Assembly (NCBI RefSeq): GCF_000789255.1
Contig: NZ_CP009552.1
Span: 124,001 to 188,000 of the forward strand
DNA: 64,000 nt
Source of the DNA: Geoglobus acetivorans
GTDB taxonomy: Archaea > Halobacteriota > Archaeoglobi > Archaeoglobales > Archaeoglobaceae
Direction of reading: 5' to 3'
Shown here: positions 1 through 64,000 of the stretch, piece after piece
Layout: every line of letters starts with the position of its first letter
Position numbering within the stretch: position 1 is the first letter of the stretch
Position numbers and translations under genes: made by a program
The notes under the pieces: model-generated
Told to the model about the DNA's origin: nothing
What the model saw: only the letters and a program-made list of their open reading frames with translations
Database searches by the model: none

Positions 1-1
1 T

Positions 2-589
2 CTGCACGACTATTCGGACGTCAGAGAAATGGTCTACGGGTTCAGACACATTGAACTCAGCGATCTGGATATAGCGAGGAAAATAAAGCTGAAAGATGTG
101 CCACTGACACCCAAGGGAATTGAAATCGCAGGCAGAGTTATCCAGGCCTTCGAGGAGAACGCAGCCGCCCAGGGACCCTGTGAGTTCACGGCTTACAGGG
201 GAAGATTGTTTGAAAAGGACGTTGAAATCTTCGTTTTCGAGAGAGAAAATGCAAAGCTCTGCGGACCTGCATACGCAAATGAAATAGTCGTGCATGATGG
301 AAACATATATGGCGTCCCAAAGAACGAGAAGTTCAGAGAGCTGTTTGATGAGGGAGTCAGCACGGGGATAAGATATCTCGACTCGTTCGCTTACTGCGCT
401 GTAAGAAGGATAGAGGAAATGATAGCAGAGGGCAGAGAAGATGGAGAGGTCAGATCAAGAGTCGTTGAGAACCTGTCAGACATCAATCTGAAGCTCGAAG
501 AGGGTCTGATGAATTACCTGATATCAAGAGGGAAGAGCGTGGACGTGAGAGGACCCCTTTTCCTCAGCGTTGGGTTCAGATTGCTATGA
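2..589 (+). CDS. Conserved hypothetical protein, 5' end outside window
   Basis: The reading frame is open from the first bases of the window, so the true start lies upstream and only the C-terminal 195 or so residues are present. I do not recognise the family. It looks soluble, mixed alpha/beta, with three scattered cysteines and an acidic helical stretch (RRIEEMIAEGREDGE) near the middle; there is no membrane segment or signal peptide. Its stop codon overlaps the endonuclease V start by 4 bases (ATGA), which suggests co-transcription and translational coupling. An internal ATG at 29 exists, but the coding character continues to its left, so that is probably not the start. Confidence 0.75.
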   Translation: MHDYSDVREMVYGFRHIELSDLDIARKIKLKDVPLTPKGIEIAGRVIQAFEENAAAQGPCEFTAYRGRLFEKDVEIFVFERENAKLCGPAYANEIVVHDGNIYGVPKNEKFRELFDEGVSTGIRYLDSFAYCAVRRIEEMIAEGREDGEVRSRVVENLSDINLKLEEGLMNYLISRGKSVDVRGPLFLSVGFRLL

Positions 590-1245
590 ACCTCAAAAGG
601 CTCAGAGAAATACAGAACGAGATATCGAACAGAGTAACAATTTCCGAAGTGGAGGAAATAGAATATGTTGCAGGAGTTGATACCGCATTTTTCAGACACT
701 CAGGGACAGAATACGCAGTATCTTCAGCTGTACTCATGAGCTATCCTGAGCTTGAACTGATGATAGCTGAAAGCGTGGTCGATACCGTCGACTTCCCGTA
801 CATTCCCACGTACCTCATGTTCCGGGAGAGCAGAACCGCAATAAAAGCTCTGAAAAAGGTTTTGAGAGAGAAAACAGTGGTAATGGTGGACGGAAGCGGT
901 CTTGCCCATCCCAGAAGGTGTGGAATAGCCACATACATTGGAGTTGAACTTTCCCTGCCTGCAATAGGCATTACGAAAAAGAGGCTCTGCGGGGAAATTG
1001 CCGGGGAGGGTGACGTGAAAAAACTCATTGTGGACGGGGAACATGTTGGATATGAAATTCTCACCTGCAGGAGATGCAAACCGATTTACGTTTCAGTTGG
1101 GAACCGGATTACACCTGAAAAAGCTCTGGAAGTAGTGATGAACTGCCTGCGAGGCTACAAACTTCCGGAACCGGTAAGAATTGCGGACAAGTACTCGAAA
1201 AAAGTCAAATCACAGTATCTCTCCGATCTCGACTCCACCTTCTAA
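586..1245 (+). CDS. nfi: Endonuclease V (deoxyinosine 3' endonuclease)
   Basis: Cleaves DNA one nucleotide 3' of deoxyinosine, starting repair of deaminated adenine, a frequent lesion at high temperature. At 219 aa it has the usual family length. The catalytic signature is complete: D32 in GVDTAFF, the PYIP wedge at 71-74, E81, D102 in VDGSGLAHPRR and H108, followed by the GVELSLPAIGITKKRL core. It overlaps the preceding gene by 4 bases and converges tail-to-tail with the RHH-domain gene, sharing 36 bases of 3' coding sequence (1210-1245). Identification rests on motif order and is firm. Confidence 0.95.
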   Translation: MNLKRLREIQNEISNRVTISEVEEIEYVAGVDTAFFRHSGTEYAVSSAVLMSYPELELMIAESVVDTVDFPYIPTYLMFRESRTAIKALKKVLREKTVVMVDGSGLAHPRRCGIATYIGVELSLPAIGITKKRLCGEIAGEGDVKKLIVDGEHVGYEILTCRRCKPIYVSVGNRITPEKALEVVMNCLRGYKLPEPVRIADKYSKKVKSQYLSDLDSTF

Positions 1246-2061
1246 GGGAATCTGTTTTGCCGTGACGATGACGGCCGTTGCCGGACATCCTCTGTCCTCG
1301 GTGTCAGCGATATTCAGCTTTCCCCCTGCAACCGATGCGGCATACAGACATGCCTCCCTCACGCCGTCTCCCTTAACAGGGAAAATTGAGTTTGCCCTGC
1401 CCTCTGAAACCAGTTCTGCGAGCTTTCTGAACAGAGCAGTGTCGGGCAGCTCCCCACCGACCAGTTCACCACCACTCAGGATTTTTCCGTAGAGGAATAT
1501 TTTGTCACCCCTTTCAGGAACGTTCTTAACGCTCATGTCTCTGAGGCCGATTACTGCAGCGCCAAAGAAACTCTGGACAGTCTCTGCAAAATCCTCCGAA
1601 TCGGTAAGAACAACCCTCTCCCTGACCTTTTTCCTGAAGCTTCTGTAAAACTCAAGAGCATATTCCAGCTCATTTCCGGAGAAAAGAAGAATGGCGAGGG
1701 GTTTGCTGAACCTGCACAGACTTTCCACCTCAATCTGGTAGGCCATAATCTCCGCTACCCTCTCAACATCCACCCTCAACCAGTCCCCTTCCTTCCTGCC
1801 TATACCGCCATAAGCAACGCTGAAAACAGCCAGAGAGACATTGTTACCGAGATCGACAGATATGGCGTTTCTCTCGGCATACACATCCAGCTTTGGAGCC
1901 AGTAGTGAAGGCTTGAAGTAGAAGCCAATGTTTTCTATCAGAGAAAGATAAATCGTTATTGCCTGTCTTATAAGCTCACTTCTCGAAATCAGCAGTTTTG
2001 AGGAGATTTCGTCAAGCCTGTCAACGATGCTCTCATCGAGTCTCAGATTAACAACCTTCAT
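1210..2061 (-). CDS. Ribbon-helix-helix protein with large C-terminal domain
   Basis: Residues 1-45 form a clear ribbon-helix-helix (CopG/MetJ type) DNA-binding motif: a basic beta strand (KVVNLRLDE), then two helices with the typical RSELIRQAI segment. The remaining 240 residues are much longer than in ordinary RHH repressors. They contain a VDLGNNVSLAVFSVAYGG stretch that loosely recalls the N-terminal half of PurM/HypE-like AIR-synthase folds, a resemblance I hold only weakly. The start codon lies about 26 bases from an A/T-rich element at 2083-2091, so the mRNA is probably leaderless. It is divergent from fdhD across 38 bases, so the two may be co-controlled. Regulator of unknown target. 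Confidence 0.8.
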   Translation of the reverse strand: MKVVNLRLDESIVDRLDEISSKLLISRSELIRQAITIYLSLIENIGFYFKPSLLAPKLDVYAERNAISVDLGNNVSLAVFSVAYGGIGRKEGDWLRVDVERVAEIMAYQIEVESLCRFSKPLAILLFSGNELEYALEFYRSFRKKVRERVVLTDSEDFAETVQSFFGAAVIGLRDMSVKNVPERGDKIFLYGKILSGGELVGGELPDTALFRKLAELVSEGRANSIFPVKGDGVREACLYAASVAGGKLNIADTEDRGCPATAVIVTAKQIPLEGGVEIGEIL

Positions 2062-2099
2062 CGCAACTCTTTAATTCACCGGTAAATAAAAAGTTCTGG

Positions 2100-2768
2100 A
2101 TGGAAATTTTCGAGGTGGGGAAGAGACTCGAAATCGGAAAAGAATTCGAATTCAAGATAATTGCTGGAAACAGAGTCATCAGACTATTCTGCACCCCCGT
2201 AAATCTGGAAGAACTCGTTATGGGTTTTCTGATCACTGAAGGGCTATCCTCCAGTCCGGAGGTTATTGTCGAGGGAGATGTTGCGGTTGCGAAGGTTGAC
2301 AGGAACTTCGACACGGCAATAAACTCCTCCGGATGTGCGGGAGTCTACGTTGATGAAAAACTGAACCCCGTAAAACCCGGTTTCAGGTTCAGCATGAACT
2401 TTATAGAGAATTTTGTTGAAAAGCTTGAGGGAGACTATTACAGGAGAACGCGTGCATACCACACCGCCCTCGTCATCAGCAAAAATGGTGACTTTGTCAG
2501 AGCGTTTGATGTTGGACGGCACAATGCGGTGGACAAGGCAATAGGGCTGGCCTACAGGAACAGGTTCGATTTTTCAAGTTCCTTCCTTCTGCTTTCGGGA
2601 AGGATAACTGCGGGAATAGTGAAGAAGTGCATTCGTGCGGGAATTCCACTCGTTGTTTCAAAAGCTGCAATACTCGATCTTGCGGTGGATTACTGCAAAA
2701 AATATGGCCTGTCAGCAGTTTCATTTGCCACGGGACTTGCATTAAACAGCGGAGCTATTGAGGCCTGA
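2100..2768 (+). CDS. fdhD: FdhD sulfur carrier protein for molybdo/tungsto-enzymes
   Basis: FdhD transfers sulfur from a cysteine desulfurase to the bis-MGD cofactor of formate dehydrogenase and related Mo/W enzymes. The 222-aa protein shows the family hallmarks: AFDVGRHNAVDK in the centre and LSGRITAGIVKKC followed by GIPLVVSKAA near the C-terminus. The conserved cysteine region reads SSGCAG with one cysteine (C79), whereas E. coli FdhD has CxxC there; the single-Cys form occurs in other family members. A TTTAAT element near 2070 places the transcript start at about the ATG, so it is probably leaderless. Its last 14 bases overlap the convergent DtxR gene. No formate dehydrogenase gene is in the window. 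Confidence 0.92.
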   Translation: MEIFEVGKRLEIGKEFEFKIIAGNRVIRLFCTPVNLEELVMGFLITEGLSSSPEVIVEGDVAVAKVDRNFDTAINSSGCAGVYVDEKLNPVKPGFRFSMNFIENFVEKLEGDYYRRTRAYHTALVISKNGDFVRAFDVGRHNAVDKAIGLAYRNRFDFSSSFLLLSGRITAGIVKKCIRAGIPLVVSKAAILDLAVDYCKKYGLSAVSFATGLALNSGAIEA

Positions 2769-3327
2769 GGAGGATCAGCCTTTTCACCCCATCGTCGACC
2801 ATCAGTTCCCCGGCATCCGTCACAAGCATGCCATTTTTCACCTCCACTTCTTTCCCCGGATGAATCCCCGCTTTTTCCATGAAGAGGGGGGCAACGATAA
2901 CAACATATCTGCCATCCTCAGCCTCCTCAAGCGTGCATGTGCTTTCAATGCAGATGTCACAAACGTCGCAGTAGCCAGATATGACCCTGCATATCCTGTC
3001 GATTACGTCCTCATTCGCAATATGCTCAAGCGTGCAGCTCAGACCGTGAGCAGTTTCGTCATCCAGGCCAAAAAAGTCCGTGAAGAATTTTTTAAACACA
3101 ATGTAGTTTTTCTTGATTCGCTCTGCCACATCCAGACCCTTCCTGGTGAGCGTTGCGCCCTTATACGGCTGGTAATCCACATAACCCATCTCACTCAGCT
3201 TGTTGAGCATCTCCGTAACACTCGAAGGCTTTATGTTGAGTCGCTCCGCAATTTCCTTTGTCTTTGCCACCCTGCCTGATTTCTGAATGTCGTAAATGGT
3301 CTCGAGATATTCCTCAATCCTTTCCAT
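2755..3327 (-). CDS. DtxR/MntR-family metal-dependent transcriptional regulator
   Basis: A 190-aa protein with an N-terminal winged helix (residues 1-65; IEEYLETIYDIQK, AERLNIKPSSVTEMLNKLSEMG), a helical metal-binding/dimerisation domain (70-125; the LSCTLEHIANEDVIDRI segment carries the usual Cys-Glu-His ligands) and a C-terminal FeoA/SH3-like domain (about 125-190). It senses Fe2+ or Mn2+ and represses transport or oxidative genes. Where most archaeal relatives have a CPHG-type segment, this one has CDVCDIC, a compact three-Cys cluster with a fourth Cys shortly after, which may bind an extra metal. It follows the zinc-ribbon gene at 3327 with a 1-base junction and ends inside fdhD. Confidence 0.9.
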   Translation of the reverse strand: MERIEEYLETIYDIQKSGRVAKTKEIAERLNIKPSSVTEMLNKLSEMGYVDYQPYKGATLTRKGLDVAERIKKNYIVFKKFFTDFFGLDDETAHGLSCTLEHIANEDVIDRICRVISGYCDVCDICIESTCTLEEAEDGRYVVIVAPLFMEKAGIHPGKEVEVKNGMLVTDAGELMVDDGVKRLILLRPQ

Positions 3328-3497
3328 TACAGTTCACCGAAAAATATTCCTCTTCTTTTCACCACTCTCCGGCTGCCGCAAAAGGGACAGAACAGGTTGG
3401 GGATGTGTAGTGGACCACTGTAGCCTGTTGTCTTTCTTATCCTAATATCAAACTCACTACCGCACCTCGAACAGTAAAGCTCGTTGAGTTCCCTCAT
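3327..3497 (-). CDS. Small zinc-ribbon protein (56 aa)
   Basis: Two CxxCG-type knuckles (CSRCGSEFD and CPFCGSRRV) make a classical zinc ribbon of about 45 residues. I chose the ATG at 3497 because GGAGA (3508-3512) sits 10 bases before it and it falls just after the ABC ATPase stop (3514); longer versions would overlap the ATPase. It is the middle gene of a leftward set ATPase - zinc ribbon - DtxR. The function is unknown; the tiny size suits a protein-protein or nucleic-acid-binding accessory role. Confidence 0.75.
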   Translation of the reverse strand: MRELNELYCSRCGSEFDIRIRKTTGYSGPLHIPNLFCPFCGSRRVVKRRGIFFGEL

Positions 3498-3513
3498 TAT
3501 CCAGAATTCTCCA

Positions 3514-4368
3514 TCAGTCCATAATACTTTTTCCATCTGTAAGTGTGAAGTATATCTCCTCCAGCCTCGGAACCCTTGTTTCAATGGATATTATTTCACC
3601 ACCGTTTTCAGTAATCTCCGCAAGAAGCCTGTTAACATCCCTGACATCTTCAAAGACGTCTTCAAATTCCCTTTCCCCTATTCTGTAGCTCACCATGTAC
3701 TTTTTCATTCTATCCCTGAGAGCGTCAAGCTCCCCGAAATACAGAACCCTCCCTTTCTTTATTATGAGAAGCAGGTCGCAGGCGGATTCGACGTAGAACA
3801 TGTTGTGGGCAGAAAAAACCACCGTCTTTCCCTGTTTGCCCAAATCTCTCACATACTCCGTAACAAACAGAGATGTAGATGGGTCGAGACCGCTTGTTGG
3901 CTCATCATATATCAGATACTCGGGATCGTGCACCAAGGTTCTGGCTATTGAGAGCTTCCGTTTCATACCCTTCGAAAACTCGCCCACAGGTTTATCATCA
4001 GGAAGGTTGAGGGTTTCCAGAAGTTCGTAAATCCTCTTTTCGGCCATATCCGCATCCACACCGTAAATCTCTGCAAAAACCCTGAGATACTCCTTAGCGT
4101 TGAGATTGTCGTAGAGCGCGTCAAATTCCGGAAGATATCCAATTTTCCTTTTGATGGCATTCAGATTTTCGAACAGATTTCTGCCATCGTAATGTATTTC
4201 GCCAGAAGTTGGTGTGAGAAGCCCGACAAGCATTTTGAGCGTTGTGGATTTTCCGGCACCATTTTCCCCAATAACTCCAAGAACTTCCCCTTTTCCAACC
4301 TCAAAGCTTATTCCATTCACGGCCAGAAATTCGCCATATTTCTTCGTGAGATTGATCGCTCTGAGCAT
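3514..4368 (-). CDS. ABC transporter ATP-binding protein (ABC-2 exporter type)
   Basis: A 284-aa ATPase with Walker A GENGAGKS (34-41), signature FSKGMKRK (131-138), Walker B YLIYDEP (151-157) and an H-loop (SAHNM). The domain arrangement and the C-terminal tail of about 70 residues match NatA/CcmA-like ATPases that partner ABC-2 permeases. The ATG at 4368 is preferred over longer starts because residues before it do not look like an ABC domain and a TATA element (4390-4398) is exactly 26 bases away, implying a leaderless transcript. The divergent permease genes at 4418 and 6073 are the evident partners, although they lie on the opposite strand. Confidence 0.93.
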   Translation of the reverse strand: MLRAINLTKKYGEFLAVNGISFEVGKGEVLGVIGENGAGKSTTLKMLVGLLTPTSGEIHYDGRNLFENLNAIKRKIGYLPEFDALYDNLNAKEYLRVFAEIYGVDADMAEKRIYELLETLNLPDDKPVGEFSKGMKRKLSIARTLVHDPEYLIYDEPTSGLDPSTSLFVTEYVRDLGKQGKTVVFSAHNMFYVESACDLLLIIKKGRVLYFGELDALRDRMKKYMVSYRIGEREFEDVFEDVRDVNRLLAEITENGGEIISIETRVPRLEEIYFTLTDGKSIMD

Positions 4369-4389
4369 CAGACAGATACTGGGAAAAGA

Positions 4390-4398
4390 ATTTATTAA
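4390..4398. promoter_or_regulatory. Shared symmetric TATA box between ABC ATPase and permease
   Basis: TTTATTAAA reads as a TATA box in both directions. Its centre (4394) is 26 bases from the ATPase ATG (4368) and 24 bases from the permease GTG (4418), the distance expected for archaeal leaderless transcription both ways. One element therefore probably drives the two halves of the exporter. Confidence 0.6.
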
Positions 4399-4417
4399 AC
4401 TTTGTTTGAGTTCTCCT

Positions 4418-6076
4418 GTGCTGCCACTCATAAAAGCTGAGTTCAGGAAAGGCAGGAAGAAGTTCACAAATAAATTCAGGCTCCTCATTGCAGTAACTGC
4501 ACTATTATCACTGGTGGCATCCATTGTATCGTATAACTACGGATTCCTCTCAGATTCCTGGATATACACATCCGCAAGCGACGTTTACGAAATTGAAAAC
4601 AGACTGTTCACCCATATTCTTGTCGATGGTCAGCAGGAAGGTATGGATTTGCTGAAAAACGGTGAATCGGACGTTTTTATAACAGGGAACAGGATATTCA
4701 TCACAGATTCGTTCAAATCCCAGTCTGCGGGAGAGGAAATGAAAAACTACATCAAAAACGAGTTCACAAAATGGCTGTACGAGAACTACGGTACCGGAGC
4801 ATTTCCAGTATTCGTAAGGGCAGAATACCTTGAAAGAAAGCAACCTCAAGCTCTTTCACCCAAACCAATCTCCCAAGAAACGATCAAACAGCTGGAGAAA
4901 CGTTCCAAACAGAAAAATCAGGTAACCGAAGATGAGCAGAAAGCCCAGATAGAGAAAAAAATCCAGCAGAGCTTAACTGAAAATGGCAGAAAATCAGCCA
5001 TACTGCCCGAAAAGCAGGAAACAGGATACGATACTCCGGACACGTTCAGTCCACCATCCCTGATTTCGAAGATGGTCATCGCTTTCATCTTCATCATTCC
5101 GTCTCTCTTCTCGATGCAGCTGTACACCTCATCCCTTGCCGAAGACGTTAGGATGCGGAGAATGGAAGTCCTGCTATCCGCTCCATTTTCGCCATACTCA
5201 CTGATATTCCAGAAACTGCTCCCATATTTCATCATCTCAGTAGCAATGATAGCGACGACATCGATCGTTTTCAGGGTGAACGGACTGCTCTTCATGCTGT
5301 TCCCCCTTCTTGCATTTCTATCATTTCAAACGTTCATAGCACTCAATTCGAGATCATACCGAGAACTCACATTTCTGATCCTTGTCTTCAACCTGTTCCT
5401 CATCATCTACCTCATACTTCCGTCAGTTTTTTCGGGAATTGCGTTATCAGACCTTTCTCCAGTAACATTCCTCCTCAGGGACCTTTCCGGGGAGAAAATC
5501 AGTTTTCAGGATTTCATTTTCTCGAACTTGATCCTTGCCGGCTTTACAATCATGGGATTCGTTCTGTCGGCCAGCTCCCTGAATATCGAAACCCTTTACA
5601 GTCCCAGGTCACCCTTTGGCAGACTTGCAGATGTACTTGGGAATTCCGCAGAGAAAGACCTGAACGCATTTTTCCTTGCGTTCCTGTCAGTATTTCTCGC
5701 CCTTTTTCTTGAATTCTTTTTACTGTTTTTTGGCCTGTCAGTCCCCATAATAACCTCATTCGCCCTGATAATGCTCGGCGTGGCGGTTATCGAGGAGGCA
5801 TTAAAATCGATACTGATATTTCCGTCGCTGAGTCTGAAAAGGGCTGTGATTGTGGCTTCAGGATTCTTCATCGCCGAAAAGGGCATTCTGTTCCTCGAGG
5901 CGTTCAAGGACTACAGCATGGTGTTGCCCGGTGAACTGCTCATCTTCCCGCTGCTTTTACACATAACCGCATCCTCATCCTTTGCTGTCGTTTCTAAGAG
6001 AAGCTGGAAAGCGGGATACGTTCTGGCGGTGGCGATCCACTTCGCATACAATTACTACATGGTGATGGGCACATGA
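4418..6076 (+). CDS. ABC-2 type permease with C-terminal PrsW/CPBP-like membrane domain
   Basis: A 552-aa protein. Residues 1-290 follow the NatB/ABC-2 plan: an N-terminal transmembrane helix, a long extracytoplasmic loop (about 50-200, with a charged Gln/Lys-rich stretch) and return to membrane helices with the ABC-2 segment RMRRMEVLLSAPFSPYSL. After five or six helices a second membrane unit (about 410-552) carries VIEEALKSILIF and, near the end, VAIHFAYNYYM, the EExxK plus late His-(x)n-Asn pattern seen in PrsW/CPBP-type intramembrane proteases. The GTG at 4418 fits the shared TATA box; the upstream in-frame residues are antisense to the ATPase and unlikely to be translated. It overlaps the next permease by 4 bases. 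Confidence 0.8.
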   Translation: MLPLIKAEFRKGRKKFTNKFRLLIAVTALLSLVASIVSYNYGFLSDSWIYTSASDVYEIENRLFTHILVDGQQEGMDLLKNGESDVFITGNRIFITDSFKSQSAGEEMKNYIKNEFTKWLYENYGTGAFPVFVRAEYLERKQPQALSPKPISQETIKQLEKRSKQKNQVTEDEQKAQIEKKIQQSLTENGRKSAILPEKQETGYDTPDTFSPPSLISKMVIAFIFIIPSLFSMQLYTSSLAEDVRMRRMEVLLSAPFSPYSLIFQKLLPYFIISVAMIATTSIVFRVNGLLFMLFPLLAFLSFQTFIALNSRSYRELTFLILVFNLFLIIYLILPSVFSGIALSDLSPVTFLLRDLSGEKISFQDFIFSNLILAGFTIMGFVLSASSLNIETLYSPRSPFGRLADVLGNSAEKDLNAFFLAFLSVFLALFLEFFLLFFGLSVPIITSFALIMLGVAVIEEALKSILIFPSLSLKRAVIVASGFFIAEKGILFLEAFKDYSMVLPGELLIFPLLLHITASSSFAVVSKRSWKAGYVLAVAIHFAYNYYMVMGT

Positions 6077-7098
6077 AAGCGATGATCAGGAAGGATCTCA
6101 GGCTCATAGTAAGGGAAAGAACCATCATGTCTGCCATAGCCATACTGATTTTCATCGCCTCATTCACGTCTGTAATAACGTTCGGGCTTCTTGTCCTTTA
6201 CAAACCGGATTCGGTTGCCACAGGCAGCGTCAGAATTGGGGTTGCGGGAAACTGTCCGGTCCTGAAATCGTTTGCTGACGAAAGGTACCCAGAACTTGAA
6301 GATGCGTTAAACGATTTCTATGCCGGAAAGATAGATGCCGTGCTTTATTTGCCGGAAGAGAATTACACCTCTGCCAATTTCGTCACAGTATTTCTCCCGA
6401 AAAACGAGATCACCGGAATACTGGCAGGCACGCAGGTCAAGGAGATTCTGCAGAAATACCAGAAGGCAATGAGGGAAAGACGGGGAATTCCTGGAGATGA
6501 CGGGTTCAGAGTTTACAGTCTCGATGGCGGAAAAGCCGAACTCCGTGAAGGCTCTTCCATGACATTCCGGTTCATTTATGCCATACTCATCCCGCTGCTT
6601 TTAATCACAACAGCAATAATTGCAGGAGGACTTGTGATAGACCTGATAAGTGAAGAGTACGAGACCAGGACTCTTGATGTCATCCTGTCAACACCCATGT
6701 CGATAACGGATTTCATATCTGCCAAGGTTTTTTCGGCTCTTATTGTGTCGGCTGTCCTGTCTGCTGTATGGGTGTTTCTGCTCCACGTAAACACGGGCAT
6801 TTTCCGCCCAGTACTTCTTCTCATCCTGTCAGTATCATTTTCGATGATTTTCGCATCCATAGGAGCCATCATATCCTCAGGACTGAAGGACAGAGAGAGA
6901 AGTCAGCTCGTATTCTCCATACTTTCTGTTTCAATCGTTACTGTGTCATTCACACACCCATCAATGATTTCAGGAGTTTCAGCCAGAATCTCCGCTGGAA
7001 GTTACCTGCAGCCATGGGAATTTCTGATCTATCCTGTTCTCGGATCGGTTCTGATGCTCTTATCGATTAAGTTCTCTGAAAAACTGATAAAAGGTTAA
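6073..7098 (+). CDS. ABC-2 type transporter permease
   Basis: 341 aa. An N-terminal cytoplasmic KDLRLIVRERT segment precedes TM1, followed by an extracytoplasmic domain of about 130 residues and then five or six helices, with the coupling segment YETRTLDVILSTPMSITDFI between the first two helices of the core. This is the standard architecture of NatB/ABC-2 export permeases. It overlaps the preceding permease gene by 4 bases, so the two probably form a heterodimer driven by the divergent ATPase. The substrate cannot be told from sequence. Its stop meets the RuBisCO stop tail-to-tail. Confidence 0.88.
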   Translation: MKAMIRKDLRLIVRERTIMSAIAILIFIASFTSVITFGLLVLYKPDSVATGSVRIGVAGNCPVLKSFADERYPELEDALNDFYAGKIDAVLYLPEENYTSANFVTVFLPKNEITGILAGTQVKEILQKYQKAMRERRGIPGDDGFRVYSLDGGKAELREGSSMTFRFIYAILIPLLLITTAIIAGGLVIDLISEEYETRTLDVILSTPMSITDFISAKVFSALIVSAVLSAVWVFLLHVNTGIFRPVLLLILSVSFSMIFASIGAIISSGLKDRERSQLVFSILSVSIVTVSFTHPSMISGVSARISAGSYLQPWEFLIYPVLGSVLMLLSIKFSEKLIKG

Positions 7099-8429
7099 AT
7101 TGGGGTTTCTGTTCCCCACTTTTCAAGCGCCCTTGCTAGCTCACTATGCGACTTTGCATATTCTTCAAGAGGGATGTTCTGAACAATCGCCTCCAGAGCC
7201 TGTCTCACCGCCCTTGCTCCAGAACCCGGTCCGTCTGGATGTCCTATGGTTCCACCGCCAAGCTGAAGAACTATGTCGGTGCCAAGCGCCTCAATAACCT
7301 TCGGCAGTATGCCGGGATGGAGCCCTCCAGAGCTCGTGGGGAAAGCCGGTTTTATGCCGTAAAACTTTTGCTCCAAGTGGAAAACATCACCGTCTTCAGG
7401 AACATAGCGATTTTCCCTCAGAACCTTTGTGTTCTGCAGCACATCCCATTTCTTTCCTTCAAGCTTTCCTGCTCCCGCAGTTCCAACATGAAGCTGGTCA
7501 ATCCCTACAAGCCGGTACAGTTTTGCAAGAACGAACATGGAAATCCCGTGCCGGGGATTTCTTGTCATCGCCGCATGCATCGCCCTGTGCCCGTGTATCG
7601 CAATGTCGTAATCCTCTGCAAGGTCCCTTATGTACTCAAGCACAGCCCATCCGCTTATGACAACATCAACCATTGCATGTTTCAGTGAAAGCTCCGACAG
7701 AAGTTCAAGTCGGTACTCCATATCCCTTACATCACCTGTTATGTTTGCAAACCAGGTCTTTTTCTCCCCGGTCTCGTTCTCAACTTTCTCGATGATATTC
7801 GCCATCACTTCTGCCCTTTCCTCAAACCTGTTGTACCAGGGCGATGCCAGATTTTCGTCGTCTTTCACAAAATCTGCCCCTGACAAAAGAAGCTCCTCAG
7901 CGAGAGAGTACAGCTCCTCTGGAGAGTAGCCAACCTTCGGTTTGGGCACAACACCGTAGATTGGCCTTTCCTTTATGTCAAGCATTTTTCTAACTCCTTC
8001 AATACCAAATGCTGGCCCATTAAATTCCCGTATGATTTTTTCAGGAAAGTACAGATCCTCAAGCCTGAGTCCATTTACCCTCCTCATTCCAAACACATTT
8101 CCCGCTATTGATGCAAGGAGGGCTGGCAGGTTGTTTTCCTCAAAAGCATGAGACGGATAGGCTATTTTCACCATCCAGCTTCCATCGCCCATGTCGTGGA
8201 AATCGTATGCCTTTGCAGACAGGTCCTCCCATCTCTCCATCTCATACCACGGGTAAAGGGTCGTCCAGGTACCCGTCGAGCTTTCTGCAGCCACACCGCC
8301 GGCAGCCTGCTCGATTGTATAGCCTTCAGCAGGCGTAATCCTGAAAACTGCGACCACATCCCTCTTGTAATTCGGTTCGTAATCCTTATCCACGTAGTAA
8401 TCATATATCTTGTCAAACCTCTCTGTCAT
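7095..8429 (-). CDS. rbcL: Ribulose-1,5-bisphosphate carboxylase, archaeal form III
   Basis: Fixes CO2 onto ribulose-1,5-bisphosphate, in archaea mainly derived from AMP/nucleoside phosphates. At 444 aa it has the large-subunit length; there is no small subunit gene. Active-site elements are intact: VVPKPKVG (K163, K165), the carbamylated lysine in GADFVKDDEN (K189, D191, E192), IHGHRAMHAA, loop 6 GKLEG (K322), SSGG and GGGTIGHPDG. Conservation of these residues separates it from RuBisCO-like proteins. The ATG at 8429 has GGGGTGG a few bases upstream; the longer version adds residues not seen in the family. The other AMP-pathway enzymes (AMP phosphorylase, R15P isomerase) are not in the window. 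Confidence 0.95.
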   Translation of the reverse strand: MTERFDKIYDYYVDKDYEPNYKRDVVAVFRITPAEGYTIEQAAGGVAAESSTGTWTTLYPWYEMERWEDLSAKAYDFHDMGDGSWMVKIAYPSHAFEENNLPALLASIAGNVFGMRRVNGLRLEDLYFPEKIIREFNGPAFGIEGVRKMLDIKERPIYGVVPKPKVGYSPEELYSLAEELLLSGADFVKDDENLASPWYNRFEERAEVMANIIEKVENETGEKKTWFANITGDVRDMEYRLELLSELSLKHAMVDVVISGWAVLEYIRDLAEDYDIAIHGHRAMHAAMTRNPRHGISMFVLAKLYRLVGIDQLHVGTAGAGKLEGKKWDVLQNTKVLRENRYVPEDGDVFHLEQKFYGIKPAFPTSSGGLHPGILPKVIEALGTDIVLQLGGGTIGHPDGPGSGARAVRQALEAIVQNIPLEEYAKSHSELARALEKWGTETPI

Positions 8430-8527
8430 TGTTCCACCCCTTCCAGAGTTTATCAAACCCAAATATTAATTTATTCGTCCAGAGTGGCGGCGAAAAAAAT
8501 TTTGTATTGAAACGCAAAGTTCGGTTT

Positions 8528-8941
8528 ATGGAAGAATACATTTCTCTCATTCTCGCATCGGTTTTCGGAGCGGTTGTGGGACTCGAGCGATCAAAAGTCC
8601 ACAAACCCGCTGGACTGAGAACTCACATGCTCGTATCTGCAGGCTCGTGTCTGTTCATGATAGTCTCAGCCAGATTCTTCAACGATCCTGCCAGGATAGC
8701 TGCAGGAGTTGTTTCAGGAATAGGTTTCATCGGCGCCGGTACAATACTTGCCGAGCAGAGGAAGGAAAGAACAAAAGTTGTCGGAATCACCACGGCAGCG
8801 AGTCTCTGGATGACCGCAGCAATAGGAATGATTACGGGTTTTGGAGATTACAGACTCGCAACATTCTCAACAGCATTAACATACATCATACTCAAGCTAA
8901 AGAGGGTTGAGGAGATGCTCGAGAAAAGGGATAAAAATTAA
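8528..8941 (+). CDS. MgtC/SapB-family membrane protein
   Basis: 137 aa with about four transmembrane helices and the MgtC signature: GAVVGLER near the N-terminus, RTHMLVSAGSCLFM, and GIGFIGAGTILAEQRK in the centre. It resembles the N-terminal membrane domain of MgtC/SapB, which modulates ATP synthase or Mg2+ homeostasis in bacteria; the archaeal role is unknown. The ATG at 8528 is the first residue matching the family; the in-frame extension upstream lies over the RuBisCO start region. It is divergent from RuBisCO and convergent with the next gene. Confidence 0.9.
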   Translation: MEEYISLILASVFGAVVGLERSKVHKPAGLRTHMLVSAGSCLFMIVSARFFNDPARIAAGVVSGIGFIGAGTILAEQRKERTKVVGITTAASLWMTAAIGMITGFGDYRLATFSTALTYIILKLKRVEEMLEKRDKN

Positions 8942-8949
8942 ATCCTGTG

Positions 8950-10092
8950 TTAAATAAACTCACTTTCCCTGCCAAGCTTCCTTATGAGCTCCATCTGCCT
9001 GAGAGCGAGTTTTCTCGCCTCACCCATGTCGCTCTCTGTCAATACCTCTCCGCCTTCCATAACCTTCTCAAGCAGCGGCTCCATGCCCCCAGGCTTATCC
9101 TCGCTGAACAGCCTGATTTCATCCCTCAGACTTTCCCAGTCCCTGTAAACCTGCTTCATTCCACCTCTCTTCCCTCTTTTGGCACAGAACTCACCATTTC
9201 TTTCCACTATGTCCATGGAGAAGTCAACAGGGTTTGCCCCGGCAATGCTTGTTCCCACTCCAAAAATGTCAACGATGTCCCTCAGGGCCACAATGTCCTC
9301 AATGTCAAGTCCTCCACTTACAACAATCTTCACATCGCCCCTGCCCCTTATTCTGAGTTCCCATTTAATTTCCTCGATTATCTTCCGCATGTTGCCTCTT
9401 CTCGTGCCAGGGGTGTCAAATCTGAGGCCATCAACCCTCTCCACGTTTTCGATCGCCAGTATCGCTTCGGTTTTCTCATCAAAATATGTGTCTGCAAGAA
9501 GCGTCCGGGGAATATTTTCATCAACAACCTCGTCAAACGCCCTCCACGCCGAGATCTGGTCGCCAAACGAAATTATCAGGGCGTGGGGCATCGTTCCGAC
9601 ACTCTCAATGCCGAGATACTTCTCTGCTGAAACGTTGCTCACACCATCCACTCCACCAATCCACGCTGCCCGTTCAATAACTGGAGCTATAGCAGGATGC
9701 TGTCTTCTCGTCCCGAATGACAGAACCTTTCTGTCACCTGCGGCGAGCTTTGTTCTGAACGCCTTGGTGGAAACTCCGGAAGAGTGGCAGATAAAACCCA
9801 GTATCGCAGTCTCAAACCTGGCGAAATCCAGATAATGGCCGGCGATAACCATTACAGGCTCATGAGGAAAGAAGAGCGTTCCTTCCTTCATCGCATAAAC
9901 GTCAACATCTATGCCCTCCATCAGCTCAAGCACATCACGCAGTCCCGAAAAAATACCCCAGCTGGATGCCGTGAATTCTGCCACAACGTACGGATTGACC
10001 TTCTTCTCTCTCAAAACCTTTTCAGTCCATACAAAGTATTTGTCTGTCACAATTCCGTTCTTGATATCCTCATCTCTTGCAATCAGAAACAT
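8950..10092 (-). CDS. pncB: Nicotinate phosphoribosyltransferase
   Basis: Converts nicotinate plus PRPP to nicotinate mononucleotide in NAD salvage. The 380-aa sequence has the type II PRTase landmarks: a Phe/Tyr-rich N-terminus with DKYFVWTEKVL, SFGTRRQHPAIAP (phosphate binding), GGVDGVSNVSAEKYLGI, MPHALIISFGD, and GRGDVKIVVSGGLDIEDI followed by DIFGVGTSIAGA. The C-terminus has the family's conserved region with many charged residues. Its first codons overlap the end of the MazG gene, which implies one mRNA. Two adjacent ATGs exist (10095 and 10092). Confidence 0.93.
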   Translation of the reverse strand: MFLIARDEDIKNGIVTDKYFVWTEKVLREKKVNPYVVAEFTASSWGIFSGLRDVLELMEGIDVDVYAMKEGTLFFPHEPVMVIAGHYLDFARFETAILGFICHSSGVSTKAFRTKLAAGDRKVLSFGTRRQHPAIAPVIERAAWIGGVDGVSNVSAEKYLGIESVGTMPHALIISFGDQISAWRAFDEVVDENIPRTLLADTYFDEKTEAILAIENVERVDGLRFDTPGTRRGNMRKIIEEIKWELRIRGRGDVKIVVSGGLDIEDIVALRDIVDIFGVGTSIAGANPVDFSMDIVERNGEFCAKRGKRGGMKQVYRDWESLRDEIRLFSEDKPGGMEPLLEKVMEGGEVLTESDMGEARKLALRQMELIRKLGRESEFI

Positions 10093-10379
10093 CACAATCC
10101 CTCCTTACACTTACAAGGCCGGGAACCGCATTTTATGCAGTAATCCGGATATTTCTTCCTCACCTCTTCCTCAAGTTCAATCCCGCAAAGATTTGCCAGG
10201 CTCACAAGCCAGGCGAAAACATCTGCAAATTCCTCACCGAGATTTTTGTTTTTTCTCAGCGCCTCTGAAAGTTCCCCAACTTCCTCGATAAACCAGAAAA
10301 AGGTCTTTCCCACACCCCTTTCAATGTCCTTCTCGTAGTAAAGGTCCTTTATCAGTCTCTGAAACTCGGATATCTTCAC
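10092..10379 (-). CDS. MazG-like nucleotide pyrophosphohydrolase with zinc-knuckle tail
   Basis: A 95-aa all-alpha NTP-PPase of the MazG superfamily. The metal-binding EExxE...ExxD pattern is present as FIEEVGELSEAL and EEFADVFAWLV. Such enzymes hydrolyse (d)NTPs to monophosphates and pyrophosphate. An unusual short tail, CIKCGSRPCKC, provides four closely spaced cysteines that could hold zinc. The start is about 26 bases from TTTAAAT at 10403-10410, fitting a leaderless mRNA, and the 3' end overlaps nicotinate phosphoribosyltransferase, so the pair forms a nucleotide salvage/sanitation operon. Confidence 0.88.
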   Translation of the reverse strand: MKISEFQRLIKDLYYEKDIERGVGKTFFWFIEEVGELSEALRKNKNLGEEFADVFAWLVSLANLCGIELEEEVRKKYPDYCIKCGSRPCKCKEGL

Positions 10380-10402
10380 GTGGTAAAGGTGAGAGTCTGA
10401 TA

Positions 10403-10410
10403 ATTTAAAT
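10403..10410. promoter_or_regulatory. Symmetric TATA box upstream of MazG-like gene
   Basis: ATTTAAAT is centred about 27 bases from the leftward MazG start (10379) and about 27 bases from a rightward ATG at 10434 that opens a 16-codon frame. The leftward use is well supported; the rightward use is uncertain. Confidence 0.5.
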
Positions 10411-10473
10411 CATTCTGATAAATCGTTGAGAGCATGGCGGGAAAAAGCTCACCACAGTTCAAGCACATCAAAA

Positions 10474-11106
10474 TTAGTGGATGAACTTCTTTTTCAGCGA
10501 ATAACCTATCTGTCTCGAAAGCGGCATTTTGCGTCCATTATATTCCGTTTTTCTCTCCGCAATAGCTTCTTTCAGAGTTCCCGTATAGAGCGTCAACCCG
10601 TATCCCACCTCGTCTGCCGTATGAGCATCGCTGCCTGCTATTTTAGCCATCCCATACCTGTCCGCAATTCTTTCTGAAATTCTGTTGAAAATGCCAATGA
10701 CATACTTTGCATTGAAAACCTCCAAAGCATCTGCGTGCTTTATAAGCTCGATCCTGAAAGCACCACTCCTCTCTATCTGAAAGGGATGCGACACAGCACA
10801 AATTCCGTTCCGCTTTCTCACCTCCTCAATTGTTTCCATCAGAGACATGCCCTTGTCAATATCTCTCTCAATATAATAAACAAGGAGGTGTCCATCAGAA
10901 GTTGAAATTTCAGCACCCGGTATTACCTCAATGTCCAGATGCTCATCCCTGACGTAGTCGAGTGCCGCCATGCTCCCCTGAACAGTGTCATGATCCGTTA
11001 TCGAGATGGCATCGATTCCGAGCCTCACAGCCACATCAACAATTCTCTCAGCCCTGTCGAGGCCGTCACTGTATGTGGAGTGGACATGCAGTTCAGCCCT
11101 TTTCAT
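10474..11106 (-). CDS. PHP-domain metal-dependent phosphoesterase
   Basis: 210 aa with the four PHP motifs: ELHVHSTYSDG (H7, H9), ISITDHDTVQG, VIPGAEIST followed by HPF, and AKIAGSDAHTADEVG near residue 160. These residues bind a trinuclear metal centre. Stand-alone PHP proteins hydrolyse phosphate mono- or diesters (histidinol phosphate, 3'-5' nucleotide bisphosphates and others); the exact substrate is not readable. It diverges from the DHPS-related gene with a 35-base spacer and is followed by a 94-base gap before the MazG start region. Confidence 0.9.
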   Translation of the reverse strand: MKRAELHVHSTYSDGLDRAERIVDVAVRLGIDAISITDHDTVQGSMAALDYVRDEHLDIEVIPGAEISTSDGHLLVYYIERDIDKGMSLMETIEEVRKRNGICAVSHPFQIERSGAFRIELIKHADALEVFNAKYVIGIFNRISERIADRYGMAKIAGSDAHTADEVGYGLTLYTGTLKEAIAERKTEYNGRKMPLSRQIGYSLKKKFIH

Positions 11107-11141
11107 CGAAGGCTTTTTGACTTTAAGGTAAAATAAGATTT

Positions 11142-12572
11142 GTGAAGGTCCTTCTTGTTACAGGAAGACTGGCTGAAAAAATGGTAAGGGAAAACGCCAT
11201 GGGAAATGACGTTCATGTGGCAGATGTTGACGTCGCTGCTTTTGTATCGGAAAAAGACCTCGAAAATCTTGATCTTTCCGATTACGATCTCGTACTTGTC
11301 CCGGGGCTTTCCAAGGGTAAGTGGGAAAAGCTGGAAAAAGAGAGTGGCGTTAAAATTCGCCTTGGACCAATTCACGCATACGACATTCCCCCAATACTTA
11401 AAAGACTTGACGAAATTGAACTTTCCCATGAGATCCCTGCGGACAGGCTTGTTGACATCGATAGACGAAATGAAATCCTGAAAGAGATCGAGACACACGA
11501 AAAGGGCGTATTTGACATAAACGGCATCGTTATCGGAGGGGAGAGCAGATTAAAGGTTGTTGCCGAGATCGTTGATGCCACCGAACTTGAAAAAGACGAG
11601 CTTGTGGAGAGAATAGAATACTATCTTGAAAGTGGTGCTGACATAATAGACCTCGGCATACCAATAAGCTTTTCCACGGAAGATGTAAAAAAAGCGGTTA
11701 GGATAGCAAAGGATTGCTGCAATGCAGTCAGCATAGATACATTCTCTCCAAGAGCAATAAGGGCAGGAATTGAGAGCGGTGCTGACATGGTCATGAGCAT
11801 CTCACTCTCAAATCTTAAAGCGCTGAATTACGTTAGAGATCAGGCAGTTGTTGCCGTCGAAAGAAATCCAGAAAGACTGAAGTGGCTGATCAGCTTTATA
11901 AAAACAAAAACAGACAGGGTTATTGCAGATCCGGTGCTGGACATAAACGGATTTTTTGATTCCCTGACAAGATACAGGAAATACCGGGAAATCGATTCTG
12001 CAACTCCCATGCTTTTCGGTTCGGGAAACATAACCGAACTTTTCGATGCGGACAGCGTGGGCATGAACGGGATTCTCGCATACATTGCTGAAGAGCTTGA
12101 AGCTGACCTGCTCTTCACAACCGAAGCGAGCGTTAAAACGAGGGGATGCATTAAGGAGCTTAAAACCGCAAGCATTATGGTCAGAGGAGCCAGGATAAAG
12201 GAGACTCCACCAAAAGATCTGGGGATTTCTCTGCTTGTACTGAAAGAGAAAAGAAGGATTGCGGAGGCGCAGGAGCCTGAAGGGTGCATTGAAGCCGAAA
12301 AAAGCGAAAGATTCGTGAGAGATCCTGCTGGCGATTTCAGAATATGGGTTTCAGGAAACAGGATAGTCTGCAGCCATGAAAAGGCGGTTGTGACAGGAAA
12401 GGACGCAAAAAGCATAATTGACACGATCCTGAGACTCAACCTGGTAACCAGACTGGATCACGCAGCGTACCTCGGAAGAGAGCTGAAAAAAGCAGAAATG
12501 GCATTAAAACTCGGCAAGAACTACGTGCAGGATATGCCCCTGGATTTTGGAATATACGGAAAAGTTGATTAG
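11142..12572 (+). CDS. Dihydropteroate synthase-related protein
   Basis: A 476-aa archaeal protein whose centre (about 165-380) is a DHPS-like TIM barrel: ESGADIIDLGIP, AVSIDTFSPRAIRAGIESGADMVMSI and VIADPVLD match the pterin-binding enzyme family. The N-terminal 130 residues form a separate alpha/beta unit beginning VLLVTGRLAEKMV, and the C-terminal 100 residues are archaeal-specific. It may act in methanopterin or related pterin synthesis, which Archaeoglobales use as C1 carrier, but proof is lacking. The start is GTG at 11142; no ATG closer to the conserved start exists. It converges with arginine decarboxylase, overlapping it by 4 bases. Confidence 0.88.
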   Translation: MKVLLVTGRLAEKMVRENAMGNDVHVADVDVAAFVSEKDLENLDLSDYDLVLVPGLSKGKWEKLEKESGVKIRLGPIHAYDIPPILKRLDEIELSHEIPADRLVDIDRRNEILKEIETHEKGVFDINGIVIGGESRLKVVAEIVDATELEKDELVERIEYYLESGADIIDLGIPISFSTEDVKKAVRIAKDCCNAVSIDTFSPRAIRAGIESGADMVMSISLSNLKALNYVRDQAVVAVERNPERLKWLISFIKTKTDRVIADPVLDINGFFDSLTRYRKYREIDSATPMLFGSGNITELFDADSVGMNGILAYIAEELEADLLFTTEASVKTRGCIKELKTASIMVRGARIKETPPKDLGISLLVLKEKRRIAEAQEPEGCIEAEKSERFVRDPAGDFRIWVSGNRIVCSHEKAVVTGKDAKSIIDTILRLNLVTRLDHAAYLGRELKKAEMALKLGKNYVQDMPLDFGIYGKVD

Positions 12573-13045
12573 AAAACAAAAACCGCAGCAGCGACAACCG
12601 TCGTATAGTCCTTTACCTCTGCCACCTTTGTTACATTGAATGTCTTTGCGGGCTTTATGCCGAAGGCCGTTTCGAGCATGAATGCCGCACTCTCCTCTGC
12701 CTTCCTCCCAACATCCTCTCCGGTATACTCTCCGTGATATTCCGTGAGATACCCGTGAAGAGATGAATCTTCAGGAATTGCTGCTCCAACACTCGCATAA
12801 ATTTTCTTACCCTCTTCGCTGCTCGTCTCCCTCGACATCACACAGAAAACGACCTGACCGGGGTAAAGCTCCCTCAGACCGTCGTCAATGCCGATTATTT
12901 CACACTGAGGGGGAAATATGCTGCTCACAGGAACGAGGTTGAACCTTTCTATGCCAGCATCTCTCAATGCGAGCTCAAAGCTAACCAGCTCATCCTCATG
13001 ACTGCCCGCTCCCGCTGTGAAGAACACCTTTTTCGGGACGAGCAT
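12569..13045 (-). CDS. pdaD: Pyruvoyl-dependent arginine decarboxylase
   Basis: Decarboxylates arginine to agmatine for polyamine and archaeal tRNA (agmatidine) synthesis. The proenzyme self-cleaves at the serine of VPVSSIFPPQC, producing the pyruvoyl group; SFELALRDAGIERFNLV just before it and GYLTEYHGEYTGEDVGRKAE later are family-specific. Starting at ATG 13045 gives 158 aa, near the normal length. A GTG at 13111 would add 22 residues and lies exactly where a leaderless start would fall below the TTTAAATA box at about 13131-13138, so the longer form is a genuine alternative. Confidence 0.92.
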   Translation of the reverse strand: MLVPKKVFFTAGAGSHEDELVSFELALRDAGIERFNLVPVSSIFPPQCEIIGIDDGLRELYPGQVVFCVMSRETSSEEGKKIYASVGAAIPEDSSLHGYLTEYHGEYTGEDVGRKAEESAAFMLETAFGIKPAKTFNVTKVAEVKDYTTVVAAAVFVF

Positions 13046-13148
13046 TCTGTTCACATCCACAGTTACGCTTTCAGCTCCTGAAAACCCATCTGCCCTGCTT
13101 TCAAATCTCACGTGTCAGAGTAGAGAGGAGAGTATTTAAAACTTACCT

Positions 13149-14063
13149 CTATGGAAAAAGAGGCTTTTCTATCAGGTCTTCAGCCTCAAGGGCGAGTTTC
13201 CACCTCTCCTTACACTCGCAATCGGTCTCGAAAACCCCTTTATCCCCTGTCAGAGAAAACTGTCTTATCTCATCAATAACAGAACCGTCACATTTGAAGC
13301 AGTTGTGGGGTCCTCTCCTCTTACCTCCCGCAACGGGATCGCACAGTATGTCCAAATCAGCCCATTTCAGGATTTCCACGGCACTCCACAGCCAGGGAGG
13401 CCTGTAAACGCCCTCTCTCCACAGCCTCTCAACATACGTTCCTGAATGGATCGTCATGAGGTTGAGCGAGACCACATCCGTGTAAGGCTTTACGTCCTCA
13501 ATGGACTTTTTTATGTCATCCATCGCCTCTTTCTCCATGAGCAGAGGAGGTTTGAGTAGCAGATAGGTCTTTATCCTCGCCACACTACCCACACGTTTAA
13601 CTGCGCTTCTGTAATCCTCGAAGCTGAAGCCTTTATTTATCAGATGTTCCCTGTAGAAATCGTTTGAAGTTTCAAGACCTATGCCAATTTCAATCTCAAT
13701 GCCAGCCTGAGAGATTTCCTCAGCCACCGCTTCGGTCAGAAACTCAGGCCTGCTTTCGACAATGAGCTTTCTGAATCCAAGCTCCACTGCCCTGCGGTAG
13801 ATCTTCTCTCTTGTTTCTCTTTCAACCTCCCTGGCATCGAAAAAACTGCCTGAGGTGAATATTTTCAGAACTTCCGCCTGTTTTTTGACTGCAGCCTTTT
13901 CAAACGCCCTGTAAACTTTCTCCTGAGTTGCGTTTCTGTCCGAGTCGAGGGTGTAGCCACACATGTAGCATTTATCCCACCCGCACCCCCTCGTGGGGAG
14001 TATCACCGTGAGGCAGTCCACCACCTCTCCGTCAAGCCTTTCTCTCTCAATCCAGGCCTTCAA
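13149..14063 (-). CDS. raSEA: RaSEA: archaeosine synthesis radical SAM enzyme
   Basis: A 304-aa radical SAM protein with the 4Fe-4S motif CGWDKCYMC (C27, C32, C35) after ILPTRG. GSFFD, IVESRPEF, EIEIGIGLETSND and RIKTYLLLKPP follow in the order found in the Elp3-like family now assigned as RaSEA, which with ArcS converts preQ0-lysine-modified tRNA to archaeosine (G+ at position 15). Cysteines near the C-terminus (CDP, CFKCDG, CEC) are also typical. It overlaps the rhomboid gene by 4 bases, so they are co-transcribed. ArcS is not in the window. Confidence 0.88.
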   Translation of the reverse strand: MKAWIERERLDGEVVDCLTVILPTRGCGWDKCYMCGYTLDSDRNATQEKVYRAFEKAAVKKQAEVLKIFTSGSFFDAREVERETREKIYRRAVELGFRKLIVESRPEFLTEAVAEEISQAGIEIEIGIGLETSNDFYREHLINKGFSFEDYRSAVKRVGSVARIKTYLLLKPPLLMEKEAMDDIKKSIEDVKPYTDVVSLNLMTIHSGTYVERLWREGVYRPPWLWSAVEILKWADLDILCDPVAGGKRRGPHNCFKCDGSVIDEIRQFSLTGDKGVFETDCECKERWKLALEAEDLIEKPLFP

Positions 14064-14869
14064 AGACGCAGCCTCCTTCTCATTCTCAGTCTATCACCGT
14101 AGTAAAGTCCCACCACAAGCCCTCCGAGGTGTGCTATGTAAGCCACACCGGTGAAAAGCGGAGACGGAGTCAGCAGATTGTAGAGATTGTAGAGCGCAAA
14201 CAGGAGTACTGCCATTCGGATATTCATCGGGATAAAGAAGAACAGCAGCACTCTGATCTCCGGAGCCATGATGGCGAGAGCCCCCATTACACCGTAAATC
14301 GCCCCTGAAGCTCCTACAGCCGGCGTAAATGTCCCACTTGCGTATGAAAAAAGGACGTACATCACGTTCCCAAAAATACCTGAAAGCAGAAATATTTCGA
14401 GATACTTCTTCCCGCCCACTCTTCTTTCAAGCTCTGTCCCAAAGAAGAAAAGCACGAGAGCATTTACAAAATAATGCTCAAACGAACCATGAAGGAAGAT
14501 GCTGGTAATAAGCTGCCAGGGTCGCAGATAGACGTCGTAAGGATAAAGAGCAAGCATATTGAAGAGAGGTCTGAATATGAGCGTCAGAGCAAACAGGACA
14601 GTGATTATTGCAAGAATCATGTTGTTGTAGCCGTAAATCTCAAACGGATTTTTTCTGACCTTCAATTCGGGATCATACTTCTGCAATTCAGCAATTCTGC
14701 TCCTTTGTCTCCGCCCTATATCTCTGTCCCGCTTAACCTTAACAGGAATATCATACAGCCCCTCGCAGCTGTGCTTTTCGGGCAACCTGTGATCAGAGCA
14801 GAACGTACCTCCACAATAACTGCATTTGTACGGAAGAAGCTCATCCTTTCCGCATATATCACATTTCAC
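14060..14869 (-). CDS. Rhomboid intramembrane serine protease with N-terminal AN1-type zinc finger
   Basis: 269 aa. Residues 1-40 form a zinc finger of AN1 type (CDICGKDELLPYKCSYCGGTFCSDHRLPEKHSC). A basic linker follows, then about six transmembrane helices. The rhomboid catalytic pair is present: Ser in VGASGAIYG and His in IAHLGGLVVG, plus the HGSFEHYFVN loop. It cleaves membrane protein segments within the bilayer; the cytoplasmic finger may recruit ubiquitin-like or other partners, as AN1 fingers do elsewhere, which is inference. It lies upstream of raSEA in the same transcript. Confidence 0.92.
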   Translation of the reverse strand: MKCDICGKDELLPYKCSYCGGTFCSDHRLPEKHSCEGLYDIPVKVKRDRDIGRRQRSRIAELQKYDPELKVRKNPFEIYGYNNMILAIITVLFALTLIFRPLFNMLALYPYDVYLRPWQLITSIFLHGSFEHYFVNALVLFFFGTELERRVGGKKYLEIFLLSGIFGNVMYVLFSYASGTFTPAVGASGAIYGVMGALAIMAPEIRVLLFFFIPMNIRMAVLLFALYNLYNLLTPSPLFTGVAYIAHLGGLVVGLYYGDRLRMRRRLRL

Positions 14870-14894
14870 CGCTTTAATACTGGTCCGCCAATAT

Positions 14895-15548
14895 TTAAAT
14901 TTTGGCCAGAATTCGGGAATACTTTCTTATTTTTTCATCATCGTAGCTGGAAAGCCAGGAAAGCCAGCATATTTCAGTACTTCCAAATCCCACATATCCG
15001 GACAAAGATTCCACAAATTCAACGAACTCAACAAGTTTATTCGGGGGATCCACAAATCGCCCAACAAATCTCCTCACAATCCGGTCAGGCATAACTGTAT
15101 CAATCCCACCCATCATCCTAAGGTACTGGAAGGTGTTTATCCCTGCACCTTTCACATCAAGCCACTCCCTCCAGCTTTCAACCTCCGCCTCTTTAGCCCA
15201 CCTCCTAAGGGCTGTGGCACCCTCACCGTACTCTGAAATTATGCTGCACACTCCTTTTGCAACCTGCCAGCTCCTTTTATTTCTCCACAGTGAGTAAAGT
15301 TCAGCATCATTACATGAAATCAGATCGTCAAAGCCTGCAATTCTCCCGGAGTCGATAAACCTCCTTTTAAATTCAAGGACTCTCGGAACTACCACAGAAA
15401 AATAATTGACCCCAACGGATGTTATGGCTGCATCCACCACCATCAGTATAACGTTACCCCCGTACCTCTCCGAATCAAGGACCTTCCTGCAGAACTTCAG
15501 CGTTTCCGGAGACTTTTCCGCCAGCCTTTGCAGCTCTCTTCTCATCAT
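14895..15548 (-). CDS. Archaeal conserved protein with HhH-like segment
   Basis: About 217 aa, all-alpha, unrecognised. The segment DVKGAGINTFQYLRMMGGID followed by TVMPDRIVRRFV resembles the helix-hairpin-helix plus downstream aspartate of HhH-GPD DNA glycosylases, but the usual catalytic Lys is not evident, so a glycosylase call would be overreach. The N-terminus overlaps the 3' end of gspE by some 70 bases; ATG 15548 and 15545 and TTG 15563 are all possible starts. The position directly downstream suggests co-transcription with the secretion ATPase. Confidence 0.75.
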   Translation of the reverse strand: MMRRELQRLAEKSPETLKFCRKVLDSERYGGNVILMVVDAAITSVGVNYFSVVVPRVLEFKRRFIDSGRIAGFDDLISCNDAELYSLWRNKRSWQVAKGVCSIISEYGEGATALRRWAKEAEVESWREWLDVKGAGINTFQYLRMMGGIDTVMPDRIVRRFVGRFVDPPNKLVEFVEFVESLSGYVGFGSTEICWLSWLSSYDDEKIRKYSRILAKI

Positions 15549-17043
15549 CCCAAGACTCGACAAGCTCCATCACCTTATCCGGATCTACCTGATAGGTCTG
15601 AATTATTCTGGCGACTTCCTTAAAGTCTCTTATGTTTTTGTCGAGCATGTATTTGAGGACTGCTTCCCTTCTCTTCAGCTCCTGTTCCAGTTCCTTTCTC
15701 GACCAGTTCCTCATGATTCTGAGTTCTTCAAGGGCCTTTGAGCTGCCGACCATCACGTGTTCGTCCTTGCTTGAGTCCCAGGTGAAGACTGTTGTGGTTC
15801 TCATGATCTTGGTGTGGGGGTCAACGCCTATGATTTCAGCTATCTCCAGGTTTCTTCTCACCCTCTTCTTGCCCATGAAGACCTGGGCCTGTATGCTGAC
15901 TATGTCCAAAGCTTCGATCATTGCTCTGGGGACGTTTATGGGCGGGTTTTCAAGCCTGTGGATGACGCCGTTGACAGAGTCGGCATGCAGGGTTGAGTAG
16001 GTGGTGTGGCCGGTGGACATTGCCTGGAAGAGGGTCAGTGCCTCCTTTCCCCTGACCTCTCCAACTATTATGTATTCGGGTCTCTGTCTCAAGGCTGCTC
16101 TCAGCAAATCGTACATGTCCACTACCTTTCCTGTTTCCCTTGTGACTGCGGGAATCCAGTTCTCGTGGGGGAGCATTATCTCTCTCGTGTCCTCAATGGT
16201 CACTATCTTCGAGCTTCTCGGGATGAAGATTGAGACGGCGTTCATGGACGTGGTTTTTCCGCTTGCAGTTCCTCCTGCGAAGATGAGGGACCTCTTGTTC
16301 TCTATGCAGAGCCAGAGGTAGGCCATCTGCTCTATGCTGAAGGTTCCCCAGGCGATGAGATCCACTGGAGTTACGGGTTCCTCTCTGAACTTTCTTATGG
16401 TGAATGTGGAGCCGTGGTCCGTGACTTCCCTGGCCAAGGTCATCTGGATTCTTGATCCGTCTGGAAGGGATGCATCCAGGAGAGGTTCGGCTATGCTTAT
16501 GTGCTTGCCCGACATCTGGGCAAGCTTTATGACGAACATGTCAAGCTCGTCCTCTCTGAAGGTGAGGTTTGTTCTGATGTTCTGGTAGTTGCGGTGGTAG
16601 ATGTATACGGGCTTGTTGTAGCCGTTGCAGGAGATGTCTTCTATCAGGCGGTCCTTCATGAGGGGGGTTATGGGGCCGTAGAGAAGTGTCTCTCTCAGCA
16701 CATAATAAAGAAGAGCATGATAATAATATTCATCGTCAAATTTAAGCTTCAGAGATTCCACAATCCTGTCAAACGTCTCAATTATCGCCTTTTCCTTATC
16801 TCGTTTCTCATGGATTGAGGGCAGAACAAACTCAAGTCTTCTCAGGATGTCATTCTTAACTCCCTCATATTCATTAAGGGGCGGCTCAATAACATAATAC
16901 AGAGCATCGAGACCTTCCTGCAGAATTTTGATGGCAGAAAAAACCCTTCCCCCGTAAATCGGATAAGATTCAATTTCTTCATATCCCTCAGGAGGGGGCA
17001 ATTCTGTCAGAAGTTTAGCATAATCTTTCAGATTGCTCATCAA
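15475..17043 (-). CDS. gspE: Archaeal type II/IV secretion system ATPase (GspE/VirB11 family)
   Basis: 522 aa. The N-terminal 200 residues bind the motor platform; the C-terminal RecA-like domain has Walker A (AGGTASGKTTSMN), the Asp box (KIVTIEDTREIMLPHENW), Walker B (RQRPEYIIVGEVRGKE) and the His box (STGHTTYSTLHADS). This is the arrangement of the archaeal secretion ATPase that powers pili or adhesion filaments. No membrane platform protein (TadC-like) or pilin gene sits beside it, so the partner is elsewhere. Two adjacent ATGs are possible starts. Confidence 0.95.
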   Translation of the reverse strand: MMSNLKDYAKLLTELPPPEGYEEIESYPIYGGRVFSAIKILQEGLDALYYVIEPPLNEYEGVKNDILRRLEFVLPSIHEKRDKEKAIIETFDRIVESLKLKFDDEYYYHALLYYVLRETLLYGPITPLMKDRLIEDISCNGYNKPVYIYHRNYQNIRTNLTFREDELDMFVIKLAQMSGKHISIAEPLLDASLPDGSRIQMTLAREVTDHGSTFTIRKFREEPVTPVDLIAWGTFSIEQMAYLWLCIENKRSLIFAGGTASGKTTSMNAVSIFIPRSSKIVTIEDTREIMLPHENWIPAVTRETGKVVDMYDLLRAALRQRPEYIIVGEVRGKEALTLFQAMSTGHTTYSTLHADSVNGVIHRLENPPINVPRAMIEALDIVSIQAQVFMGKKRVRRNLEIAEIIGVDPHTKIMRTTTVFTWDSSKDEHVMVGSSKALEELRIMRNWSRKELEQELKRREAVLKYMLDKNIRDFKEVARIIQTYQVDPDKVMELVESWDDEKRAAKAGGKVSGNAEVLQEGP

Positions 17044-17226
17044 GATAATTCGAAAACCGGATTATATAATCCTTTTCATGATTGTGATAAGCCCTCTCGA
17101 CCCCTAATTCTTCCACCGTATAGTATTTGTCAGGCACCAATTCAGCCTTTTTAATTAGATTGTTACAGTGTTTAACTATTCACCGCGACTTTGACAAATA
17201 ACAACATGGCGTCACCTATAGAAAAA

Positions 17227-17234
17227 TTTATTAA
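17227..17234 (+). promoter_or_regulatory. TATA box of CARF-wHTH gene
   Basis: TTTATTAA preceded by an A-rich BRE-like stretch, about 26 bases before the ATG at 17256. This supports the shorter start and a leaderless mRNA. Confidence 0.5.
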
Positions 17235-17255
17235 GTTTTCCACAAAATGGAACGC

Positions 17256-17936
17256 ATGGCAAAAGCAGTCCATGTTATTGCGGTTGGAAGGAACAAAGAG
17301 AGAATCATGGAAAGCCTGAAGTTGAGCGGGTACCCCATACAGAAAGCCTACCTGATAATTCCGGACGGCGAGGGTTACATGGAAGTCGCTGAAGACCTTG
17401 AAAAAATGCTGAGCGTTCTCGTAGAGATCGAAAAAATCAGGGTGAGTGAAACGGACGTATACGATTCTGCCATAAAAATACTGGACCAGATAAAACCAGA
17501 AATAGCTGAAGGCAATAACCTCTTAATAAACGCCACAGATTCTCCAAGAACGCTGATGATCTCACTCTACCTGGTTGCCCAGCTGACGGGTGGAAAGCTT
17601 TACGTGGGAATGCCAAAGTACGAAAAGGATAAGGAAGCTGGGATTGAAAAAATTGTGGAAATACCTGTTCCTCCGCTCAAGAGGATCGGGCAAGACAAGA
17701 TAACAATTCTGAAAGCAATATACGAAAATGGAAAAGAAGTTGACTCAATAAACACGCTGATAAAACTCGTAGATGGAAAGCTCGAAAAGGATAAAGCGTA
17801 TATGGCTCAGAGAGCAAAAATGAGCTACCATCTGAAAGGACTTGAAAAGGACGGATATATAGAAACAAAAAGAGAGGGTAAAAACGTAAAAATACTGCTG
17901 ACACCTCTCGGTGAAGCAATCTGCACGATATTCTAA
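17256..17936 (+). CDS. CARF-domain winged-helix transcriptional regulator
   Basis: 226 aa. Residues 1-140 look like a CARF-type Rossmann domain: AVHVIAVGRNKERIMESLKL at the start and LLINATDSPRTLMISLYLVAQLTGGKLYVG in the ligand-binding position. A wHTH follows (about 145-226: MSYHLKGLEKDGYIETKREGKN). It is a paralogue in architecture of the protein at 40084-40785, with matching KAVHV/..RIIES, NxSxSxRT and SHHL/SYHL landmarks. Such HFX_2341/Csa3-like regulators are thought to switch on nucleotide ligand binding. The start at 17256 rather than 17247 fits the TATA box position. No CRISPR locus is nearby. Confidence 0.82.
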   Translation: MAKAVHVIAVGRNKERIMESLKLSGYPIQKAYLIIPDGEGYMEVAEDLEKMLSVLVEIEKIRVSETDVYDSAIKILDQIKPEIAEGNNLLINATDSPRTLMISLYLVAQLTGGKLYVGMPKYEKDKEAGIEKIVEIPVPPLKRIGQDKITILKAIYENGKEVDSINTLIKLVDGKLEKDKAYMAQRAKMSYHLKGLEKDGYIETKREGKNVKILLTPLGEAICTIF

Positions 17937-18544
17937 TCGGATATGAAATCTGAAAGAGTCAAATTTTTTCTTTTTATCAGTCCTCTTATCTTCTCAAAAT
18001 CACTCTCAATAATTTCCCTGTAAGCTGGCCTGTAAAGTGCCGCTGCTGGATGATATGTGGCCACAAAGCTGATTTTTCCAAAATCTGTATTCTTAATGTG
18101 AACCTTCCCCCTGTCTCTGGAAATGTTCCTGAAAGGTATTTCAAAATGTTCGAAAATTGTTTTTGCAGAGTGTCTGCCGAGACAGACTATGACATCGGGC
18201 TTAATTATTTCAATCTGCCTCAGGAGATACGGAAAACACGCATCCACCTCATGCTCCATGGGGTCCCTGTTGTTGGGTGGTCTGCATTTCAGAATGTTAG
18301 CAATGTAAACATCCTTCCTGGCGAGACCCAGCTTTCGTTCTATTAGAGCAGTGAGAAGTTTGCCAGCATTTCCCACAAAAGGTCTGCCCTGCTCGTCCTC
18401 TTCCCTGCCGGGAGCCTCGCCGATGAATATTATCTGTGCATTCTCATTTCCCTCTCCGGGGACGTAATTTTTCTTTGTCAGATGGAGAGTGCACTTTCTG
18501 CAGGATTTGATTTCATCTATGAGACTTTCAAGCTCAGGTTTCAT
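17933..18544 (-). CDS. udg: Uracil-DNA glycosylase, family 4 (iron-sulfur)
   Basis: Removes uracil from DNA, another deamination-repair activity in this window. The 203-aa protein has the four cluster cysteines C15, C18, C87 and C103, motif A GEAPGREED (43-50) and the catalytic-loop HPAA near residue 165. These are diagnostic of thermostable type IV UDGs. It converges with the CARF regulator, overlapping its stop by 4 bases, and lies downstream of noxA with a 36-base gap. Confidence 0.94.
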   Translation of the reverse strand: MKPELESLIDEIKSCRKCTLHLTKKNYVPGEGNENAQIIFIGEAPGREEDEQGRPFVGNAGKLLTALIERKLGLARKDVYIANILKCRPPNNRDPMEHEVDACFPYLLRQIEIIKPDVIVCLGRHSAKTIFEHFEIPFRNISRDRGKVHIKNTDFGKISFVATYHPAAALYRPAYREIIESDFEKIRGLIKRKNLTLSDFISD

Positions 18545-18580
18545 TGGAAGAAATAAAAAAGAGCAATAAAAAATGTTTTG

Positions 18581-19894
18581 CTAAAACTTCAGCACCCTTG
18601 CAGCCACAATCACGGGGTCCCAGATAGGCGTAAAGGGCGGGGCGTAAGCCAGATCTGAGAAGAATACATCCTTCGTCGTGAATCCTGCCTGAATTGCAAC
18701 AGCAAAAACATTGACCCTCATTGCGACCATCTCATACCCCGCAATCTGTGCACCGAGAATTCTATTGGTCTCTGCATCCTTAACAACCTTGAGATACGTC
18801 TTCTTCGCCCCGGGGTAGTAATGAACCTTGGTATTGGCAGTTATGAAAGCACTCTTAACCTCAAAGCCTTCATTTATTGCCTCCTTCTCGCTCAATCCTG
18901 TCTTTGCAATCTGCAGGTCATAAAACTTTGTGATCTGGGTGCCGACAACGCCAGGGAATTCGATGTCCCCACCGGACATGTTGACTCCTGCAACATATCC
19001 CATCTTGTTTCCTGCTGGTGCCAGAGGAATCCATGCTGGTTTGCCTGTGATGAGGTGCCTTGTCTCGGCAACATCTCCTGCAGCGTAAACGTTCTCAACA
19101 CTCGTCTCCATTTTCTGATTGACCCTGATTGCTCCAGTTTCTCCAAGCTCGACCCCTATCTGCGTCGCAAGCTCAACATTGGGCTTTACACCAAGAGCAA
19201 GGATGACAAGGTCTGCTCTGTACTCCCCCCTATCAGTAATGACTCTCTCAACACTGTCCCTGCCTTCGAAGGCCTCTATTTTCTCATTAAGCCTCAGGTC
19301 AACCTTCCGTTCCATATCTTTTTTCAGAATTTCTCCAATCTCACTGTCAAAATTCGGTAAGGGATGTTCCGCCATTTCCACAACAGTAACCTTTTTTCCA
19401 AGGGAGGATACCGCTTCAGCCATCTCGAGGCCCACATATCCTGCACCTGCTATGACAACGTTCTCAGCCTCTGCCAGAGCGCTCTTCAGAATTTCTGCAT
19501 CTGGGGGAAGATCGACGGTGTAGATGTTTTCGAGATTCACTCCCTCAATCGGTGGAACTTTTGGCGATGCGCCCGTGGCTATTAGCAGTTTATCCCACTC
19601 ATACTCGTTCTGCTCTCCATCCTCGTCAACAACAATGCTGCCATTCTTTACCTCTGTAACCCTTGCATGGAGGCGCAGGTCTATTCCCCTTTCCTTTATG
19701 AACACCTCTGGCCTGTAGTACATCAGCTCGTCGCCCGGAAAGCCAAACTCAATGGAATACGGTATCCCGCAGGGAGCGTGACTCGCAAAACCCGTCGCCT
19801 CAAAAACCTTCACATCCCATTCAGGTTTTAGCGCACGTATTCTTGAGGCCGCAGTCATCCCGCCAGCTCCTGCACCCACTATAACGACCTTCAT
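18581..19894 (-). CDS. noxA: NADH oxidase / CoA-disulfide reductase family (NoxA type)
   Basis: A 437-aa FAD- and NAD(P)-dependent disulfide oxidoreductase. The FAD GxGxxG is at 7-12 (GAGAGGMTAASR), the NAD GxGxxG at GAGYVGLEMAEA, the second FAD motif at NVYAAGDVAE, and the active-site cysteine C42 sits in SHAPCGIPYS as in CoA-disulfide reductases. The C-terminal dimerisation domain has YYPGAKKTYLKVV and DLAYAPPFTPIWDP. Archaeoglobales carry several such enzymes with NADH oxidase, CoADR or polysulfide reductase activity; which applies here is not decidable. GGTGATG lies just before the ATG. Confidence 0.92.
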   Translation of the reverse strand: MKVVIVGAGAGGMTAASRIRALKPEWDVKVFEATGFASHAPCGIPYSIEFGFPGDELMYYRPEVFIKERGIDLRLHARVTEVKNGSIVVDEDGEQNEYEWDKLLIATGASPKVPPIEGVNLENIYTVDLPPDAEILKSALAEAENVVIAGAGYVGLEMAEAVSSLGKKVTVVEMAEHPLPNFDSEIGEILKKDMERKVDLRLNEKIEAFEGRDSVERVITDRGEYRADLVILALGVKPNVELATQIGVELGETGAIRVNQKMETSVENVYAAGDVAETRHLITGKPAWIPLAPAGNKMGYVAGVNMSGGDIEFPGVVGTQITKFYDLQIAKTGLSEKEAINEGFEVKSAFITANTKVHYYPGAKKTYLKVVKDAETNRILGAQIAGYEMVAMRVNVFAVAIQAGFTTKDVFFSDLAYAPPFTPIWDPVIVAARVLKF

Positions 19895-20238
19895 GTCATC
19901 ACCCGGACCTTTTTTAATTTTAAAATAAAATAGATTTTCCCGGTTTTGCCTGCAGAAATCACCCGTGATGATGTGGATTGCAATCTCCCTGTTATCCCAA
20001 ATGGACCAATAGAGAAATTACCCCGGAAAACGCAGGTAACAAAAACAGGAATTTTACCATTTCTGTGCTTGCCTGTCAGAACCCAAGGATAGGATAAGTG
20101 AGTCCCGTTTATCGAAAGTATTTTTTAGAAGATAAAATTATAACGGCTAATCCGATTTAAATTATTATTTAATTAAATTCGAAAAGCTTAAGTATCATCA
20201 AAAAACATTGCGATTAAAATTTACGGAAGGTGGAACTT
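19895..20238. other. Intergenic region between noxA and acyl-CoA synthetase
   Basis: 344 bases with no convincing reading frame on either strand. The left edge holds the A/T-rich promoter of noxA (about 19912-19930) and the right 60 bases hold the acyl-CoA synthetase promoter. A GTGATGATG near 19965 resembles a C box, but no D boxes follow, so I do not call an sRNA. Confidence 0.5.
20186..20233 (+). promoter_or_regulatory. Promoter and Shine-Dalgarno of acyl-CoA synthetase
   Basis: AAAAG followed by CTTAAGTAT (about 20187-20195) forms BRE plus TATA, and a strong GGAAGGTGG lies at 20225-20233, 5 bases before the ATG at 20239. The implied leader is about 20 bases. The Shine-Dalgarno decides the start over the in-frame GTG at 20230, which is part of the SD itself. 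Confidence 0.6.
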
Positions 20239-22002
20239 ATGGCAATGGAAGAGGTTTACAGGAAGTTTATTGAACTTGTGCAGTTGCCTGACGACGAGAA
20301 CAAGGCAAAGGCGATGGAAGAATTCTTCAAAAACCTCAACACGATGCAGCTGCCCGAGTACTTCAACTGGGCAGAAGAAATCTTCGAGGGAATACACGTA
20401 AAGGAAAACGGGGACAATACTGCGCTTCTCTGGACAGACATTGAGACAGGAGAGAAAAAGAAATTCAGCTACAAGGAACTTGCAGAAGAGGGTAACAGGA
20501 TAGTCAATTTCCTGAGAGGTCACGGAATCGACAAGGGAGATAATTTCTACATGATGATTCCGCTTGTGCCAGAGATCTGGTTCAGCACCCTTGCAACAGT
20601 CAAGGGAGGATTTGTTGGCGTCCCAACAGCAACTACAATGACAGCGAGGGAGCTCGAATACAGATTCAAAACCTATCCGCCAGATTCAGTTATAGCAGAT
20701 GAGGCCTCAGCGAAAGTCATTGACGAGGCTCTTGAACTGGCCGGCGTAGAACCAAAGGTGAAGATCGTCTTGGGACAGAAGGATGGATGGACAAGCTATG
20801 ACGAGGTGAAAAAAGAGAGTGGAAGCGCTGAAAGTGCAAAAACAAGATATGACGACGTCATATTCTGTTTCTTCACATCAGGAACCACAGGATTGCCGAA
20901 GAGGGTCGTGCATACGGCAACATCATATCCACTTGGACACCTGAGCACAGCATGCTTCATCAACATTCAGCCCGGAGACGTTCACAACAACCTCAGCCAG
21001 CCAGGATGGGCCAAATATGCATGGAGCTCATTCTTCGCTCCTCTGATCGTCGGTGCCACTGCAACAGGATTCCACTATTCCGGAAGGCTGAGCGGAGACC
21101 TGTATCTGCAGGCACTTGATGAGAACGGTGTTACAACATTCTGTGCCCCACCGACAGCCTGGAGACTGTTCCTGCTCTCAGACATTGGAAAGTATGACTA
21201 CAAGCTGAGGGACGTGGTAAGTGCCGGAGAACCGCTCAACCCTGAAATATACGAACAGTGGCTGAAGTACACCAACACGGAAATCAGAGATTTCTACGGT
21301 CAGACGGAAAGCACGGCCATGATCGGCAACCCGCCATGGTTCAAGGGCAAGATAAAACCGGGCTCATTCGGAAGACCCTCTTTCATGCACGATGTAACCC
21401 TTGTGGATGATGAAGGCAATGAGATAACAAAGCCAGGAGAGGTCGGACACATTGTCGTGAGAGTCGACAGATGGAGACCAATTGGCCTGTTCAAGGAGTA
21501 CATGGGAGATCCGGAGAAGACCGCCAAGGTGTTTGTCGGCAAATACTACTACACAGGAGACAAGGCATACTTCGACGAGGATGGATACTGGTGGTTCGTA
21601 GGCAGAGCAGATGACGTCATAAAGACGTCAGACTACAGGGTTGGTCCATTCGAAGTTGAGAGTGCACTGATTGAGCATCCCGCTGTGGCCGAAGCTGCAG
21701 TTGTCGGCAGCCCCGATCCTGTCAGATATCAGCTTGTGAAGGCATTCGTCATCCTCAAGCCGGGACACGAGCCATCCAGAGAGCTTGCACTTGAGCTGTT
21801 CCAGCACTGCAGAAGCATCCTCGCAAGGTTCAAGATCCCGAGAATAATCGAATTTGTGCCAGAACTTCCAAAGACAATCAGCGGTAAGATAAGAAGGGTT
21901 GAACTTAGAAAACTTGAAGAGGAGAAAAAGAAGAAAGGAGAGAGAGGAGAACACGAATACTTCTATGAGGACTTCCCGGAGCTTAAAAGCAAAAAATCCT
22001 AA
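20239..22002 (+). CDS. Medium-chain acyl-CoA synthetase (AMP-forming)
   Basis: 587 aa, acetyl-CoA synthetase-like (ANL) superfamily. It activates a carboxylate to its acyl-AMP and then the CoA thioester. The P-loop FFTSGTTGLPKR is at 211-222; YGQTEST (A5) , YYTGDKAYFDEDGYWWFVGRADDVIKTSDYRVGPFEVE (A7-A8) and KTISGKIRR (A10 lysine) follow. Overall it resembles MACS-type enzymes that handle fatty or branched acids, suited to growth on organic acids. The codon usage is clean and the promoter strong. The gene ends 48 bases before an IS element. Confidence 0.93.
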   Translation: MAMEEVYRKFIELVQLPDDENKAKAMEEFFKNLNTMQLPEYFNWAEEIFEGIHVKENGDNTALLWTDIETGEKKKFSYKELAEEGNRIVNFLRGHGIDKGDNFYMMIPLVPEIWFSTLATVKGGFVGVPTATTMTARELEYRFKTYPPDSVIADEASAKVIDEALELAGVEPKVKIVLGQKDGWTSYDEVKKESGSAESAKTRYDDVIFCFFTSGTTGLPKRVVHTATSYPLGHLSTACFINIQPGDVHNNLSQPGWAKYAWSSFFAPLIVGATATGFHYSGRLSGDLYLQALDENGVTTFCAPPTAWRLFLLSDIGKYDYKLRDVVSAGEPLNPEIYEQWLKYTNTEIRDFYGQTESTAMIGNPPWFKGKIKPGSFGRPSFMHDVTLVDDEGNEITKPGEVGHIVVRVDRWRPIGLFKEYMGDPEKTAKVFVGKYYYTGDKAYFDEDGYWWFVGRADDVIKTSDYRVGPFEVESALIEHPAVAEAAVVGSPDPVRYQLVKAFVILKPGHEPSRELALELFQHCRSILARFKIPRIIEFVPELPKTISGKIRRVELRKLEEEKKKKGERGEHEYFYEDFPELKSKKS

Positions 22003-22050
22003 ATTTTTATAGCCCTCCATATTTTTCTTTTCTGCCAAAAATCTGAACAG

Positions 22051-23013
22051 TGTAGTTTCCTAAAATCATTTCCCACCATCAAACCACCTCCACGAATAAC
22101 TCAATATTCTCTCAGGAGTCAACTTTCTCAAAAATGCTTTATAGGGAGTCTCCAGTTCATCTAAGTTGAGACTCATGTGGGGTCTTTTGTGATTGTACCA
22201 CTCCATGAATTCATCTACTGTATCGAAATACTTGATTTTAGCTTCCAGCGTTCCATAGAACCTCTCTATCTTTCCATTCGTTTGTGGGTGATTCACCCTA
22301 CCCACAATATGCTTAATTTCATTCTCTGCAAGGAATTTCTCAAATTTAGATACTCCTTTAGCCTTCTTCTCCCCTGCAGATGCGTAGAACTGAGTACCTC
22401 TATCCGTCAGGATTGATTCCGGCCTGCCATAATCATCCATGGCTTCTTTTAGCACTTTTATGGCATTCTCAGATGTTGCTTTATCAAATACTCCGTAACC
22501 AGTAATCAGACGGGAAGCATCGTCCAGATAAGCAATTATCCACTTCCCGTTATAGAAAAACCAGTCTGCATGCCATAATTCCATAGAGTGCTTTCTCTCA
22601 TACCTTATCCACTTTTTACGCTTTTTCTTGTTCTTCTCCTCCTTAGCATAGCCGTTCATTCTCAACACTTCGTGTATTTTGTTCTTGCTTATTCTGTAAC
22701 CTCTTTCCTTTAAGATTGTTTGGAGAACTACTGCATTACACCTGTACTCTTCATAGGCTTCTTTTATGGCTTCTATTTCTTCTTCTGATAGTTCTTTTTT
22801 AGGTCTACCTGGTTTCTTTGGCTTTGGTATTTCTCCAGTATCTTTGTATTGCTTGTAGATCTGATTTACTCTTCTTGGTGTTATGTTTTCGATCTCTGCT
22901 ATCTCCTTTGTCGGTGTACCCTTCTCTTTCTCTCTGATAATCCATTTTATCGCTTTCTCGTCAAGTTTCACATGGGGGTTTGTTGAAGTGGGAAATAATT
23001 TCGGGAAAAGACA
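22051..23013. mobile_element. IS481-like insertion sequence, 963 bp, apparently complete
   Basis: The ends are imperfect inverted repeats of about 35 bases: both begin TGT, share TTTCC, then AAAT, then ATTTCCCAC at the same distance (17 bases) from the end, and CAAACC. TGT...ACA ends and a single IS481-type transposase fit that family. No clear target duplication is seen (left flank AACAG, right flank GTTCT). The element lies between the acyl-CoA synthetase stop and the promoter of the next gene, so it probably disrupts nothing. Confidence 0.85.
22066..22971 (-). CDS. IS481-family DDE transposase
   Basis: 301 aa. The N-terminal helix-turn-helix (15-50; KEIAEIENITPRRVNQIYKQYK) is followed by a GRPKK linker, a second HTH (about 65-105), and an rve integrase core with D136 (HADWFF), D190 (ILTDRGTQF) and E236 (HPQTNGKIERFYG), then the WYNHKRPHMSL tail. 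All catalytic residues are present and the frame is intact, so the copy may be active. The gene fills nearly the whole element. Confidence 0.95.
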   Translation of the reverse strand: MKLDEKAIKWIIREKEKGTPTKEIAEIENITPRRVNQIYKQYKDTGEIPKPKKPGRPKKELSEEEIEAIKEAYEEYRCNAVVLQTILKERGYRISKNKIHEVLRMNGYAKEEKNKKKRKKWIRYERKHSMELWHADWFFYNGKWIIAYLDDASRLITGYGVFDKATSENAIKVLKEAMDDYGRPESILTDRGTQFYASAGEKKAKGVSKFEKFLAENEIKHIVGRVNHPQTNGKIERFYGTLEAKIKYFDTVDEFMEWYNHKRPHMSLNLDELETPYKAFLRKLTPERILSYSWRWFDGGK

Positions 23014-23064
23014 GTTCTCAGCGGTGATGCGAAAGATTTACAAGGTGCGGTGCATAGTATCGGT

Positions 23065-23379
23065 ATGGTTAGCTGGGTGATCGAGGCCGTTGCTCTGGCC
23101 GTAACGTTCACGGTCAATCTTCCGTTCGGATACTGGAGAAAGGTTACGAGAAAGCTCTCTAAGGAGTGGTTTCTGGCTGTTCACTCTCCCGTGCCACTGG
23201 TTTTCCTGACGAGACTCTTTGCAGGCGTATCACTCACCCACATACCGCTTTTTGTTGCGTCCTTTTTCCTCGGGCAGTTTACTGGAGGAAGGCTGAGGGG
23301 AGTGCTTGAGCAGAAGTATGAAAGGCTGAGCAGATGTATGTTTGTGGACCTGAGCCGGATAATGCGGGGCGCATTTTAA
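23065..23379 (+). CDS. Small membrane protein, unknown function
   Basis: 104 aa with three hydrophobic segments (about 3-22, 40-60, 63-78) and a basic C-terminus. I do not recognise a family. The ATG at 23065 lies about 27 bases from GATTTACAA (23034-23042), consistent with a leaderless transcript; the in-frame GTG at 23050 is less well placed. Its promoter begins about 20 bases past the IS right end, so the insertion may have altered upstream control. Confidence 0.65.
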   Translation: MVSWVIEAVALAVTFTVNLPFGYWRKVTRKLSKEWFLAVHSPVPLVFLTRLFAGVSLTHIPLFVASFFLGQFTGGRLRGVLEQKYERLSRCMFVDLSRIMRGAF

Positions 23380-23441
23380 CAACGCGTTCAGAAAAATTCC
23401 GGCCAAAACTTAATATATTATAAAAAATAATGGACAACTGA

Positions 23442-24140
23442 ATGTATGTCCTGACAATAGACATGCTCCAGTATGACTGTCCATTCGTAAACACGTCGGA
23501 TGACCTGGATGTTTTTTACTTCGGGACCTACTGGGATTTTTCGCCCTCATCCTTCATCATTCGAGGATACATAATTTCAAAAGATTCGGATGAGCTACAG
23601 AATGCCATTCAGGCACTTCAGACTCAGCCAAAGTTTCACAGACTCGATTTTCTCTCTAAGGAAAGAAACAAAGCCTCTGTGAGAGTTGAGATAGATTACA
23701 CCGATGCGATGAAGGCCATAAGAAAAAACCGGGGGTACATAGTTGGACCGTTTCATGTCAAAAATGGAAGCGAGCTCTGGCAGGTTGGCTTTGACACAAA
23801 GGCTGATGTTGAAAACGCTTTGAGAGATCTTGAGGAGAACAATCAATTTGTTATCAAGAATCAGAACCGGATAACTGTTGAGGATTTCTCGAGGATCATA
23901 AGCTATTCGTCGGTTCTGGCGGACCTCATGAGGGCAATCGATGAACTCACCCTGACCGAGAAGTCAATCCTCAAAGCTGCAATCCGCCACGGATTTTACG
24001 AAGACCCCCGAAAAATCAACATAACGAAACTTGCAAGAAAATTCGGGATATCCAAGGCGGGAATCTCCAAGAACATAAGACGGGCCGAGAAAAAGGTTCT
24101 ATCACACATAGAAAGGATTATCTCAATCAGGCATGAGTGA
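23442..24140 (+). CDS. Bacterio-opsin activator-type HTH regulator
   Basis: 232 aa. The C-terminal 55 residues (LTLTEKSILKAAIRHGFYEDPRKINITKLARKFGISKAGIS...) are the HTH_10 domain found in haloarchaeal Bat and many archaeal regulators. The N-terminal 170 residues resemble the sensor part of those proteins, with two beta-rich repeats. A TATA element (TTAATATATTATAAA, about 23409-23423) precedes the ATG by about 26 bases. It sits upstream of a solute symporter pair in the same direction and could control it; that is inference from position. Confidence 0.88.
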   Translation: MYVLTIDMLQYDCPFVNTSDDLDVFYFGTYWDFSPSSFIIRGYIISKDSDELQNAIQALQTQPKFHRLDFLSKERNKASVRVEIDYTDAMKAIRKNRGYIVGPFHVKNGSELWQVGFDTKADVENALRDLEENNQFVIKNQNRITVEDFSRIISYSSVLADLMRAIDELTLTEKSILKAAIRHGFYEDPRKINITKLARKFGISKAGISKNIRRAEKKVLSHIERIISIRHE

Positions 24141-24259
24141 AGCAGTTTAGCCGGTTTTGTGAACCGTCTGGCCAGTTTGCCGGGATTTTGATGCTATGCA
24201 TTCCGTGAACATGTTAACTCCACATTTTAAATCATGTCAATTTTAACTGAACTCTGGAG

Positions 24260-24706
24260 GTGGTAGAAATCGCTCTGAGGGATAGGCTTATGGTTTTTAA
24301 TGGGGCAGTGATGTTGCTGATTCTGGTAGCTGCGTTTGCAAATTCATGGCAGCTCCTCGGATATCTCGTTGGATTTAGTCTGTCGCTGTGGCTTGTAATA
24401 GGTGCGATGAGGGAGAATGAATTCGGACCGGCATTACCGCTCGGAATTACGCTGTTCGTTTTCTGGACAGTTTGCATTACCCTGATCTTCAAATACTGGG
24501 CCGAATTCAGAGGTAAGTTTCCGGATTTTACCATTGCAGGGATGCATCCCGGGTTCTTCGTGCTGTTCCCGCTGATGTGGTTGCTGCTGTTCATTCCGGG
24601 AACGCTAAGCTATGCTCTGCTGTTTGACAGGTGGATTCTCAGTGAGGAAACCTGGAACGAGTTCAAGATGAAGGTTAAGGGTTCAGGAGGAGAGGGAAAT
24701 GAGTGA
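24260..24706 (+). CDS. Small membrane subunit associated with SSS symporter
   Basis: 148 aa with four hydrophobic helices and no recognised signature. It overlaps the symporter gene by 8 bases and is in the same frame direction, so it is probably an accessory subunit. The start is uncertain: GTG 24260 overlaps a strong GGAGGTGG (24257-24262), which would better serve a start a few bases downstream where no ATG/GTG/TTG is in frame; ATG 24290 is the next Met. Confidence 0.72.
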   Translation: MVEIALRDRLMVFNGAVMLLILVAAFANSWQLLGYLVGFSLSLWLVIGAMRENEFGPALPLGITLFVFWTVCITLIFKYWAEFRGKFPDFTIAGMHPGFFVLFPLMWLLLFIPGTLSYALLFDRWILSEETWNEFKMKVKGSGGEGNE

Positions 24707-26171
24707 TCCGGTTACTGTTGCCGTCGTTATCGGTTACTTTGTGCTGACATTCGCTATAGGTGTTTACGCTGTTAAGCGGGTGAAGACAGCAGAACACTAT
24801 TTCGGTGCGAGCAAACTGTTCGGAGCTTTTGTAACGTCTATTGCCGCCTTTGCGTCAATAATGAGCGGTTTTGGATTCGTTGGTGGGCCGGGACTTGTCT
24901 ATGCCCTTGGAGCCACATCTCTCTGGATAACTCTTGCCGCTCCGGTGGGCTTTGGACTCGGATGGTTCATTATCGGTAAGAGGGTTAGGCTGATAGCCGA
25001 GACTCGAACGATTGCGACACTGCCTGACCTCGCAGCTGCAAGGTTCAAGAGCGATGCGGTCAGAGGTTTGCTGGCGGTCGGGCTGGTTCTCGGAGTTATA
25101 GCGTATCTCGGGACGCAGGTCATGGCTGGAGGGTATGTTGTTTCCGGCCTTCTTGGTGTTAACCTCGAAACGGCCATCATAATCATTTTCGGAATAACCA
25201 TGGTCTACACGGCAGTGGCGGGGATGGCAGCCAGCATTCTCACGGACTTCTTCCAGGGATTGATAATGGTCGTTGCGGCCATCGGTGTGCTGATATTTGC
25301 CCTGACGATGACCGGCGGGACTGAAGGTCTTTTCATGACAATCGGTCAGAAGGACCCCACCCTGATCGACCCTCTCGGGAGGGGAACCTGGGTTCTCGTT
25401 TTGATGTGGTTCTTTGTCTTTGCACTCGGTGGGCTTGGTCAGCCACACCTCGCGACCAAGTTCTATGCCCTGAAAAGCCACAGGGATTTGAAGTGGGGGG
25501 CGTTGATCAGCGGAGGTAGCTACATGCTTTCCAGCCTTCTCTGGATATTTGTCGGCTATGCTGCTCTCTGGCTTGTGATTGGTGGGCAGATTCCGGCTCT
25601 TCAGAGACCGGATCAGGCTGCCATAGCTTTTCTCGGGCAGCTACCTACGTGGATGAGTGCGCTGGTTTATGCCGGGCTTCTCGCAGCCATTATGTCCACG
25701 GCGAGTGGTTTTATCGCAATCGGCACGGCAGCAATCGTCCGCGACCTTCCCATGGCTTTTGGAAAGGAACTCGATATCTCAAAGCAGATGTGGTGGGGGA
25801 GGGTTGTAACCGTGCTTCTCTCGGTATTCGCAGTTGTCCTGGGGTATTATGGAAAGTACTTGGTGGCCATACTCGGAGCCTTAGGCTGGGGATACTTTGC
25901 CTCTGCAACACTGCCACTTCTGGCAGTTGGCCTGAACTGGAAGAGGGCAACGAGGGAAGGGGCTATAGCAAGTCTTTCGGTGGCTCTTCTGCTGAACATA
26001 GGTTTCCTGTTCTACGAGAAGATCCTCGGAATGAAGCTTCCGTATGCCATGCCAAGCTATGGTGTCAGCATAATTGTGGCACTGCTGGTCATGATCGTTG
26101 TGTCACTCTTCACGAAGGGTGCTGCTGAAGAGGACCTCGATCCGGATATAAGGGCCGCAATTGAGGCCTGA
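24699..26171 (+). CDS. Sodium:solute symporter (SSS family)
   Basis: 490 aa with about 13 transmembrane helices. SSS features include GFVGGPGLVYALG and IAAFASIMSGFGF in the first repeat, GMAASILTDFFQGLIMV, and LAAIMSTASGFIAIGTAAIVRD in TM8 with the Na+-site serines. It imports an organic substrate with Na+; neighbouring acyl-CoA synthetase suggests a carboxylate, but the substrate cannot be read directly. GGAGGAGAGGG precedes the ATG. The small membrane gene just upstream overlaps it. Confidence 0.93.
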   Translation: MSDPVTVAVVIGYFVLTFAIGVYAVKRVKTAEHYFGASKLFGAFVTSIAAFASIMSGFGFVGGPGLVYALGATSLWITLAAPVGFGLGWFIIGKRVRLIAETRTIATLPDLAAARFKSDAVRGLLAVGLVLGVIAYLGTQVMAGGYVVSGLLGVNLETAIIIIFGITMVYTAVAGMAASILTDFFQGLIMVVAAIGVLIFALTMTGGTEGLFMTIGQKDPTLIDPLGRGTWVLVLMWFFVFALGGLGQPHLATKFYALKSHRDLKWGALISGGSYMLSSLLWIFVGYAALWLVIGGQIPALQRPDQAAIAFLGQLPTWMSALVYAGLLAAIMSTASGFIAIGTAAIVRDLPMAFGKELDISKQMWWGRVVTVLLSVFAVVLGYYGKYLVAILGALGWGYFASATLPLLAVGLNWKRATREGAIASLSVALLLNIGFLFYEKILGMKLPYAMPSYGVSIIVALLVMIVVSLFTKGAAEEDLDPDIRAAIEA

Positions 26172-26181
26172 TTTTTATTTT

Positions 26182-26991
26182 TCATTTTTCAGCATGGCCT
26201 GAGGGATCATGCACTCCGGCGAATCTGTCTGAGGTGTTTACCAGCAGGAACGGAATCGTGACGCCGAGAAGGACACCCATCAAATGACCCAGAATGTTCA
26301 CGGCCTTTCCATTTGATGCCAAATTTTCGGGAAACATGGCGCTGAGGGAGAAGAGATACAGCATTGCCAGTCCGAATCCTGCTACCATTCTCTTTTTCTC
26401 TTCCCTGTTTCCGGCATGCCTGATCGCAATCATGTAAAATGGCAGTATGGCGATGAACAGCAATCCCATGGAGAAAACGCTCAGCAGCCCCAGGTATGTT
26501 GAGACGAAGTAGTACAGTGTGATCAGCATGAGGAACAGGTAGGAACAGGGAGCATCCTTCTTATCGAGGGAGATCAACAGAGCGCCACCATATCCGAACA
26601 TGCCAATCACAGCCCCGGTAACATCAGAAAATCCGTAAATTCTGCCACTGCCACCGCAGTTCTTTACGGCCCACAGCGAATAGGCTGAAGAGAGGACGGG
26701 GACCAGCACAAGAATCAGGGGCAACGAGTATCTGTAAACCCTTCTGTAACCGAGGCGGCTGTAGAGCAGCAGTGAGGCAAACCCGAATGCCAGATAGTAA
26801 GCAAGGTTCCCCGCCAGATGCCCCCATTCGTAGTGAATGAAATTCGTGGTGTAAAGCAACATAATGGAGTAATTCTCCGTGTTCAGTGTCAGCATGTTTC
26901 TGACCTCTGTGGGCAGATAAAATAAAGCCAGACACGCAAGAGCCGGAAGCAGAAGTATAAGAGCGTCGGGAAGAAATTTCCGAAATCTCAT
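26182..26991 (-). CDS. Rhomboid-like membrane protein with altered active-site region
   Basis: 269 aa, about seven helices. It keeps the rhomboid outline: TTNFIHYEWGHLAGNLAYY (HxxxN loop), GFSDVTGAVIG where rhomboids have GxSG, and NILGHLMGVLLG with the His helix. The GFSD version keeps a serine but not the following glycine, so catalysis is doubtful. It is much less canonical than the rhomboid at 14060-14869. It converges with the SSS symporter, stops 11 bases apart. Confidence 0.7.
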   Translation of the reverse strand: MRFRKFLPDALILLLPALACLALFYLPTEVRNMLTLNTENYSIMLLYTTNFIHYEWGHLAGNLAYYLAFGFASLLLYSRLGYRRVYRYSLPLILVLVPVLSSAYSLWAVKNCGGSGRIYGFSDVTGAVIGMFGYGGALLISLDKKDAPCSYLFLMLITLYYFVSTYLGLLSVFSMGLLFIAILPFYMIAIRHAGNREEKKRMVAGFGLAMLYLFSLSAMFPENLASNGKAVNILGHLMGVLLGVTIPFLLVNTSDRFAGVHDPSGHAEK

Positions 26992-27042
26992 ATTGTCATT
27001 CTCTCATGTCTATTCATCATCTCAATCGGTAGCATCACTGAA

Positions 27043-27435
27043 TCATCTTATCCACAGAATGTCCGGATAAACCCCTTCAAACTCTCTGTCTCCGGTTACT
27101 ATTATCCCATTTCTGCCGATTGCGGTGGCGACAACAAAAGCATCAGCATAGGACAGGCTGTGCATGGCCTTTATCCTCGCAGCGGTTAAAGAGAGACTTT
27201 CATCAACTCCAGCGAACTCCATACCCCACCTTTTTATTACTGCCATTGCCTCGTTTGCCTTACTCACTCCGAATTCTCTTGCGATTATATAGTAAACCTC
27301 TCCGAGATTAACATAGTTCATGATGAGCTTTATTTCTCCATTTTCAGCCTTATGGAGGAGTTCTTCGACCTTATCCGCTCCTTCTTCATCACCAATGTAT
27401 GTCAGAACTGCAAATGCATCGAGAACGTAATTCAT
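27043..27435 (-). CDS. vapC: PIN-domain ribonuclease toxin VapC
   Basis: 130 aa. The acidic tetrad of PIN nucleases is visible: D6 in YVLDAFAVL, E46 region in NLGEVYYII, D97 in SYADAFVVATA and D115 in VTGDREFE. It would cleave tRNA or rRNA when free of its antitoxin. It overlaps the AbrB-type antitoxin gene by 4 bases in the usual antitoxin-first order. First member of the toxin-antitoxin island. Confidence 0.93.
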   Translation of the reverse strand: MNYVLDAFAVLTYIGDEEGADKVEELLHKAENGEIKLIMNYVNLGEVYYIIAREFGVSKANEAMAVIKRWGMEFAGVDESLSLTAARIKAMHSLSYADAFVVATAIGRNGIIVTGDREFEGVYPDILWIR

Positions 27436-27662
27436 CGTTTCATCTCTCTTCTCTTTTCTTCTTCCCTGTATTCGGCAAGTATCTCGTCAAGCATTCTCCT
27501 GAACTTCACGAAACCTCTTCCTCTTGTTTCTGGAATGGGCACGATAACTATTTCACCTCCAAAGTCCAGTATCTCGATCTCTTTTCCAGCCTCAATATTG
27601 TACTTTTTTCTGATTTCAGCTGGAAGCACCACTTGCCCTTTTGTGGATATTTTTACGGGCAT
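27432..27662 (-). CDS. vapB: AbrB/SpoVT-type antitoxin VapB
   Basis: 76 aa. Swapped-hairpin AbrB DNA-binding domain at 1-47 (KISTKGQVVLPAEIRKKYNI), then a helical C-terminal tail that binds the toxin. It autoregulates and neutralises the adjacent PIN protein. Overlap ATGA with vapC. Confidence 0.93.
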   Translation of the reverse strand: MPVKISTKGQVVLPAEIRKKYNIEAGKEIEILDFGGEIVIVPIPETRGRGFVKFRRMLDEILAEYREEEKRREMKR

Positions 27663-28030
27663 ACTATCACCACATTATGTTTAACCTGATAGGTTATATG
27701 TTTTACCTTTTCGGGGTTTTGGTATACCATTTTTTACAGCTTCCTGAAAACAACGTTAAAATTTCAGGGGATTTTCAGAGTCATCTGATGGTCAACCAGT
27801 CCCGTGAGTTCCTATCGTATTTCAGATTCAATTGCTTCATGCACATTTTCCATGTATTTTTCATGTTCTGCCATAGGCAACAACACCCTCTTTCAGAACA
27901 TTCCTCACAAACATTTTTGCGAAATCTCCTTATCCTTCAGAGTGAGGTAAAATTTCGATTCCTCTGTATACCTACTTGCCCGGAATTATTGTTCAGCCTG
28001 GCAAATTATATAACCTTCGAATCACAAAAT
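27663..28030. other. Non-coding stretch with decayed toxin-antitoxin fragments
   Basis: No intact gene. On the minus strand two tiny adjoining frames look like remnants: 27861-27926, ending FVRNVLKEGVVAYGRT, which resembles the end of a nucleotidyltransferase-type (MntA) protein, and 27812-27874, MAEHEKYMENVHEAIESEIR, whose ATG overlaps it as in an operon. On the plus strand near 28005-28013 TTATATAA is the likely promoter of the RelBE remnant. Confidence 0.3.
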
Positions 28031-28047
28031 AAATGCTGGTGGAAATT

Positions 28048-28246
28048 ATGAACGAGGCGCTCCTGAAAGAAATTTACTTTGAAATCAAAAAAAATAAGGG
28101 AAAAACTTGAGCTGCTCGAGGAGCTGATAATACCAACGGAAGAAATCTCTGAAGAAGAGTTGCGGGAGATAAGAAAGCTGAAGGAAGAGTCGTTGAAGGG
28201 GGCATATGTTGACTGGGAAGAGCTGAAGAGGGAGTTGGGTGTTTAG
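28048..28246 (+). pseudogene. relB: RelB-type antitoxin gene, frameshifted at an A8 run
   Basis: Translation from ATG 28048 (GGTGG 6 bases upstream) runs MNEALLKEIYFEIKK and then stops prematurely. Removing one A from the eight-A run at 28087-28094 restores a frame to TAG 28246 encoding a highly charged helical protein (REKLELLEELIIPTEE, then EELREIRKLKEESLKG and DWEELKRELGV), about 65 aa, typical of archaeal RelB antitoxins. The stop overlaps the RelE start. Either a real mutation, slippage-corrected expression, or a homopolymer sequencing error. Confidence 0.7.
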
Positions 28247-28500
28247 AGTTGTTCTGCATAAAAAGGTAAGGAAGGTGCTAACAAATCTTCAAAAAGCTCA
28301 CTTAAAGAAATTCGCTGAAGCTTTAGATGTCCTCAAAATGAGCCCCGCTCCTTGGAAAGAATTCGATATTAAGAAAAATCGAGGGTGAAGAAAACACGTA
28401 TCGAATCCGAATTGGTGGTTTCAGGGTTGTTTATTTCATTGATAAAGAAAATAGAACAATCCATATTCTATGGCTTGAGAGGAGAGGAAGAATTTATTGA
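28239..28500 (+). pseudogene. relE: RelE-type toxin gene, frameshifted at an A5 run
   Basis: The frame from GTG 28239 reads FRVVLHKKVRKVLTNLQKAH ... WKEFDIKK and then hits a stop. Dropping one A in AAGAAAAATC (28371-28380) restores KIEGEENTYRIRIGGFRVVY followed by FIDKENRTIHILWLERRGRIY, ending at TGA 28500: an unmistakable RelE fold (about 86 aa) with the RIRxGxYRVxY and late ERRGxxY core. Both genes of the pair carry an extra A. Confidence 0.8.
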
Positions 28501-28503
28501 GAG

Positions 28504-28804
28504 TTACCAGAGCCGGATGTGCGCTTTTACAAGCAAATCATCACCATCTTGGGTTATGTCAACTTTAGTAATCCTATTCACGCTACTGCACAGTTCATTT
28601 TCTAGTTTAAGCTTGATTGCTCTTGCCATTGAATAAATGACAATTTCATCGTCTTCATAGCACTTTATCAGTTTGGGGGAAAGAGGTATCCCAACGATGG
28701 TGCAATCTTGCTTGGTCATCTGATCCGTTTCCATTGAGCCAGCCAACCTCTTCAAGCTTCCGCATTACTTCCCGATGAACCTGATCCTCAGACTGAAGAG
28801 GCAT
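28504..28804 (-). pseudogene. Third gene of MntA-HepT operon, probably frameshifted
   Basis: Two overlapping frames each look coding in one half. From ATG 28804, which overlaps the hepT end by 17 bases, MPLQSEDQVHREVMRKLEEV and GWLNGNGSDDQAR are read; from about 28715 onwards another frame reads TIVGIPLSPKLIKCYEDDEI, VIYSMARAIKLKLENEL and ends VKAHIRLW at 28504. The total span is 301 bases, one more than a multiple of three, so a single +1 shift near 28710 would join them into one protein of about 99 aa. No family recognised. If there is no shift, the intact part is 28504-28719 (MTKQDC... start). Confidence 0.4.
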
Positions 28805-29138
28805 CCAGATCCCTCTTTATCTCTTTAATCTTCATTTCAAGTTCTGGGAGTTTGTTTCTCACAATATCCCACACAAGTTCCAGATCTACTCCAAAATACT
28901 GGTGGATCAGAATGTTCCTGAGTCCCACAATTTTACGCCACTCGATGTCTGGGTATTTCTCCCTGATCTCTCGTGGCAATGCTCTGCATGACTCGCCTAT
29001 TATTTCGAGATTTCTGACTACAGCATCAACCACAAGCCTGTTTTCTGCAAAATCTTCGAAATCCATGCCGGCAGTGTATTCTTCTGTTCTCTGTATTGCT
29101 TCAAGTATGTCGTCGATATACAGTCTATAATCCCTCAA
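28788..29138 (-). CDS. hepT: HepT-type HEPN ribonuclease toxin
   Basis: 116 aa, all-alpha HEPN (DUF86) protein with the catalytic RNxxxHxY box as LRNILIHQYFGVD near residue 75-87. In the HepT/MntA system the HEPN RNase is silenced by AMPylation of its tyrosine by MntA. Here the gene follows mntA with a 14-base overlap. Confidence 0.92.
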   Translation of the reverse strand: MRDYRLYIDDILEAIQRTEEYTAGMDFEDFAENRLVVDAVVRNLEIIGESCRALPREIREKYPDIEWRKIVGLRNILIHQYFGVDLELVWDIVRNKLPELEMKIKEIKRDLDASSV

Positions 29139-29427
29139 TCGGGACAGCCTCCTTCCAGACTGCGTCTTTAATTCCCGGCTTCAGAGCTTCAACTGTGATG
29201 AGATCAACTTCTGCCCCAAGCAGATCTTCAAGGAAGAATTTGAGGTCCATGTAATTGTCGAAAGTTTTCTTTCCCTTCTCGAATTCCACGAGAATGTCGA
29301 TGTCGCTCTTCTCGCTCTGCTCTCCTTTTGCATAGGAGCCAAAAAGCCAGAGTCTTTTAACTCCAAATCTCTTGATTTCGTTCCAGTGTTTGATTATCAT
29401 TTCCATGATTTCAGTCTTGGAGACCAT
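29125..29427 (-). CDS. mntA: MntA-type nucleotidyltransferase antitoxin
   Basis: 100 aa minimal nucleotidyltransferase. The GSx10DxD motif is present: LFGSYAKGEQSEKSDIDILVEF, and the third acidic residue is in AEVDLIT. It AMPylates and inactivates the partner HEPN toxin. It is first in the operon mntA-hepT-third gene. Confidence 0.92.
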   Translation of the reverse strand: MVSKTEIMEMIIKHWNEIKRFGVKRLWLFGSYAKGEQSEKSDIDILVEFEKGKKTFDNYMDLKFFLEDLLGAEVDLITVEALKPGIKDAVWKEAVPIEGL

Positions 29428-29468
29428 GGCTCTATCCTCAATTTTATTTTTTATGAAACTTTAAAAAG

Positions 29469-29636
29469 TTATTTGACTCTGACCTTCCCTGTAAGCAGCA
29501 GTTCCATGGCCTTTTTCTTCATCCTTTCAAGCCTTTCTTTTTTGGCTCTTTTTACCTCTATGACCTCATCCCACGTTGACAGAATTTCGGCGATTTTCTG
29601 CTGTTCGTGGGTGGGGGTAATCGGTGGAGGATTGAA
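29469..29636 (-). pseudogene. hsdS: Relic of type I restriction specificity subunit (HsdS C-terminus)
   Basis: A frame of 55 residues without a start codon, opened by a TAG at 29637-29639. It reads FNPPPITPTHEQQKIAEILS, then TWDEVIEVKRAKKERLERMK and KKAMELLLTGKVRV, the textbook end of HsdS (PP-EQ-KIA-IL-xxDe..., K-x-LLtGKvRv). The rest of the subunit and hsdM/hsdR are absent, so this is the scar of a lost type I system. Confidence 0.85.
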
Positions 29637-29692
29637 CTAAATTCTCCACATAGAAACACAACCGTTATAGCGTTTAAAATCAACATCAGACA

Positions 29693-30382
29693 ATGATGAA
29701 CGAACTGATCAGAATCAACAGAGAAACTTGCAACATTCTCTGGAATCTACCAGATATAGATTCTGAACCGACGCTGAATTATCCAAGGCTGATAATTCCG
29801 AGCAGAAGGGATAAACACAGGAGAATAAGCGAGCAGGAGGCAAGATTCGTATTCTGCAGCATTCTGAATAACTCTAATTTCTTTTATTCGATCGAAACAC
29901 CAACCGAAAATGAATATCAGTTCACCGGAACAGGGATGAGGAGCGCCTCAACTGACCTCACAATCTATGAATACAGAGATGGCTTCAGAAAGCTCGTGAA
30001 CGTTGAATTCAAGGCACACAATCCGAAATTCGGTGAGGTAGAAAAGGACATTAAAAAGCTGGTGGGTGAAGAAATTACGGGCAACTGGTTTCATCTCCTG
30101 AAGAACGTCAACAGCATGACTCTCAAAGCCCTCTTCGGCAAAATTAAAAAGGCCCTTGTAAGGAATTACAGCGATAGCATTTCCATACTGTTCTGCTTCT
30201 GCGTTCTCGATAAAAAATGGGCCTGTATGAAGCACTTTAACTGGAATGGGTCTGAATTACCACATAAAGAAAAACAGGAAAAATACAGGGCTTTTGTTGA
30301 AGAGTTTTTCAGGCTGGATTATTTTGTGAGAAGGGAGATAGTCGTAGTGGATGATAATGGCTGGGAGATCTGCAGTAACTGA
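29693..30382 (+). CDS. Predicted PD-(D/E)XK nuclease-like protein
   Basis: 229 aa, no close family recognised. ASTDLTIYEYRDGFRKLVNV followed by EFKAHN has the spacing of the PD-(D/E)XK core (Asp, then about 17 residues on, Glu-x-Lys as EFK), and an upstream Glu in EQEARFVFC could be the fourth ligand. The protein is soluble and mixed alpha/beta. It starts 57 bases from the hsdS relic on the opposite strand, so a restriction or defence role is plausible but unproven. Confidence 0.65.
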   Translation: MMNELIRINRETCNILWNLPDIDSEPTLNYPRLIIPSRRDKHRRISEQEARFVFCSILNNSNFFYSIETPTENEYQFTGTGMRSASTDLTIYEYRDGFRKLVNVEFKAHNPKFGEVEKDIKKLVGEEITGNWFHLLKNVNSMTLKALFGKIKKALVRNYSDSISILFCFCVLDKKWACMKHFNWNGSELPHKEKQEKYRAFVEEFFRLDYFVRREIVVVDDNGWEICSN

Positions 30383-30447
30383 TGGAAAAGCATCGCAACT
30401 GCAAAGCCTGAGAATCGGGAAAAACAGAATGAACAAAATGTCAAAGA

Positions 30448-30531
30448 CTATTTTAATTCACATTCCGGTTTCTTCAACCAGTCTGCAACCTTCTTTTCAG
30501 CTATTCTTCTCCTGCGGTATCTGTTTACCAT
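30448..30531 (-). pseudogene. Truncated Hjc-like nuclease relic (27 codons) with intact promoter
   Basis: MVNRYRRRRIAEKKVADWLK then KPECELK and a stop. The basic start followed by AEKKVADWLKK matches the N-terminal helix of archaeal Holliday-junction-resolvase-like nucleases, as in the gene at 35267-35590 (KGKVVENRIGKRYEKAG). The ATG is about 25 bases from a copy of the repeated 22-bp promoter, so the remnant may still be transcribed and translated. Confidence 0.45.
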
Positions 30532-30550
30532 AATAGTTGATAGTTTAATT

Positions 30551-30572
30551 AATACTTAAATTTTTTATTCAA
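30551..30572 (-). promoter_or_regulatory. Repeated promoter element, copy A
   Basis: Minus-strand TTGAAT-AAAAAA-TTTAAGTATT. It differs from the other four copies only at the last base of the first block (T for C). The TATA part is centred about 25 bases from the ATG at 30531. Confidence 0.65.
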
Positions 30573-30636
30573 TTATATACCTTCAGTAACCCAACATTTT
30601 TAGATATACTGCAAACCTAATTAATGGGTGTCCGGC

Positions 30637-30885
30637 ATGGGATTAACGGTATCGAGCGACGAAATTAAAGAATACGAGAGGCTGAAGATCATATCTCCGC
30701 TCACACCTATTAAAGAGAAAATAAAGTTCTTTGAGAAAAAATACGGCTGTACCTTTGAAGAGTTTGAGAGAAAACTGAGGGAAAAAGAGGAAAATTTCGA
30801 GGAGTGGGATGACTATATCGAGTGGAAGGCATATACTGAGACTTTGAATGCCCCCGAAAAGAAGTTGAGAGATTTTTCAGAGTAA
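30637..30885 (+). CDS. Orphan antitoxin-like protein
   Basis: 82 aa, charged and helical, with VSSDEIKEYERLKIISPLTP and FFEKKYGCTFEEFERKLRE. Proteins of this look occur in archaeal genomes as the first gene of two-gene toxin-antitoxin units. Here nothing like a toxin follows; 30886-30990 has only broken frames. The ATG at 30637 is preferred over GTG 30628 by distance from the AGATATA element (30602-30608). The antitoxin assignment is from memory of context and is moderate. Confidence 0.6.
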   Translation: MGLTVSSDEIKEYERLKIISPLTPIKEKIKFFEKKYGCTFEEFERKLREKEENFEEWDDYIEWKAYTETLNAPEKKLRDFSE

Positions 30886-30993
30886 TAGCTTGAAGCTAAA
30901 GGGACAGCGAGACTAAGGAGTTATGGAGGCAAGGTTGACAGTTTTCTCCGGATGGCAATAAGAATTTATACTACTTTGACCATATTTACTACC

Positions 30994-31224
30994 ATGTCTA
31001 CAAAATCCATAAAGTTGAGCGAGGAGACATACAGAGAACTTGTGGAACTTGCAGGGAAACTTCAGGCAGAGTTCAAAAAGCCTGTTTCAATTGAAGAAGC
31101 CATAAAATATCTGCTGAAAAGAAAGATAAGCGATCTGGCAGGTTCATGGGATGTAAGTGATGAAGAGGTTAGGGAGATTAAGGAATCTCTCAGCAAGGGG
31201 TGGAAGACTTGGAAATCTGCTTAG
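30994..31224 (+). CDS. vapB: VapB-type antitoxin
   Basis: 76 aa. MSTKSIKLSEETYRELVELA resembles the N-terminus of archaeal VapB proteins of the DUF217/RHH group; the C-terminal half is acidic and ends WKTWKSA. AATTTATAC at about 30962-30970 places a leaderless start near 30994. It overlaps the following PIN toxin by 25 bases. Confidence 0.85.
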   Translation: MSTKSIKLSEETYRELVELAGKLQAEFKKPVSIEEAIKYLLKRKISDLAGSWDVSDEEVREIKESLSKGWKTWKSA

Positions 31225-31607
31225 ATACGGATGTCCTCATTGACTTTCTGAGAGGGAAAGGAAAGATTGTGGAAGTGATTAAGAAGCTGGAGGAGGAGCA
31301 TGAACTTCTGACCACTTCTATAAACATATTCGAACTTTACTACGGTGCTTACAGGACGGGAAGGGAAAGAAATGTAAATGCTGTGGATGAGTTGGCTGAT
31401 AGACTCGAAATCCTGAAACTTACAGAGAGATCTGCAAAAATCTCAGGAAGGATACTGGCAGAGCTTGAGTCTGATGGAAGAGCTATAGACTTCAGGGACA
31501 TTCTTATTGCAGGTATAGTTATTGAGAATGAAGCTGCACTTTTTACAGGAAACAAAAAGCACTTTCAGAGGGTGAAGGGGCTGAAACTGTTTGAGATTGA
31601 GGAATAG
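31200..31607 (+). CDS. vapC: PIN-domain ribonuclease toxin VapC
   Basis: 135 aa. CLDTDVLIDFLRGK (D9), NIFELYYGAY (E44), IDFRDILIAGIVIE (D100) and LFTGNKKHFQRVKGL form the complete VapC pattern. GTG start at 31200, inside the end of vapB. Intact pair with the preceding gene. Confidence 0.93.
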   Translation: MEDLEICLDTDVLIDFLRGKGKIVEVIKKLEEEHELLTTSINIFELYYGAYRTGRERNVNAVDELADRLEILKLTERSAKISGRILAELESDGRAIDFRDILIAGIVIENEAALFTGNKKHFQRVKGLKLFEIEE

Positions 31608-31718
31608 GCAAAAACATATTTTGGAAAAAGCTTTGAAGCAAATACGGGTGTTATTAAGAGGATAGCAATTGGCCCAAAACCAGAGAGCCACGAAGAAAGG
31701 AAATGTTGAGAAACATGG

Positions 31719-32417
31719 TTATCGATTGCTGATTTTAGTTTTGGGTACAAAACTATCCAGCAATCCAATCAATTCTCCGATGTCCTCAATAACGAAGTCA
31801 GCCCCACCACTTCTCTCCTCAAAGAAATTCCTGTCCCCGTAGCTTGCATACACCGTCATCATCCCCAGCCTCTTTCCCGGTTCAATGTCCCTTCTCAGAC
31901 TGTCTCCGACAATGATTGCTTCCTCTGCCCCAACCCCAAGCTTATTCAGAGCAAGAATAATCGAGTCAGGCTCTGGCTTCCTCTTCCCTGTCATGTCTGA
32001 GGATATAACAGCATCAAAATAGTGCAGAATCCCTGCCTTCTTAAGTCTGCCAATCGCATGGCCGTTCACTGCATCCGTAACAACGGCCAGCTTGAGCCCC
32101 AGTTTCCTCAACCTTTCGAGAGTCTCTCTGACACCCGGGTATGGTTCAACATTTTCCAGCTTAACCCTCTCGTATATCTCGCAGCATTCTCTGAACTTCT
32201 CCTCGCAGTAAACTCCCCTGTCCCTCATGTAGTCGGCTATGTTCCTCACGTCCTCAAAACCGTGAACTCCCCTGAGGAAGTAGCCCAGCAGCTCATGCTC
32301 ATCCTCATTCAGACCGAGGTGCCTTATCACCGCTTTACATGCCTTCAGCTTCGCCTCAACAAAGTCCAGCAGCGTGTTGTCCAGATCGAAAATCACGGCC
32401 CTAATTCTCGATGCCAA
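31719..32417 (-). CDS. HAD-superfamily hydrolase
   Basis: 232 aa with HAD motif I FDLDNTLLD (10-18), an alpha-helical cap (20-95), motif II VVTDA, motif III GKRKPEPDSI and motif IV IVGDSLRRDIEPGKRLGM. It probably dephosphorylates a small phosphorylated metabolite. It is the last gene of a leftward series that begins at 35590 and overlaps the PIN gene before it by 17 bases. Confidence 0.92.
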   Translation of the reverse strand: MASRIRAVIFDLDNTLLDFVEAKLKACKAVIRHLGLNEDEHELLGYFLRGVHGFEDVRNIADYMRDRGVYCEEKFRECCEIYERVKLENVEPYPGVRETLERLRKLGLKLAVVTDAVNGHAIGRLKKAGILHYFDAVISSDMTGKRKPEPDSIILALNKLGVGAEEAIIVGDSLRRDIEPGKRLGMMTVYASYGDRNFFEERSGGADFVIEDIGELIGLLDSFVPKTKISNR

Positions 32418-33408
32418 GCCCCATCAACCTCCTGCAGATGCGGAAATGCCTGCTGAAGTCCTGGTAAAGCTGGTCGTCGAGGAACCTCAGCTTAAGCTCG
32501 TCATGGCTCTTCTTCCCCCTGAACTCCCCGAAAATGACGACGCTGTTCAGCCTTATAACCCCGAACACGCTTGCAAGGCTGTAGATCAGGTCTACTAAGG
32601 ATCTGCCGCTGCAGAAGTTAGCATCGACCGCATGGGGTATTGTGAAGTGGAAGTATTCTATGCTCTCTGCCTCGCAAATATCCGCCATCTGTCTGTCTGC
32701 TGTCAGCAAAACAGGCATCGCAGCCCTTTCCTTCTCAAATCTCCTGAGGGTCCTGACTATTGTGAAGTCGTTCGCCTCTCTGTCGTCTGTGGACTGCTCC
32801 ACACCTTCTATCTCGATCGCATGTTTTCTCAGCTCCCTGTACTCTTTCATGGCTATGTACGCTGCCAGTCTGGACTTCTTCATCCTTCTGTTGATGAACT
32901 CGTCCAGCAGGAAGGGCTGGTATTTTGCGAGTCTCTTCAGCTCCGAGATGGTCGGCTGGGTGTACTTGAAGTTGAGGGAAGACTCGATTTCCTCCCTCGT
33001 TGTTTCAACGAGCATGACCTCTCCATGCTTTACAAGCGATGAGGCTGTAAGGAAACGGTGATAGATGACGTTTGTGTCCGGGCAGAAATACACTCTCTTT
33101 CTCAGGCTGCGGTAGGAACTGAGCATATCCCTGAACCTTTCCATGTTTTCGTAGGTTATAACGCCACTTGCGAGCAGGCACTCCACAAAATCGCTGTAGG
33201 AAGGCACCTCCTCTGCAAGGTGGTCGAAATGGCTCCGCTGCCTTTCGAAATCAACCTCACCCTGCTTGATGCTCAGCCTGTATCCTTCGCCTTCAGGCCT
33301 CGCTTCGAAGAGCTGGAAGCGGGAGTAGAGAGGATACATGACGCTGACGTCATCTACAAGGTTCAGGAGGATCTGGAGTTCATCCACGCTCGCTATTTCC
33401 TCCTTCAA
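32401..33408 (-). CDS. Large PIN-domain protein
   Basis: 335 aa, larger than VapC toxins. The N-terminal 100 residues are archaeal-specific. A PIN core begins at VYFCPDTNVIYHRFL (about 106-120), with a long helical insertion, STDDREANDFTIVRTLRRF for the third acidic site and VLLTADRQMADICEAESIEY for the fourth. Stand-alone large PIN proteins of this kind are probably structure-specific or RNA-processing nucleases. It overlaps both neighbours (4 bases with vapC, 17 with the HAD gene). Confidence 0.85.
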   Translation of the reverse strand: MKEEIASVDELQILLNLVDDVSVMYPLYSRFQLFEARPEGEGYRLSIKQGEVDFERQRSHFDHLAEEVPSYSDFVECLLASGVITYENMERFRDMLSSYRSLRKRVYFCPDTNVIYHRFLTASSLVKHGEVMLVETTREEIESSLNFKYTQPTISELKRLAKYQPFLLDEFINRRMKKSRLAAYIAMKEYRELRKHAIEIEGVEQSTDDREANDFTIVRTLRRFEKERAAMPVLLTADRQMADICEAESIEYFHFTIPHAVDANFCSGRSLVDLIYSLASVFGVIRLNSVVIFGEFRGKKSHDELKLRFLDDQLYQDFSRHFRICRRLMGLGIEN

Positions 33409-33815
33409 ACTACCACCACGTCGAGCTTTCTGAAGTGCCTGTCGAAGGTGTATATTTCCTCTATTCCCTTCTCCGCCATCTTGAGACAGGCCAGAGCGTC
33501 ATTGACATCAACTTCCCTCTCTGATGCAACCAGAGATGCTTTCAGGTAATCATCCGGGCTGACCTCAAAAACTTCAACGTTTTTAAGGCTCATAAACTCC
33601 CTCACGAACTCAGCAGACATTTTCAGGCTGCTTCTGCTGGCTATCATGTTTGCAACCTCGCTGAGGTGCACCACAGTTGTCGCAACCTCTTCGCCTTCCT
33701 GTATCCTCTTCAGTATCTGCAGGGACTTCTTCTTCATCTCTGCTATTTTTCCATCAGGCTCCTTCCTCGGCTTCAGCATCGCGTAAATGAGAACGTTGGA
33801 ATCAACGAACCTCAT
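33405..33815 (-). CDS. vapC: PIN-domain toxin VapC
   Basis: 136 aa from the ATG at 33815: MRFVDSNVLIYAMLK (D5), HLSEVANMIASR (Glu), DVNDALACLKMAEKG (Asp) and EIYTFDRHFRKLDVV (Asp). The in-frame residues upstream of 33815 are out-of-frame antitoxin sequence and are not included. Its start lies 14 bases inside the AbrB antitoxin gene. Confidence 0.92.
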   Translation of the reverse strand: MRFVDSNVLIYAMLKPRKEPDGKIAEMKKKSLQILKRIQEGEEVATTVVHLSEVANMIASRSSLKMSAEFVREFMSLKNVEVFEVSPDDYLKASLVASEREVDVNDALACLKMAEKGIEEIYTFDRHFRKLDVVVV

Positions 33816-34020
33816 ACAGATCCTCCCGCATTTCCTCCCACTCCTTGAGCTCCTCCACCTCAATGCTGTCCGCAAACTTCATTATATTCCCCTTCCTCGG
33901 CAGAATTTCAACCCTGTCGTCGAAAACCAGAACTATGACCTCATCCCCGTGCCTCTCCCTCCACTCCTTTGGGATGACAATTCTTCCGTGCCTGTCCAGT
34001 TTTTTCACGTCAATGCCCAT
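33802..34020 (-). CDS. vapB: AbrB-type antitoxin VapB
   Basis: 72 aa. MGIDVKKLDRHGRIVIPKEW is a clear AbrB swapped-hairpin domain; the acidic tail EELKEWEEMREDLYEVR is the toxin-binding part. It overlaps vapC by 14 bases and sits 45 bases downstream of the CARF gene. Confidence 0.92.
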   Translation of the reverse strand: MGIDVKKLDRHGRIVIPKEWRERHGDEVIVLVFDDRVEILPRKGNIMKFADSIEVEELKEWEEMREDLYEVR

Positions 34021-34065
34021 ATTCTCTCTTTGATGGCATTCTAAATAAATTTTGCCACAACATCC

Positions 34066-34536
34066 TCATTTGCTTTGAGCTTCCCCTACAAAGTCCCTCA
34101 GGCTCTGATTTGCCATCGGGATCATCATGTATGGCCTGCTTTCGAGCCTCTTAACTGCAAGATAGAAGACGTGATCCATTTTGTGCTTGACAGCGGGGAT
34201 TAATGCAGCGGCAACCAGAGCCTTCCTTCCCGCCGTAATGTCTATGGCTATGTTGCAACCCTCCTCCTTCAGCCTGCGTATAAGTTCGCTAATCATTCTG
34301 CCAGCACTAACAAAATCCGCTTCGGGAACAAGATGAGTCTGAATCTCTGGAGAGATGCCAAACTCCTCGCTCAGGACTCTCATTCCTTCAGCGGCTTTTC
34401 CAAGCTCGTCTGCAAAAATGTCCTCGGCAAAAATGTGGACGATGTCGGGGAAGTATCTGCCCTCCATGAGCACCGCGTAGTATGTGTTCACCAGAGCCCA
34501 TGTGGAGCGGCCGAGCATTGTGATGTAGGCCTTCAT
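34066..34536 (-). CDS. Stand-alone CARF-domain protein
   Basis: 156 aa, single Rossmann-like domain. The first strand is KAYITMLGRSTWALVNTYYA and the ligand-loop segment is IAIDITAGRKALVAAALIPA, matching the D-(I/L)-T-x-G-x-K pattern of CARF domains of Csm6/Card1/ring-nuclease type; FYLAVKRL and MMIPM follow as in those domains. CARF domains bind cyclic oligoadenylates. There is no effector domain, so it could be a sensor subunit or a ring nuclease that degrades the messenger. It abuts the upstream phospholipase-like membrane gene with no gap. No CRISPR genes are in the window. Confidence 0.75.
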   Translation of the reverse strand: MKAYITMLGRSTWALVNTYYAVLMEGRYFPDIVHIFAEDIFADELGKAAEGMRVLSEEFGISPEIQTHLVPEADFVSAGRMISELIRRLKEEGCNIAIDITAGRKALVAAALIPAVKHKMDHVFYLAVKRLESRPYMMIPMANQSLRDFVGEAQSK

Positions 34537-35265
34537 TCATTTCACCTCGAACCATTCATAATTGGTTCTCCACTTTGAATAATTAAAGTCCAGTTTATGG
34601 ATTACATAGCTTAGGATGGCTGAAATAGCTGCAAAATTGATATTAAATGTGGCAAGTATCCATGGAAGAATCACAGCAACGAGATGTATCAACAAAGCTT
34701 GATTGTATTTTTCCTTCAGATTTTCTGGCTTATTGGGGTTTAAAACAAGCTTTATCGCAAGAGACGTAAGAAATGAACAGGCCCTCATTATTTCATCTGG
34801 AGTTCTACCCCTTTTTGTGTTGTAAACTATACTCTTAAACTCGTGGGGGTAGCAGATTATGTTTTTAGCCTCCTCAACGGCTCTGAAATCAATTGGTATG
34901 CTTTTGAGAACTTCCTCTCTTTCTTCATGAGCTTTGTCAGAACGGTATTTGAATATCCATATGCTCTCGGTTGGATCAACAGAATAGTCCTGTAAATAGT
35001 GTAAAGCTCTCCCCAAAGGTTCAGCAATTGACATTCCTGAAATAAGATTCTTTCTTGCCTGCTTGAGATAATTAAAAGCGGTTTCAATAGCCATAGCCTC
35101 ATGGTGTGGTACTCTTCGCCTATAAATTCTCTTTCTTCCGTAATATAAGTAATAATCAGGCTCTCTGTCTGGAAGAACGCTCATTTCAGCTATTTCCATT
35201 GGTTCAGGAAGCTCATAAAACCTGCAAATCTCCAAAGTGATTCTTCTGTGGTCAGCCCACTTCAT
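34537..35265 (-). CDS. Zinc-dependent phospholipase C-like protein with C-terminal membrane segment
   Basis: 242 aa. MKWADHRRITLEI at the N-terminus, RVPHHEAMAIETAF (about 50-63) and LGRALHYLQDYSVDP (about 85-99) resemble the Trp/His and HxxxD zinc ligands of the PLC/S1-P1 nuclease fold, though an HD-type hydrolase is an alternative. Residues 190-225 form one or two membrane helices (LLIHLVAVILPWILATF). It is between an Hjc-like nuclease gene (1-base gap) and the CARF gene (abutting), so all three should be made together. The function as a membrane-associated effector is inference. Confidence 0.65.
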   Translation of the reverse strand: MKWADHRRITLEICRFYELPEPMEIAEMSVLPDREPDYYLYYGRKRIYRRRVPHHEAMAIETAFNYLKQARKNLISGMSIAEPLGRALHYLQDYSVDPTESIWIFKYRSDKAHEEREEVLKSIPIDFRAVEEAKNIICYPHEFKSIVYNTKRGRTPDEIMRACSFLTSLAIKLVLNPNKPENLKEKYNQALLIHLVAVILPWILATFNINFAAISAILSYVIHKLDFNYSKWRTNYEWFEVK

Positions 35266-35266
35266 T

Positions 35267-35590
35267 TCAGAGCCTCTTTACTCTAACTCCGTGCTTTTTG
35301 GCAGCTTTCTTTGCATTAGAACTAAGCTTCGTCTTTCCAGTTAGGATTAGTGTTGGTTTTGCCTTAATTCTTCTGGCCTTTCTCGCAATTTTCGCGACTT
35401 CAGAGCTGGAGACAGTCCTCCCTTTTGCACTGTGCTTGACCTCACCAGCAATCTTTTCTCTTTTTCTTTTTGCTATCAAGTCTATCTCTCCTTCTGGGGT
35501 TCTCTTTCTGTACTGCACTTTGTAACCTGCCTTCTCGTACCTTTTCCCAATTCTGTTCTCAACAACTTTCCCTTTTCTGCATTTTGGCAT
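35267..35590 (-). CDS. Hjc-like / restriction-endonuclease-like PD-(D/E)XK nuclease
   Basis: 107 aa, very basic. The nuclease core is complete: a helix with KGKVVENRIGKRYEKAGY (Glu), then GEIDLIAKRK (Asp) and IAGEVKHSAK (E-x-K). The domain is of the Holliday junction resolvase/Mrr-like type and would cut branched or modified DNA. ATG 35590 is about 26 bases from the TATA part of promoter copy B, so the mRNA is leaderless. First gene of the nuclease - PLC-like - CARF - vapBC - PIN - HAD series. Confidence 0.85.
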   Translation of the reverse strand: MPKCRKGKVVENRIGKRYEKAGYKVQYRKRTPEGEIDLIAKRKREKIAGEVKHSAKGRTVSSSEVAKIARKARRIKAKPTLILTGKTKLSSNAKKAAKKHGVRVKRL

Positions 35591-35610
35591 CAATAATTAA
35601 TAGTAATGCT

Positions 35611-35632
35611 AATACTTAAACTTTTTGTTCAA
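35611..35632 (-). promoter_or_regulatory. Repeated promoter element, copy B
   Basis: Minus-strand TTGAAC-AAAAAG-TTTAAGTATT, centre of the TATA part about 26 bases from the ATG at 35590. It overlaps the last four codons and stop of the broken vapC gene. Drives the Hjc-like/PLC-like/CARF series. Confidence 0.7.
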
Positions 35633-36013
35633 CTTTTATCACTTCTACTCCCAGACTTTCAGCATCTTTCTTCAGCTTTTTATCGTAAGTGGCGAGCTTT
35701 CCGTATTTCTCTGCCACAGGGAGAATCACCATGTCGTTGAACCTTGCTGGGCTCTTCGTCAGCTCAAGGGCCCTCTTTGTAAAGCTGCCATTATCTCCAA
35801 CAATTCTGCTCCTCTGGCTGTCGATAATGCTCTTCACAACCTTCTCAATTTCTTCTCCGCTATACTCTTCTTCCCTGAAAAACCAGTACAGCTCATAGAT
35901 AACGATACTGGGAATGATCTACCTATCCAGCGAAGCAAGGAAGTCCCTTGCCTGCCGGTGAAATTCTGAATCCTGCAGAATAGCGTAGATGAACACGTTT
36001 GTGTCTATCACCA
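35616..36013 (-). pseudogene. vapC: VapC toxin gene interrupted by an in-frame TAG
   Basis: The frame begins at ATG 36013 with MVIDTNVFIYAILQDSEFH and RQARDFLASLDR, hits TAG, and continues in the same frame IIPSIVIYELYWFFREEEYS (PIN Glu), RFNDMVILPVAEKYG (PIN Asp) and LATYDKKLKKDAESLGVEV to TAA 35616. All PIN residues are intact apart from the single nonsense codon at about codon 32. The span of 398 bases contains no other lesion that I see except the need for a one- to two-base check of length near 35838, so translation of the C-terminal part from ATG 35837 is conceivable but would lack the first Asp. Confidence 0.8.
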
Positions 36014-36036
36014 TACTGTCACCTTAATGTAACTCC

Positions 36037-36258
36037 TCATTCCACTCTCATACCCTTCCTGATGCTCTCCTCAATTTTCTCCACTGTAAGATCTTTTCCA
36101 CCCTTTAGAACCGGAAGCTCAAGCTTCTCCTTCCTTAATACGATTTTGCTGCCCTCAATGTTGAAGACGAGGATATCCCCGACATTTATACCAAGTTGTT
36201 CTCTAATTTCCTTAGGGATAGTAATCTGATAATTCCTAGTAACCTTTGTTGCAGGCAT
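36037..36258 (-). CDS. vapB: AbrB-type antitoxin VapB
   Basis: 73 aa. MPATKVTRNYQITIPKEIRE and QLGINVGDILVF make the AbrB domain; the tail EKIEESIRKGMRVE is the toxin-binding helix. Its cognate toxin just downstream is interrupted by a stop codon, so this antitoxin may now be an orphan. A CTTAAGCAT element lies about 25 bases upstream of the ATG. Confidence 0.92.
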   Translation of the reverse strand: MPATKVTRNYQITIPKEIREQLGINVGDILVFNIEGSKIVLRKEKLELPVLKGGKDLTVEKIEESIRKGMRVE

Positions 36259-36364
36259 AGTAGAATGTTTATGATTACTATGCTTAAGCTTTACGCATTA
36301 GTTGGTTGTTCGATCTTTTTATCTTTTTACAAGTACTTTTAAGTGGAACAGTGCAAAAATTAAA

Positions 36365-36805
36365 ATGGTGTCTCAAATGCCGGAAATAGATGCGGACCTC
36401 GTTAGCAGGAGACTCGCGGAGATAAAATTGCTTGCTGAGGAGCTGAAGGAAATACTTGACATGGGATTGGAAAAGTTTCTCTCTGATTCATATGTAAGAG
36501 ATGCAGCAAAATACAGGCTCCTTGTGGCAATCGAAGCTGCGATAGCCATCTGCAATCACATTGCTGTAAGGGCTGCTAAAGAAGTTCCGGGAAGTTACTC
36601 TGACTGCTTTATTATTCTCGGAAAAAGTGGAGTGATATCCGAAGAGCTGGCGAAAAAGCTGGCAGAGATGGCAAAGTTCAGGAACATGCTTGTCCATGTT
36701 TACTGGAAGATTGACGACCGAAAGGTCTACGATATAATCGGAAAGGATTTATCTGATCTGGACAGATTCATTGATGAGGTGAGGGCGTATCTTGGACATG
36801 GATGA
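36365..36805 (+). CDS. hepT: HepT-like HEPN toxin
   Basis: 146 aa, all-alpha. The HEPN catalytic box is FRNMLVHVYWKID (R-N-x3-H-x-Y), and the N-terminal helices (RLLVAIEAAIAICNHI) match DUF86 proteins of the larger HepT type. Start ATG 36365 is about 27 bases from TTTTAAGTG. Here the toxin precedes the antitoxin, the reverse of the pair at 28788-29427. Confidence 0.9.
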   Translation: MVSQMPEIDADLVSRRLAEIKLLAEELKEILDMGLEKFLSDSYVRDAAKYRLLVAIEAAIAICNHIAVRAAKEVPGSYSDCFIILGKSGVISEELAKKLAEMAKFRNMLVHVYWKIDDRKVYDIIGKDLSDLDRFIDEVRAYLGHG

Positions 36806-37178
36806 TGTGAAAAACAGAATCAGAAATATCCTGAAAGACAGAGAGGAAGTTGTATTTGCATATCTGCATGGAAGTTTTGGCAAAGATCACTTCAGAGACA
36901 TTGACGTCGCGGTCTTCGTGGATGAGGGTAGGGTGAAGGATTTTCTCGAGTATGAGATTGGGCTCTCACTCGAAATTGAGGAATCAATAAAGTATCCTGT
37001 GGATGTCAGAGTTCTGAACTCTGCCCCTCTCAGCTTCAAGTACCGGGCGATCAAGGGGGAGCTTCTGCTCAGCAGAGATGATGAGCTGAGATTCAGGTTT
37101 ATGGAGGAAGTAATACGAGAATATCTGGACTTCAAGCCGGTCGAAGAGAGGATGATCAGAGAGATACTGAGTATGTGA
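36798..37178 (+). CDS. mntA: MntA-like nucleotidyltransferase antitoxin
   Basis: 126 aa. AYLHGSFGKDHFRDIDVAVF is the GS-x-D-x-D nucleotidyltransferase motif and YPVDVRVLNS supplies the third acidic residue. It overlaps hepT by 8 bases. Expected to AMPylate and silence the HEPN partner. Confidence 0.9.
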   Translation: MDDVKNRIRNILKDREEVVFAYLHGSFGKDHFRDIDVAVFVDEGRVKDFLEYEIGLSLEIEESIKYPVDVRVLNSAPLSFKYRAIKGELLLSRDDELRFRFMEEVIREYLDFKPVEERMIREILSM

Positions 37179-37179
37179 C

Positions 37180-37361
37180 TCAACTCAAACCAATTGCCTC
37201 TTTCAGCCTCTCTTTGAAGTTCGTGCTCAGCTCTCCGTTTTCGAATGGGTTTTCAAGCGATATAGTTCGGACACGCAAATCAATCTCCTCCCGCTAAATT
37301 CAAACACCCTTTCATGGGTAAACTCCCTAAGAGAAATTCTGATAGTGGGTTTCAAATCCAT
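37180..37361 (-). pseudogene. Small frameshifted reading frame
   Basis: From ATG 37361 the frame reads MDLKPTIRISLREFTHERVF and EFSG and then drifts; a second frame from about 37280 reads EEIDLRVRTISLENPFENGE and LSTNFKERLKEAIGLS to TGA 37180. The span of 182 bases is not a multiple of three, fitting one shift near 37285. Not recognised; about 60 aa if repaired. It is between the mntA gene and the RNase J-like gene. Confidence 0.35.
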
Positions 37362-37363
37362 AT

Positions 37364-38902
37364 TTATACCTCCACATTATCTTCGTTCTTAAACACTTTA
37401 ACATTATAAAAATTCTCCACAAACCACTCAGGGTTCGTAGTATGCACCGGAATGATCACATCCGGATCAACCTGCTCGATGATCCACCTCAAGTCGTCCT
37501 TCGACGCATGCCCTGAGGCATGGTAGCCCCTGACGAACTCAGGGGCAAGTTTCCCGTCTTTCAGCACCATCTTGAAGCCGTAAACCCGCAGATTGAACTC
37601 TCTCAGCCAGTTGTACAGCCTGAGAAAGTCAAACTCCTGCTCCTCGCTGAATGCCTCACTTGAAGAATATATGTACGTCCCGCCATCCGGCTTTATGTCG
37701 AGCAGGTGCTTCATGTCGTAGAATGAAAAGCAGAGTATGTAGTTCTCAGGATTTCTTGAAATATCCGCGGGATCAACGTACTTATCTCCCCACCTTTCCC
37801 TGACAACAAGCTCCTCCCACTTGTCCTTCTTCTGCTTCAGCTCATGGTAAATTCTTACATCCTCCATCCTGCAGATCCCATCAGCGCATTCCATCGCATG
37901 GAGCATGTAGGCGTCCTTGGCTGTTACAACAAGCTCCCTCGAGGTTCTCCTCGCAATCTCCATGAAGGTCTCAAGCCTCTCAAAATTTCTTGGTGAGAAG
38001 TCTGCAATGACAACTCCCTTCGACTCTTCAACAGCCTTCAGGCAGTTCTCAAAGACGATCTCTTCAGACTCATTAACATCCTCATCCCTGCCTGTCCTCG
38101 TTCCTTCAATGATCAGAACTGATGCATCCTTCGCCCCTCTAACAAACTCCCTCGATTTATCCGCATATTTGCCATGCATTCTGATGTCGCCGGTGTAAGC
38201 TATGGCTGAATCGCCCCACAGTATGTATGCCGTAGCCCCGTAAATTGAGTGGTCTACTTCGTAAGCATCAATGTCAAAGGAAAGGCCGTGATCATGTACA
38301 TGGCAGAGGTTTCCTGGATTGAGCTTCTTTGCATTCCTGCCTTCCTGCCCGGGTCTGTAGCACATAAACTCAGCAAGCTCGTCAGGTATTCTGTCAGTGC
38401 ATATGAGGTCCCTGCCCTTATAGGGCTTTGACCTGTCTGTAATGAGTATTCTTCTATCATCTTCCATGTGTTCTCTGACATTGAAATACGCAACCTCAGA
38501 GCCTATCCCGGAAGACGAAACATCTCTCATGGCCTTCAGCATTGCCATGCTCATTGGGGAAGCCATGATTGGAATGCTTTCATCGAGCAGAGCTATGTTA
38601 CCGCAGTGATCAACATGGGCGTGGCTCAAAAGAACCGCCTCGACACTGAGCTTGGGATAATCCGACATATTGACATCTGAAGGTATCAAATCTGAACGGT
38701 AGATGTTAAGCCTGGGTATCAGATTGAGGTAAAGGAGATCGTGAATGCCTCTCACACTTCTCTCGTTCAGAAATTCAGCAAAGTATTTCCCGTATTTCGC
38801 AAAGTTCATGCCGAAGTCCAGGAAAACTCCCTTGCCGTTTTCTTCAACGTAGATCTTGTTTCCGCCGATTGTTTCAGCACCATCGTAAACAGTTATTCTC
38901 AT
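37364..38902 (-). CDS. RNase J-like metallo-beta-lactamase-fold protein
   Basis: 512 aa. The MBL motif HAHVDHCGN (about 94-102) and later GDIRMHG, then a beta-CASP-like region with ADFSPRNFERLETFMEIARR and the C-terminal GYHASGHASKDDLRWII, followed by IIPVHTTNPEWF. These are the motifs of beta-CASP nucleases (RNase J, aCPSF), although the insertion before the His motif (residues 36-80) is unusual. It probably processes RNA or DNA ends. It overlaps the rmuC gene by 4 bases, sharing its promoter. Confidence 0.88.
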   Translation of the reverse strand: MRITVYDGAETIGGNKIYVEENGKGVFLDFGMNFAKYGKYFAEFLNERSVRGIHDLLYLNLIPRLNIYRSDLIPSDVNMSDYPKLSVEAVLLSHAHVDHCGNIALLDESIPIMASPMSMAMLKAMRDVSSSGIGSEVAYFNVREHMEDDRRILITDRSKPYKGRDLICTDRIPDELAEFMCYRPGQEGRNAKKLNPGNLCHVHDHGLSFDIDAYEVDHSIYGATAYILWGDSAIAYTGDIRMHGKYADKSREFVRGAKDASVLIIEGTRTGRDEDVNESEEIVFENCLKAVEESKGVVIADFSPRNFERLETFMEIARRTSRELVVTAKDAYMLHAMECADGICRMEDVRIYHELKQKKDKWEELVVRERWGDKYVDPADISRNPENYILCFSFYDMKHLLDIKPDGGTYIYSSSEAFSEEQEFDFLRLYNWLREFNLRVYGFKMVLKDGKLAPEFVRGYHASGHASKDDLRWIIEQVDPDVIIPVHTTNPEWFVENFYNVKVFKNEDNVEV

Positions 38903-39924
38903 TCTTCTACCTCCTCGAACGTGCAGACCGAGGAGTAAAAGCTCTTGAGGTTGCTGAAGGATGTTCTCACGTCTGATGCTTTCTTGGATGCGTTGCCAAC
39001 GTGTCTGAAAAGGATTTCCAGGTTTTCCTCAAGATTTTCGATGTAGTGCCCCATCTCGCTCAGCTTCCTCTGTATCTCCTCAGTCCTCTTTGAAATCTCC
39101 TGAGCCTGAATCCTTGCAGAGACCAGGCTGAGGTACGCGGGGAGCGTGGATGGAGAGGTCAGAATTACTCCCGATTTTGCAGCCTCCACCGCAACATCCG
39201 GCTCTTCAGAAACTAAGTGATAGAAAATCGTGTCTGAAGGAACAAACATGAGCGCAAAGTCCAGGGTGTTTCCCTTTCCAACGTACTTGCTCCGTATGCT
39301 GTCAACATGCCTTTTCACGTCTTTTACGAATTCCTTCCAGTACTTCTCCTTCTCAGCCTCACTCTCCGCCTCGCTGTACTTCCTGAAGTTCTCAAGGGGA
39401 AATTTTGAATCTATGCAGAGATATCTGCCGTCCTCGACTGCAATACACGCATCAGGTATTCCATGACCTATATTCTTCTGAAAATTCAGTCTGTTCTGGG
39501 GGAAGATGTCCTTCAGCAGGCTTTCAAGCTGAAGCTCGCCGAATTTTGCCCTCGAATGCTTTACCTGAAACATTGTTTTCAGGTCAGAGGTTATTGCCTT
39601 GAGATCCGCAGAAGCTTCACTCAGCTTTCCGAGATCCTCTTGGATTCCCAGCTCTTTGAGCGAGGTGGCGAAGGCACCCTTTATCACCTCGGAATTCTTT
39701 GTTATGGCCGATGCGAAGAGACTTTCGAGGACTCCTGCCGAGCTCTGAAATGTTTTTGCAACAGCACCCTCGACCCACTCTGGCAGACTTCTGTTCATGT
39801 CCTCGAATTTTCTGCCAATCTCCTCGATCCTGCTCTCGGCACTTCTCTGTCTCAGTATCACGTAAACCAGAACGGCAAGAACAGTGATCAGCAGCGCCAC
39901 GTCATAAAATTCTGTCACCTGCAT
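38899..39924 (-). CDS. rmuC: RmuC-family DNA recombination protein
   Basis: 341 aa. One N-terminal membrane anchor (about 8-24), a coiled-coil region (30-130) and the RmuC nuclease core: AKFGELQLESLLKDIFP, IPDACIAVEDGRYLCIDSKF and LDFALMFVPSDTIFYHLV. RmuC limits inversions and acts against aberrant DNA in bacteria. GGTGGTG precedes the ATG by 3 bases. The promoter is copy C of the repeated element. Forms an operon with the RNase J-like gene. Confidence 0.92.
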   Translation of the reverse strand: MQVTEFYDVALLITVLAVLVYVILRQRSAESRIEEIGRKFEDMNRSLPEWVEGAVAKTFQSSAGVLESLFASAITKNSEVIKGAFATSLKELGIQEDLGKLSEASADLKAITSDLKTMFQVKHSRAKFGELQLESLLKDIFPQNRLNFQKNIGHGIPDACIAVEDGRYLCIDSKFPLENFRKYSEAESEAEKEKYWKEFVKDVKRHVDSIRSKYVGKGNTLDFALMFVPSDTIFYHLVSEEPDVAVEAAKSGVILTSPSTLPAYLSLVSARIQAQEISKRTEEIQRKLSEMGHYIENLEENLEILFRHVGNASKKASDVRTSFSNLKSFYSSVCTFEEVEE

Positions 39925-39952
39925 TACACCACCTGAAGTTGATTGGTCTGAT

Positions 39953-39974
39953 ATTACTTAAATCTTTTGTTCAA
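39953..39974 (-). promoter_or_regulatory. Repeated promoter element, copy C
   Basis: Minus-strand TTGAAC-AAAAGA-TTTAAGTAAT, same spacing as the other copies. The expected transcript start is about 7 bases before the rmuC ATG, leaving room for the GGTGG ribosome site. Confidence 0.68.
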
Positions 39975-40083
39975 GTTTAAAAATGCTTGGATATAAAACG
40001 CGTTCGATGTATGATGAACGCTGAATGGATTCACAGAGATGCAAATTGGAAAATAAAACCATATCGTTTCAATGCAGAAAACC

Positions 40084-40785
40084 TTATTGCCTGTCCAGAG
40101 CTGCGGTTATCGCCTTTCCAAGCTCTGTCAGTATTATTTTCACATTTCTGCCATGCTTTTCTCTCTTAACAAACCCTGTCCTTTCAAGCTTTGAGAGGTG
40201 GTGGCTAAGCCTGCTCCTTTCACTCTGGAATTCTCTTCTTCCCTTGCCAATTTCCGGATTGAGCTTTATTACCAGCTCATCGAGGGATGATACACCGTCT
40301 CCTATGGCTTTTAAAATCTCCATCTGCTCCCTTCCGGGGAAGCTTACCGGCAGAATGGGCAGCTCCACGATCTCCTCTATCCCTTCTTCCTCGTCGTTTT
40401 CGCCGTACTTCGGAATTGATGAGAACACCCTCGAGTTCGTGATGCTTGCGGCAATGTATGCTGCAATGGCGAACGTTCTGAGAGAGCCGGAGACGTTGAA
40501 CACGACCTCATTGCCGGTCTCCCGTTCTCTCTCGGCTATCTCCACAAGCTCGAGAACGGCGTTCATGATGTTTTTCTTGTCAATCTCCACGATCTCGACG
40601 TCAAATATTGTTTTGAGCTCGTCGGCTATTTCCTTAGCAACTCGTCTGGCCTTCCTCTCACCGCTCGTGTCGGGCTTTCCAACTGCGAGAATGATTCTGG
40701 TGACGGGCAGTTCCCTGAGGGTGCGGATGGATTCGATAATCCTCTCCTTCGTGTGTCCAACGAACGTAATCTGGGTTACAGGCAT
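40084..40785 (-). CDS. CARF-domain winged-helix transcriptional regulator
   Basis: 233 aa. CARF-type Rossmann domain 1-145: QITFVGHTKERIIESIRTLR, VVFNVSGSLRTFAIAAYIAA (ligand loop) and FSSIPKYGENDEEEG. A wHTH follows at 155-233 (RSRLSHHLSKLERTGFVKRE). Paralogous architecture to 17256-17936. The ATG is about 26 bases from the TATA part of promoter copy D. It sits between two other units with the same promoter, so it is the obvious candidate regulator of the element, by inference. Confidence 0.85.
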   Translation of the reverse strand: MPVTQITFVGHTKERIIESIRTLRELPVTRIILAVGKPDTSGERKARRVAKEIADELKTIFDVEIVEIDKKNIMNAVLELVEIAERERETGNEVVFNVSGSLRTFAIAAYIAASITNSRVFSSIPKYGENDEEEGIEEIVELPILPVSFPGREQMEILKAIGDGVSSLDELVIKLNPEIGKGRREFQSERSRLSHHLSKLERTGFVKREKHGRNVKIILTELGKAITAALDRQ

Positions 40786-40804
40786 GTTGATTGATGGAAT
40801 CAGT

Positions 40805-40826
40805 AATACTTAAACTTTGCGTTCAA
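40805..40826 (-). promoter_or_regulatory. Repeated promoter element, copy D
   Basis: Minus-strand TTGAAC-GCAAAG-TTTAAGTATT upstream of the CARF-wHTH gene; the TATA centre is 25-26 bases from its ATG, so transcription is leaderless and the regulator may control itself. Confidence 0.7.
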
Positions 40827-40854
40827 GCTAAATAAAAAATGGAAGAGTTTATTC

Positions 40855-41238
40855 TCACCAGAACTTCCTGTAGGCCTTTTTGAAACAATCACTGTGGTAG
40901 TAGAGGCCCACGTAGTATGCCCAGCTTTCAAACACCGGCTCACCGCACACCGGACAGAGAGCCTTTCCCTCCGGTTCACCCATGTAGCGGACGGGTTTTA
41001 TCAGGTCTTTTTGCCTGAGCTCTTCAACCCTCTCAAGCTTCCTTCTGTCCACCTCTCCCAGAAACACACGATTTTCTCCAGCAACAGCCTCGGCTCTCAC
41101 CACCGTTCCATCACAGACGATCTCCACGTAATCAGCCTTCTCGACGTCATTTCTATTCTTGCGGTAGTACAGATAGTAGGGTAGCTCGACGTCAATAAGC
41201 TTCAGGAAAAGAACGGGAGGAATCCGAATTCTGTCCAC
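40855..41238 (-). CDS. Protein with C-terminal zinc-binding finger
   Basis: 127 aa. The N-terminal 85 residues are beta-rich and unrecognised. The C-terminus has CPVCGEPVFESWAYYVGLYY then HSDCF, a treble-clef/LIM-like finger (CxxC...HxxC). A perfect Shine-Dalgarno GGAGGTGAT (about 41242-41250) is placed 5-8 bases before GTG 41238, so I prefer it to ATG 41244, which overlaps the SD. It is co-transcribed with the Cys-rich gene upstream (20-base gap). Confidence 0.78.
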   Translation of the reverse strand: MDRIRIPPVLFLKLIDVELPYYLYYRKNRNDVEKADYVEIVCDGTVVRAEAVAGENRVFLGEVDRRKLERVEELRQKDLIKPVRYMGEPEGKALCPVCGEPVFESWAYYVGLYYHSDCFKKAYRKFW

Positions 41239-41258
41239 AAACATCACCTCCTCAAAAA

Positions 41259-42278
41259 TCAGCAAACGTGCTCCAGTATGTGGAACAATTTCTTTTCAAA
41301 CTCTCTTTCGAGCTTTTCCGCTATTTCAAATGCCTCAAAAATGTCCTCAGGAATGCTCACACGCAACCCTGTCAGCTCTTCGAGCGAAAAAGTTCTGTCC
41401 TCCGGAAGTCCGTCCCTGAACCTTTCCTCCAGCACGATTATCAGGTCGTAGTCGAGAACGGGCTGTCTGAAAACCTCGAACTCGAGACACTCCACCGATT
41501 TTGGTTTGAAGTCGTCGGAGTTTCCGTACAGCTTATCTATCACTTCCCGTGCAAACTCGTGCAGCTCTTCTGGCTCCAGATACGCTGCAGAGTCAACGAA
41601 AATTCCCAGCTCACGATCGTCCACTGCTCTCTGGAGGGCAAATCTGGCGATTGGCCCGATGAGCGAGTCATCTTCGGAGACGATCAGAATTCTTTTCGGC
41701 ACCATGGGATCGAATATATCGAAGTATGTGCTGTAAAATGCATATCTCTCGTCAATGCGGCAGTTTAACTCTCTGCCAATATCGATGAGCATTTTCTGCA
41801 TTTTTTTCAAGTTCTCTTCATCTCTCACCCTGCCATTCACGTCCAGAAACTTCCCGTTGACAATCGCCATAAGCCTCGCGAGAGCGTAACGGGCATCACT
41901 CCCGAAGTGGCCGTAAACTGAGTAAACCGGAAGGTCGTTCAGAACGACGTCGGTCAGCCCGAACCTTAGGCCTGTTATGAACAGCCTGTCTATTCTACTA
42001 ATCCCAGAGCTTGGATCGCTTAGCACGTAGATTTTGGCACCCTCAAAAACCTCGCCGGTTCTCGCCCCCTCCACGCCGGGCTCCACCACAACAGTTGTTC
42101 TTCCAGCCGGAATAACGAAAAACCCTTCTTCACTCAGGATTCTTCTGATCTCGCCAACGCAGCTCACACATGCTTCTTCTTTAAGCTCCGCAATCGTGCA
42201 CCTGTCTCCTACGGGGCACGAGTAGCCAAAGGTTCTGCATTCTCTCAGCTTCAACCTCTCGTCTTCTACACGCAACAT
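41259..42278 (-). CDS. Cys-rich N-terminal domain fused to LMW-phosphatase-like domain
   Basis: 339 aa, no named family. The N-terminus has C14, C21, C27, C37 and C40 within 30 residues, suitable for a metal or Fe-S site. A middle alpha/beta part (60-180) follows. Residues 195-339 begin KRILIVSEDDSLIGPIARFA and contain LDYDLIIVLEER, resembling the low-molecular-weight phosphatase/arsenate-reductase fold, but the CX5R catalytic loop is replaced (SEDDSLIGP), so it is probably a binding domain. GGAGGTG precedes ATG 42278. The predicted mRNA leader contains a hairpin at 42305-42340. Confidence 0.72.
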   Translation of the reverse strand: MLRVEDERLKLRECRTFGYSCPVGDRCTIAELKEEACVSCVGEIRRILSEEGFFVIPAGRTTVVVEPGVEGARTGEVFEGAKIYVLSDPSSGISRIDRLFITGLRFGLTDVVLNDLPVYSVYGHFGSDARYALARLMAIVNGKFLDVNGRVRDEENLKKMQKMLIDIGRELNCRIDERYAFYSTYFDIFDPMVPKRILIVSEDDSLIGPIARFALQRAVDDRELGIFVDSAAYLEPEELHEFAREVIDKLYGNSDDFKPKSVECLEFEVFRQPVLDYDLIIVLEERFRDGLPEDRTFSLEELTGLRVSIPEDIFEAFEIAEKLEREFEKKLFHILEHVC

Positions 42279-42304
42279 TTTCGCACCTCCGGCCCCCACT
42301 CTCA

Positions 42305-42340
42305 GCAGGCAGGTTGTCGGGGCCAGGCAAACCTGCCTGC
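42305..42340 (-). promoter_or_regulatory. 11-bp hairpin in the 5' leader of the Cys-rich gene
   Basis: GCAGGCAGGTT (42305-42315) is a perfect complement of AACCTGCCTGC (42330-42340), with a 14-base loop. The TATA part of promoter copy E predicts a transcript start near 42343, so the hairpin would be the very 5' end of the mRNA, 14 bases before the GGAGGTG site. Confidence 0.6.
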
Positions 42341-42362
42341 AGAAATAGTTGAATATGGTTAT

Positions 42363-42384
42363 GATACTTAAATTTTTTGTTCAA
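42363..42384 (-). promoter_or_regulatory. Repeated promoter element, copy E
   Basis: Minus-strand TTGAAC-AAAAAA-TTTAAGTATC. Predicted transcription start about 42343, giving a 65-base leader, unlike the leaderless copies A, B and D. Confidence 0.68.
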
Positions 42385-42454
42385 GTTTATGTGAACGAAA
42401 TCCACAGTAGAATGAGGGTTATGCATTTAAATACGAATCTCGCCAAACAATTCT

Positions 42455-42727
42455 ATGCCCTATCCTGTGAAATTCTTAAAAGCCGCCGCCGAACTCGCTT
42501 TCAAATACGTTGATGAGGATGACAATGAACCGGACAGCTCACCCGCTGTCTCTGTAAGGAGTCCTGAAGACCCGGGAACCCCCATCTTGCTCACTGGCAG
42601 AGAAAAGAACGTTGAAACTTTCGTCAACTACATCCTCGCAGGATACGGGGAGCATAAGGTCTCGATCGACGGACGCTTTGGGTCTGTGGGTTTTGAGGGC
42701 AATGGGATTGTCATGGACTTCATGTGA
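42455..42727 (+). CDS. Small conserved-looking hypothetical protein
   Basis: 90 aa, not recognised. Acidic centre (DEDDNEPDSSPAVSV) and a C-terminal beta-rich part (KVSIDGRFGSVGFEGNGIVM). The ATG is about 27 bases from TTTAAATA (42424-42431), which supports a real leaderless gene. Divergent from the Cys-rich gene and adjacent to a tRNA on the opposite strand. Confidence 0.65.
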   Translation: MPYPVKFLKAAAELAFKYVDEDDNEPDSSPAVSVRSPEDPGTPILLTGREKNVETFVNYILAGYGEHKVSIDGRFGSVGFEGNGIVMDFM

Positions 42728-42779
42728 CCTGCGTTAAAAGCCGCAAAATTGTGTCTTAATTTTTTACTCAAGGGTAGCA

Positions 42780-42852
42780 TGGGTCCGCCCGGATTCGAAC
42801 CGGGGACCTTCGCCTCGTCAAGGCGACGTCATAACCACTAGACCACGGACCC
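42780..42852 (-). tRNA. tRNA-Val (anticodon GAC)
   Basis: The minus strand folds as a complete cloverleaf: acceptor GGGTCCG/CGGACCC with discriminator A, D-arm GTCTAGTGGTTATGAC, anticodon stem TCGCC/GGCGA around loop TTGACGA, and T-arm CCCCGGTTCGAATCCGGG. The loop gives anticodon GAC (valine, GUC codons). No intron; CCA is not encoded. A TATA element near 42876-42885 lies about 27 bases upstream of the 5' end. Confidence 0.95.
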
Positions 42853-42875
42853 TCACTCATTCAAATCGAGGTAGA

Positions 42876-43838
42876 TTAATAAAAATTTTGGTTAAGATAC
42901 ACATCCACTTCCGCCTTTTCGAGCAGGGTTTTCGAGACGAGGTACTCGTCTTCGGTCTCTCTCGTGGTTCCGACTATGAGGTAGTATTCGCCGCTGATTT
43001 TTTCCAGAACACCGTAAGCCTCGGCAACTTCCCCTTTAAAAACCTGACCTGCGTAGGTGTGAGTGTAGCTGAGTACTGCCTTTACTTTTTCGTGGTCTAT
43101 CGGGTAGTATGCAGGATAATCGAAGATTGAGGACTCGTCAACAACTCTTGCGATCACCTTTGCCTTACCCAGCTTTTCGCCCGTTTCTTCCGGGATTGGT
43201 TTGTCCAGCTCGTCGTAGCCTCTCACATATAGAAGGTCGAAATACGTGTTCCCGATAAACGCCCGGTGGTATTTCCTTTTCTCGTGTGCAATAAATGCAT
43301 CGTAGGATAATGGCGGCTTTCGCTTCCGGTATATGAATTCCCAGGTGTCGCTATCAGGCTCAAGGAGTTTCTTTCTCTCAATGCCTTTTTTTATTTTTTC
43401 TCTGCCTTCAAACCAGTATTTTCCATAGATTATGAAATCGACATCGCTTTCGCCGGTCTTCAGACCTATGAGTCTCGATCCTGTGACTCCCATCTGGTTT
43501 TCTGGAATTCCGGAGAAAAATGAGACTACCTTTTCAACCTCTGCATCCATGACGTCCATCAGCCTCTCTTCCGGTTTGAAGACCTCATCTATCATGCTGT
43601 AGTCAACCCTGAATATTCCCTCTGAAGGATAAAAGAATTCTCTGCCTGCTTCAATTGCCTCTGCATGGCTCAGTTTTCTGTATTCTCTACCACCTTTAAA
43701 CCTGCCACCCTTTCCGGGGGCATATCTCAGAAAGCACTTCACACTCTGCTCGTTCCTGTAGCCAACTACTGAAAAATAGAGGTTCTCCACTCTGATGAAG
43801 TCCCGGAGCCGGATGGGTTTATCTGATGAACTGAGCAT
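42876..43838 (-). CDS. Archaeal nucleotidyltransferase-domain protein
   Basis: 320 aa. The middle (about 125-150) has MGVTGSRLIGLKTGESDVDF, a GS...SDxD nucleotidyltransferase core; the N-terminal part (RLRDFIRVENLYFSVVGYRN) is a beta-rich nucleic-acid-binding-like domain and the C-terminus is alpha/beta. Not a classical CCA-adding enzyme. The ATG at 43838 matches the likely domain start and overlaps the HVO_0476-like gene by 20 bases; the 20 residues upstream are probably not translated. Confidence 0.8.
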   Translation of the reverse strand: MLSSSDKPIRLRDFIRVENLYFSVVGYRNEQSVKCFLRYAPGKGGRFKGGREYRKLSHAEAIEAGREFFYPSEGIFRVDYSMIDEVFKPEERLMDVMDAEVEKVVSFFSGIPENQMGVTGSRLIGLKTGESDVDFIIYGKYWFEGREKIKKGIERKKLLEPDSDTWEFIYRKRKPPLSYDAFIAHEKRKYHRAFIGNTYFDLLYVRGYDELDKPIPEETGEKLGKAKVIARVVDESSIFDYPAYYPIDHEKVKAVLSYTHTYAGQVFKGEVAEAYGVLEKISGEYYLIVGTTRETEDEYLVSKTLLEKAEVDVYLNQNFY

Positions 43839-44388
43839 AAATCCTTCTGATTTCCTTTGCTTTGGCGCTTCTCCCATCCTTCCTGAGCAATCCGCCATTT
43901 ATCAGCTTTATTCTTGTTATTCTGTATTTCCTTCCCTCGATGGGGATTACCTCTCCAACACTGAACTCCACTTCTCCGGGAGTGAATATCTCGTAGGGTG
44001 TTGTTACAGCGCCTTTGTGAAGGCTGAACCTGACCTTAACCTCTCCAACGTCTCTCAACCACACAGTTTCAATATCTCCAGCACCAGCAACGTCAACCCT
44101 TTTCCCGTTTTTCAGTTCCAGAGATGTTATCTCCCCGAGCCTGTATCCTTCCTCAGTCTCCACAACGATTTCTTCTCCCACTGTCAGGGTTTCCGAGGGG
44201 CTGGCTTCAATCTTCCCTCTTTCCGAGTAATTGTCCTTGCTGATAATTGCTCTGATCTCGATTTTTTTCTCTTTTTTGTATTCTGTAACGCTGCTGCAGA
44301 CTTCACACTGAAAAAGATTTTTTGAGGGATTTATGAGCCTGTGGGGGGTCTCATCTTTACATGTATCGCAGAATATCTCTTTTATCAT
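43819..44388 (-). CDS. HVO_0476-family zinc-finger protein
   Basis: 189 aa. FCDTCKDETPHRLINPSKNL then FQCEVCSS forms a zinc ribbon (residues 7-32). The remainder consists of beta-rich repeats with GEEIVVETEEGYRLGEITSL and TTVWLRDV-like segments, the layout of the archaeal HVO_0476 family of unknown function. It is downstream of rpoD by 2 bases in the ribosomal/RNA polymerase operon, pointing to a role in translation or transcription. Confidence 0.88.
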   Translation of the reverse strand: MIKEIFCDTCKDETPHRLINPSKNLFQCEVCSSVTEYKKEKKIEIRAIISKDNYSERGKIEASPSETLTVGEEIVVETEEGYRLGEITSLELKNGKRVDVAGAGDIETVWLRDVGEVKVRFSLHKGAVTTPYEIFTPGEVEFSVGEVIPIEGRKYRITRIKLINGGLLRKDGRSAKAKEIRRIYAQFIR

Positions 44389-44390
44389 TT

Positions 44391-45179
44391 TTACAGCTCG
44401 TCAACGATTTTTATCATCTCTTCAGCTTTGCTCCTGAGTGCGGCGAGTGCCCTTCTGGCTATTTCTTTGACATCCATCTGCCCAACAGATTCAACTTTGA
44501 ATGCGAAATCATCAGTCTCTTCAATTTCAATGGCATCCTGTTCACAGACTTTTATGCAATCTCTGCACAGAGAGCAGGCGTATTCGTTAACAACCTCCGC
44601 TTTTTCGTCTTTTATTTCAAAAACGCCCTTTGGACATATTTCGAAACATTTACCGCATCCCGTGCAATTTTCTCCATTGACCCTTACCTTTGCAAGATTC
44701 CTGTATGTGCATACAGAGACGGGCTGAAACTTTGCATGCTCTCTTCCAAACCCGAGTCTTGCCACAGCCTCGAGCATTAACTGCTGCCCCTCGTAAAGCT
44801 CCACAACAGGGATGTTGTCGAAAACTGGCCTGGTGTCGGGATCGTCGGATATGAAGTCTCCCGAATAAACGACCTTCGGCCCCTCAATGTTGAGCCTCAG
44901 TGACACCTGACAGCTCGGACATCCCTCACCCTCGCACACGCACTGGTCCTGCAGGTTGAACTTGTCAATGTTTGTTTTCAGGGGAATGAGTCCGATTCTG
45001 TGAGCGAGTATTTCGTCGTAAAGGTAGGATGAGTTCATGTAGAAGTCGACATAGTCCACGGCCAGTGTTGGGACGAGGCTCTTCATCGCCCTTCTCCAGG
45101 CGTTGGCGAATGCAGGATAGGAATCTCTGAGGATAAATTCGGCATAGGTTTCATCAGCCTTAACAAACTCCACTTTCAT
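44391..45179 (-). CDS. rpoD: DNA-directed RNA polymerase subunit D
   Basis: 262 aa, archaeal counterpart of alpha/Rpb3. The N-terminal dimerisation domain has SYPAFANAWRRAMKSLVPTL and ILAHRIGLIPLKT. Inserted at about 165-225 is a ferredoxin-like domain with two 4Fe-4S motifs, CTGCGKCFEICP and CSLCRDCIKVC, a complete two-cluster version. The C-terminus EIARRALAALRSKAEEMIKIV completes the dimer interface. Part of the rps13-rps4-rps11-rpoD operon. Confidence 0.97.
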   Translation of the reverse strand: MKVEFVKADETYAEFILRDSYPAFANAWRRAMKSLVPTLAVDYVDFYMNSSYLYDEILAHRIGLIPLKTNIDKFNLQDQCVCEGEGCPSCQVSLRLNIEGPKVVYSGDFISDDPDTRPVFDNIPVVELYEGQQLMLEAVARLGFGREHAKFQPVSVCTYRNLAKVRVNGENCTGCGKCFEICPKGVFEIKDEKAEVVNEYACSLCRDCIKVCEQDAIEIEETDDFAFKVESVGQMDVKEIARRALAALRSKAEEMIKIVDEL

Positions 45180-45207
45180 ACTGTTTCACCAAAAAAGAAT
45201 GGGGGGT

Positions 45208-45609
45208 TTAGACCCTTCTACCCCTCTTGCCGCCTTTGGGCCTTGTTCCGTCGTGAGGTATCGGAGTTACATCTTCGATTCTTCCGATTTTGAGACCTGC
45301 TCTTGCAAGAGCTCTTATGGCTGCCTGTGCTCCAGGTCCCGGGGTTGTATGCTTGTTGCCACCTGGGGCCCTTACCTTTATGTGAACGCCCTCGATTCCC
45401 TTGTCCTTGGCAACCTCCGCAACCCTGAGCGCTGCCTGCATTGCTGTGTACGGGTTGGCTTCATCTCTTCCCGCCTTCACGACCATACCGCCGCTGATTC
45501 TCGCTATTGTCTCGCTACCTGTAATGTCCGTTATTGTTATGATCGTGTTGTTGTAAGATGAGAAGATGTGAGCAATACCCCAGACAGATTTCTTTTTCTT
45601 TTCAGCCAT
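45208..45609 (-). CDS. rps11: 30S ribosomal protein S11
   Basis: 133 aa from the ATG at 45609 ([20 protein letters not shown]). Family segments [32 protein letters not shown], and the C-terminal [20 protein letters not shown] are all present. Binds the 16S platform. The start falls right after the S4 stop (45611), so upstream in-frame codons are excluded. Confidence 0.97.
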
Positions 45610-45610
45610 A

Positions 45611-46135
45611 TTATCCCTCCACCACCTGCTGTTTTGTAAACGGTGAGTTTGCATAATACCCTATCTTGCCCTCCATTTCTCTCTCAACGATAAAGCTCGG
45701 AGATGTTACTCTCCTTCCATCCACGGCGATATGCCCGTGTACTATCATCTGTCTCGCCTGCTTTATCGTCTTTGCGAGGCCCTGTCTGTAAACTATCGTC
45801 TGCAACCTTCTCTCAAGGAAGTCCTCAACCTTGAGGTTCAGGATATCGTCAAGGGTAGCGTTCTCGGGAAGAATACCCATCCTGTGGAGCTTCTTGATTA
45901 CCTGCTGTGCCTTGGCTTTGGCTATTTCACCCTCTCTGCCGGGATAGTTAACCTTTGCAAGCAGGTCTCTTGCAACTCTTCTGTACTTTCTGAGGAGGTT
46001 CTGAAATCTCCAGAGTTCTCTCTTGTTTCTGAGGCCGTATTTGATCACTAATGGCATCTCCCTTTCGAGTCTGACTCTATCCCATGGCTTGGTTGGGGTG
46101 GTGTACTTCTTTCTTGCCTTTTTAGGATCACCCAT
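45611..46135 (-). CDS. rps4: 30S ribosomal protein S4
   Basis: 174 aa. [20 protein letters not shown] is the archaeal N-terminus, and [20 protein letters not shown] then [20 protein letters not shown] is the S4 RNA-binding domain. Primary 16S rRNA binder. Same operon as S13 and S11, 10-base gap from S13. Confidence 0.97.
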
Positions 46136-46145
46136 TCAGCTCACC

Positions 46146-46592
46146 TCATTTCTTCCTTCTAATAACTCCTACCGTGGCACCCTTTCTGCCGGTAGACCTG
46201 GTTCTCTGGCCTCTCACCTTGTGGCCTCTGGCGTGCCTGACTCCTCTGTATGCCTTGGCTCTTATCATTCTCTCAATGTCAAGCATCCTCGCGAAGTCTA
46301 TATCCTTGTTCAGCAGGTGAAGGTCTTTACCGGTGTGGTAGTCCTTTCTCCTGTTCAGCATCCATGTAGGCAGGGACTCTATTTCCTCTTCGACAAACTT
46401 CTTCAGCTTTTCCAGGTTCTCGTCGTCCAGTTCTCCAAGTTTAACCATTCCGTCCACGCCGAGCTGGTTTACTATTGACCTTGATAATCTCAGCCCTATG
46501 CCCTTTATTCCTGTAAGAGCGTGAATTACTGGCTTGTTCCCATCCAGGTCAGTATCAGCAATTCTCACAATGTGTTTGAAGCCGTCCTCCAT
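46146..46592 (-). CDS. rps13: 30S ribosomal protein S13
   Basis: 148 aa. The FKHIVRIADTDLDG start, ALTGIKGIGLRLSRSIVNQL helix-hairpin-helix and the C-terminal RHARGHKVRGQRTRSTGRKG are characteristic of archaeal S13. GGTGAT lies 4 bases before ATG 46592, preferred to GTG 46601. TTTAAATATC at 46628-46637 is the operon promoter. Confidence 0.97.
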   Translation of the reverse strand: MEDGFKHIVRIADTDLDGNKPVIHALTGIKGIGLRLSRSIVNQLGVDGMVKLGELDDENLEKLKKFVEEEIESLPTWMLNRRKDYHTGKDLHLLNKDIDFARMLDIERMIRAKAYRGVRHARGHKVRGQRTRSTGRKGATVGVIRRKK

Positions 46593-46722
46593 AGTTATCA
46601 CCTTCTGCCAACTGCCTTTAAGAGAAGATATTTAAAGATTGCTGATGCGCCGATGGCAGAATCCTGCCTCCCGCCGGGAGTGGGTTTCGGAAAATCTGAA
46701 TAATGGATTGACAAAAAACCGA

Positions 46723-46965
46723 TCAGTTTTTGTTGAGTACGATAACTTCCGCTTTTGGCTCCCTCCTTCTGAAAGCAAAATCTTTTGCTGCGACTATGGC
46801 TTCACAGAATGGAACGCAGTCAAAACATCTGTTTCTCAGCAGGTTGCATTCAAGAACATTGACTTTTCTGTTCTTGATATCTATAACAATTTTGGTTTCG
46901 GTTCTTCTGACCCTCACCTTGACTGTTAATTCACATCCATCGCATGGGTCTTCATACCTGTTCAT
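46723..46965 (-). CDS. Small Cys-rich protein, unknown
   Basis: 80 aa, not recognised. Cysteines fall in two groups, CDGC (8-11) and CNLLRNRCFDCVPFC (about 40-54), which could bind zinc or an Fe-S cluster. The middle is beta-strand-like and basic. GAGGAGATATT directly precedes ATG 46965, a strong ribosome site, and CTTATATG (about 47024-47031) may be its TATA box. Confidence 0.65.
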   Translation of the reverse strand: MNRYEDPCDGCELTVKVRVRRTETKIVIDIKNRKVNVLECNLLRNRCFDCVPFCEAIVAAKDFAFRRREPKAEVIVLNKN

Positions 46966-47092
46966 AATATCTCCTCATTATTGTTATTGTCATCAGTAAA
47001 TGAAATCTGGATTTGAACCCATATAAGTTTTGCGATACTGATCCGGTTGTGAGAATATGTGACCCAGGTACAAAAATTAAACATTGTTAATT

Positions 47093-48055
47093 TCAAATAA
47101 AATCGAACACGTATTCATCTCTCAGCCCCATGGCTATCTCGAATTCCTGGGGCGTTATTATGGGTCTGCTGAATCTTCTGGTGTCGTCGTAGGCAATTCT
47201 CGGGCATGCAGTGTTTACATAGCAATCAAACCTGAAATTTTCAACAATCTCTGGGGTGATCTCATCGGCGACTATAATTTCCACCTTAAATCCCCGTCTG
47301 TTTGCCTCTCTCTTTAACCTTTTTGCGAGGTTCAGTCTGAACTGACCGGGCTTGGATGATACAAGTATTCCAAAGCTCTCAGACATCTTTGCCTTGGATA
47401 TGAGGATGTACCTTTTTTTGATGAAGTCCTCAGTTTCCACTTCGATAACCTCGTCAGAGTGAGGCTGGTAGGCATATGTCTTCTTTCCAGAGTATATTCC
47501 TGCCCCTATTGCGTGGAACATTCCGTCGCCTATGAACAGCACTGCATCACTTTTGCTCTCTCTGAGGCATGAATAGTTGCAGCCGAGAACCTGGCCTTCA
47601 AATTCCACCCCTCTGCCTGACTTAAGCTCAACCTGAAATCCTGCATTCTCGAGAATTTTTTTCACCTCTTTGAACTTCCAGGCGTACGTCAGAGTTCCTA
47701 CGATGGCGATCTTTCTCTCGGGAATGTGTTTCTTTATTTTCTCCGGGTTAACTTCATAGTTCACCGTGTACGGTACGTAGATAACATTTGGTATGTCGAC
47801 AAATCTGCTGTGGCCGAAGTGAACGAGCACATCCACATGTTTTAAAAGCTCGGTATCGAGATCGCATGCTCCGTATGATGCCTTTCCCGATATTATCGTT
47901 TCAAGGCCTCTTTTTTCGAATTCACCGGAAATTTCCTTGACATAATATTTCAGTCCATCAGGAAGCTGCAATCCAACTGTTCTGGCATCTCCAATTTTTT
48001 CAAAAATATTTGGAAAATTGATTTTATCAAATATGGTCGATGACTCTGACCCCAT
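47093..48055 (-). CDS. dph2: Diphthamide synthase Dph2 (radical SAM-like)
   Basis: Carries out the first step of diphthamide formation on elongation factor 2, transferring 3-amino-3-carboxypropyl from SAM. At 320 aa it has three domains with the cluster cysteines C64 (GACD), C159 (LGCNYSC) and C284 (NTACPR), the same spacing as in characterised archaeal Dph2. It overlaps the upstream HGPRT gene by 29 bases. Confidence 0.94.
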   Translation of the reverse strand: MGSESSTIFDKINFPNIFEKIGDARTVGLQLPDGLKYYVKEISGEFEKRGLETIISGKASYGACDLDTELLKHVDVLVHFGHSRFVDIPNVIYVPYTVNYEVNPEKIKKHIPERKIAIVGTLTYAWKFKEVKKILENAGFQVELKSGRGVEFEGQVLGCNYSCLRESKSDAVLFIGDGMFHAIGAGIYSGKKTYAYQPHSDEVIEVETEDFIKKRYILISKAKMSESFGILVSSKPGQFRLNLAKRLKREANRRGFKVEIIVADEITPEIVENFRFDCYVNTACPRIAYDDTRRFSRPIITPQEFEIAMGLRDEYVFDFI

Positions 48056-48587
48056 CTCTGCTAACCTCTATCTTCACGAGGCTTTTAACGTTGTACCCTG
48101 CCTCTCTCAGCTTGTTTGCTCCTTCCCCCTTCTCCACAACTGCAACGAAGTCTTTCACAACCGCTCCGGCCTTCTCAAGAGCTTTGAGGGTGGCAAGCGC
48201 AGTCCCTCCTGTGGAGATCACATCGTCAACCAGGATGACTCTGTCGCCTTTGTTAACTCCGTTGATGTACAGTTTTCCCTTCGAATATCCCGTCTCCTGA
48301 TCGACCACAATCTCGTTTGGAAGGTCGTATGCTCTCTTTCGGACAACAACGATTGGAATGCTTACCGCGAGGCTGAGGGCCATCGCCACGGGTATCCCCA
48401 TTGCCTCAACGGTAACGATCTTGTCCACGTCAAGGTCCGCTATTCTGATTATGCCCGAAACTGCCTCCCTCACTATGTCCGGGTCAAGCTCCGGAACACC
48501 GTCCGTGAGGGGATGAATAAAATATGGATAGTCCCCCTTCATTATCACCGGAGCGTTTTCAAGGCTTTTTACGAGCTTGCTCAGCAT
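48027..48587 (-). CDS. hpt: Hypoxanthine/guanine phosphoribosyltransferase
   Basis: 186 aa. The PRPP loop VILVDDVISTGGTALATLKA (about 120-139) and VEAMGIPVAMALSLAVSIPI earlier are typical of archaeal HGPRTase/APRT-like enzymes in purine salvage. It overlaps the PEP synthase stop by a single base (48587) and dph2 at its 3' end, so three genes are probably on one transcript. Confidence 0.93.
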   Translation of the reverse strand: MLSKLVKSLENAPVIMKGDYPYFIHPLTDGVPELDPDIVREAVSGIIRIADLDVDKIVTVEAMGIPVAMALSLAVSIPIVVVRKRAYDLPNEIVVDQETGYSKGKLYINGVNKGDRVILVDDVISTGGTALATLKALEKAGAVVKDFVAVVEKGEGANKLREAGYNVKSLVKIEVSRDGVRVIDHI

Positions 48588-50848
48588 CACTCATCCCTCA
48601 GTCTGTCGAGCATTATTCTCTTTTCTACCCTCGCGACAGTCTCTCTAACCCTCTCGACAGCATCAGGGTTGGCAGACACACTGTCTATTCCGAGCCTAAC
48701 GAGTTTTTCGACCACCTTCGGGTAGCTTCCTGCCTGTCCGCATATCGATGTCTTAACACCATGTTTTCTGCACACCTTTATCACGTGCTCTATGAGCTTC
48801 ATGACTGCTGGATGTGTCTCGTCATACAGATATGCGACGTTTTCGTTGTTTCTGTCCACGGCTATTGTGTACTGGGTGAGGTCGTTTGTTCCGAAAGATA
48901 CGAAGTCAATACCCTCTTTTACAAGGTCCTCTATTATGATTGCAGCTGCGGGGGTTTCCACCATAATGCCGAACTCAATTTTGCTCAGCGGAAGCCCTTC
49001 TTCCATTATTATCTGCTTGGCTCTCCTCACTTCATCCACTCTTGTTATCAGCGGGAGCATTATACCTATGTTCGTGTAACCCTCTTCGACAAGCCTCTTT
49101 ATTGCTCTTATCTCCGCTCTGAAATGTTCCTCTTCTATGAGGTCTCTCCTTATTCCTCTGAATCCCAGCATGGGGTTTGCTTCGATTGGTTCGTCTTCTC
49201 CGCCTTCCATTGCCCTGAACTCGTCTGTCGGTGCGTCAATTGTCCTTATCCAGACTGGCTTTGGATAGAATGTGTCAACAACGACTTTCATGCCTTCGTA
49301 AAGTTTCTGGACGTATTCCTCGACTTCTCCGTCTTTTATGTATTTCATCGGGTGTTTGGGCAGGCCGAGAACCATGTGCTCTATCCTGAACAGCCCCACT
49401 CCATCTGCCCCTGTTTCAAAGGCTCTTTTTGCACCGTCAGGGATGGAGATGTTTACCTTGACTTCGGTGGCCGTGATTATTTTTCCGCCACCAGCCAGAA
49501 CTTTTGGTTTATCTTCTTCCGTTTTAAGCTCCACGGCGCCCTCATAAACATTGCCTTTTTCACCATCCACAGTAACAATCATTCCGTCCTTCAGGATCTT
49601 AGTCGCCTCCTTTGTTCCTACAACTGCCGGCACTCCAAGCTCCCTGCTGACAATTGCGGCGTGGCAGGTCAGTCCACCCTCGTCAGTTACAATGGCCGAT
49701 GCCCTCTTCATCGCCGGAACCATGTCCGGGGTGGTCATGGTTGTAACGAGAATGTCGCCCTGTTCAACCTTGTTTATCTCCTTCTCGCTGAAGATAACCT
49801 TCACCTTTCCAATGCCAATACCTGGAGAAGCTCCAAGACCTTTGATAATAACCTTCAGATCACCGCTCACCTTACTCTCCTCCTTTGTTCCTCCTTTAAT
49901 GGTCGTTATGGCACGTGACTGCAGGATGTATACCCTGCCCTTTTCCATTCCCCATTCAACATCCTGGGGATTGCCGTAATGGTTTTCTATAAGCTCGGCA
50001 TACTTCACAAGCTCCTCAATCTCCTCGTCAGAGAGAACTCTTTCATTGGACTTTTCCGGAGGAAGGTCGACCGTTACCGTCTTTCCGTTCTCGTCTTTTG
50101 TGATCATAATTTTCTTTTCTCCAATTGAAACATCAACGAGTTTTCCTGCGTTTCTGTCATAGATATAGGTGTCAGGAGTTACAGAACCGCTGACAATTGC
50201 CTCACCGAGACCAAAAGCGGCCTCGATTATACACAGCTTTTCTCCGGTTACGGGGTGTGAGGTGAACATCACTCCGCTTTTCTCGCTGTTCACCATCTTC
50301 TGGACAACAACAGCTATGCTTACTTCCTCATGTTTGAAGCCCTGCTGAACCCTGTAGTATATCGCTCTCGGTGTGTAGAGGCTGCTCCAGCACTTTCTGA
50401 CCCTGTCCACCACATCTTCTTCGCCTCTTACGTTGAGGTAGGTCTCCTGCTGACCCGCAAAACTCGCCTCAGGCAAATCTTCTGCGGTGGCCGAGCTTCT
50501 CACCGCAACGAAGACTTCCTCACCCTCTTCTTCACAGAGCTTTCTGTAGGCCTTTTTTATTTCTTCTTCAATGTTTTCTGGAATTTTTGCCTCTTCAATG
50601 AGTTTTCTTATTTTTCCGGAAACCTCGTTGAGGTTATCGGTATTTTCAACATCAAGACCCCTCAACAGGTCGTTTATGTGATACCACAAGCCCGTAGCTT
50701 CCATGAACTCGATGAACGTTCTGCTATCAACCACAAAACCGTTTGGAACCGGAATTTCGTTTCTCAGAAGCTCTCCAAGGTTCGCACCCTTTCCACCGGC
50801 AAGTGGAACATCGTCTTTTCCGATTTCGTTCAGCCAGAGAATGCCCAT
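48587..50848 (-). CDS. ppsA: Phosphoenolpyruvate synthase
   Basis: Converts pyruvate, ATP and water to PEP, AMP and phosphate for gluconeogenesis. At 753 aa it has full length: an N-terminal ATP-grasp domain (DVPLAGGKGANLGELL, VRSSATAEDLPEASFAGQQE), the phosphohistidine swivel GGLTCHAAIVSRELGVPAVV with its catalytic His, and a C-terminal PEP-binding barrel (FGTNDLTQYTIAVDRN, CGQAGSYP). Start ATG 50848 (MGILWLNE); TTTTTAATTTA near 50877-50887 is its promoter. Confidence 0.96.
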   Translation of the reverse strand: MGILWLNEIGKDDVPLAGGKGANLGELLRNEIPVPNGFVVDSRTFIEFMEATGLWYHINDLLRGLDVENTDNLNEVSGKIRKLIEEAKIPENIEEEIKKAYRKLCEEEGEEVFVAVRSSATAEDLPEASFAGQQETYLNVRGEEDVVDRVRKCWSSLYTPRAIYYRVQQGFKHEEVSIAVVVQKMVNSEKSGVMFTSHPVTGEKLCIIEAAFGLGEAIVSGSVTPDTYIYDRNAGKLVDVSIGEKKIMITKDENGKTVTVDLPPEKSNERVLSDEEIEELVKYAELIENHYGNPQDVEWGMEKGRVYILQSRAITTIKGGTKEESKVSGDLKVIIKGLGASPGIGIGKVKVIFSEKEINKVEQGDILVTTMTTPDMVPAMKRASAIVTDEGGLTCHAAIVSRELGVPAVVGTKEATKILKDGMIVTVDGEKGNVYEGAVELKTEEDKPKVLAGGGKIITATEVKVNISIPDGAKRAFETGADGVGLFRIEHMVLGLPKHPMKYIKDGEVEEYVQKLYEGMKVVVDTFYPKPVWIRTIDAPTDEFRAMEGGEDEPIEANPMLGFRGIRRDLIEEEHFRAEIRAIKRLVEEGYTNIGIMLPLITRVDEVRRAKQIIMEEGLPLSKIEFGIMVETPAAAIIIEDLVKEGIDFVSFGTNDLTQYTIAVDRNNENVAYLYDETHPAVMKLIEHVIKVCRKHGVKTSICGQAGSYPKVVEKLVRLGIDSVSANPDAVERVRETVARVEKRIMLDRLRDE

Positions 50849-50940
50849 AAACATCACCCGATTGAGAAATGGTCAGTAAATTAAAAAGATTTTTCATAGT
50901 GTGCAGGGTCGTGTGAGGAATATGTCGTCTGGCCATTTGA

Positions 50941-50955
50941 CTATAAAAAATAATT
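50941..50955 (-). terminator. T-rich terminator downstream of candidate ncRNA
   Basis: On the minus strand ATTATTTTTTATAG, the kind of oligo-T tract that ends archaeal transcripts. It follows the hairpin RNA at 50966-51025 by about 10 bases. Confidence 0.4.
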
Positions 50956-50965
50956 GCAGATAAAG

Positions 50966-51025
50966 TGTTGCTCCGCCAACCGACCCGAGATCACGTTTTT
51001 CACACGGGCGTGGGAAGCGGAGCAA
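50966..51025 (-). ncRNA. Candidate structured RNA, H/ACA-like hairpin
   Basis: TTGCTCCGC (50968-50976) pairs perfectly with GCGGAGCAA (51017-51025). Inside are an unpaired region on each side, a second CCCG/CGGG stem, and a terminal part with two GA dinucleotides that could form a K-turn. On the minus strand the lower stem is followed at once by ACA. TTTAATAG (51045-51052) is 26 bases from the predicted 5' end and an oligo-T tract follows. This fits an archaeal H/ACA pseudouridylation guide; target not predicted. The plus strand also has a TATA-like element at 50941, so direction is not certain. Confidence 0.5.
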
Positions 51026-51103
51026 TAATACTATGGAGTATTCTCTATTAAATGTTTCTACCCGTGCAGTATCTGTTATTGGTGCGGGAACACCCACCTG
51101 GAT

Positions 51104-51223
51104 TTATTTCTGGAATTTCCTTAGTTTTGCTTCAACGAATCTCTTGCTGAGCCTTTCCCTCCTGCAGACCTTTCTGCTCTGGTTCAGCTCGAAGTAGTAA
51201 TCCAGCAATTCGTCATCATCCAT
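51104..51223 (-). CDS. Very small protein (39 aa), leaderless
   Basis: MDDDELLDYYFELNQSRKVC then RRERLSKRFVEAKLRKFQK: acidic start, basic C-terminal half, helical. ATG 51223 is about 27 bases from TTATAAATA (51246-51254), exactly the leaderless geometry seen for other genes here, and the frame is free of rare-looking codons. Not recognised; a small nucleic-acid- or ribosome-associated protein is possible. Confidence 0.55.
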   Translation of the reverse strand: MDDDELLDYYFELNQSRKVCRRERLSKRFVEAKLRKFQK

Positions 51224-51246
51224 GCCCTAATTCTGAGTACAGGTAT

Positions 51247-52461
51247 TTATAACACTGTACCGGTTTTGTAAACCCTCCCAAAACCCTCCGCAAGCTCACC
51301 CCTCTCTTTTGCGAATTCTCCTCTCAGAATAACTGTGTGGGGAAATACTGCCGGAAAACTCTCAAAGGGACTCCATTTGTGGAAATAATGGAGTTTCTGT
51401 GGCTTGATTTTCTCCACCTTTGAAATATCAAATACTGCGAGATTTGCGTAGTTTCCTGGTTTTACTGCTCCGTATCCATTAAAACCGAATATTTCTGCAG
51501 GATTTTCCGAGATCACCTTCGCCACATCAAAGATGTCCAGTTTTCCATAGAAAACAAGTCCCATGAGGAGAGGGTAGAGGGTTTCAACGCCGGGATAACC
51601 TGAGGCTCCGTTCTCTTTTTCCTCTGGGGAGTGGGGGGCATGATCTGAAGCAACAACGTCTATCTTTGAAAAATTGTCGAGCAGAAACTTCCTGTCATTT
51701 TCGGTCCTGAGCGGAGGGTTGACGTTCACGAAGTTTCCGAGTCGGCTGTGATGGGATGCATCAAGCAGGAGGTGGTGGGGAGTAACCTCTGCGTATGCGC
51801 CTTTTTCTCTGATGGTTTCAAAAGCCTCTCTTGTGGATATGTGGCAGAAATACCTGCCCTCAGATGCAAGTTTTTTAACTGCAAGAATTTCAGCTTCTCT
51901 TTTTCTGTGTAAAAAGTTAGGGATTTCGTTAGATTCCACAAACTCTGGAAGTTCAGCATGTATTGTCGAGAACGATGTAACCTTTTCCACCATTTCTGTC
52001 GTGGCTTCCACATCTTTGTTTTCGTGCTGCAGGAAGATCTCTCCAACTGCCGGGTTGTAGCCGTTTTTCTTTATTTTTTCTGCAATACTGTTTATCTTGG
52101 GGAAATTTCTTCTGGTAAGACCAATGTTCAGGGAATAATCCACGTTAACGAATTTGCTTGCAAGTCTCATCCTTTTCTCGTACATTTCCTCGCTGTCGAT
52201 AAATGGCCTGGAGTTTGGCTGATCGACGACAAGGCAGATTCCGCCGTTCAACGCGGACAGGGTTCCATTTCTTATCGTTTCTTTATGGCTTTCGTCAAAA
52301 TCTCTCAGGTGAACGTGAACGTCTATGCCTGCAGGCATTATAATTCCCTTCAGTTTTTTTCCTGAAATTTGCTTGCTTATTTCTACTATTTTGCCATCTT
52401 CGATTTTCATTCCTGCAGTTACTATGGTGTTTCCCAGCAGAATTTTTCCGTGGATGAGCAT
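51247..52461 (-). CDS. pyrC: Dihydroorotase
   Basis: Cyclises carbamoyl aspartate in pyrimidine synthesis. At 404 aa it has the class I amidohydrolase metal motifs: [19 protein letters not shown] (HxH), [28 protein letters not shown] and [16 protein letters not shown]. The Lys bridging metals is replaced or carried elsewhere, as in several archaeal forms. Leaderless start: ATG 52461 is 27 bases from the shared TATA at 52485-52492. Confidence 0.94.
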
Positions 52462-52484
52462 TAAAGAGAACCCCTAAACAAAGA

Positions 52485-52492
52485 TTTAAATA
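52485..52492. promoter_or_regulatory. Shared symmetric TATA box between pyrC and ftsZ
   Basis: TTTAAATA is about 27 bases from the pyrC ATG to the left and gives a rightward transcript start near 52515, about 21 bases before the ftsZ ATG with GGGGAGAGG in between. Confidence 0.55.
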
Positions 52493-52535
52493 CTATTCTG
52501 GAAATTTAGGTAAAAAAATCAGCGGGGAGAGGATT

Positions 52536-53624
52536 ATGGATTCAATAGTGAAAGAGGCTTTAAAGAGGGCAAATCAGGAGAAGAGACCTTTTACGAAAGA
52601 GGATGAGGATGACGAAATTCTCGAAATGCTTCACGAGCTGAGAACCGTTATAAGGGTTGTGGGAGTTGGGGGAAGCGGATGCAATACTGTTACAAGGATG
52701 TACGATGAGGGAATCGAAGGTGCAGAACTCATCGCAATAAATACGGATGTCCAGCATCTTTACTATACGAAGGCTGATAAGAGAATACTGGTTGGAAAGA
52801 AGAGAACAAGGGGTCTTGGAGCGGGAAGCCTTCCACAGGTTGGTGAGGAGGCAGCAAGAGAGAACGAAGAGGAGATCAAGGCACTGCTCGAAGGTTCTGA
52901 CCTCGTATTCATTACATGTGGTCTCGGTGGTGGAACTGGTACCGGGGCTGCTCCGGTTGTTGCTGAAGCAGCTCAGGATGCCGGAGCTCTTACCATAGCT
53001 GTTGTAACTCTGCCATTTACGGCAGAAGGTGCTATAAGAAGGGCGAACGCTGAAGCAGGGCTTGAGAGGTTGAGGGAGGTTACAGATACGGTCATTGTCA
53101 TTCCGAACGACAGGCTGCTGGACGTTGTGCCAAACTACCCGATACAGCTTGCATTCAAGGTGGCGGATGAGGTGCTGATGAGGGCGGTCAAGGGCATAAC
53201 TGAGCTCATCACGAAGCCGGCTCTGATAAACCTGGACTTTGCAGATGTCAGGACAGTGATGGAGAAGGGCGGGGTTGCGATGATTGGACTCGGTGAGGCC
53301 AGCGGCGAAGACAAAGCATCTGAAAGTGTGAGGAAGGCATTGAAGAGCCCGTTGCTCGATGTGGACATAACCGGCGCAAAGGCGGCGCTGGTCAATGTTA
53401 CCGGTGGTCCGGACATGACCATTGAAGAGGCAGAAAGCATCGTTGAGGAGATTTACAGCAAGATAGATCCCGATGCCAGGATAATCTGGGGTGCAATGAT
53501 CGATCCATCGCTTGAAAATACGATAAGGACTCTGGTAATAGTCACAGGCGTCAAATCACCTCAGATCTTTGGAAGAAAGGGTCCAGCGGTAACGAAGAGA
53601 TACGGAATTGACTTTGTCAGGTAA
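52536..53624 (+). CDS. ftsZ: Cell division protein FtsZ
   Basis: 362-aa tubulin-like GTPase that forms the division ring. The signature [13 protein letters not shown] is at about 128-140, with [15 protein letters not shown], the T3 region and NDRLLDVVP; the C-terminal domain is complete. The N-terminal 35 residues are charged and archaeal in type. Upstream GGGGAGAGG provides the ribosome site. First gene of an ftsZ-secE-spt5-rpl11 cluster common in Euryarchaeota. Confidence 0.97.
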
Positions 53625-53657
53625 ACCTTTAAAAACCGAGTTTGGTGAGCGGAAGAT

Positions 53658-53831
53658 ATGCTCAGTGAAAAATTCAGGGATTACATCAACATACTCAAGA
53701 TGACCAGAAAACCGGATAGGGAGGAGTTCGTGACTACTCTGAAGGTATCCGTGGCTGTGATGCTGGTAATTGGTCTGATAGGCTTCATAGTCTATCTGCT
53801 TATGGATGTACTGCCGGGGTATCTGGGATGA
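53658..53831 (+). CDS. secE: Protein translocase subunit SecE (Sec61 gamma)
   Basis: 57 aa. An amphipathic helix (KFRDYINILKMTRKPDREEF) is followed by one transmembrane helix (VAVMLVIGLIGFIVYLLMDV) and a short tail, the entire structure of archaeal SecE. It overlaps spt5 by 4 bases (ATGA) and lies between ftsZ and spt5, the standard context. Confidence 0.92.
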   Translation: MLSEKFRDYINILKMTRKPDREEFVTTLKVSVAVMLVIGLIGFIVYLLMDVLPGYLG

Positions 53832-54283
53832 GCAAGTTCTTTATAGTGAAAACGACGGCAAATCAGGAGAAAATAGTGGCGAACCTGATGGCAGCGGCTG
53901 TTAAAAAGAGAGGCATAAATCTTTATTCAATTCTGTCTCCGAAGGAAATCAAAGGATACATCATTGTTGAGGCGGAGAGCAACGAGGATATTGTCAATGC
54001 AATAAAGGGTATTCCTCACATCAAGGGGCTTGTGAAGGGTGAAGTGAGCTTCACGGAAATTGAACATTTTCTGAAGCCCAAGAAAGCTGCTGAGCAGATC
54101 AGGGAAGGTTACAAGGTCGAAATCATCAGCGGACCGTTCAAGGGTGAAATGGCCATTGTGAAGAGAGTGGACGAGGCGAAGAATGAAATAACGGTCGAAC
54201 TCCTTGAGGCTGTAGTTCCAATTCCTGTAACGGTTAAAGCTGACAACGTTAGGATTCTTGAAAAAACGGATGAGGAGGTGTAA
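53828..54283 (+). CDS. spt5: Transcription elongation factor Spt5 (NusG)
   Basis: 151 aa with an NGN domain (KFFIVKTTANQEKIVANLMA to about 90) and a KOW domain (EGYKVEIISGPFKGEMAIVK). It increases RNA polymerase processivity and couples to translation. Stop lies 3 bases from the rpl11 start, with GAGGAGGTG between. Confidence 0.96.
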   Translation: MSKFFIVKTTANQEKIVANLMAAAVKKRGINLYSILSPKEIKGYIIVEAESNEDIVNAIKGIPHIKGLVKGEVSFTEIEHFLKPKKAAEQIREGYKVEIISGPFKGEMAIVKRVDEAKNEITVELLEAVVPIPVTVKADNVRILEKTDEEV

Positions 54284-54286
54284 TGG

Positions 54287-54760
54287 ATGCCACAGGTTGT
54301 TGAAGTTCTTGTTCCAGGAGGGAAAGCAAGCCCGGGACCACCACTTGGTCCGGCCATAGGTCCTCTCGGACTAAATGTCAAGCAGGTAGTGGATAAGATC
54401 AACGAGGCAACGAAAGACTTTGATGGATTGCCGGTTCCTGTCAAGATAATAGCAAATGAAGACAGAACCTTTGACATCGAGGTGGGTGTTCCACCTGTTT
54501 CGGCACTGATAAAGAAGGAACTCGGAATTGAGAAAGGCTCCAAGGCAACAGGAAGGGAGTACGTCGGAGATCTCACAATGGAGCAGGTGTACAAGATTGC
54601 GAGGATAAAGGTAAAACAGATGCTCTCGTATGACCTGAGGGGAGCGGTGCTGGAGGTTCTCGGAACTGCCGTTTCAATGGGCGTAACTGTGGAAGGAAAG
54701 CATCCCAAGGAAGTTCAGCAGGAAGTCAAGGAAGGAAAAATCGAAATTCCTGCCGAATAA
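54287..54760 (+). CDS. rpl11: 50S ribosomal protein L11
   Basis: 157 aa. [20 protein letters not shown] then [18 protein letters not shown] is the invariant N-terminal domain; [20 protein letters not shown] is the RNA-binding C-domain. Part of the GTPase centre. It is not followed by rpl1-rpl10-rpl12 here; a T-rich terminator region follows. Confidence 0.97.
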
Positions 54761-54764
54761 TCCC

Positions 54765-54790
54765 CTGTTTTTTAATTTTAATACCTTTTA
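54765..54790 (+). terminator. T-rich terminator after rpl11
   Basis: CCCCTGTTTTTTAATTTT just downstream of the L11 stop. Oligo-T tracts of this type end archaeal transcripts. Confidence 0.45.
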
Positions 54791-54921
54791 GAGACCGTGG
54801 TGTTCTATCTTTTTCCTCTGTGGGTTGCCTCAACTTTCCCCCAATACGTTTCTTGTATGTTATCCAGTTAAGGGCATCTGGAGTAATTATGTTTAAATAT
54901 CATTTCTTCCTGCTTAGCCCT

Positions 54922-56148
54922 ATGAGTGATGACGTTCCATTGCCAGAAGTAAATATAGGTATGGTTGGTCATGTTGATCACGGTAAAACTACTCTTGTTG
55001 CTGCATTGAGTGGTGTGTGGACCGACAGGCACAGTGAAGAGCTCAAAAGGGGAATTTCGATCAAGCTCGGTTATGCCGATGCAACCTTCAGAAAATGCCC
55101 CAAGTGTGAGGGGACAGAGGCATACATGGTGGAAAAGGTGTGCCCGAAACACGGTGTTGAGACTGATATTCTCAGAACCGTGAGCTTCGTAGACAGTCCC
55201 GGGCATGAGACGCTGATGGCTACAATGCTGAGCGGTGCCGCTCTGATGGACGGAGCAGTGCTCGTTATTGCTGCAAATGAGAAATGTCCCAGGCCACAGA
55301 CCAAAGAGCATCTGATGGCTCTGGAGATTATAGGTGTCGACAGGATTGTCATCGTGCAGAACAAGATCGACATCGTTTCAAAGGAGAGGGTTTTGGAGAA
55401 CTTTCAGGAGATAAAGGAGTTTGTCAGAGGTACCATAGCTGAAAATGCCCCTGTAATTCCGGTATCTGCCCAGCAGAGGGTTAACATTGACGCGCTGATT
55501 GAGGTGATTGAAGATACAATACCGACGCCTGAGAGGGATCTGGAGTCTCCTCCGCTCATGTATGTTGCCAGGAGCTTTGATGTCAACAAACCCGGAACTG
55601 ATCCGGAGAATCTTGTGGGAGGTGTTCTGGGAGGCAGTCTCTCGAGGGGCAGACTCAGGGTGGGAGACGAAATAGAGGTCAGACCGGGAATAAAGGACGA
55701 AAGGGGGAATTATAACCCCATTCACAGCGAGGTCGTGAGCATCATGGCCTCAGGCAGACAGATTGAGGAAGCCACGCCCGGAGGCCTCATCGGCGTTGCC
55801 ACAAAACTCGATCCGTTCCTGACAAAGGCTGACGGGCTTGTGGGGAATGTCGTGGGCCATCCTGACAAGCTTCCCGACGTCCTGTTCGACTTCACGATGG
55901 ACGTGCATCTCCTTGAAAGGGTTGTTGGTGCTGAGGAAGAGCTCAGAGTGGAAAAGATAAAGATGAATGAACCGCTGATGCTTGCCGTTGGAACATCCAT
56001 CACACTCGGGGTTGTAACATCTGCGAGAGATGATGTTGTTGAGGTAAAGCTGAAGAGACCCGTCTGTGCTGAGAAAGGCTCTAAGGTTGCTATAAGCAGA
56101 AGGGTTGGCTCGAGATGGAGGCTGATAGGCGCCGGAACTCTAATCTGA
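54922..56148 (+). CDS. eif2g: Translation initiation factor aIF2 gamma subunit
   Basis: 408-aa GTPase that delivers Met-tRNAi. G1 [13 protein letters not shown] (about 12-24), the Cys knuckle [10 protein letters not shown]...CPKHG, G3 [11 protein letters not shown]4 QNKID, and the three-domain EF-Tu layout are all seen. The ATG at 54922 is about 27 bases from TTTAAATAT; the in-frame upstream residues are probably not translated. It overlaps the PIN gene by 34 bases. Confidence 0.97.
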
Positions 56149-56534
56149 AGAGCGTAATAATTGACACGAATGTTTTAATTTACATTTTCACACACAGGGT
56201 TGACGTTTTCAGTCAGCTGAGGGAGCTTGGATTCAGGAGATTCATATTTCCGGAACAGACCATTGAAGAGCTGAAAAAGCTTCAGCTCAGCCTCGATGGG
56301 CTGGAAAAGAGGGCTGCGAAATTTGCCCTGAAGCTGATTGAGAACTGCAATGAATGTGAAATTTTTCACGTGGATGCAGAGGGGAACGACAACGCAATTC
56401 TCAGGCTGGCGAAGATGTTTTCATCCACCGTAATAACGAACGATAAACGCCTGAGAAAGAGGGCCAAACTGGAGGGAATCCCTGTGGGGTATCTGAGAGA
56501 GCTGAGATATGTCGAGGTTGAGGATGATTTTTGA
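56115..56534 (+). CDS. PIN-domain nuclease linked to aIF2 gamma (Fcf1/Utp23-like)
   Basis: 139 aa. [20 protein letters not shown] (Asp), [14 protein letters not shown] (Glu), [15 protein letters not shown] (Asp pair) and [17 protein letters not shown] match PIN proteins of the Fcf1-like branch that archaea often encode next to aIF2 gamma and that are suspected of rRNA processing. It is not a VapC, since no antitoxin precedes it. The first ~12 residues lie inside the aIF2 gamma frame, so the exact start is uncertain. Confidence 0.85.
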
Positions 56535-56543
56535 GGAATCTCC

Positions 56544-56762
56544 ATGAATTCTCAGTTTGACGGCCTTGCAGGGCGATACGACAGATGGTATGATACACAT
56601 TCTGATTTGTTTGAAAAGGAGCTTGGGACAGTCTTTAAGCCTGACCCTCTTTCTCCTGAAATTGGTGTTGGGACAGGAAGATTTGCAGTTATGGAGAAAA
56701 AGATGAGCAGGCTTGTTTGCACGGATAACGACTTTGTATGCTATCTGTGCAGGCCGCTTTAG
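56544..56762 (+). pseudogene. Truncated SAM-dependent methyltransferase
   Basis: 72 codons. MNSQFDGLAGRYDRWYDTHS then DLFEKEL and LSPEIGVGTGRFAV reproduce the beginning of a class I methyltransferase, with motif I (EIGVGTGRF). After motif I the sequence becomes unrelated and ends, so at least 120 residues are missing; the stretch before motif I also looks shortened. The remains overlap the ncsA-type gene end by 4 bases. Confidence 0.75.
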
Positions 56763-57628
56763 CTGGACTTTTTCGAATACTTCATGACGTTTCTGCAGAA
56801 CTGGCAGATGCTGGATGTCGTTATCTCTCCACACTTCTTGCAGTACTTGTACTCGGTTTTCTCATCCCTGCGCTCTCTCGCCAGATTTCTGAGGACCGAA
56901 ACTCTGTAGCCCGGAACCCTTTTTTCTATGTCATACACTATCTCCTTCCACACGGTTGATGGGGCGTGCGGACACTCCTCGCTGACAAAGGGCAACTCTC
57001 TTGCCAGAACGTAGAGGAGATTTTCACGCTCGCTCATTTCGTACAGGGGCCTTATTCTTCCAATCATCCTGTCGTATCCCTCTATCCTTGGTTTCTGCTT
57101 TTCACTCCACTCAATGTTTCCCGAATACATGTTTTTCAGCAGGTTCGCCAATATGTCTTCAGCACAATGCCCTGTCGCAATCAGATCGAACCCGCTTTCC
57201 CTCGCAAACCTGTTGAACAGGTACCTTTTCACATTGCCGCAAACGGAGCATGTTTTTCTCTTAACATCGTCTATCCTGAATCCGTAATCCTCTATTCTCA
57301 CCACGTTCAGCTCGACATCAAGGATGCTGGAAACCTTCTGCGAGACTGCAAGGGATTTATCTGAATACCCTCCTATTCCGAGGTGAATGAAAAATGCCTC
57401 AAGCTCGAAATTCAGTTTTCTGGAAAGGGACTTCAGAGACATGAGCATTGCAACACTGTCCTTCCCGCCGCTCAGCGCTGCGAGGACTCTCTCATTTTTC
57501 CTTACCATTCTGTATCTTCTGACGGCAGATTCGACGGCACCCTCGTATTTCCTTATGAAACATTCCCTGCAGTAATATCTTCCCCTGAATTTTTCGAACG
57601 CCTTTTTCCCGCACGATGAACACATCAT
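56759..57628 (-). CDS. ncsA: tRNA 2-thiolation enzyme (NcsA/TtuA-type, Ctu1 family)
   Basis: 289 aa. Zinc-binding C3, C6, C20, C23 at the N-terminus; PP-loop ATPase motif LAALSGGKDSVAML (53-58 SGGKDS); central TCSVCGNVKRYLFN and GHCAEDILANLL with the Fe-S/catalytic cysteines; C-terminal zinc ribbon CKKCG...CQFC. It activates U34 or U54 of tRNA and inserts sulfur, important for tRNA stability at high temperature. It overlaps the downstream-located protease gene by 4 bases. Confidence 0.93.
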   Translation of the reverse strand: MMCSSCGKKAFEKFRGRYYCRECFIRKYEGAVESAVRRYRMVRKNERVLAALSGGKDSVAMLMSLKSLSRKLNFELEAFFIHLGIGGYSDKSLAVSQKVSSILDVELNVVRIEDYGFRIDDVKRKTCSVCGNVKRYLFNRFARESGFDLIATGHCAEDILANLLKNMYSGNIEWSEKQKPRIEGYDRMIGRIRPLYEMSERENLLYVLARELPFVSEECPHAPSTVWKEIVYDIEKRVPGYRVSVLRNLARERRDEKTEYKYCKKCGEITTSSICQFCRNVMKYSKKSS

Positions 57629-59079
57629 CTCGGCATGTTCGGTATGACGATTGAAAGAATTATCGAACCGAATATCAGTATTGAGAGGAACCTTGTGGAT
57701 GCCTCTGCCACCCTTCTGCCACCGATCTTCTCCACAACGTCATAGTACACCCGTCCACCGTCCAGTGGGAGGGCTGGCAGGCAGTTGAAGAGACCAACAT
57801 AGAAATTGATCCATCCCACCCAGTAAAATGTGTTCAGCGCAAAGAATATCCAGTCTCCTACCTGGGATGCAAAGAACGCTGTTATCGGGTATGAAAAGCT
57901 GTTGAAATAGACGATCGGCATTGAGATGAGGAAGAGCCAGCCTGCTGGATGAAGCAGCATTGACGGGATGTTTCTGAGAGTGTTAAGAATATTTTCAGCA
58001 TAATAGTAGCTGAATGTGACCCCTGCAAAGTATTCCTCTACCTGAACACCTATGATGCCCCTTCCATTGCTGTCCCTGAGAGTGATGTCAAAGTTCCTGA
58101 ACCTGTGTCCGTCGTAAACCTGGAGTGTTACCTTGTCCCCTCCTTTTTTCTCCTTCATTATTTTGAGAAAGTCGTCGAGTGTGTGGATTCTAACTCCATC
58201 AACACCTGTTATTATCCACCCTTCTCTGAATCCAGCTTTGTCTGCCGGGTAGTTTTTCACCACTCCGGCAATTTTCACTCCTGTAACTCCTTCAATCGTA
58301 ACAGTCCTTCCATCCTTGAGTGTCAGAGTTATCCTGTCTGAATTTCCAACCGCTTTTGAAATGTCCTCCGGAGAGTGTATTTCAACGCCGTTGATCTCCA
58401 TCACTATGTCTCCCGTTTTCAGCCGGGGATCATCGGATTTCAGCACGGCTACGGATGGTGTTATGAACCCGAGCAGGTAGAAAAATACTGAAAACGCGAT
58501 AATGGCTGTTATAAAATTGCTTATAACCCCCGAAGAAAAAACTCTCAGTCTTGTTGACCTCCCTGCTTTTTGCATCAGTTCCTCCTCATCTGGCTCTGCA
58601 AATCCTCCCACAGGCACTAAGGCAACGAGGATTCCCAAGGATTTCACCCTTATGTTTTCTGAGAGGGCTGAGACTGCGTGGCTGAACTCATGGACTATGA
58701 GTGTTACAATAAGGCCGATAAGGCCCCACACTAAGGGGATGAATTTGTTCACGCCGGGGATGAGAAGGGCGTTTCTCGGGCTTGTAAGCTCCGAGGGTGG
58801 CGGTGGGGAGGTCAGCAGTGAGTAATCCATGAACAGTATCAGGATGAACATGAACACCATTCCAGCAAAAACGGCAGGTATGCCGGCGTTCCCGAGTATG
58901 ATCCAGAGCCTTCTGTACCTCGCAAGTTTTTTGAGCAGATTGAGGCCTTTTTCTGTTCTTATCATCAGTATCGGACCATAGGAGCTGATGTTCCTCCTTT
59001 CGAGAACGCCTTTCTGTTTCAGCAACTCAACGATTCCCCAGTATATGAAGAACACGAGTAATCCGAGCTGAACGTTCAT
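57625..59079 (-). CDS. Site-2 protease family M50 metallopeptidase with PDZ domain
   Basis: 484 aa. Several transmembrane helices, zinc motif HEFSH at 130-134, and the LDG motif as CLPALPLDGGRVYYDVV late in the sequence. Between them are two PDZ-like units (about 220-350: GVEIHSPEDISKAVGNSDRI, GFREGWIITGVDGVRIHTLD). It cleaves membrane-bound substrates such as anti-sigma-like or signal proteins. Co-transcribed with the thiolase gene. Confidence 0.94.
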   Translation of the reverse strand: MNVQLGLLVFFIYWGIVELLKQKGVLERRNISSYGPILMIRTEKGLNLLKKLARYRRLWIILGNAGIPAVFAGMVFMFILILFMDYSLLTSPPPPSELTSPRNALLIPGVNKFIPLVWGLIGLIVTLIVHEFSHAVSALSENIRVKSLGILVALVPVGGFAEPDEEELMQKAGRSTRLRVFSSGVISNFITAIIAFSVFFYLLGFITPSVAVLKSDDPRLKTGDIVMEINGVEIHSPEDISKAVGNSDRITLTLKDGRTVTIEGVTGVKIAGVVKNYPADKAGFREGWIITGVDGVRIHTLDDFLKIMKEKKGGDKVTLQVYDGHRFRNFDITLRDSNGRGIIGVQVEEYFAGVTFSYYYAENILNTLRNIPSMLLHPAGWLFLISMPIVYFNSFSYPITAFFASQVGDWIFFALNTFYWVGWINFYVGLFNCLPALPLDGGRVYYDVVEKIGGRRVAEASTRFLSILIFGSIILSIVIPNMPR

Positions 59080-59111
59080 TGGGTTAAGGATTTGGTATTA
59101 ATTAATAAAGT

Positions 59112-59564
59112 TTATTCAAACTCCTTTCCAAGAATGCGCTCTTCAATGCTGATTGTTTTTTCGAATTCGCTTTTGATCTGTGGTCTTGTAAGGTAAAAGA
59201 GCAGTCCTGCACCAATGGCGAGATTTGGGAGTGAAATGGAAATCATTCCGAGGGAAATAAGACCATACATGAGATGAAACGCTGAAACAATTATTGCGAC
59301 ATTTCTTCCCCAGTTTCTCCTGAGCAGGAGGCCTATGCCGGATAGAAGATACAGTATGGAAAAAACGACAGATGTGACAATGAATGCATTTGCAATCTGG
59401 TCTGTGTCTATGTTTTCCGGTATTTCATAACCTGCGGAACTTACACTTTTTTCAAACTCACTTATAAAGTCTTCTTTGGTCAACGCCACCGTCATGGCAA
59501 TGTATGCCGAGACAGAGAACATGGTGAGCATGAAAACCGACACAATCACGATTCCAGTTTTCAT
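59112..59564 (-). CDS. Hypothetical four-helix membrane protein
   Basis: 150 aa with an N-terminal helix, a charged extracytoplasmic loop (EDFISEFEKSVSSAGYEIPE) and three further helices, then a cytoplasmic tail. Not recognised. Leaderless start: ATG 59564 is about 27 bases from the shared TATA at 59589-59596. Located just upstream of the site-2 protease. Confidence 0.75.
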   Translation of the reverse strand: MKTGIVIVSVFMLTMFSVSAYIAMTVALTKEDFISEFEKSVSSAGYEIPENIDTDQIANAFIVTSVVFSILYLLSGIGLLLRRNWGRNVAIIVSAFHLMYGLISLGMISISLPNLAIGAGLLFYLTRPQIKSEFEKTISIEERILGKEFE

Positions 59565-59588
59565 ACTATCCTGCTCAATGGTTAAAAA

Positions 59589-59596
59589 TTTAAATA
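59589..59596. promoter_or_regulatory. Shared symmetric TATA box between membrane protein and cutA
   Basis: TTTAAATA is centred 26 bases from the cutA ATG (59618) to the right and 28 bases from the leftward ATG at 59564. Confidence 0.6.
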
Positions 59597-59617
59597 CGTT
59601 GCGAATGCCTACTCATT

Positions 59618-59929
59618 ATGTATTATTTCATTTACGTTACCACTCCCACCGAAGATGAAGCAAAAAAGATTGCAAAGCATTTGCTTGAAAAAAAGCTCGT
59701 TGCCTGTGTTAACTTCTGGAAAATAAACTCGATGTACTGGTGGGAAGGAGAGGTGCAGGAAGACGGAGAGTATGCGATGATCCTTAAAACAAAGGCTGAA
59801 AAGTTTTCTGAAGTCAGGGATGAGATAAAGAAAATACACAGCTACACCACTCCATGCATCTGCGCGATCAGCATTGAGGAGGGCAATCTGGAGTTTTTAA
59901 GGTGGATTGATAGCATTGTGGAAGGATGA
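59618..59929 (+). CDS. cutA: CutA1 divalent-ion tolerance family protein
   Basis: 103-aa trimeric alpha/beta protein: YVTTPTEDEAKKIAKHLLEK, KLVACVNFWKINSMYWWEGE, EYAMILKTKAEKFSEVRDEI and HSYTTPCICAISIEEGNLEF. Role in metal tolerance is uncertain even in model species. Leaderless start from the shared TATA; overlaps the next gene by 4 bases. Confidence 0.95.
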   Translation: MYYFIYVTTPTEDEAKKIAKHLLEKKLVACVNFWKINSMYWWEGEVQEDGEYAMILKTKAEKFSEVRDEIKKIHSYTTPCICAISIEEGNLEFLRWIDSIVEG

Positions 59930-60627
59930 GAGGGAAAACTGCTACCTTTGGTCAGCGGAAGAGAGTGAAGTATTCACACGAGAGATGGAAGTTGCTTGCG
60001 GAGAAAAGGAAGATAGCTGAAGAAATCATGGACACTCTTGAGAACCATGGAATACCCTCTATTGTCTACGGCTCTGTTGCGAGAGGGGATGTGAAAAAGA
60101 GCAGCGATGTTGACATTTTCATACCTCTCAACATCCCGTCTTACAAGGTTGAACTGGCTTTAAGGGATTTCAGCATTCTGGAGCGAAGGATAATTCAGGC
60201 CACGCCGAATTATGCCATTAAAGGTGAGATTGCGCTTGACATGGCCAATGTGAGCTTTCCACTTGTGAAGATGCGGGATAAGGAGCTTGACTTTTACAGG
60301 TTTGGCGGTTTTCTCGATCTCGATATGCTCAGGAGAGATGAGCGGGTTGCCGGAGTGGATAAAAGGCTCATGTTGATTGTTCCCGTGAAGGATGGTCATA
60401 TGGAGATTCCTGCCAACGAGATGGACAAGAGTGAGCTTGCAGATTATCTCGACGTCGGTATAGAGATTGTAGAGGAGAGATTCAGAGTTCTTGAGAGGAG
60501 GAGAGAGATTGGGCGAACTGGGGTGTTTGTAAACGAACCCGTTCCGGAATTTGAAAGTTTTGAGTCCCATCTTTCTTCTCTTGCTCTTGAAAATGTCTTT
60601 CTGAGAAGGAGGATGAAACTTTTTTAA
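59926..60627 (+). CDS. Archaeal nucleotidyltransferase-domain protein
   Basis: 233 aa. GIPSIVYGSVARGDVKKSSD then VDIFIPLNI is the GS-x-D-x-D nucleotidyltransferase motif, with DMANVSFPL as third acidic site; the C-terminal part (ADYLDVGIEIVEERFRVLER) is helical and HTH-like. Widely conserved in archaea, target unknown. Follows cutA with a 4-base overlap and precedes lysS by 23 bases. Confidence 0.85.
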   Translation: MRGKTATFGQRKRVKYSHERWKLLAEKRKIAEEIMDTLENHGIPSIVYGSVARGDVKKSSDVDIFIPLNIPSYKVELALRDFSILERRIIQATPNYAIKGEIALDMANVSFPLVKMRDKELDFYRFGGFLDLDMLRRDERVAGVDKRLMLIVPVKDGHMEIPANEMDKSELADYLDVGIEIVEERFRVLERRREIGRTGVFVNEPVPEFESFESHLSSLALENVFLRRRMKLF

Positions 60628-60650
60628 AACCTCTCTTCGGCTGAAAAGCG

Positions 60651-62150
60651 ATGAGCGATATAATTCACTGGGCTGATGTTATTGCTGAAAGGATTCTATC
60701 TGAAAAGGATAGTGTGAGGATAGCCACCGGAATAACTCCCAGCGGTCACATTCACCTCGGAAATCTGAGAGAGATGCTCACGGCAGATGCAATACGAAGG
60801 GCGATCGATGAGAAGGGTGGTAAAGCTGAGATTGTTTACATTGCGGATACATTTGACCCCCTGAGGAAAAGATATCCGTTTCTTCCTGAAGAATATGAAA
60901 ATTACGTGGGAATGCCTTTGAGCAGAATTCCTGATCCGGAAGGATGTCATGAAAACTACGCAGAGCATTTTCTCCAGCCATTCCTCGAGTCCCTCGAAAT
61001 TCTTGGCATTCCTGTAACGTTGAAAAAGGCTCATGAGATGTATGAAAGCGGAGAGTATACCGGAAAAACGAGGACGGCTCTTGAAAAGAAAGATGAGATA
61101 GCAAAAATTCTGAAGGAGGTATCCGGGAGAGATGTTGAGGATGGCTGGAGCCCGTTCATGCCTGTGTGCAAAAACTGCGGCAGGCTGAATTCCACAAGAG
61201 TTACGGGTTTTGATGGAAAAAAGGTGAGCTATATCTGCAGAAGCTGCGGACATGAGGGGGAGAGCGACCTTACTGAAGGCAAACTGGTCTGGAGGGTTGA
61301 CTGGCCTGCAAGGTGGGGTATCCTTGGAATTAATGTTGAACCATTCGGAAAGGATCATGCTGCTGCTGGAGGCAGTTATGATACCGGAAAGAGGATAGCA
61401 AAGGAGATCTTCGGAATAGAACCTCCTTTCCCCATCGTCTACGAATGGATAAATCTCAAGGGCAAGGGGGCAATGAAGAGTTCGAAGGGCATAGTCGTTC
61501 CGGTCAGAGAAATGGTTGAGATTCTTCCTCCAGAGATCGTTAGGTACATCATCATAAGATCAAAACCTGAGAGACATATCGAGTTTGATCCCGGTATTGG
61601 TTTGCTGGATGTGGTGGATGAGTTCGAAAATGCCTATCACCAGGGAGACAGAAGTGTCGAACTGTCTCTGGTCGAGAATGTTGTTTATTCTGATGTGCCA
61701 TTCAGACATCTTCTGGTTGTCGGGCAGATTGCTGAATGGGACCTGGAAAAGGTACTGGAGATTCTGGAAAGAAATGGACATGAAATTGACGAGGATCTTA
61801 AGAGAGATGTTGAGAGAAGGCTGAAGTATGCAAGAAAGTGGCTTGAGAAATACGCACCGGAGAACCTCAAATTCTCTGTCAAAAAAAGCAGAGATGAAAT
61901 CAAATCCGGGTTCAGCGAGGACGAAAAGCGGTTTCTGAACGAGTTTGCTGGATCTCTTGAGGATGACATGGATGCAGAAAAGCTACACAAACTGGTTTAT
62001 GAAGTCGCTCAGAAAGTCGGTATAAAGCCTGAAAAAGCTTTTCAGGCGATTTACAAGGCAATTCTCGATACGAAGCATGGTCCGAGAGCCGGATACTTCC
62101 TGAGTTCTCTTGGGGTTGATTTCGTAAGAAAGAGGTTCATGGAGATATGA
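60651..62150 (+). CDS. lysS: Lysyl-tRNA synthetase, class I
   Basis: 499 aa. HIGH-like motif SGHIHLGN at 31-38, the zinc site CKNCGRLNSTR...CRSCGHEGE, and KMSKS-like MKSSKGIVV near residue 275, then an alpha-helical anticodon domain. This is the archaeal class I LysRS rather than the class II enzyme. It overlaps the radical SAM gene by 4 bases. Confidence 0.96.
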   Translation: MSDIIHWADVIAERILSEKDSVRIATGITPSGHIHLGNLREMLTADAIRRAIDEKGGKAEIVYIADTFDPLRKRYPFLPEEYENYVGMPLSRIPDPEGCHENYAEHFLQPFLESLEILGIPVTLKKAHEMYESGEYTGKTRTALEKKDEIAKILKEVSGRDVEDGWSPFMPVCKNCGRLNSTRVTGFDGKKVSYICRSCGHEGESDLTEGKLVWRVDWPARWGILGINVEPFGKDHAAAGGSYDTGKRIAKEIFGIEPPFPIVYEWINLKGKGAMKSSKGIVVPVREMVEILPPEIVRYIIIRSKPERHIEFDPGIGLLDVVDEFENAYHQGDRSVELSLVENVVYSDVPFRHLLVVGQIAEWDLEKVLEILERNGHEIDEDLKRDVERRLKYARKWLEKYAPENLKFSVKKSRDEIKSGFSEDEKRFLNEFAGSLEDDMDAEKLHKLVYEVAQKVGIKPEKAFQAIYKAILDTKHGPRAGYFLSSLGVDFVRKRFMEI

Positions 62151-63139
62151 AGTTCAGAAGGATCGAGGCTGGCAGCTATTACTCCTATCTGTCTGAGGGC
62201 TGCAGGCTCTGCAGAAAAGGGGCCAAGATGGTCCTCTTTATAACGGGGAGCTGCCCCCATAACTGTTTCTACTGCCCAATATCTGAGGACAGGCGTGGGA
62301 AGGATGTGGTCTTTGCGAATGAGCGTTTCGTGGAGAATCTTGACGACATCGTTGATGAGGCTCTGAGCATGTCGGCGGAAGGTGTTGCGATAACGGGGGG
62401 TGAGCCTTTAACAAACCCGGAGAGGGTATACGAATTCCTTGAAATCTTCTCGCATGCCGGATTGCACACCCACATCTATACAAGCATCCCCGTCCGGGAG
62501 AGCATGATTTCGAAACTGTCTGAAAAGGGCCTGGACGAAATAAGATTTCACCCTCCAGAGCTTGAAAATGCTGAAATGTATGAGGCACCCCTGAAGGCAG
62601 CGAAGAAATCCGGAATTGAAGCTGGTTTCGAGGTCCCTGCTTTGAGATTTGATGAGGTTGTTGTTAAAATCGTGAACGGGAATGATGCATTTCTCAACGT
62701 AAATGAGCTCGAGTTCTCCGATTCCAATTACCGCAGGCTTATGGAAAGTGGCTGGGAACCGGGAGACTTTTATCAGGCCATAGGGAGCAAAGAGGTTGCC
62801 GATGAATACGCCCGGAAGGTCGATAAGTTTCACTTTTGCAGCGTGAAGTTCAAGGAAATAGCCCAGTTCAGGCGAAGGCTGATAAGAATGGCCTTCAATA
62901 TGCCTGATTTTTACAGAGTTACAAAGGAAGGGACGGTGATATGTGGACTGGTTGAAGGCAATAAGGATGAAATCAGAAAATTCTTAATCCGCATGAATGC
63001 CCAGTTTACTGAGGTTGATGAGGGCTTTGAAGTTGATGTAGGTGTGGCTGAAAAGCTGAAGGACAGGTTTTATGCGTCGATTATTGAAAGGTATCCCACT
63101 GCAGAAAGGTTGATACTTGAAAAAGATCCGCTGAGGTGA
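62147..63139 (+). CDS. Radical SAM protein, archaeal, unknown substrate
   Basis: 330 aa. Cluster motif CPHNCFYC (C36, C40, C43) after CRLCRKGAKMVLFITGS, GG-E-P as AITGGEPLTN, then a TIM-barrel-like continuation and a C-terminal 80-residue extension. The leading CRLC pair may hold another metal. Resembles pyruvate-formate-lyase activating/MoaA-like enzymes, but no substrate is evident. Position between lysS and a DUF2551 gene suggests a translation-linked function, which is inference. Confidence 0.88.
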   Translation: MKFRRIEAGSYYSYLSEGCRLCRKGAKMVLFITGSCPHNCFYCPISEDRRGKDVVFANERFVENLDDIVDEALSMSAEGVAITGGEPLTNPERVYEFLEIFSHAGLHTHIYTSIPVRESMISKLSEKGLDEIRFHPPELENAEMYEAPLKAAKKSGIEAGFEVPALRFDEVVVKIVNGNDAFLNVNELEFSDSNYRRLMESGWEPGDFYQAIGSKEVADEYARKVDKFHFCSVKFKEIAQFRRRLIRMAFNMPDFYRVTKEGTVICGLVEGNKDEIRKFLIRMNAQFTEVDEGFEVDVGVAEKLKDRFYASIIERYPTAERLILEKDPLR

Positions 63140-63143
63140 GGAC

Positions 63144-63452
63144 TTGAGGGCAGAGGAAATTGAAAGACGATTGAGGAAGTATCTGGAAAGAGACAGGACA
63201 GGTGTGAGGAAGAGCCTAATAAAACTGCTCATTGGAGGCAGAAAGTATACGACTGGGGAAATACACGAAATGCTGAAGAATCAGGGCTTCGAGTTAAACC
63301 CGAGGGGAGTTTCAGCAATGGTCGGACTCATGAGTGCAAGACTGGGCATTTTAAAGGTGGAGATGGGAGAAAAGAATAGATACTGTCTCAAAAGCGAGTA
63401 TCTTGACCTGGTTAAGAATGTTTTGACGGAGTATGATAGCGAAAATCTATGA
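63144..63452 (+). CDS. DUF2551-domain winged-helix-like protein
   Basis: 102 aa. RRLRKYLERDRTGVRKSLIK and TTGEIHEMLKNQGFELNPRG then VSAMVGLMSARLGIL fit the archaeal DUF2551 family, whose predicted fold is a winged helix. TTG start at 63144 after GTGAGGAC. It overlaps the prenyltransferase by 20 bases. Confidence 0.85.
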   Translation: MRAEEIERRLRKYLERDRTGVRKSLIKLLIGGRKYTTGEIHEMLKNQGFELNPRGVSAMVGLMSARLGILKVEMGEKNRYCLKSEYLDLVKNVLTEYDSENL

Positions 63453-64000
63453 GCTCAGATTGTTGAGGAATGTCAGGAAGGGGGAAATCCCCAAGCATGT
63501 TGCGATAATAATGGATGGTAACAGGAGGTATGCCAGAAAGAGAGGCATGCCATCCCACATGGGCCATTTTTTTGGATCCCGCAAAGCCGAAAAGGTTCTG
63601 GACTGGTGCAGGGAAATCGGAGTCAGGGTAGTCACACTCTATGCCTTTTCAACCGAGAATTTCAGGAGGAGCGAAGAGGAAAAGAGGAATATCTTTGATC
63701 TGTTCAGGAAGGAGATGAACAGACTCCTTGAAGATCCAAGAACGCACAGAAACCGGATGAGAGTAAGGGTGGTGGGATACAGAGGTATGCTTCCCGACGA
63801 CCTTGTTGAGGTGATTGAGCGGGTTGAGCGAAAAACTGCAGGATATGACAGGTTTTTCCTGAATATTGCCTTTGGTTATGGGGGAAGGCAGGAAATAATT
63901 GACGCTGTCAGGAATGTACTCCGGAAGGTCAGGGAAGGGAAAATTAAGCCGGACGATATTGATGAGAGGTTGATCTCCCACCACCTCTACTCGGATAATG
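63433..64000 (+). CDS. uppS: cis-Prenyltransferase (UppS-like), cut by the window end
   Basis: The frame from ATG 63433 stays open to the right edge (189 codons). KHVAIIMDGNRRYARKRG carries the catalytic Asp (D-G-N), followed by GHFFGSRKAEKVLDWCREIG, LYAFSTENFRRSEEE and FLNIAFGYGGRQEIIDAVRN, all in the order of undecaprenyl/long-chain diphosphate synthases. In archaea it makes the polyprenyl carrier for glycans. The last conserved block and the stop lie beyond 64000. Confidence 0.93.
   Translation, partial: MIAKIYELRLLRNVRKGEIPKHVAIIMDGNRRYARKRGMPSHMGHFFGSRKAEKVLDWCREIGVRVVTLYAFSTENFRRSEEEKRNIFDLFRKEMNRLLEDPRTHRNRMRVRVVGYRGMLPDDLVEVIERVERKTAGYDRFFLNIAFGYGGRQEIIDAVRNVLRKVREGKIKPDDIDERLISHHLYSDN

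Follow-up and report, generated by a model that had tools for sequence, protein, structure and literature searches.

Five near-identical promoter elements in the genome of Geoglobus acetivorans are best explained as operators that serve the CARF-wHTH protein of 40084-40785, each overlapping a strong archaeal core promoter. We put the probability at roughly 0.7 that this protein is an autoregulated repressor released by a ligand, with dimerisation, binding, repression and ligand all being inferred. The element is probably where a signal-sensing protein docks, one that controls both its own gene and a nuclease set, a judgement made from sequence in the absence of binding data, and the five-promoter system looks like an inducible defence switch. 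Genome comparison shows that the element tracks the orthologue of this protein, sits before the gene for that orthologue and stands at the head of nuclease-like genes. The sequence-only reading had proposed an operator-bearing promoter, distinct from a standard one, that governs a small nuclease/CARF regulon, and this is borne out by sequence tests of uniqueness, co-occurrence, own-gene site and nuclease-rich neighbours.

Five elements confined to one gene cluster

The window is a 64,000-nt stretch of DNA (GCF_000789255.1, NZ_CP009552.1, 124,001-188,000, forward strand) from a genome of 1,860,815 bases in one contig, here called G000. Sites and genes in the cluster are as follows.

42346-42386, minus strand: site E, with TTGA half (42381-42384), A-rich BRE, TATA TTTAAGTA (42365-42372) and TCAA half (42349-42352); heads 41259-42299
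41259-42299, minus strand: Cys-rich protein behind site E, no family match
40855-41265, minus strand: 136-aa protein after the Cys-rich protein, no family match
40788-40828, minus strand: site D, preceding the CARF-wHTH gene, ATG 21 nt past TATA; autoregulatory by inference
40084-40785, minus strand: CARF-wHTH regulator, 233 aa (PADLOC CARF3 PDLC01862; Pfam HFX_2341_N and DUF6293_C)
39936-39976, minus strand: site C, heading the rmuC-MBL unit
38899-39924, minus strand: RmuC-family protein (PF02646, E 3.3e-52)
37364-38902, minus strand: RNase J-like beta-CASP MBL-fold protein (PF12706 and PF07521 above cut-off, RNase J family below cut-off)
35594-35634, minus strand: site B, heading the unit of nuclease, 34537-35265, CARF_m1, PIN and HAD genes; downstream half TTAA
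35267-35593, minus strand: Mrr/Hjc/YraN-like nuclease (PF04471 above cut-off)
34537-35265, minus strand: protein without matches in family scans, earlier labelled PLC-like
34066-34536, minus strand: CARF_m1 protein (PDLC01971, E 5e-65)
33405-34020, minus strand: toxin-antitoxin-like pair inside the site B unit, labelled VapBC-like from reading ORFs
32401-33408, minus strand: PIN-like protein (PIN part of CARF_m1-PIN fusions, PDLC01973 7.6e-20; PF13638 21.8 bits, cut-off 21.9)
31719-32417, minus strand: HAD-superfamily hydrolase
30534-30574, minus strand: site A, with TTGAAT in place of TTGAAC; the gene behind it is a decayed Hjc/Mrr-like one, reduced to a 27-codon stub (ATG at 30531)

All five elements described earlier, with their fixed spacing, were located by a window search for TTGAACN6TTTAAGTA (TTGAAC-N6-TTTAAGTA) on the minus strand: four without mismatch (35613-35632, 39955-39974, 40807-40826 and 42365-42384) and copy A alone (30553-30572) with one, TTGAAT. 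The other seven window matches carry three mismatches each, in agreement with the claim of no further copies. The N6 had been called A-rich, which holds for four copies but less so for GCAAAG at 40807. An ATG follows TTTAAGTA after 21 nt in copies A and D, 22 nt in copy B and 30 nt in copy C, and there is none at a leaderless-like distance in copy E. A second conserved block, (A)TCAAYTA, lies a fixed 12 nt 3' of TTTAAGTA and had been overlooked.

In the whole genome the five window elements are the sole matches at up to one mismatch, so that all five genome matches fall within 12 kb; a backward-read control gave one match. Hundreds of matches, which would have marked a standard promoter, were thus not found. 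The pattern TTTAARTA-N11-WTCAAYTA returned, at up to one mismatch, only the same five places (control, two). The occurrence of TATA and block together at five sites only rules out ATCAACTA as a general initiator.

The regulator and the architecture of its putative operator

Judged by profile matches, the protein at 40084-40785 is a CARF-wHTH regulator of the HFX_2341/DUF6293 family, PADLOC CARF3 (PDLC01862, E 1.3e-112), with both domains above curated cut-offs (PF19810, 51.5 bits against 30; PF22665, 40.5 against 27). Sequence profiles found no solved relatives at E <= 0.01; the predicted model (pLDDT 88) has Csa3 structures as its top four Foldseek matches (2wte, 6wxq, 6w11), and the NCBIfam Csa3 model TIGR01884 scores 47.3 bits, below its curated cut-off of 60.2. 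The SGSLR motif is invariant in 18/18 orthologues, for which there are no cA4-binding data, and conservation is also strong in the predicted recognition helix. Viral contigs yielded no confirmed relative of the protein, and virus-borne copies of the element were discounted with zero exact TTGAACRAAADNTTTAAGTA matches there.

A consensus from 52 sites across genomes (TTGAAC...TCAAYTA) defines a 40-bp conserved element, ARTTGAAC-(A-rich BRE)-TTTAAGTA-N12-TCAAYTA. It contains an inverted repeat, TTGA-N28-TCAA, whose half-site centres are 32 bp apart, or roughly three turns of the helix, and which is centred on the TATA box, with the TTGA half directly 5' of the BRE and the TCAA half between TATA and start. 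This corresponds to the top self-complementary centre (dyad sum 37), with a score of 3.12; the runner-up has 1.71, and the scores average 0.45 (sd 0.61). In the same test a direct repeat at shift 4 reaches 2.85, so the dyad test by itself is not overwhelming. The TTGAAC/GTTTAA inverted repeat suggested earlier is ruled out, since it needs a G at position 12 that is present only in copies B and D and in 10/52 sites across genomes, and TTGA-N28-TCAA around BRE/TATA is the better dyad. The BRE and TATA columns of the 52 sites are highly conserved and A/T-rich, resembling a strong core promoter, and in front of the regulator gene TATA and the start codon are 20-23 nt apart, as in leaderless genes. 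An RNA hairpin in the site E leader was considered and dropped (z -0.89; 44/200 shuffles equal or better).

Co-occurrence of element and regulator

Sixty genomes were searched, 18 with a close CARF-wHTH orthologue (at 46-100% identity and no less than 228 bits; the group below begins at 152 bits, 39%) and 42 without. The extended element at up to two mismatches is found in 16/18 orthologue genomes vs 1/42 others (Fisher p 1.7e-11), and the exact 20-mer in 14/18 vs 1/42 (p 2.4e-9). The exception in the extended-element count, G016, has a two-mismatch site preceding a truncated CARF_m1, itself a regulon gene. All 17 same-family orthologues have a site at their own gene, 20-23 nt before the start codon, two of these scoring low in the matrix (G026, 32.7, with a gap of 23; G025, 23.9). 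The sites of G025 and G033 have a degenerate downstream half, coinciding with a recognition-helix change from SHHL to SHLI in one clade only, and an intact element is absent from G051, whose orthologue is 46% identical.

The matrix was trained on stretches fetched for holding sites or the regulator, so the control with shuffled sequence, where one score was >=6 and the highest was 8.4, is not an independent test. Independent tests come from the pattern counts over whole genomes and from the loci left out of the training. Nine loci were unused for the matrix, eight of them with DNA 5' of the gene (6 assemblies by accession prefix), and 7/8 pass; the eighth, L159, has a TTGATA variant by eye. 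Twelve paralogue promoters (proteins 30-39% identical) lack the two blocks at equivalent positions, by eye, and among control loci (paralogue surroundings and other stretches) 1/15 has a weak matrix match (26.1). Nine of the 52 sites score <38; the own-gene sites of G026 and G025 are likely and the others doubtful. Many relatives are draft assemblies, which makes absences there soft. Extension to a methanogen group failed (0/12 loci score). Three loci of that group show a TTGATCC...TTCAAC pair with different spacing.

Genes behind the sites

The earlier labels of site-headed genes as nuclease, CARF and rmuC/RNase J-like are matched by family hits (PF04471, PDLC01971, PF02646, PF12706/PF07521 and PDLC01862), the RNase J family itself only below its cut-off. 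There is likewise a Cys-rich frame behind site E; the PLC-like label of 34537-35265 found no family support. The Cys-rich protein has a clustered relative in G001 only. A similar frame starts, by eye, behind a G005 site at a contig end. The 27-codon stub behind copy A resembles the start of an Hjc/Mrr-like protein of G028 and G005, and relatives of the toxin-antitoxin-like pair (c16, c37) also lie within the CARF_m1 unit of G019.

In relatives, sites occur on both strands and head additional genes. Their neighbours comprise the CARF-wHTH gene itself, RmuC, a β-CASP MBL nuclease (MBL gene in 15/20 genomes with fetched loci), CARF-PIN, HAD, McrBC (McrC, PF10117, with a McrB-like AAA_5; McrB/McrC branch undetermined), an extra HerA-NurA-Mre11-Rad50 set, Hjc/Mrr- and GIY-YIG-like nucleases and, once, pAgo. 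These genes are modular: in G020 most stand in one row behind a single site, and in G000 and G028 the set is split into units with one site each. As a target, pAgo was set aside, with one case only (G020), as the second frame behind a 39-codon frame; a site beside pAgo in G024 is oriented away from it. ORF calling missed regulators (orthologues in G000 and in G004, lost to longer opposite frames that overlap them; in the cluster concerned, c53, G000 is represented by the paralogue) and the CARF_m1 of G001, so module counts are lower bounds.

Comparison with known CARF regulators

One of the closest counterparts is HFX_2341 (crr) of Haloferax mediterranei, a DUF6293 protein with the same Pfam families. 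It is reported as a cas-gene repressor and suggested to be ligand-responsive, with homologues also in species without CRISPR-Cas, and, in the portion of the paper available, its operator is not known, the bound regions being still to be found (PMC11434293), whereas a 40-bp putative operator is proposed for the window regulator. The genes that HFX_2341 reportedly affects include those for Cas proteins; none of ten neighbouring window proteins covered by the scans is of that type, and the genome's one copy of Cas1 lies at 1.356 Mb, the window at 0.124-0.188 Mb (the scans did not extend to further cas genes or to the remaining ORFs of the window). MM_0565 of Methanosarcina mazei is likewise a CARF-wHTH protein that occupies the BRE/TATA region in the promoter of its own gene, and the binding depends on each of the three 20-nt blocks that make up a 60-nt fragment (PMC7465815). 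In what could be consulted of that report no motif is identified and the protein activates cas1-solo, whereas a defined element and a repressor are proposed here.

Csa3a and Csa3b of Sulfolobales have the CARF and wHTH fold in common with the window regulator. The Csa3a motif CAPPa is, in the accessible text, a palindrome, TCCCN8GGGA, 12 bp upstream of the BRE, whereas the TTGA/TCAA halves flank BRE/TATA; the 52-site consensus does not contain TCCCN8GGGA upstream of the BRE. Csa3b overexpression is reported to raise nurA-rad50-mre11-herA, and a HerA-NurA-Mre11-Rad50 set is among the relatives' site neighbours. CoCoNuT/McrBC superoperons similarly place a CARF transcription factor before McrBC-type and other restriction genes, for which induced, echeloned defence is proposed; as far as the source could be seen, that factor is an RtcR-type CARF-ATPase-HTH protein (PMC11090510), whereas the window's is an archaeal wHTH protein whose element recurs at several promoters.

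Proposed mechanism and alternatives

In the repressor model, a CARF-wHTH dimer would occupy one half-site 5' of the BRE and the other between TATA and +1, and so would exclude TBP, TFB and polymerase at its own gene and the nuclease units. Once the CARF domain bound a (cyclic) oligonucleotide produced upon infection or damage, the dimer would let go, a battery of DNA and RNA nucleases would be expressed, and the CARF_m1/PIN pair may form a second, directly ligand-gated arm. We count own-promoter binding by MM_0565 and cas repression by HFX_2341 as precedents. Against the model, there are no binding, expression or ligand data, the site E proteins lack a nuclease match and the site A gene is dead, half-sites 32 bp apart are a wide span for a single wHTH dimer, and MM_0565 activates cas1-solo. 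The degenerate sites of G025 and G033, the lack of an intact element in G051, the failure in the methanogen group and the weak match among the control loci count against it as well. Reports that cA4 left Csa3a-DNA binding unaffected in two studies speak against release, and the roughly ten-fold stronger binding of Csa3b reported with a cA4 analogue is its reverse.

The protein might instead use the same site as an activator, a dimer around BRE/TATA aiding TBP/TFB loading and the CARF ligand turning activation on. We regard this as unlikely but a serious competitor: Csa3a and MM_0565 are reported as activators, and Csa3b overexpression raises nurA, rad50, mre11 and herA 2.4-3.0-fold (PMC7480081, seen in part). 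We infer, however, that a protein on the downstream half, between TATA and start, should block polymerase, and that a BRE and TATA so like a strong core promoter should need no help. It is more doubtful still that the element belongs to another co-inherited regulator or an alternative TFB, the CARF-wHTH gene being merely one target. Co-occurrence cannot separate this gene from operon partners such as the MBL gene; but own-gene sites in 17/17, the single-clade coincidence of helix change with degenerate sites, and the lack of a second transcription regulator among annotated recurrent clusters (not all were annotated) speak against it. An ordinary strong promoter of the lineage, spread by promoter duplication, would account for the typical-looking BRE and TATA parts and for the leaderless spacing, which is typical in general. 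That explanation is already contradicted by the genome-wide counts and, with the paralogue promoters, rejected: all five genome sites lie in this cluster, TATA with the downstream block occurs nowhere else in the genome, paralogue promoters lack both blocks, and the element at up to two mismatches is missing from 41/42 genomes without the orthologue.

Signal source and significance

No Cas10 was found in G000 with Csm1, Cmr2 and Cas10 palm models, and no CD-NTase (SMODS) or mCpol polymerase; the Cas10 palm model matches 8/18 orthologue genomes. Tentatively, the system may constitute a Cas10-independent, transcription-level CARF alarm in Archaeoglobi, in which one autoregulated CARF-wHTH repressor with half-sites straddling BRE/TATA keeps in check a modular gene set (RmuC, β-CASP nuclease, McrBC, extra HerA-NurA-Mre11-Rad50, CARF-gated PIN, Hjc/Mrr, GIY-YIG and one pAgo) until released by an oligonucleotide signal of unidentified source. 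No operator motif is reported for MM_0565 (PMC7465815) or HFX_2341 (PMC11434293) in the parts of those papers at hand, and the window supplies a specific, testable 40-bp putative operator, together with a site at the regulator's own gene and a defined set of genes. Two single-contig genomes, G000 and G028, keep the CARF regulator with its conserved SGSLR motif, yet no Cas10, SMODS or mCpol was found in them, so that what CARF regulators sense outside type III CRISPR becomes directly testable.

The extended element in G. acetivorans and its relatives

The sequence-only reading described five promoter elements, and a pattern scan confirms that all five are real and present in the window. They are the only matches with at most one mismatch in the organism's own genome (1,860,815 bases in one contig, the window being 124001-188000). 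A whole-genome scan places the combination of TATA and the downstream block at five places only, on which ground we reject the block as a general initiator.

Sequences of relatives surrounding the sites and the probable regulator (the CARF-wHTH protein of window 40084-40785, minus strand) were scanned with a matrix, counting scores of at least 13 as sites. This gave 52 sites, of which 43, from 17 genomes, score at least 38. Outside BRE and TATA two blocks are conserved, A-R-TTGA-AC (-1 to 6) and W-TCAAYTA (32-39). When the non-core columns are scored for a dyad, the top centre falls at 18.5, inside the TATA, with a score of 3.12; the runner-up reaches 1.71. A direct-repeat check with the same score peaks at 2.85, at a shift of 4. 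The inverted repeat reads TTGA-N28-TCAA, with pairing of 98, 93, 77 and 91% at the four TTGA positions (n = 43 sites). When 12 promoters of regulator paralogues were read by eye, GAAAARTTTATT was seen in 7 and the two conserved blocks at these places in none.

Co-occurrence of element and regulator

A close orthologue of the regulator (at least 228 bits) is present in 18 of the 60 searched genomes, own genome included. An exact 20-mer occurs in 14 of these 18 versus 1 of the 42 others, and the extended element with at most two mismatches in 16/18 versus 1/42 (compared by Fisher test), such that 39 of its 40 sites lie in orthologue genomes. Allowing three mismatches gives 53 matches in 23 genomes; the backward-read control gives 9. 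The orthologue genomes without a two-mismatch element are G025, which has TTGATAG variants and a weak downstream half, and G051, in which the orthologue is 46% identical and ATCAACTAATG is retained with altered spacing. The exception for the 20-mer, G018, has an exact site at a contig end, adjoining genes that also adjoin a site in G019. That for the extended element, G016, lacks the orthologue and has a two-mismatch site ahead of a truncated CARF_m1; this remnant (locus L123, about 7355-7460) lies behind McrBC-like genes.

Nine loci were not used for the matrix, by title eight archaeoglobal and one (L159) from Methanomicrobia; the accession prefix is the same for L132 and L139, and likewise for L142 and L160. 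Since L144 begins at the gene, with no upstream DNA, the site in front of the regulator orthologue could be sought in eight, and it passes the matrix in seven. At L159 this position reads, by eye, TTGATAAAAATATTTAAGTA, and a second, divergent site heads NurA-HerA-Mre11-Rad50. None of 12 methanogen-group loci reached a score of 18 in the matrix scan, and one of 15 control loci gave a weak match (L125, 26.1). Upstream of the CARF-wHTH gene, loci L156, L157 and L158 (by title Methanocalculus and Methanocorpusculaceae) carry a conserved TTGATCCATAGAAAGATATATACACGATTCAACG promoter, TTTGATCC in L158, in which a TATA-like stretch again lies between TTGA and TCAA, here spaced by N24.

Genes near the sites

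Genes were counted as ORF clusters in the stretches retrieved from 20 genomes, without a direct position behind a site being established for each. The clusters comprise MBL (15 genomes), PIN (10), RmuC (9), HAD (9), CARF_m1 (8), McrB (7), McrC (6), Rad50 (4), GIY-YIG-like (4), HerA (3), NurA (3) and Mre11 (3), the McrB and McrC counts both including G016, which has no orthologue. The PIN label falls slightly below the Pfam cut-off, and the GIY-YIG label is weak (17.3 bits against a cut-off of 22.6), resting partly on motif reading. In G020 one site heads, on a single strand, CARF-wHTH-NurA-HerA-Mre11-Rad50-MBL-TPR-GATase-McrB-McrC-CARF_m1-PIN-HAD, with two more sites on other contigs; a similar gene set is divided among three site-headed units in G028 and five in the window. 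The HerA of this set is, judged by sequence identity, an extra HerA, since the G020 protein shares 78% identity with its counterpart in G021 and 76% with that in G005, versus 30-39% for other matches of at least 360 residues.

Genes for pAgo (PDLC02436) adjoin regulon sites in two genomes, that of G020 being, by prediction, second among the frames of a unit headed by a site:

L071:275-2584, minus strand, pAgo gene of G020
L077:11926-14232, plus strand, pAgo gene of G024

Several toxin-antitoxin-like pairs, labelled from ORF reading only, lie in window 27043-37178, and a tRNA gene is close to this stretch:

27043-27662, 30952-31607 and 33405-34020, VapBC-like pairs
28788-29427 and 36302-37178, HEPN/nucleotidyltransferase-like pairs
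42780-42852, tRNA-Val

Behind site E, the element heading 41259-42299, is a hairpin-like GCAGGCAGGTT...AACCTGCCTGC (about 42300-42345, minus strand), with a similar one in G005 (L084). Its interior is reversed in G001 (L066, about 16170-16260), as if by inversion at the repeat, and no site was found in G001 on that side of the gene.

The probable regulator and its possible signal

The AlphaFold model of the regulator has a pLDDT of 88 and a pTM of 0.74. In a Foldseek search the best four PDB matches are Csa3 chains, followed by other CARF proteins, ring nucleases included; over the whole chain, TM-scores against Csa3 are low, at 0.38-0.44 when normalised by query length, and a sequence profile found no PDB relative. 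The motif SGSLR is invariant in all 18 orthologues, among which the predicted recognition helix is strongly conserved. The window also encodes a paralogue, 33% identical to the regulator over the matched part and with relatives in many family genomes, the promoter of which, GAAAAATTTATT, is without the dyad:

17247-17936, plus strand, paralogous CARF-wHTH protein (PADLOC CARF3 PDLC01868)

A Cas10 palm model is positive in 8 of the 18 orthologue genomes and negative in 10, the latter including the single-contig genomes G000 (G. acetivorans) and G028, as well as G033, with a single weak Csm1 match (20.1 bits). SMODS exceeds the cut-off in G024 only, with three weaker matches (G020, G008 and G025), and the three mCpol matches all lie within Cas10 genes. 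G. acetivorans has one Cas1. The signal in this genome may lie outside the known cyclic oligonucleotides, within the limits of searches for the Cas10, SMODS and mCpol families.

A model for regulation

Among the matches listed, titles and the starts of abstracts disclosed no published work on this site or regulon, most subscription papers being outside the scope. Related CARF systems are treated in PMC8844856, PMC8699464, PMC7465815, PMC7480081, PMC11090510 and PMC11434293. Two studies reported no change of Csa3a binding with cA4, and a cA4 analogue raised Csa3b binding. Release of the regulator by a ligand would thus be the least certain step of the mechanism, because the Csa3 literature gives no simple release by cA4.

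The strong-looking core promoter and the half-sites flanking BRE/TATA on either side speak for repression, a reading made from sequence features without binding data. The half-sites are 32 bp apart, about three helical turns, so that both would lie on one face of the DNA. By analogy, a two-sided grip of this kind would fit MM_0565, which is reported to require the whole 60-nt BRE/TATA fragment (PMC7465815).

Follow-up and report, generated by a model that had tools for sequence, protein, structure and literature searches.

Nuclease and defence genes of Archaeoglobales form a regulon which, judging from its sequence, is probably under the control of a CARF regulator of the HFX_2341/DUF6293 type. 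This conclusion comes from a single operator that is shared by nuclease/defence units and that co-occurs with the regulator. It is likely that the CARF-wHTH protein encoded in the stretch of 64,000 nucleotides of the heat-loving archaeon Geoglobus acetivorans analyzed here (the window) runs this regulon, of which the island described below (Table 1) would be the local part, and that it acts as an operator-bound repressor released by a nucleotide signal. To our knowledge, archaeal innate defence genes have usually been studied singly, and their joint activation is poorly understood.

Table 1. Features of the island (positions are those of the window)
Feature	Positions	Strand	Evidence or remark
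Operator A	30533..30577, core 30552-30572	-	heads truncated Mrr/Hjc-like gene remnant; pattern and model matches
HAD-family hydrolase, final gene of operon B	31719..32417	-	HAD_2 123.8 bits
PIN-domain nuclease, operon B	32401..33408	-	PADLOC CARF_m1--CARF_PIN model positions 217-445, 69 bits
MazE/AbrB-type antitoxin and PIN toxin pair, inside operon B	33405..34020	-	PF04014, PF01850 above cut-off
Stand-alone CARF protein (CARF_m1), operon B	34066..34536	-	PADLOC CARF_m1 216 bits
Protein with weak similarity to zinc-dependent phospholipase C, operon B	34537..35265	-	PF00882 E 0.026, below cut-off
Mrr/Hjc-like restriction endonuclease, first gene after operator B	35267..35590	-	Mrr_cat 35.2 bits, cut-off 21
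Operator B	35593..35637, core 35612-35632	-	heads seven-gene operon; pattern and model matches
RNase J-like beta-CASP-type metallo-beta-lactamase nuclease	37364..38902	-	Lactamase_B_2 38.2 bits (cut-off 27), RMMBL 25.3 bits (cut-off 21.6)
RmuC-family nuclease	38899..39924	-	PF02646 177.9 bits, cut-off 26; PADLOC RTasRmuC 61 bits
Operator C	39937..39980, core 39954-39974	-	heads RmuC and RNase J-like operon; pattern and model matches
CARF3-wHTH transcription regulator, HFX_2341/DUF6293 family, proposed operator reader	40084..40785	-	Pfam, PADLOC, AF2 and PDB fold matches
Operator D	40789..40831, 21-mer core 40806-40826	-	own promoter of the CARF-wHTH regulator
Small protein encoded second in unit E, with zinc-ribbon-like motif CPVC...H...C at its C-terminus	40855..41247	-	motif in sequence
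Cys-rich protein, 339 aa, LMWP-like tail without CX5R	41259..42278	-	starts at ATG 42278, after separate conserved leader
36-bp palindromic leader element	42305..42340	-	between operator E and its gene
Operator E	42345..42389, core 42364-42384	-	perfect match; heads Cys-rich unit

The operator and its distribution in Archaeoglobales

The original prediction held that the RmuC/RNase J-like, CARF-wHTH and Cys-rich units share one promoter, and this promoter is real: operators C, D and E are near-identical, lie on the minus strand and differ from TTGAACAAAAAATTTAAGTAT by two, three and no mismatches, respectively, and the window holds five matches of this type versus 0.01 expected. Genome-wide counts were obtained with a pattern search and with a 46-position model. 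The five pattern matches, all of them in the island (A at 30552, B at 35612, and C, D and E), are the only ones in the whole 1.86 Mb genome, at most 12 kb apart. The model, seeded only with the window sites and built on sites from the 57 genomes that it scored, recovers exactly those sites (E 4.5e-10 to 4.5e-8); the sixth-best genome-wide match is far weaker (E 0.027). The motif proposed earlier was too short, given that conservation spans a composite element of 46 bp formed by TTGAAC upstream of BRE/TATA, TTTAAG within the TATA box, and TCAACT downstream. In 59 sites the position of TCAACT is locked to the TATA box and not to the ATG, and the start codon is usually 20-21 nt past the core, the RmuC sites having their ATG at +29. 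The conserved blocks extend beyond BRE/TATA, with a near-invariant G in TTTAAG. On both sides they overlap BRE/TATA as well as the region of the start site, an arrangement suited to occlusion.

Across 57 Archaeoglobales genomes, the operator and the regulator clade are both present in 22 and both missing in 31 (Fisher p 1.4e-11, with no phylogeny correction), and both concordant states are found within seven genera. The four discordant genomes include one with the regulator and no operator, where the contig is cut at the regulator start, and three with an operator and no clade regulator: G023, which is complete and has the operator before CARF_m1, and the fragmented G005 and G031. When the operators at the regulator gene itself are disregarded, 18/23 regulator genomes still have an operator, versus 3/34 of the others (p 1e-7, also uncorrected for phylogeny). 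Nearly all the operator-headed units are nuclease/defence genes, i.e. RmuC and RNase J-like, McrBC, Argonaute, NurA-HerA-Mre11-Rad50, the CARF/PIN/HAD operon, Mrr-like nucleases and a Druantia-like helicase; some operators have no recognisable gene downstream (L071 5128, L096 8802). The HerA-NurA-Mre11-Rad50 set belongs to both defence and repair. Among the operator-marked genes, the Cys-rich unit E, DUF2130, tubulin-like proteins and a small c11 protein are candidate defence factors. At the regulator orthologues of Methanomicrobiales the operator was not found, only TTGA-N24-TCAA in 5/13.

Independent scattering of these genes in close relatives had been named as the result that would speak against a common unit. 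The genes shift between loci, yet they usually carry the same operator there, and their presence as a set goes together with that of the regulator, so this objection fails.

The CARF-wHTH regulator

The assignment of a regulator with a nucleotide-sensing domain was borne out by HFX_2341_N (51.5 bits, cut-off 30) and DUF6293_C (40.5 bits, cut-off 27), both above their cut-offs, by the PADLOC CARF3 model (373 bits), and by an AF2 model (pLDDT 87) whose top PDB folds are Csa3 (2wte) and the cA4-bound 6wxq/6w11. The NCBIfam Csa3 model (TIGR01884) gave 47.3 bits, under its cut-off of 60.2. Across 18 orthologues the SGSLR motif of the CARF domain and the recognition helix ERSRxSH are invariant. Among the regulators aligned, SHL replaces SHH in the recognition helix only in G051 and G053, and the operators of these two genomes are altered to TTCAATTGA, without TCAACT; in G052, from the same genus, helix and operator are both canonical. 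This joint change supports the pairing of regulator and operator, and from such sequence evidence we infer that the regulator binds the operator. No operator was found upstream of a 33%-identical regulator paralogue.

Where the sequence upstream of a regulator orthologue is intact, the operator almost always lies about 20 nt ahead of the start codon; from this location, together with the co-occurrence with the regulator clade, the CARF-wHTH gene is predicted to be under autoregulation. Regarding the sign of control, the position of the operator over BRE/TATA favours repression over activation.

Proposed mechanism, alternative explanations and known systems

In the mechanism that we propose, the regulator would bind the operator straddling BRE and the TATA box, using as half-sites the inverted pair TAGTTGA/TCAACTA and/or TTGAA with TTTAAG, and would block the assembly of TBP, TFB and RNA polymerase, also at its own gene. 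Infection or nucleic-acid damage would make or free a nucleotide signal that enters the CARF pocket and releases the regulator; RmuC, the RNase J-like and Mrr-like nucleases and the CARF/PIN effector would then be made together, along with McrBC, Argonaute, NurA-HerA-Mre11-Rad50 or the Druantia-like helicase in relatives, and their joint nuclease output would destroy the invading DNA or RNA. Through the CARF protein of operon B, the same signal may act post-translationally as well. In this genome, the source of the signal could not be a recognisable type III CRISPR Cas10. A broader reading is possible and is put forward tentatively: a master CARF-family repressor would coordinate unrelated archaeal immune nucleases via a portable 46-bp operator in response to a non-Cas10 nucleotide alarm, as a counterpart of the interferon or SOS responses, and new defence genes would be wired in by gaining the operator.

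The same regulator and operator could instead work through a signal-bound activator that recruits TFB/TBP and answers mainly to host DNA damage, as an archaeal SOS-like regulon. Csa3a is described as an activator of adaptation and repair genes, and in Sulfolobus Csa3b overexpression raises nurA-rad50-mre11-herA (PMC7480081); in addition, NurA-HerA-Mre11-Rad50, RmuC and Hjc-like nucleases are within the regulon. We regard this explanation as unlikely: the same operator heads McrBC, Argonaute and DruE-like genes, which are systems directed against invaders, the operator layout suits occlusion, and, in contrast to core repair genes, the set is patchily distributed and missing from many relatives. 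A defence role is the better fit, since McrBC, pAgo and DruE-like proteins play no housekeeping part in repair. The original prediction of a nucleotide-sensing regulator beside nucleases under one promoter, responding to nucleic-acid damage or foreign DNA, is well supported by the defence genes that carry this operator in relatives, but it does not extend to unit E as a core member.

The repressor model was also weighed against two explanations that we consider improbable. In one, mobile defence cassettes would carry along a strong core promoter, the CARF gene would be just one more cassette member, and no specific regulator would bind the element. The element does contain BRE/TATA, and genes and operators are patchy and shuffled between loci, but there are conserved blocks outside BRE/TATA, the G in TTTAAG is near-invariant, and the operator co-varies with the recognition helix of the regulator; a generic strong promoter was rejected since each genome has only a handful of copies and these are linked to the presence of the regulator. 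The other, to which we give equally little credence, is a CRISPR ancillary regulon in which a Csa3-like factor answers to type III cyclic oligoadenylate. Although the fold is nearest to Csa3, including cA4-bound Csa3, and 10/23 regulator genomes have Cas10, this presence shows no association with the regulator (p 0.42), the NCBIfam Csa3 score is below cut-off, and the Cas10 palm was not detected in the other 13, including the single-contig G014 and the complete, single-contig present genome (G000). RAMP proteins were likewise not detected in seven of these Cas10-less genomes, G000 included, and a type III CRISPR accessory in the present genome was rejected for lack of both. In the 13 genomes where no Cas10 was detected, type III cyclic oligoadenylate is thus probably not the signal. 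The presence of this operator ahead of known virus-defence genes in relatives suggests that the immune response is coordinated and can do without a type III CRISPR trigger.

Several known systems are comparable. HFX_2341 of Haloferax mediterranei, which behaves as a repressor, of cas genes included, has the same two Pfam domains, with a CARF-like fold and a wHTH, and occurs without type III Cas10; in contrast, it is vertically inherited and global, it controls mainly transport genes, and the part of the report available describes no operator (PMC11434293), whereas the present regulon is small, patchy and nuclease-centred, with a defined operator. Csa3a and Csa3b of Sulfolobales share the CARF-wHTH fold and the control of defence genes, and Csa3a has a palindromic site near BRE/TATA; the effect of Csa3b overexpression on nurA-rad50-mre11-herA is a further parallel. 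However, they are linked with cas genes and with the leaders of CRISPR, the present regulator is below the Csa3 cut-off, and CAPPa, TCCCN8GGGA upstream of BRE, is unrelated to the present operator (PMC8699464, PMC7480081). MM_0565 of Methanosarcina mazei is a CARF regulator that binds to its own AT-rich promoter over BRE/TATA, but it is a reported activator, also of a casposon cas1-solo gene, is CRISPR-adjacent, and no distinct motif was found for it (PMC7465815). Pseudomonas Shield, which is RmuC-based, and CoCoNuT/McrBC with a CARF-containing RtcR also bring an RmuC-like nuclease, McrBC and a CARF regulator into defence, but they are bacterial, with another regulator and architecture, and the available part of that source describes no operator common to dispersed units (PMC11090510). 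In the literature searched we found no account of this regulon, most subscription journals and preprints being outside that search.

A fixed operator would provide a direct readout that predicts the members of the response and flags unknown proteins as candidate defence factors. The operator-marked regulon suggests that a CARF ligand is produced independently of Cas10, and what Cas10-independent CARF proteins sense becomes a testable question through this readout.

The units of the island

Among the window proteins, PADLOC identified no complete anti-phage system, only single-protein CARF3, CARF_m1, RTasRmuC, CARF_PIN and weak Mrr-type matches. The RmuC assignment made earlier stands well above the PF02646 cut-off, and the PD...DSK residues are present; a small c11 protein precedes RmuC, and the operator is kept before RmuC in G025, G027, G011, G010 and G012. 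The RNase J-like call held as far as the metallo-beta-lactamase/beta-CASP nuclease superfamily, with RMMBL, the HxHxDH motif (LLSHAHVDH) and 2az4 (EF2904) as best PDB match, but the protein missed the NCBIfam RNase J (TIGR00649) cut-off by far (64.2 versus 400 bits). Its gene is present in 25/57 genomes, 21 of them with the regulator.

In operon B, the CARF_m1 and PIN proteins match the two halves of the CARF-PIN effectors (CARF class m1, PADLOC model CARF_m1--CARF_PIN), but here each is encoded separately, within a single operon that also has HAD and other genes, in a genome with no Cas10. The PIN nuclease is related to the PIN half of such fusions, and full-length copies occur in 13/23 regulator genomes versus 0/34 others. 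Operator A heads an Mrr/Hjc-like remnant (MVNRYRRRRIAEKK..., early stop), of which longer homologues with the same operator ahead are found in G014 and G010.

The Cys-rich protein, which had been proposed as a novel component, has no family match in Pfam, PADLOC or NCBIfam. Its gene is present in only 3/57 genomes, with orthologues only in G025 and G030; the operator was not found at the gene in G025, the closest relative, and is degenerate in G030 (G030C270). Unit E was therefore rejected as a core component; it is a genus-restricted add-on. As predicted, CX5R is absent from the tail, where RILIVSEDDSLIG stands in place of the catalytic loop. The phosphatase-like nature of this tail is weakly supported by a distant homologue that matches LMWPc (E 0.037, 14.7 bits, cut-off 23.2), the C-terminal tail itself having no Pfam or PDB match; AF2 was uninformative (3 sequences, pLDDT 35). 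The second protein of unit E has no Pfam match and only a chance-level zinc-finger match. The 36-bp leader was rejected as a dispersed recombination site, given its five copies in 57 genomes, all near the regulon, although in G025 it is inverted with respect to the Cys-rich gene. It is 35/35 identical in G009, from another genus, and may be a structured RNA leader.

Architecture of the shared operator-promoter and its proposed reader

The three consecutive units described in the original prediction, encoding RmuC with an RNase J-like metallo-beta-lactamase, a CARF-wHTH regulator, and a Cys-rich protein with a small zinc-ribbon-like protein (unit E), lie where they had been placed, and the same promoter element is indeed found upstream of each. 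The window covers bases 124001-188000 of this genome (G000; 1,860,815 bp in one contig), in the whole of which the sequence TTGAACAAAAAATTTAAGTAT is matched five times with up to 3 mismatches, always on the minus strand and within window positions 30552-42384, against 0.01 matches expected by chance in the window. Comparison of 59 sites, taken both from G000 and from related genomes, revealed that the conserved operator is longer than the 21-mer core. Block 1, TAGTTGAAC, is located upstream of a BRE-like A run; the TATA box, TTTAAGTA, includes a near-invariant G, and block 3, ATCAACTA, lies downstream at a fixed spacing. The start codon is typically 20-21 nt past the 21-mer, therefore most messages would be leaderless. 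At the RmuC sites the start is at +29 and the position of TCAACT with respect to the TATA box is unchanged; this motif is part of the promoter and is not tied to the start codon. One inverted pair flanks the TATA box (TAGTTGA/TCAACTA) and another is internal (CTTGAA/TTTAAG); a dimer may use either.

In the regulator orthologues the CARF motif SGSLR is invariant and the recognition helix ERSRxSH is shared. The predicted structure of the regulator (pLDDT 87) has Csa3 as its nearest fold, including the cA4-bound forms, followed by other cyclic-oligoadenylate receptors. In two relatives, G051 and G053, SHL replaces SHH in the recognition helix, and precisely these genomes carry altered operators, TTCAATTGA, without the TCAACT block; G052, of the same genus, has the canonical helix and the canonical operator. 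This co-change, seen in two related genomes only, is the best sequence evidence that the regulator may bind the operator directly.

Coordinates of the operators, their units and neighbouring features (window positions unless a locus is named)
Feature	Location	Strand	Content
Operator A core	30552-30572	-	heads truncated Mrr/Hjc-like remnant
Operator B core	35612-35632	-	heads operon B
Operon B	~31719-35590	-	seven genes: Mrr-like, PLC-like, CARF_m1, antitoxin/PIN pair, PIN, HAD
Operator C core	39954-39974	-	heads RmuC + RNase J-like
Operator D core	40806-40826	-	precedes regulator gene
Regulator	40084-40785	-	CARF-wHTH
Operator E core	42364-42384	-	heads unit E
Cys-rich gene	41259-42278	-	unit E
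Zinc-ribbon-like gene	40855-41247	-	unit E
Palindromic element	42305-42340	-	between operator E and Cys-rich gene
Further copies of the element	L097 12808-12842; L102 216-250; L076 4352-4386; L071 16711-16746
Regulator paralogue	17247-17936	+
HEPN-MNT pairs	36380-37178; 28788-29427	+; -	HepT-like/nucleotidyltransferase
rve-type gene	22066-22971	-	integrase/transposase
tRNA-Val(GAC)	42780-42852	-
DruE-like locus	L203 9933-17580 (G010:C42)		helicase and 955-aa partner
Tubulin/FtsZ-like GTPase	L099 2953-4426 (G051)		first in regulator operon
Operator without clade regulator	L109 5356 (G023:C1:762355)		ahead of CARF_m1, after McrBC
Decayed RNase J-like and CARF_m1 genes	L088 6598 (G007:C3); G052:C17; G050:C10		in-frame stops, fragments

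Distribution and gene content of the proposed regulon

A model of the element, built from sequence only, was run on 57 Archaeoglobales genomes, and its scores clearly separated real sites (E below 1e-3) from noise. Operators are present in 25 of these genomes, and 23 carry the regulator clade. The two occur together in 22 genomes and are both absent from 31 (Fisher p 1.4e-11, phylogeny ignored); the lone regulator without an operator begins at a contig edge. Given that an operator before the regulator gene renders this co-occurrence partly trivial, operators at non-regulator genes were counted separately, by hand: they occur in 18 of the 23 regulator genomes versus 3 of the other 34 (p 1e-7, phylogeny ignored). 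Both concordant states exist within seven genera, and the element is absent at a paralogous regulator present in most of the 57 genomes; this paralogue, 33% identical, is convergent with a gene that reads like a uracil-DNA glycosylase. The complete genome G023 has a good operator and no clade regulator; an orphan site, or one read by another protein, are the candidate explanations. Given the decayed copies in three genomes, the system seems to have been often gained and lost.

Operons were predicted from the distances between genes on the same strand, as called by a simple ORF finder. Besides the regulator gene itself, the operator heads RmuC with the RNase J-like gene, often directly 3' of the regulator, and McrB/McrC lie downstream within the same gene run. 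Other units comprise NurA-HerA-Mre11-Rad50 (G003, G019 and G030; in G007 and G012 the unit is cut after NurA), a stand-alone CARF_m1 protein with PIN and HAD, Mrr/Hjc-like nucleases, DUF2130, in two genomes a long Argonaute (Piwi) protein and, in one (G010), a DruE-like helicase (PADLOC 642 bits) whose partner belongs to no known family. The CARF_m1 and PIN proteins of operon B each match one half of the PADLOC CARF_m1--CARF_PIN model, so the two resemble a CARF-PIN effector split over two genes; full-length PIN copies are confined to genomes with the regulator (13/23 vs 0/34). A small protein upstream of the DruE-like helicase gives a weak tubulin-like match; the Tubulin/FtsZ-like GTPase of G051 lies behind an altered operator, and in its relative, the c35 protein, a region with a weak tubulin-like match is joined to a DSP-type phosphatase. 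CARF-wHTH regulators and all these nucleases are of already known kinds; our literature search found no account of a compact portable operator that, in genomes lacking Cas10, places numerous unrelated innate defence genes under a single CARF regulator.

Methanomicrobiales relatives of the regulator are 42-51% identical and have other promoters; some adjoin a HAD gene resembling that of operon B. Upstream of the Methanocalculus-type relatives (L151, L161, L164, L165, L168) TTGA-N24-TCAA surrounds an AT-rich TATA-like box, an arrangement that recalls the operator of the Archaeoglobales at a different spacing. An archaeal MAG of JdFR-19 has a regulator 57% identical, a recognisable operator, an RNase J-like gene and NurA-HerA-Mre11-Rad50, which points to transfer between lineages.

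Signal, mode of regulation and role

Of the 23 genomes with the regulator, 13 gave no Cas10 palm domain, the complete G000 and G014 among them. RAMP proteins were undetected in G000, G014, G010, G011, G003, G004 and G051, with the positive controls and G025 detected; therefore in these genomes the CARF ligand, if any, would come from another source. The same puzzle is raised for HFX_2341 of Haloferax in PMC11434293. If the regulator binds, it is somewhat more probably a repressor, as suggested by the operator geometry, the autoregulation and the family precedent of HFX_2341: it would span the BRE/TATA region and a nucleotide signal would release it. An activator has precedents as well, since Csa3a (PMC7480081) and MM_0565 (PMC7465815) are described as such.

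Regarding the role of the regulon, HerA-NurA-Mre11-Rad50 overlaps defence and repair, and overexpression of Csa3b in Sulfolobus also raises the nurA-rad50-mre11-herA operon (PMC7480081). Defence is favoured over repair because the McrBC, Argonaute and DruE-like genes have the operator in common.

Unit E and the island edge

The Cys-rich gene occurs in 3 of the 57 genomes, with a perfect operator in G000, a degenerate one in G030 (contig C270) and none in G025; contig C46 of G030 carries a second, seemingly related Cys-rich gene with a good operator. The phosphatase likeness of the protein tail is weak. The 36-bp palindromic element, GCAGGCAGGTTTGCCTGGCCCCGACAACCTGCCTGC, lies directly past operators; it has five copies in the 57 genomes, always beside the regulon, and is identical at 35/35 bp between two genera. 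Two folds are possible, a single long hairpin or a pair of shorter ones. One of the stem pairs is changed in G030 from G-C to A-U on both sides (judged by eye, not by a statistical test). In G025 the element has the inverted orientation, towards another gene. A structured RNA leader and a recombination remnant are both candidates. The two HEPN-MNT toxin-antitoxin pairs lie in or beside the island, the window also includes an rve-type gene, and the tRNA-Val(GAC), a possible integration point, is at the island edge ~400 bp past operator E.
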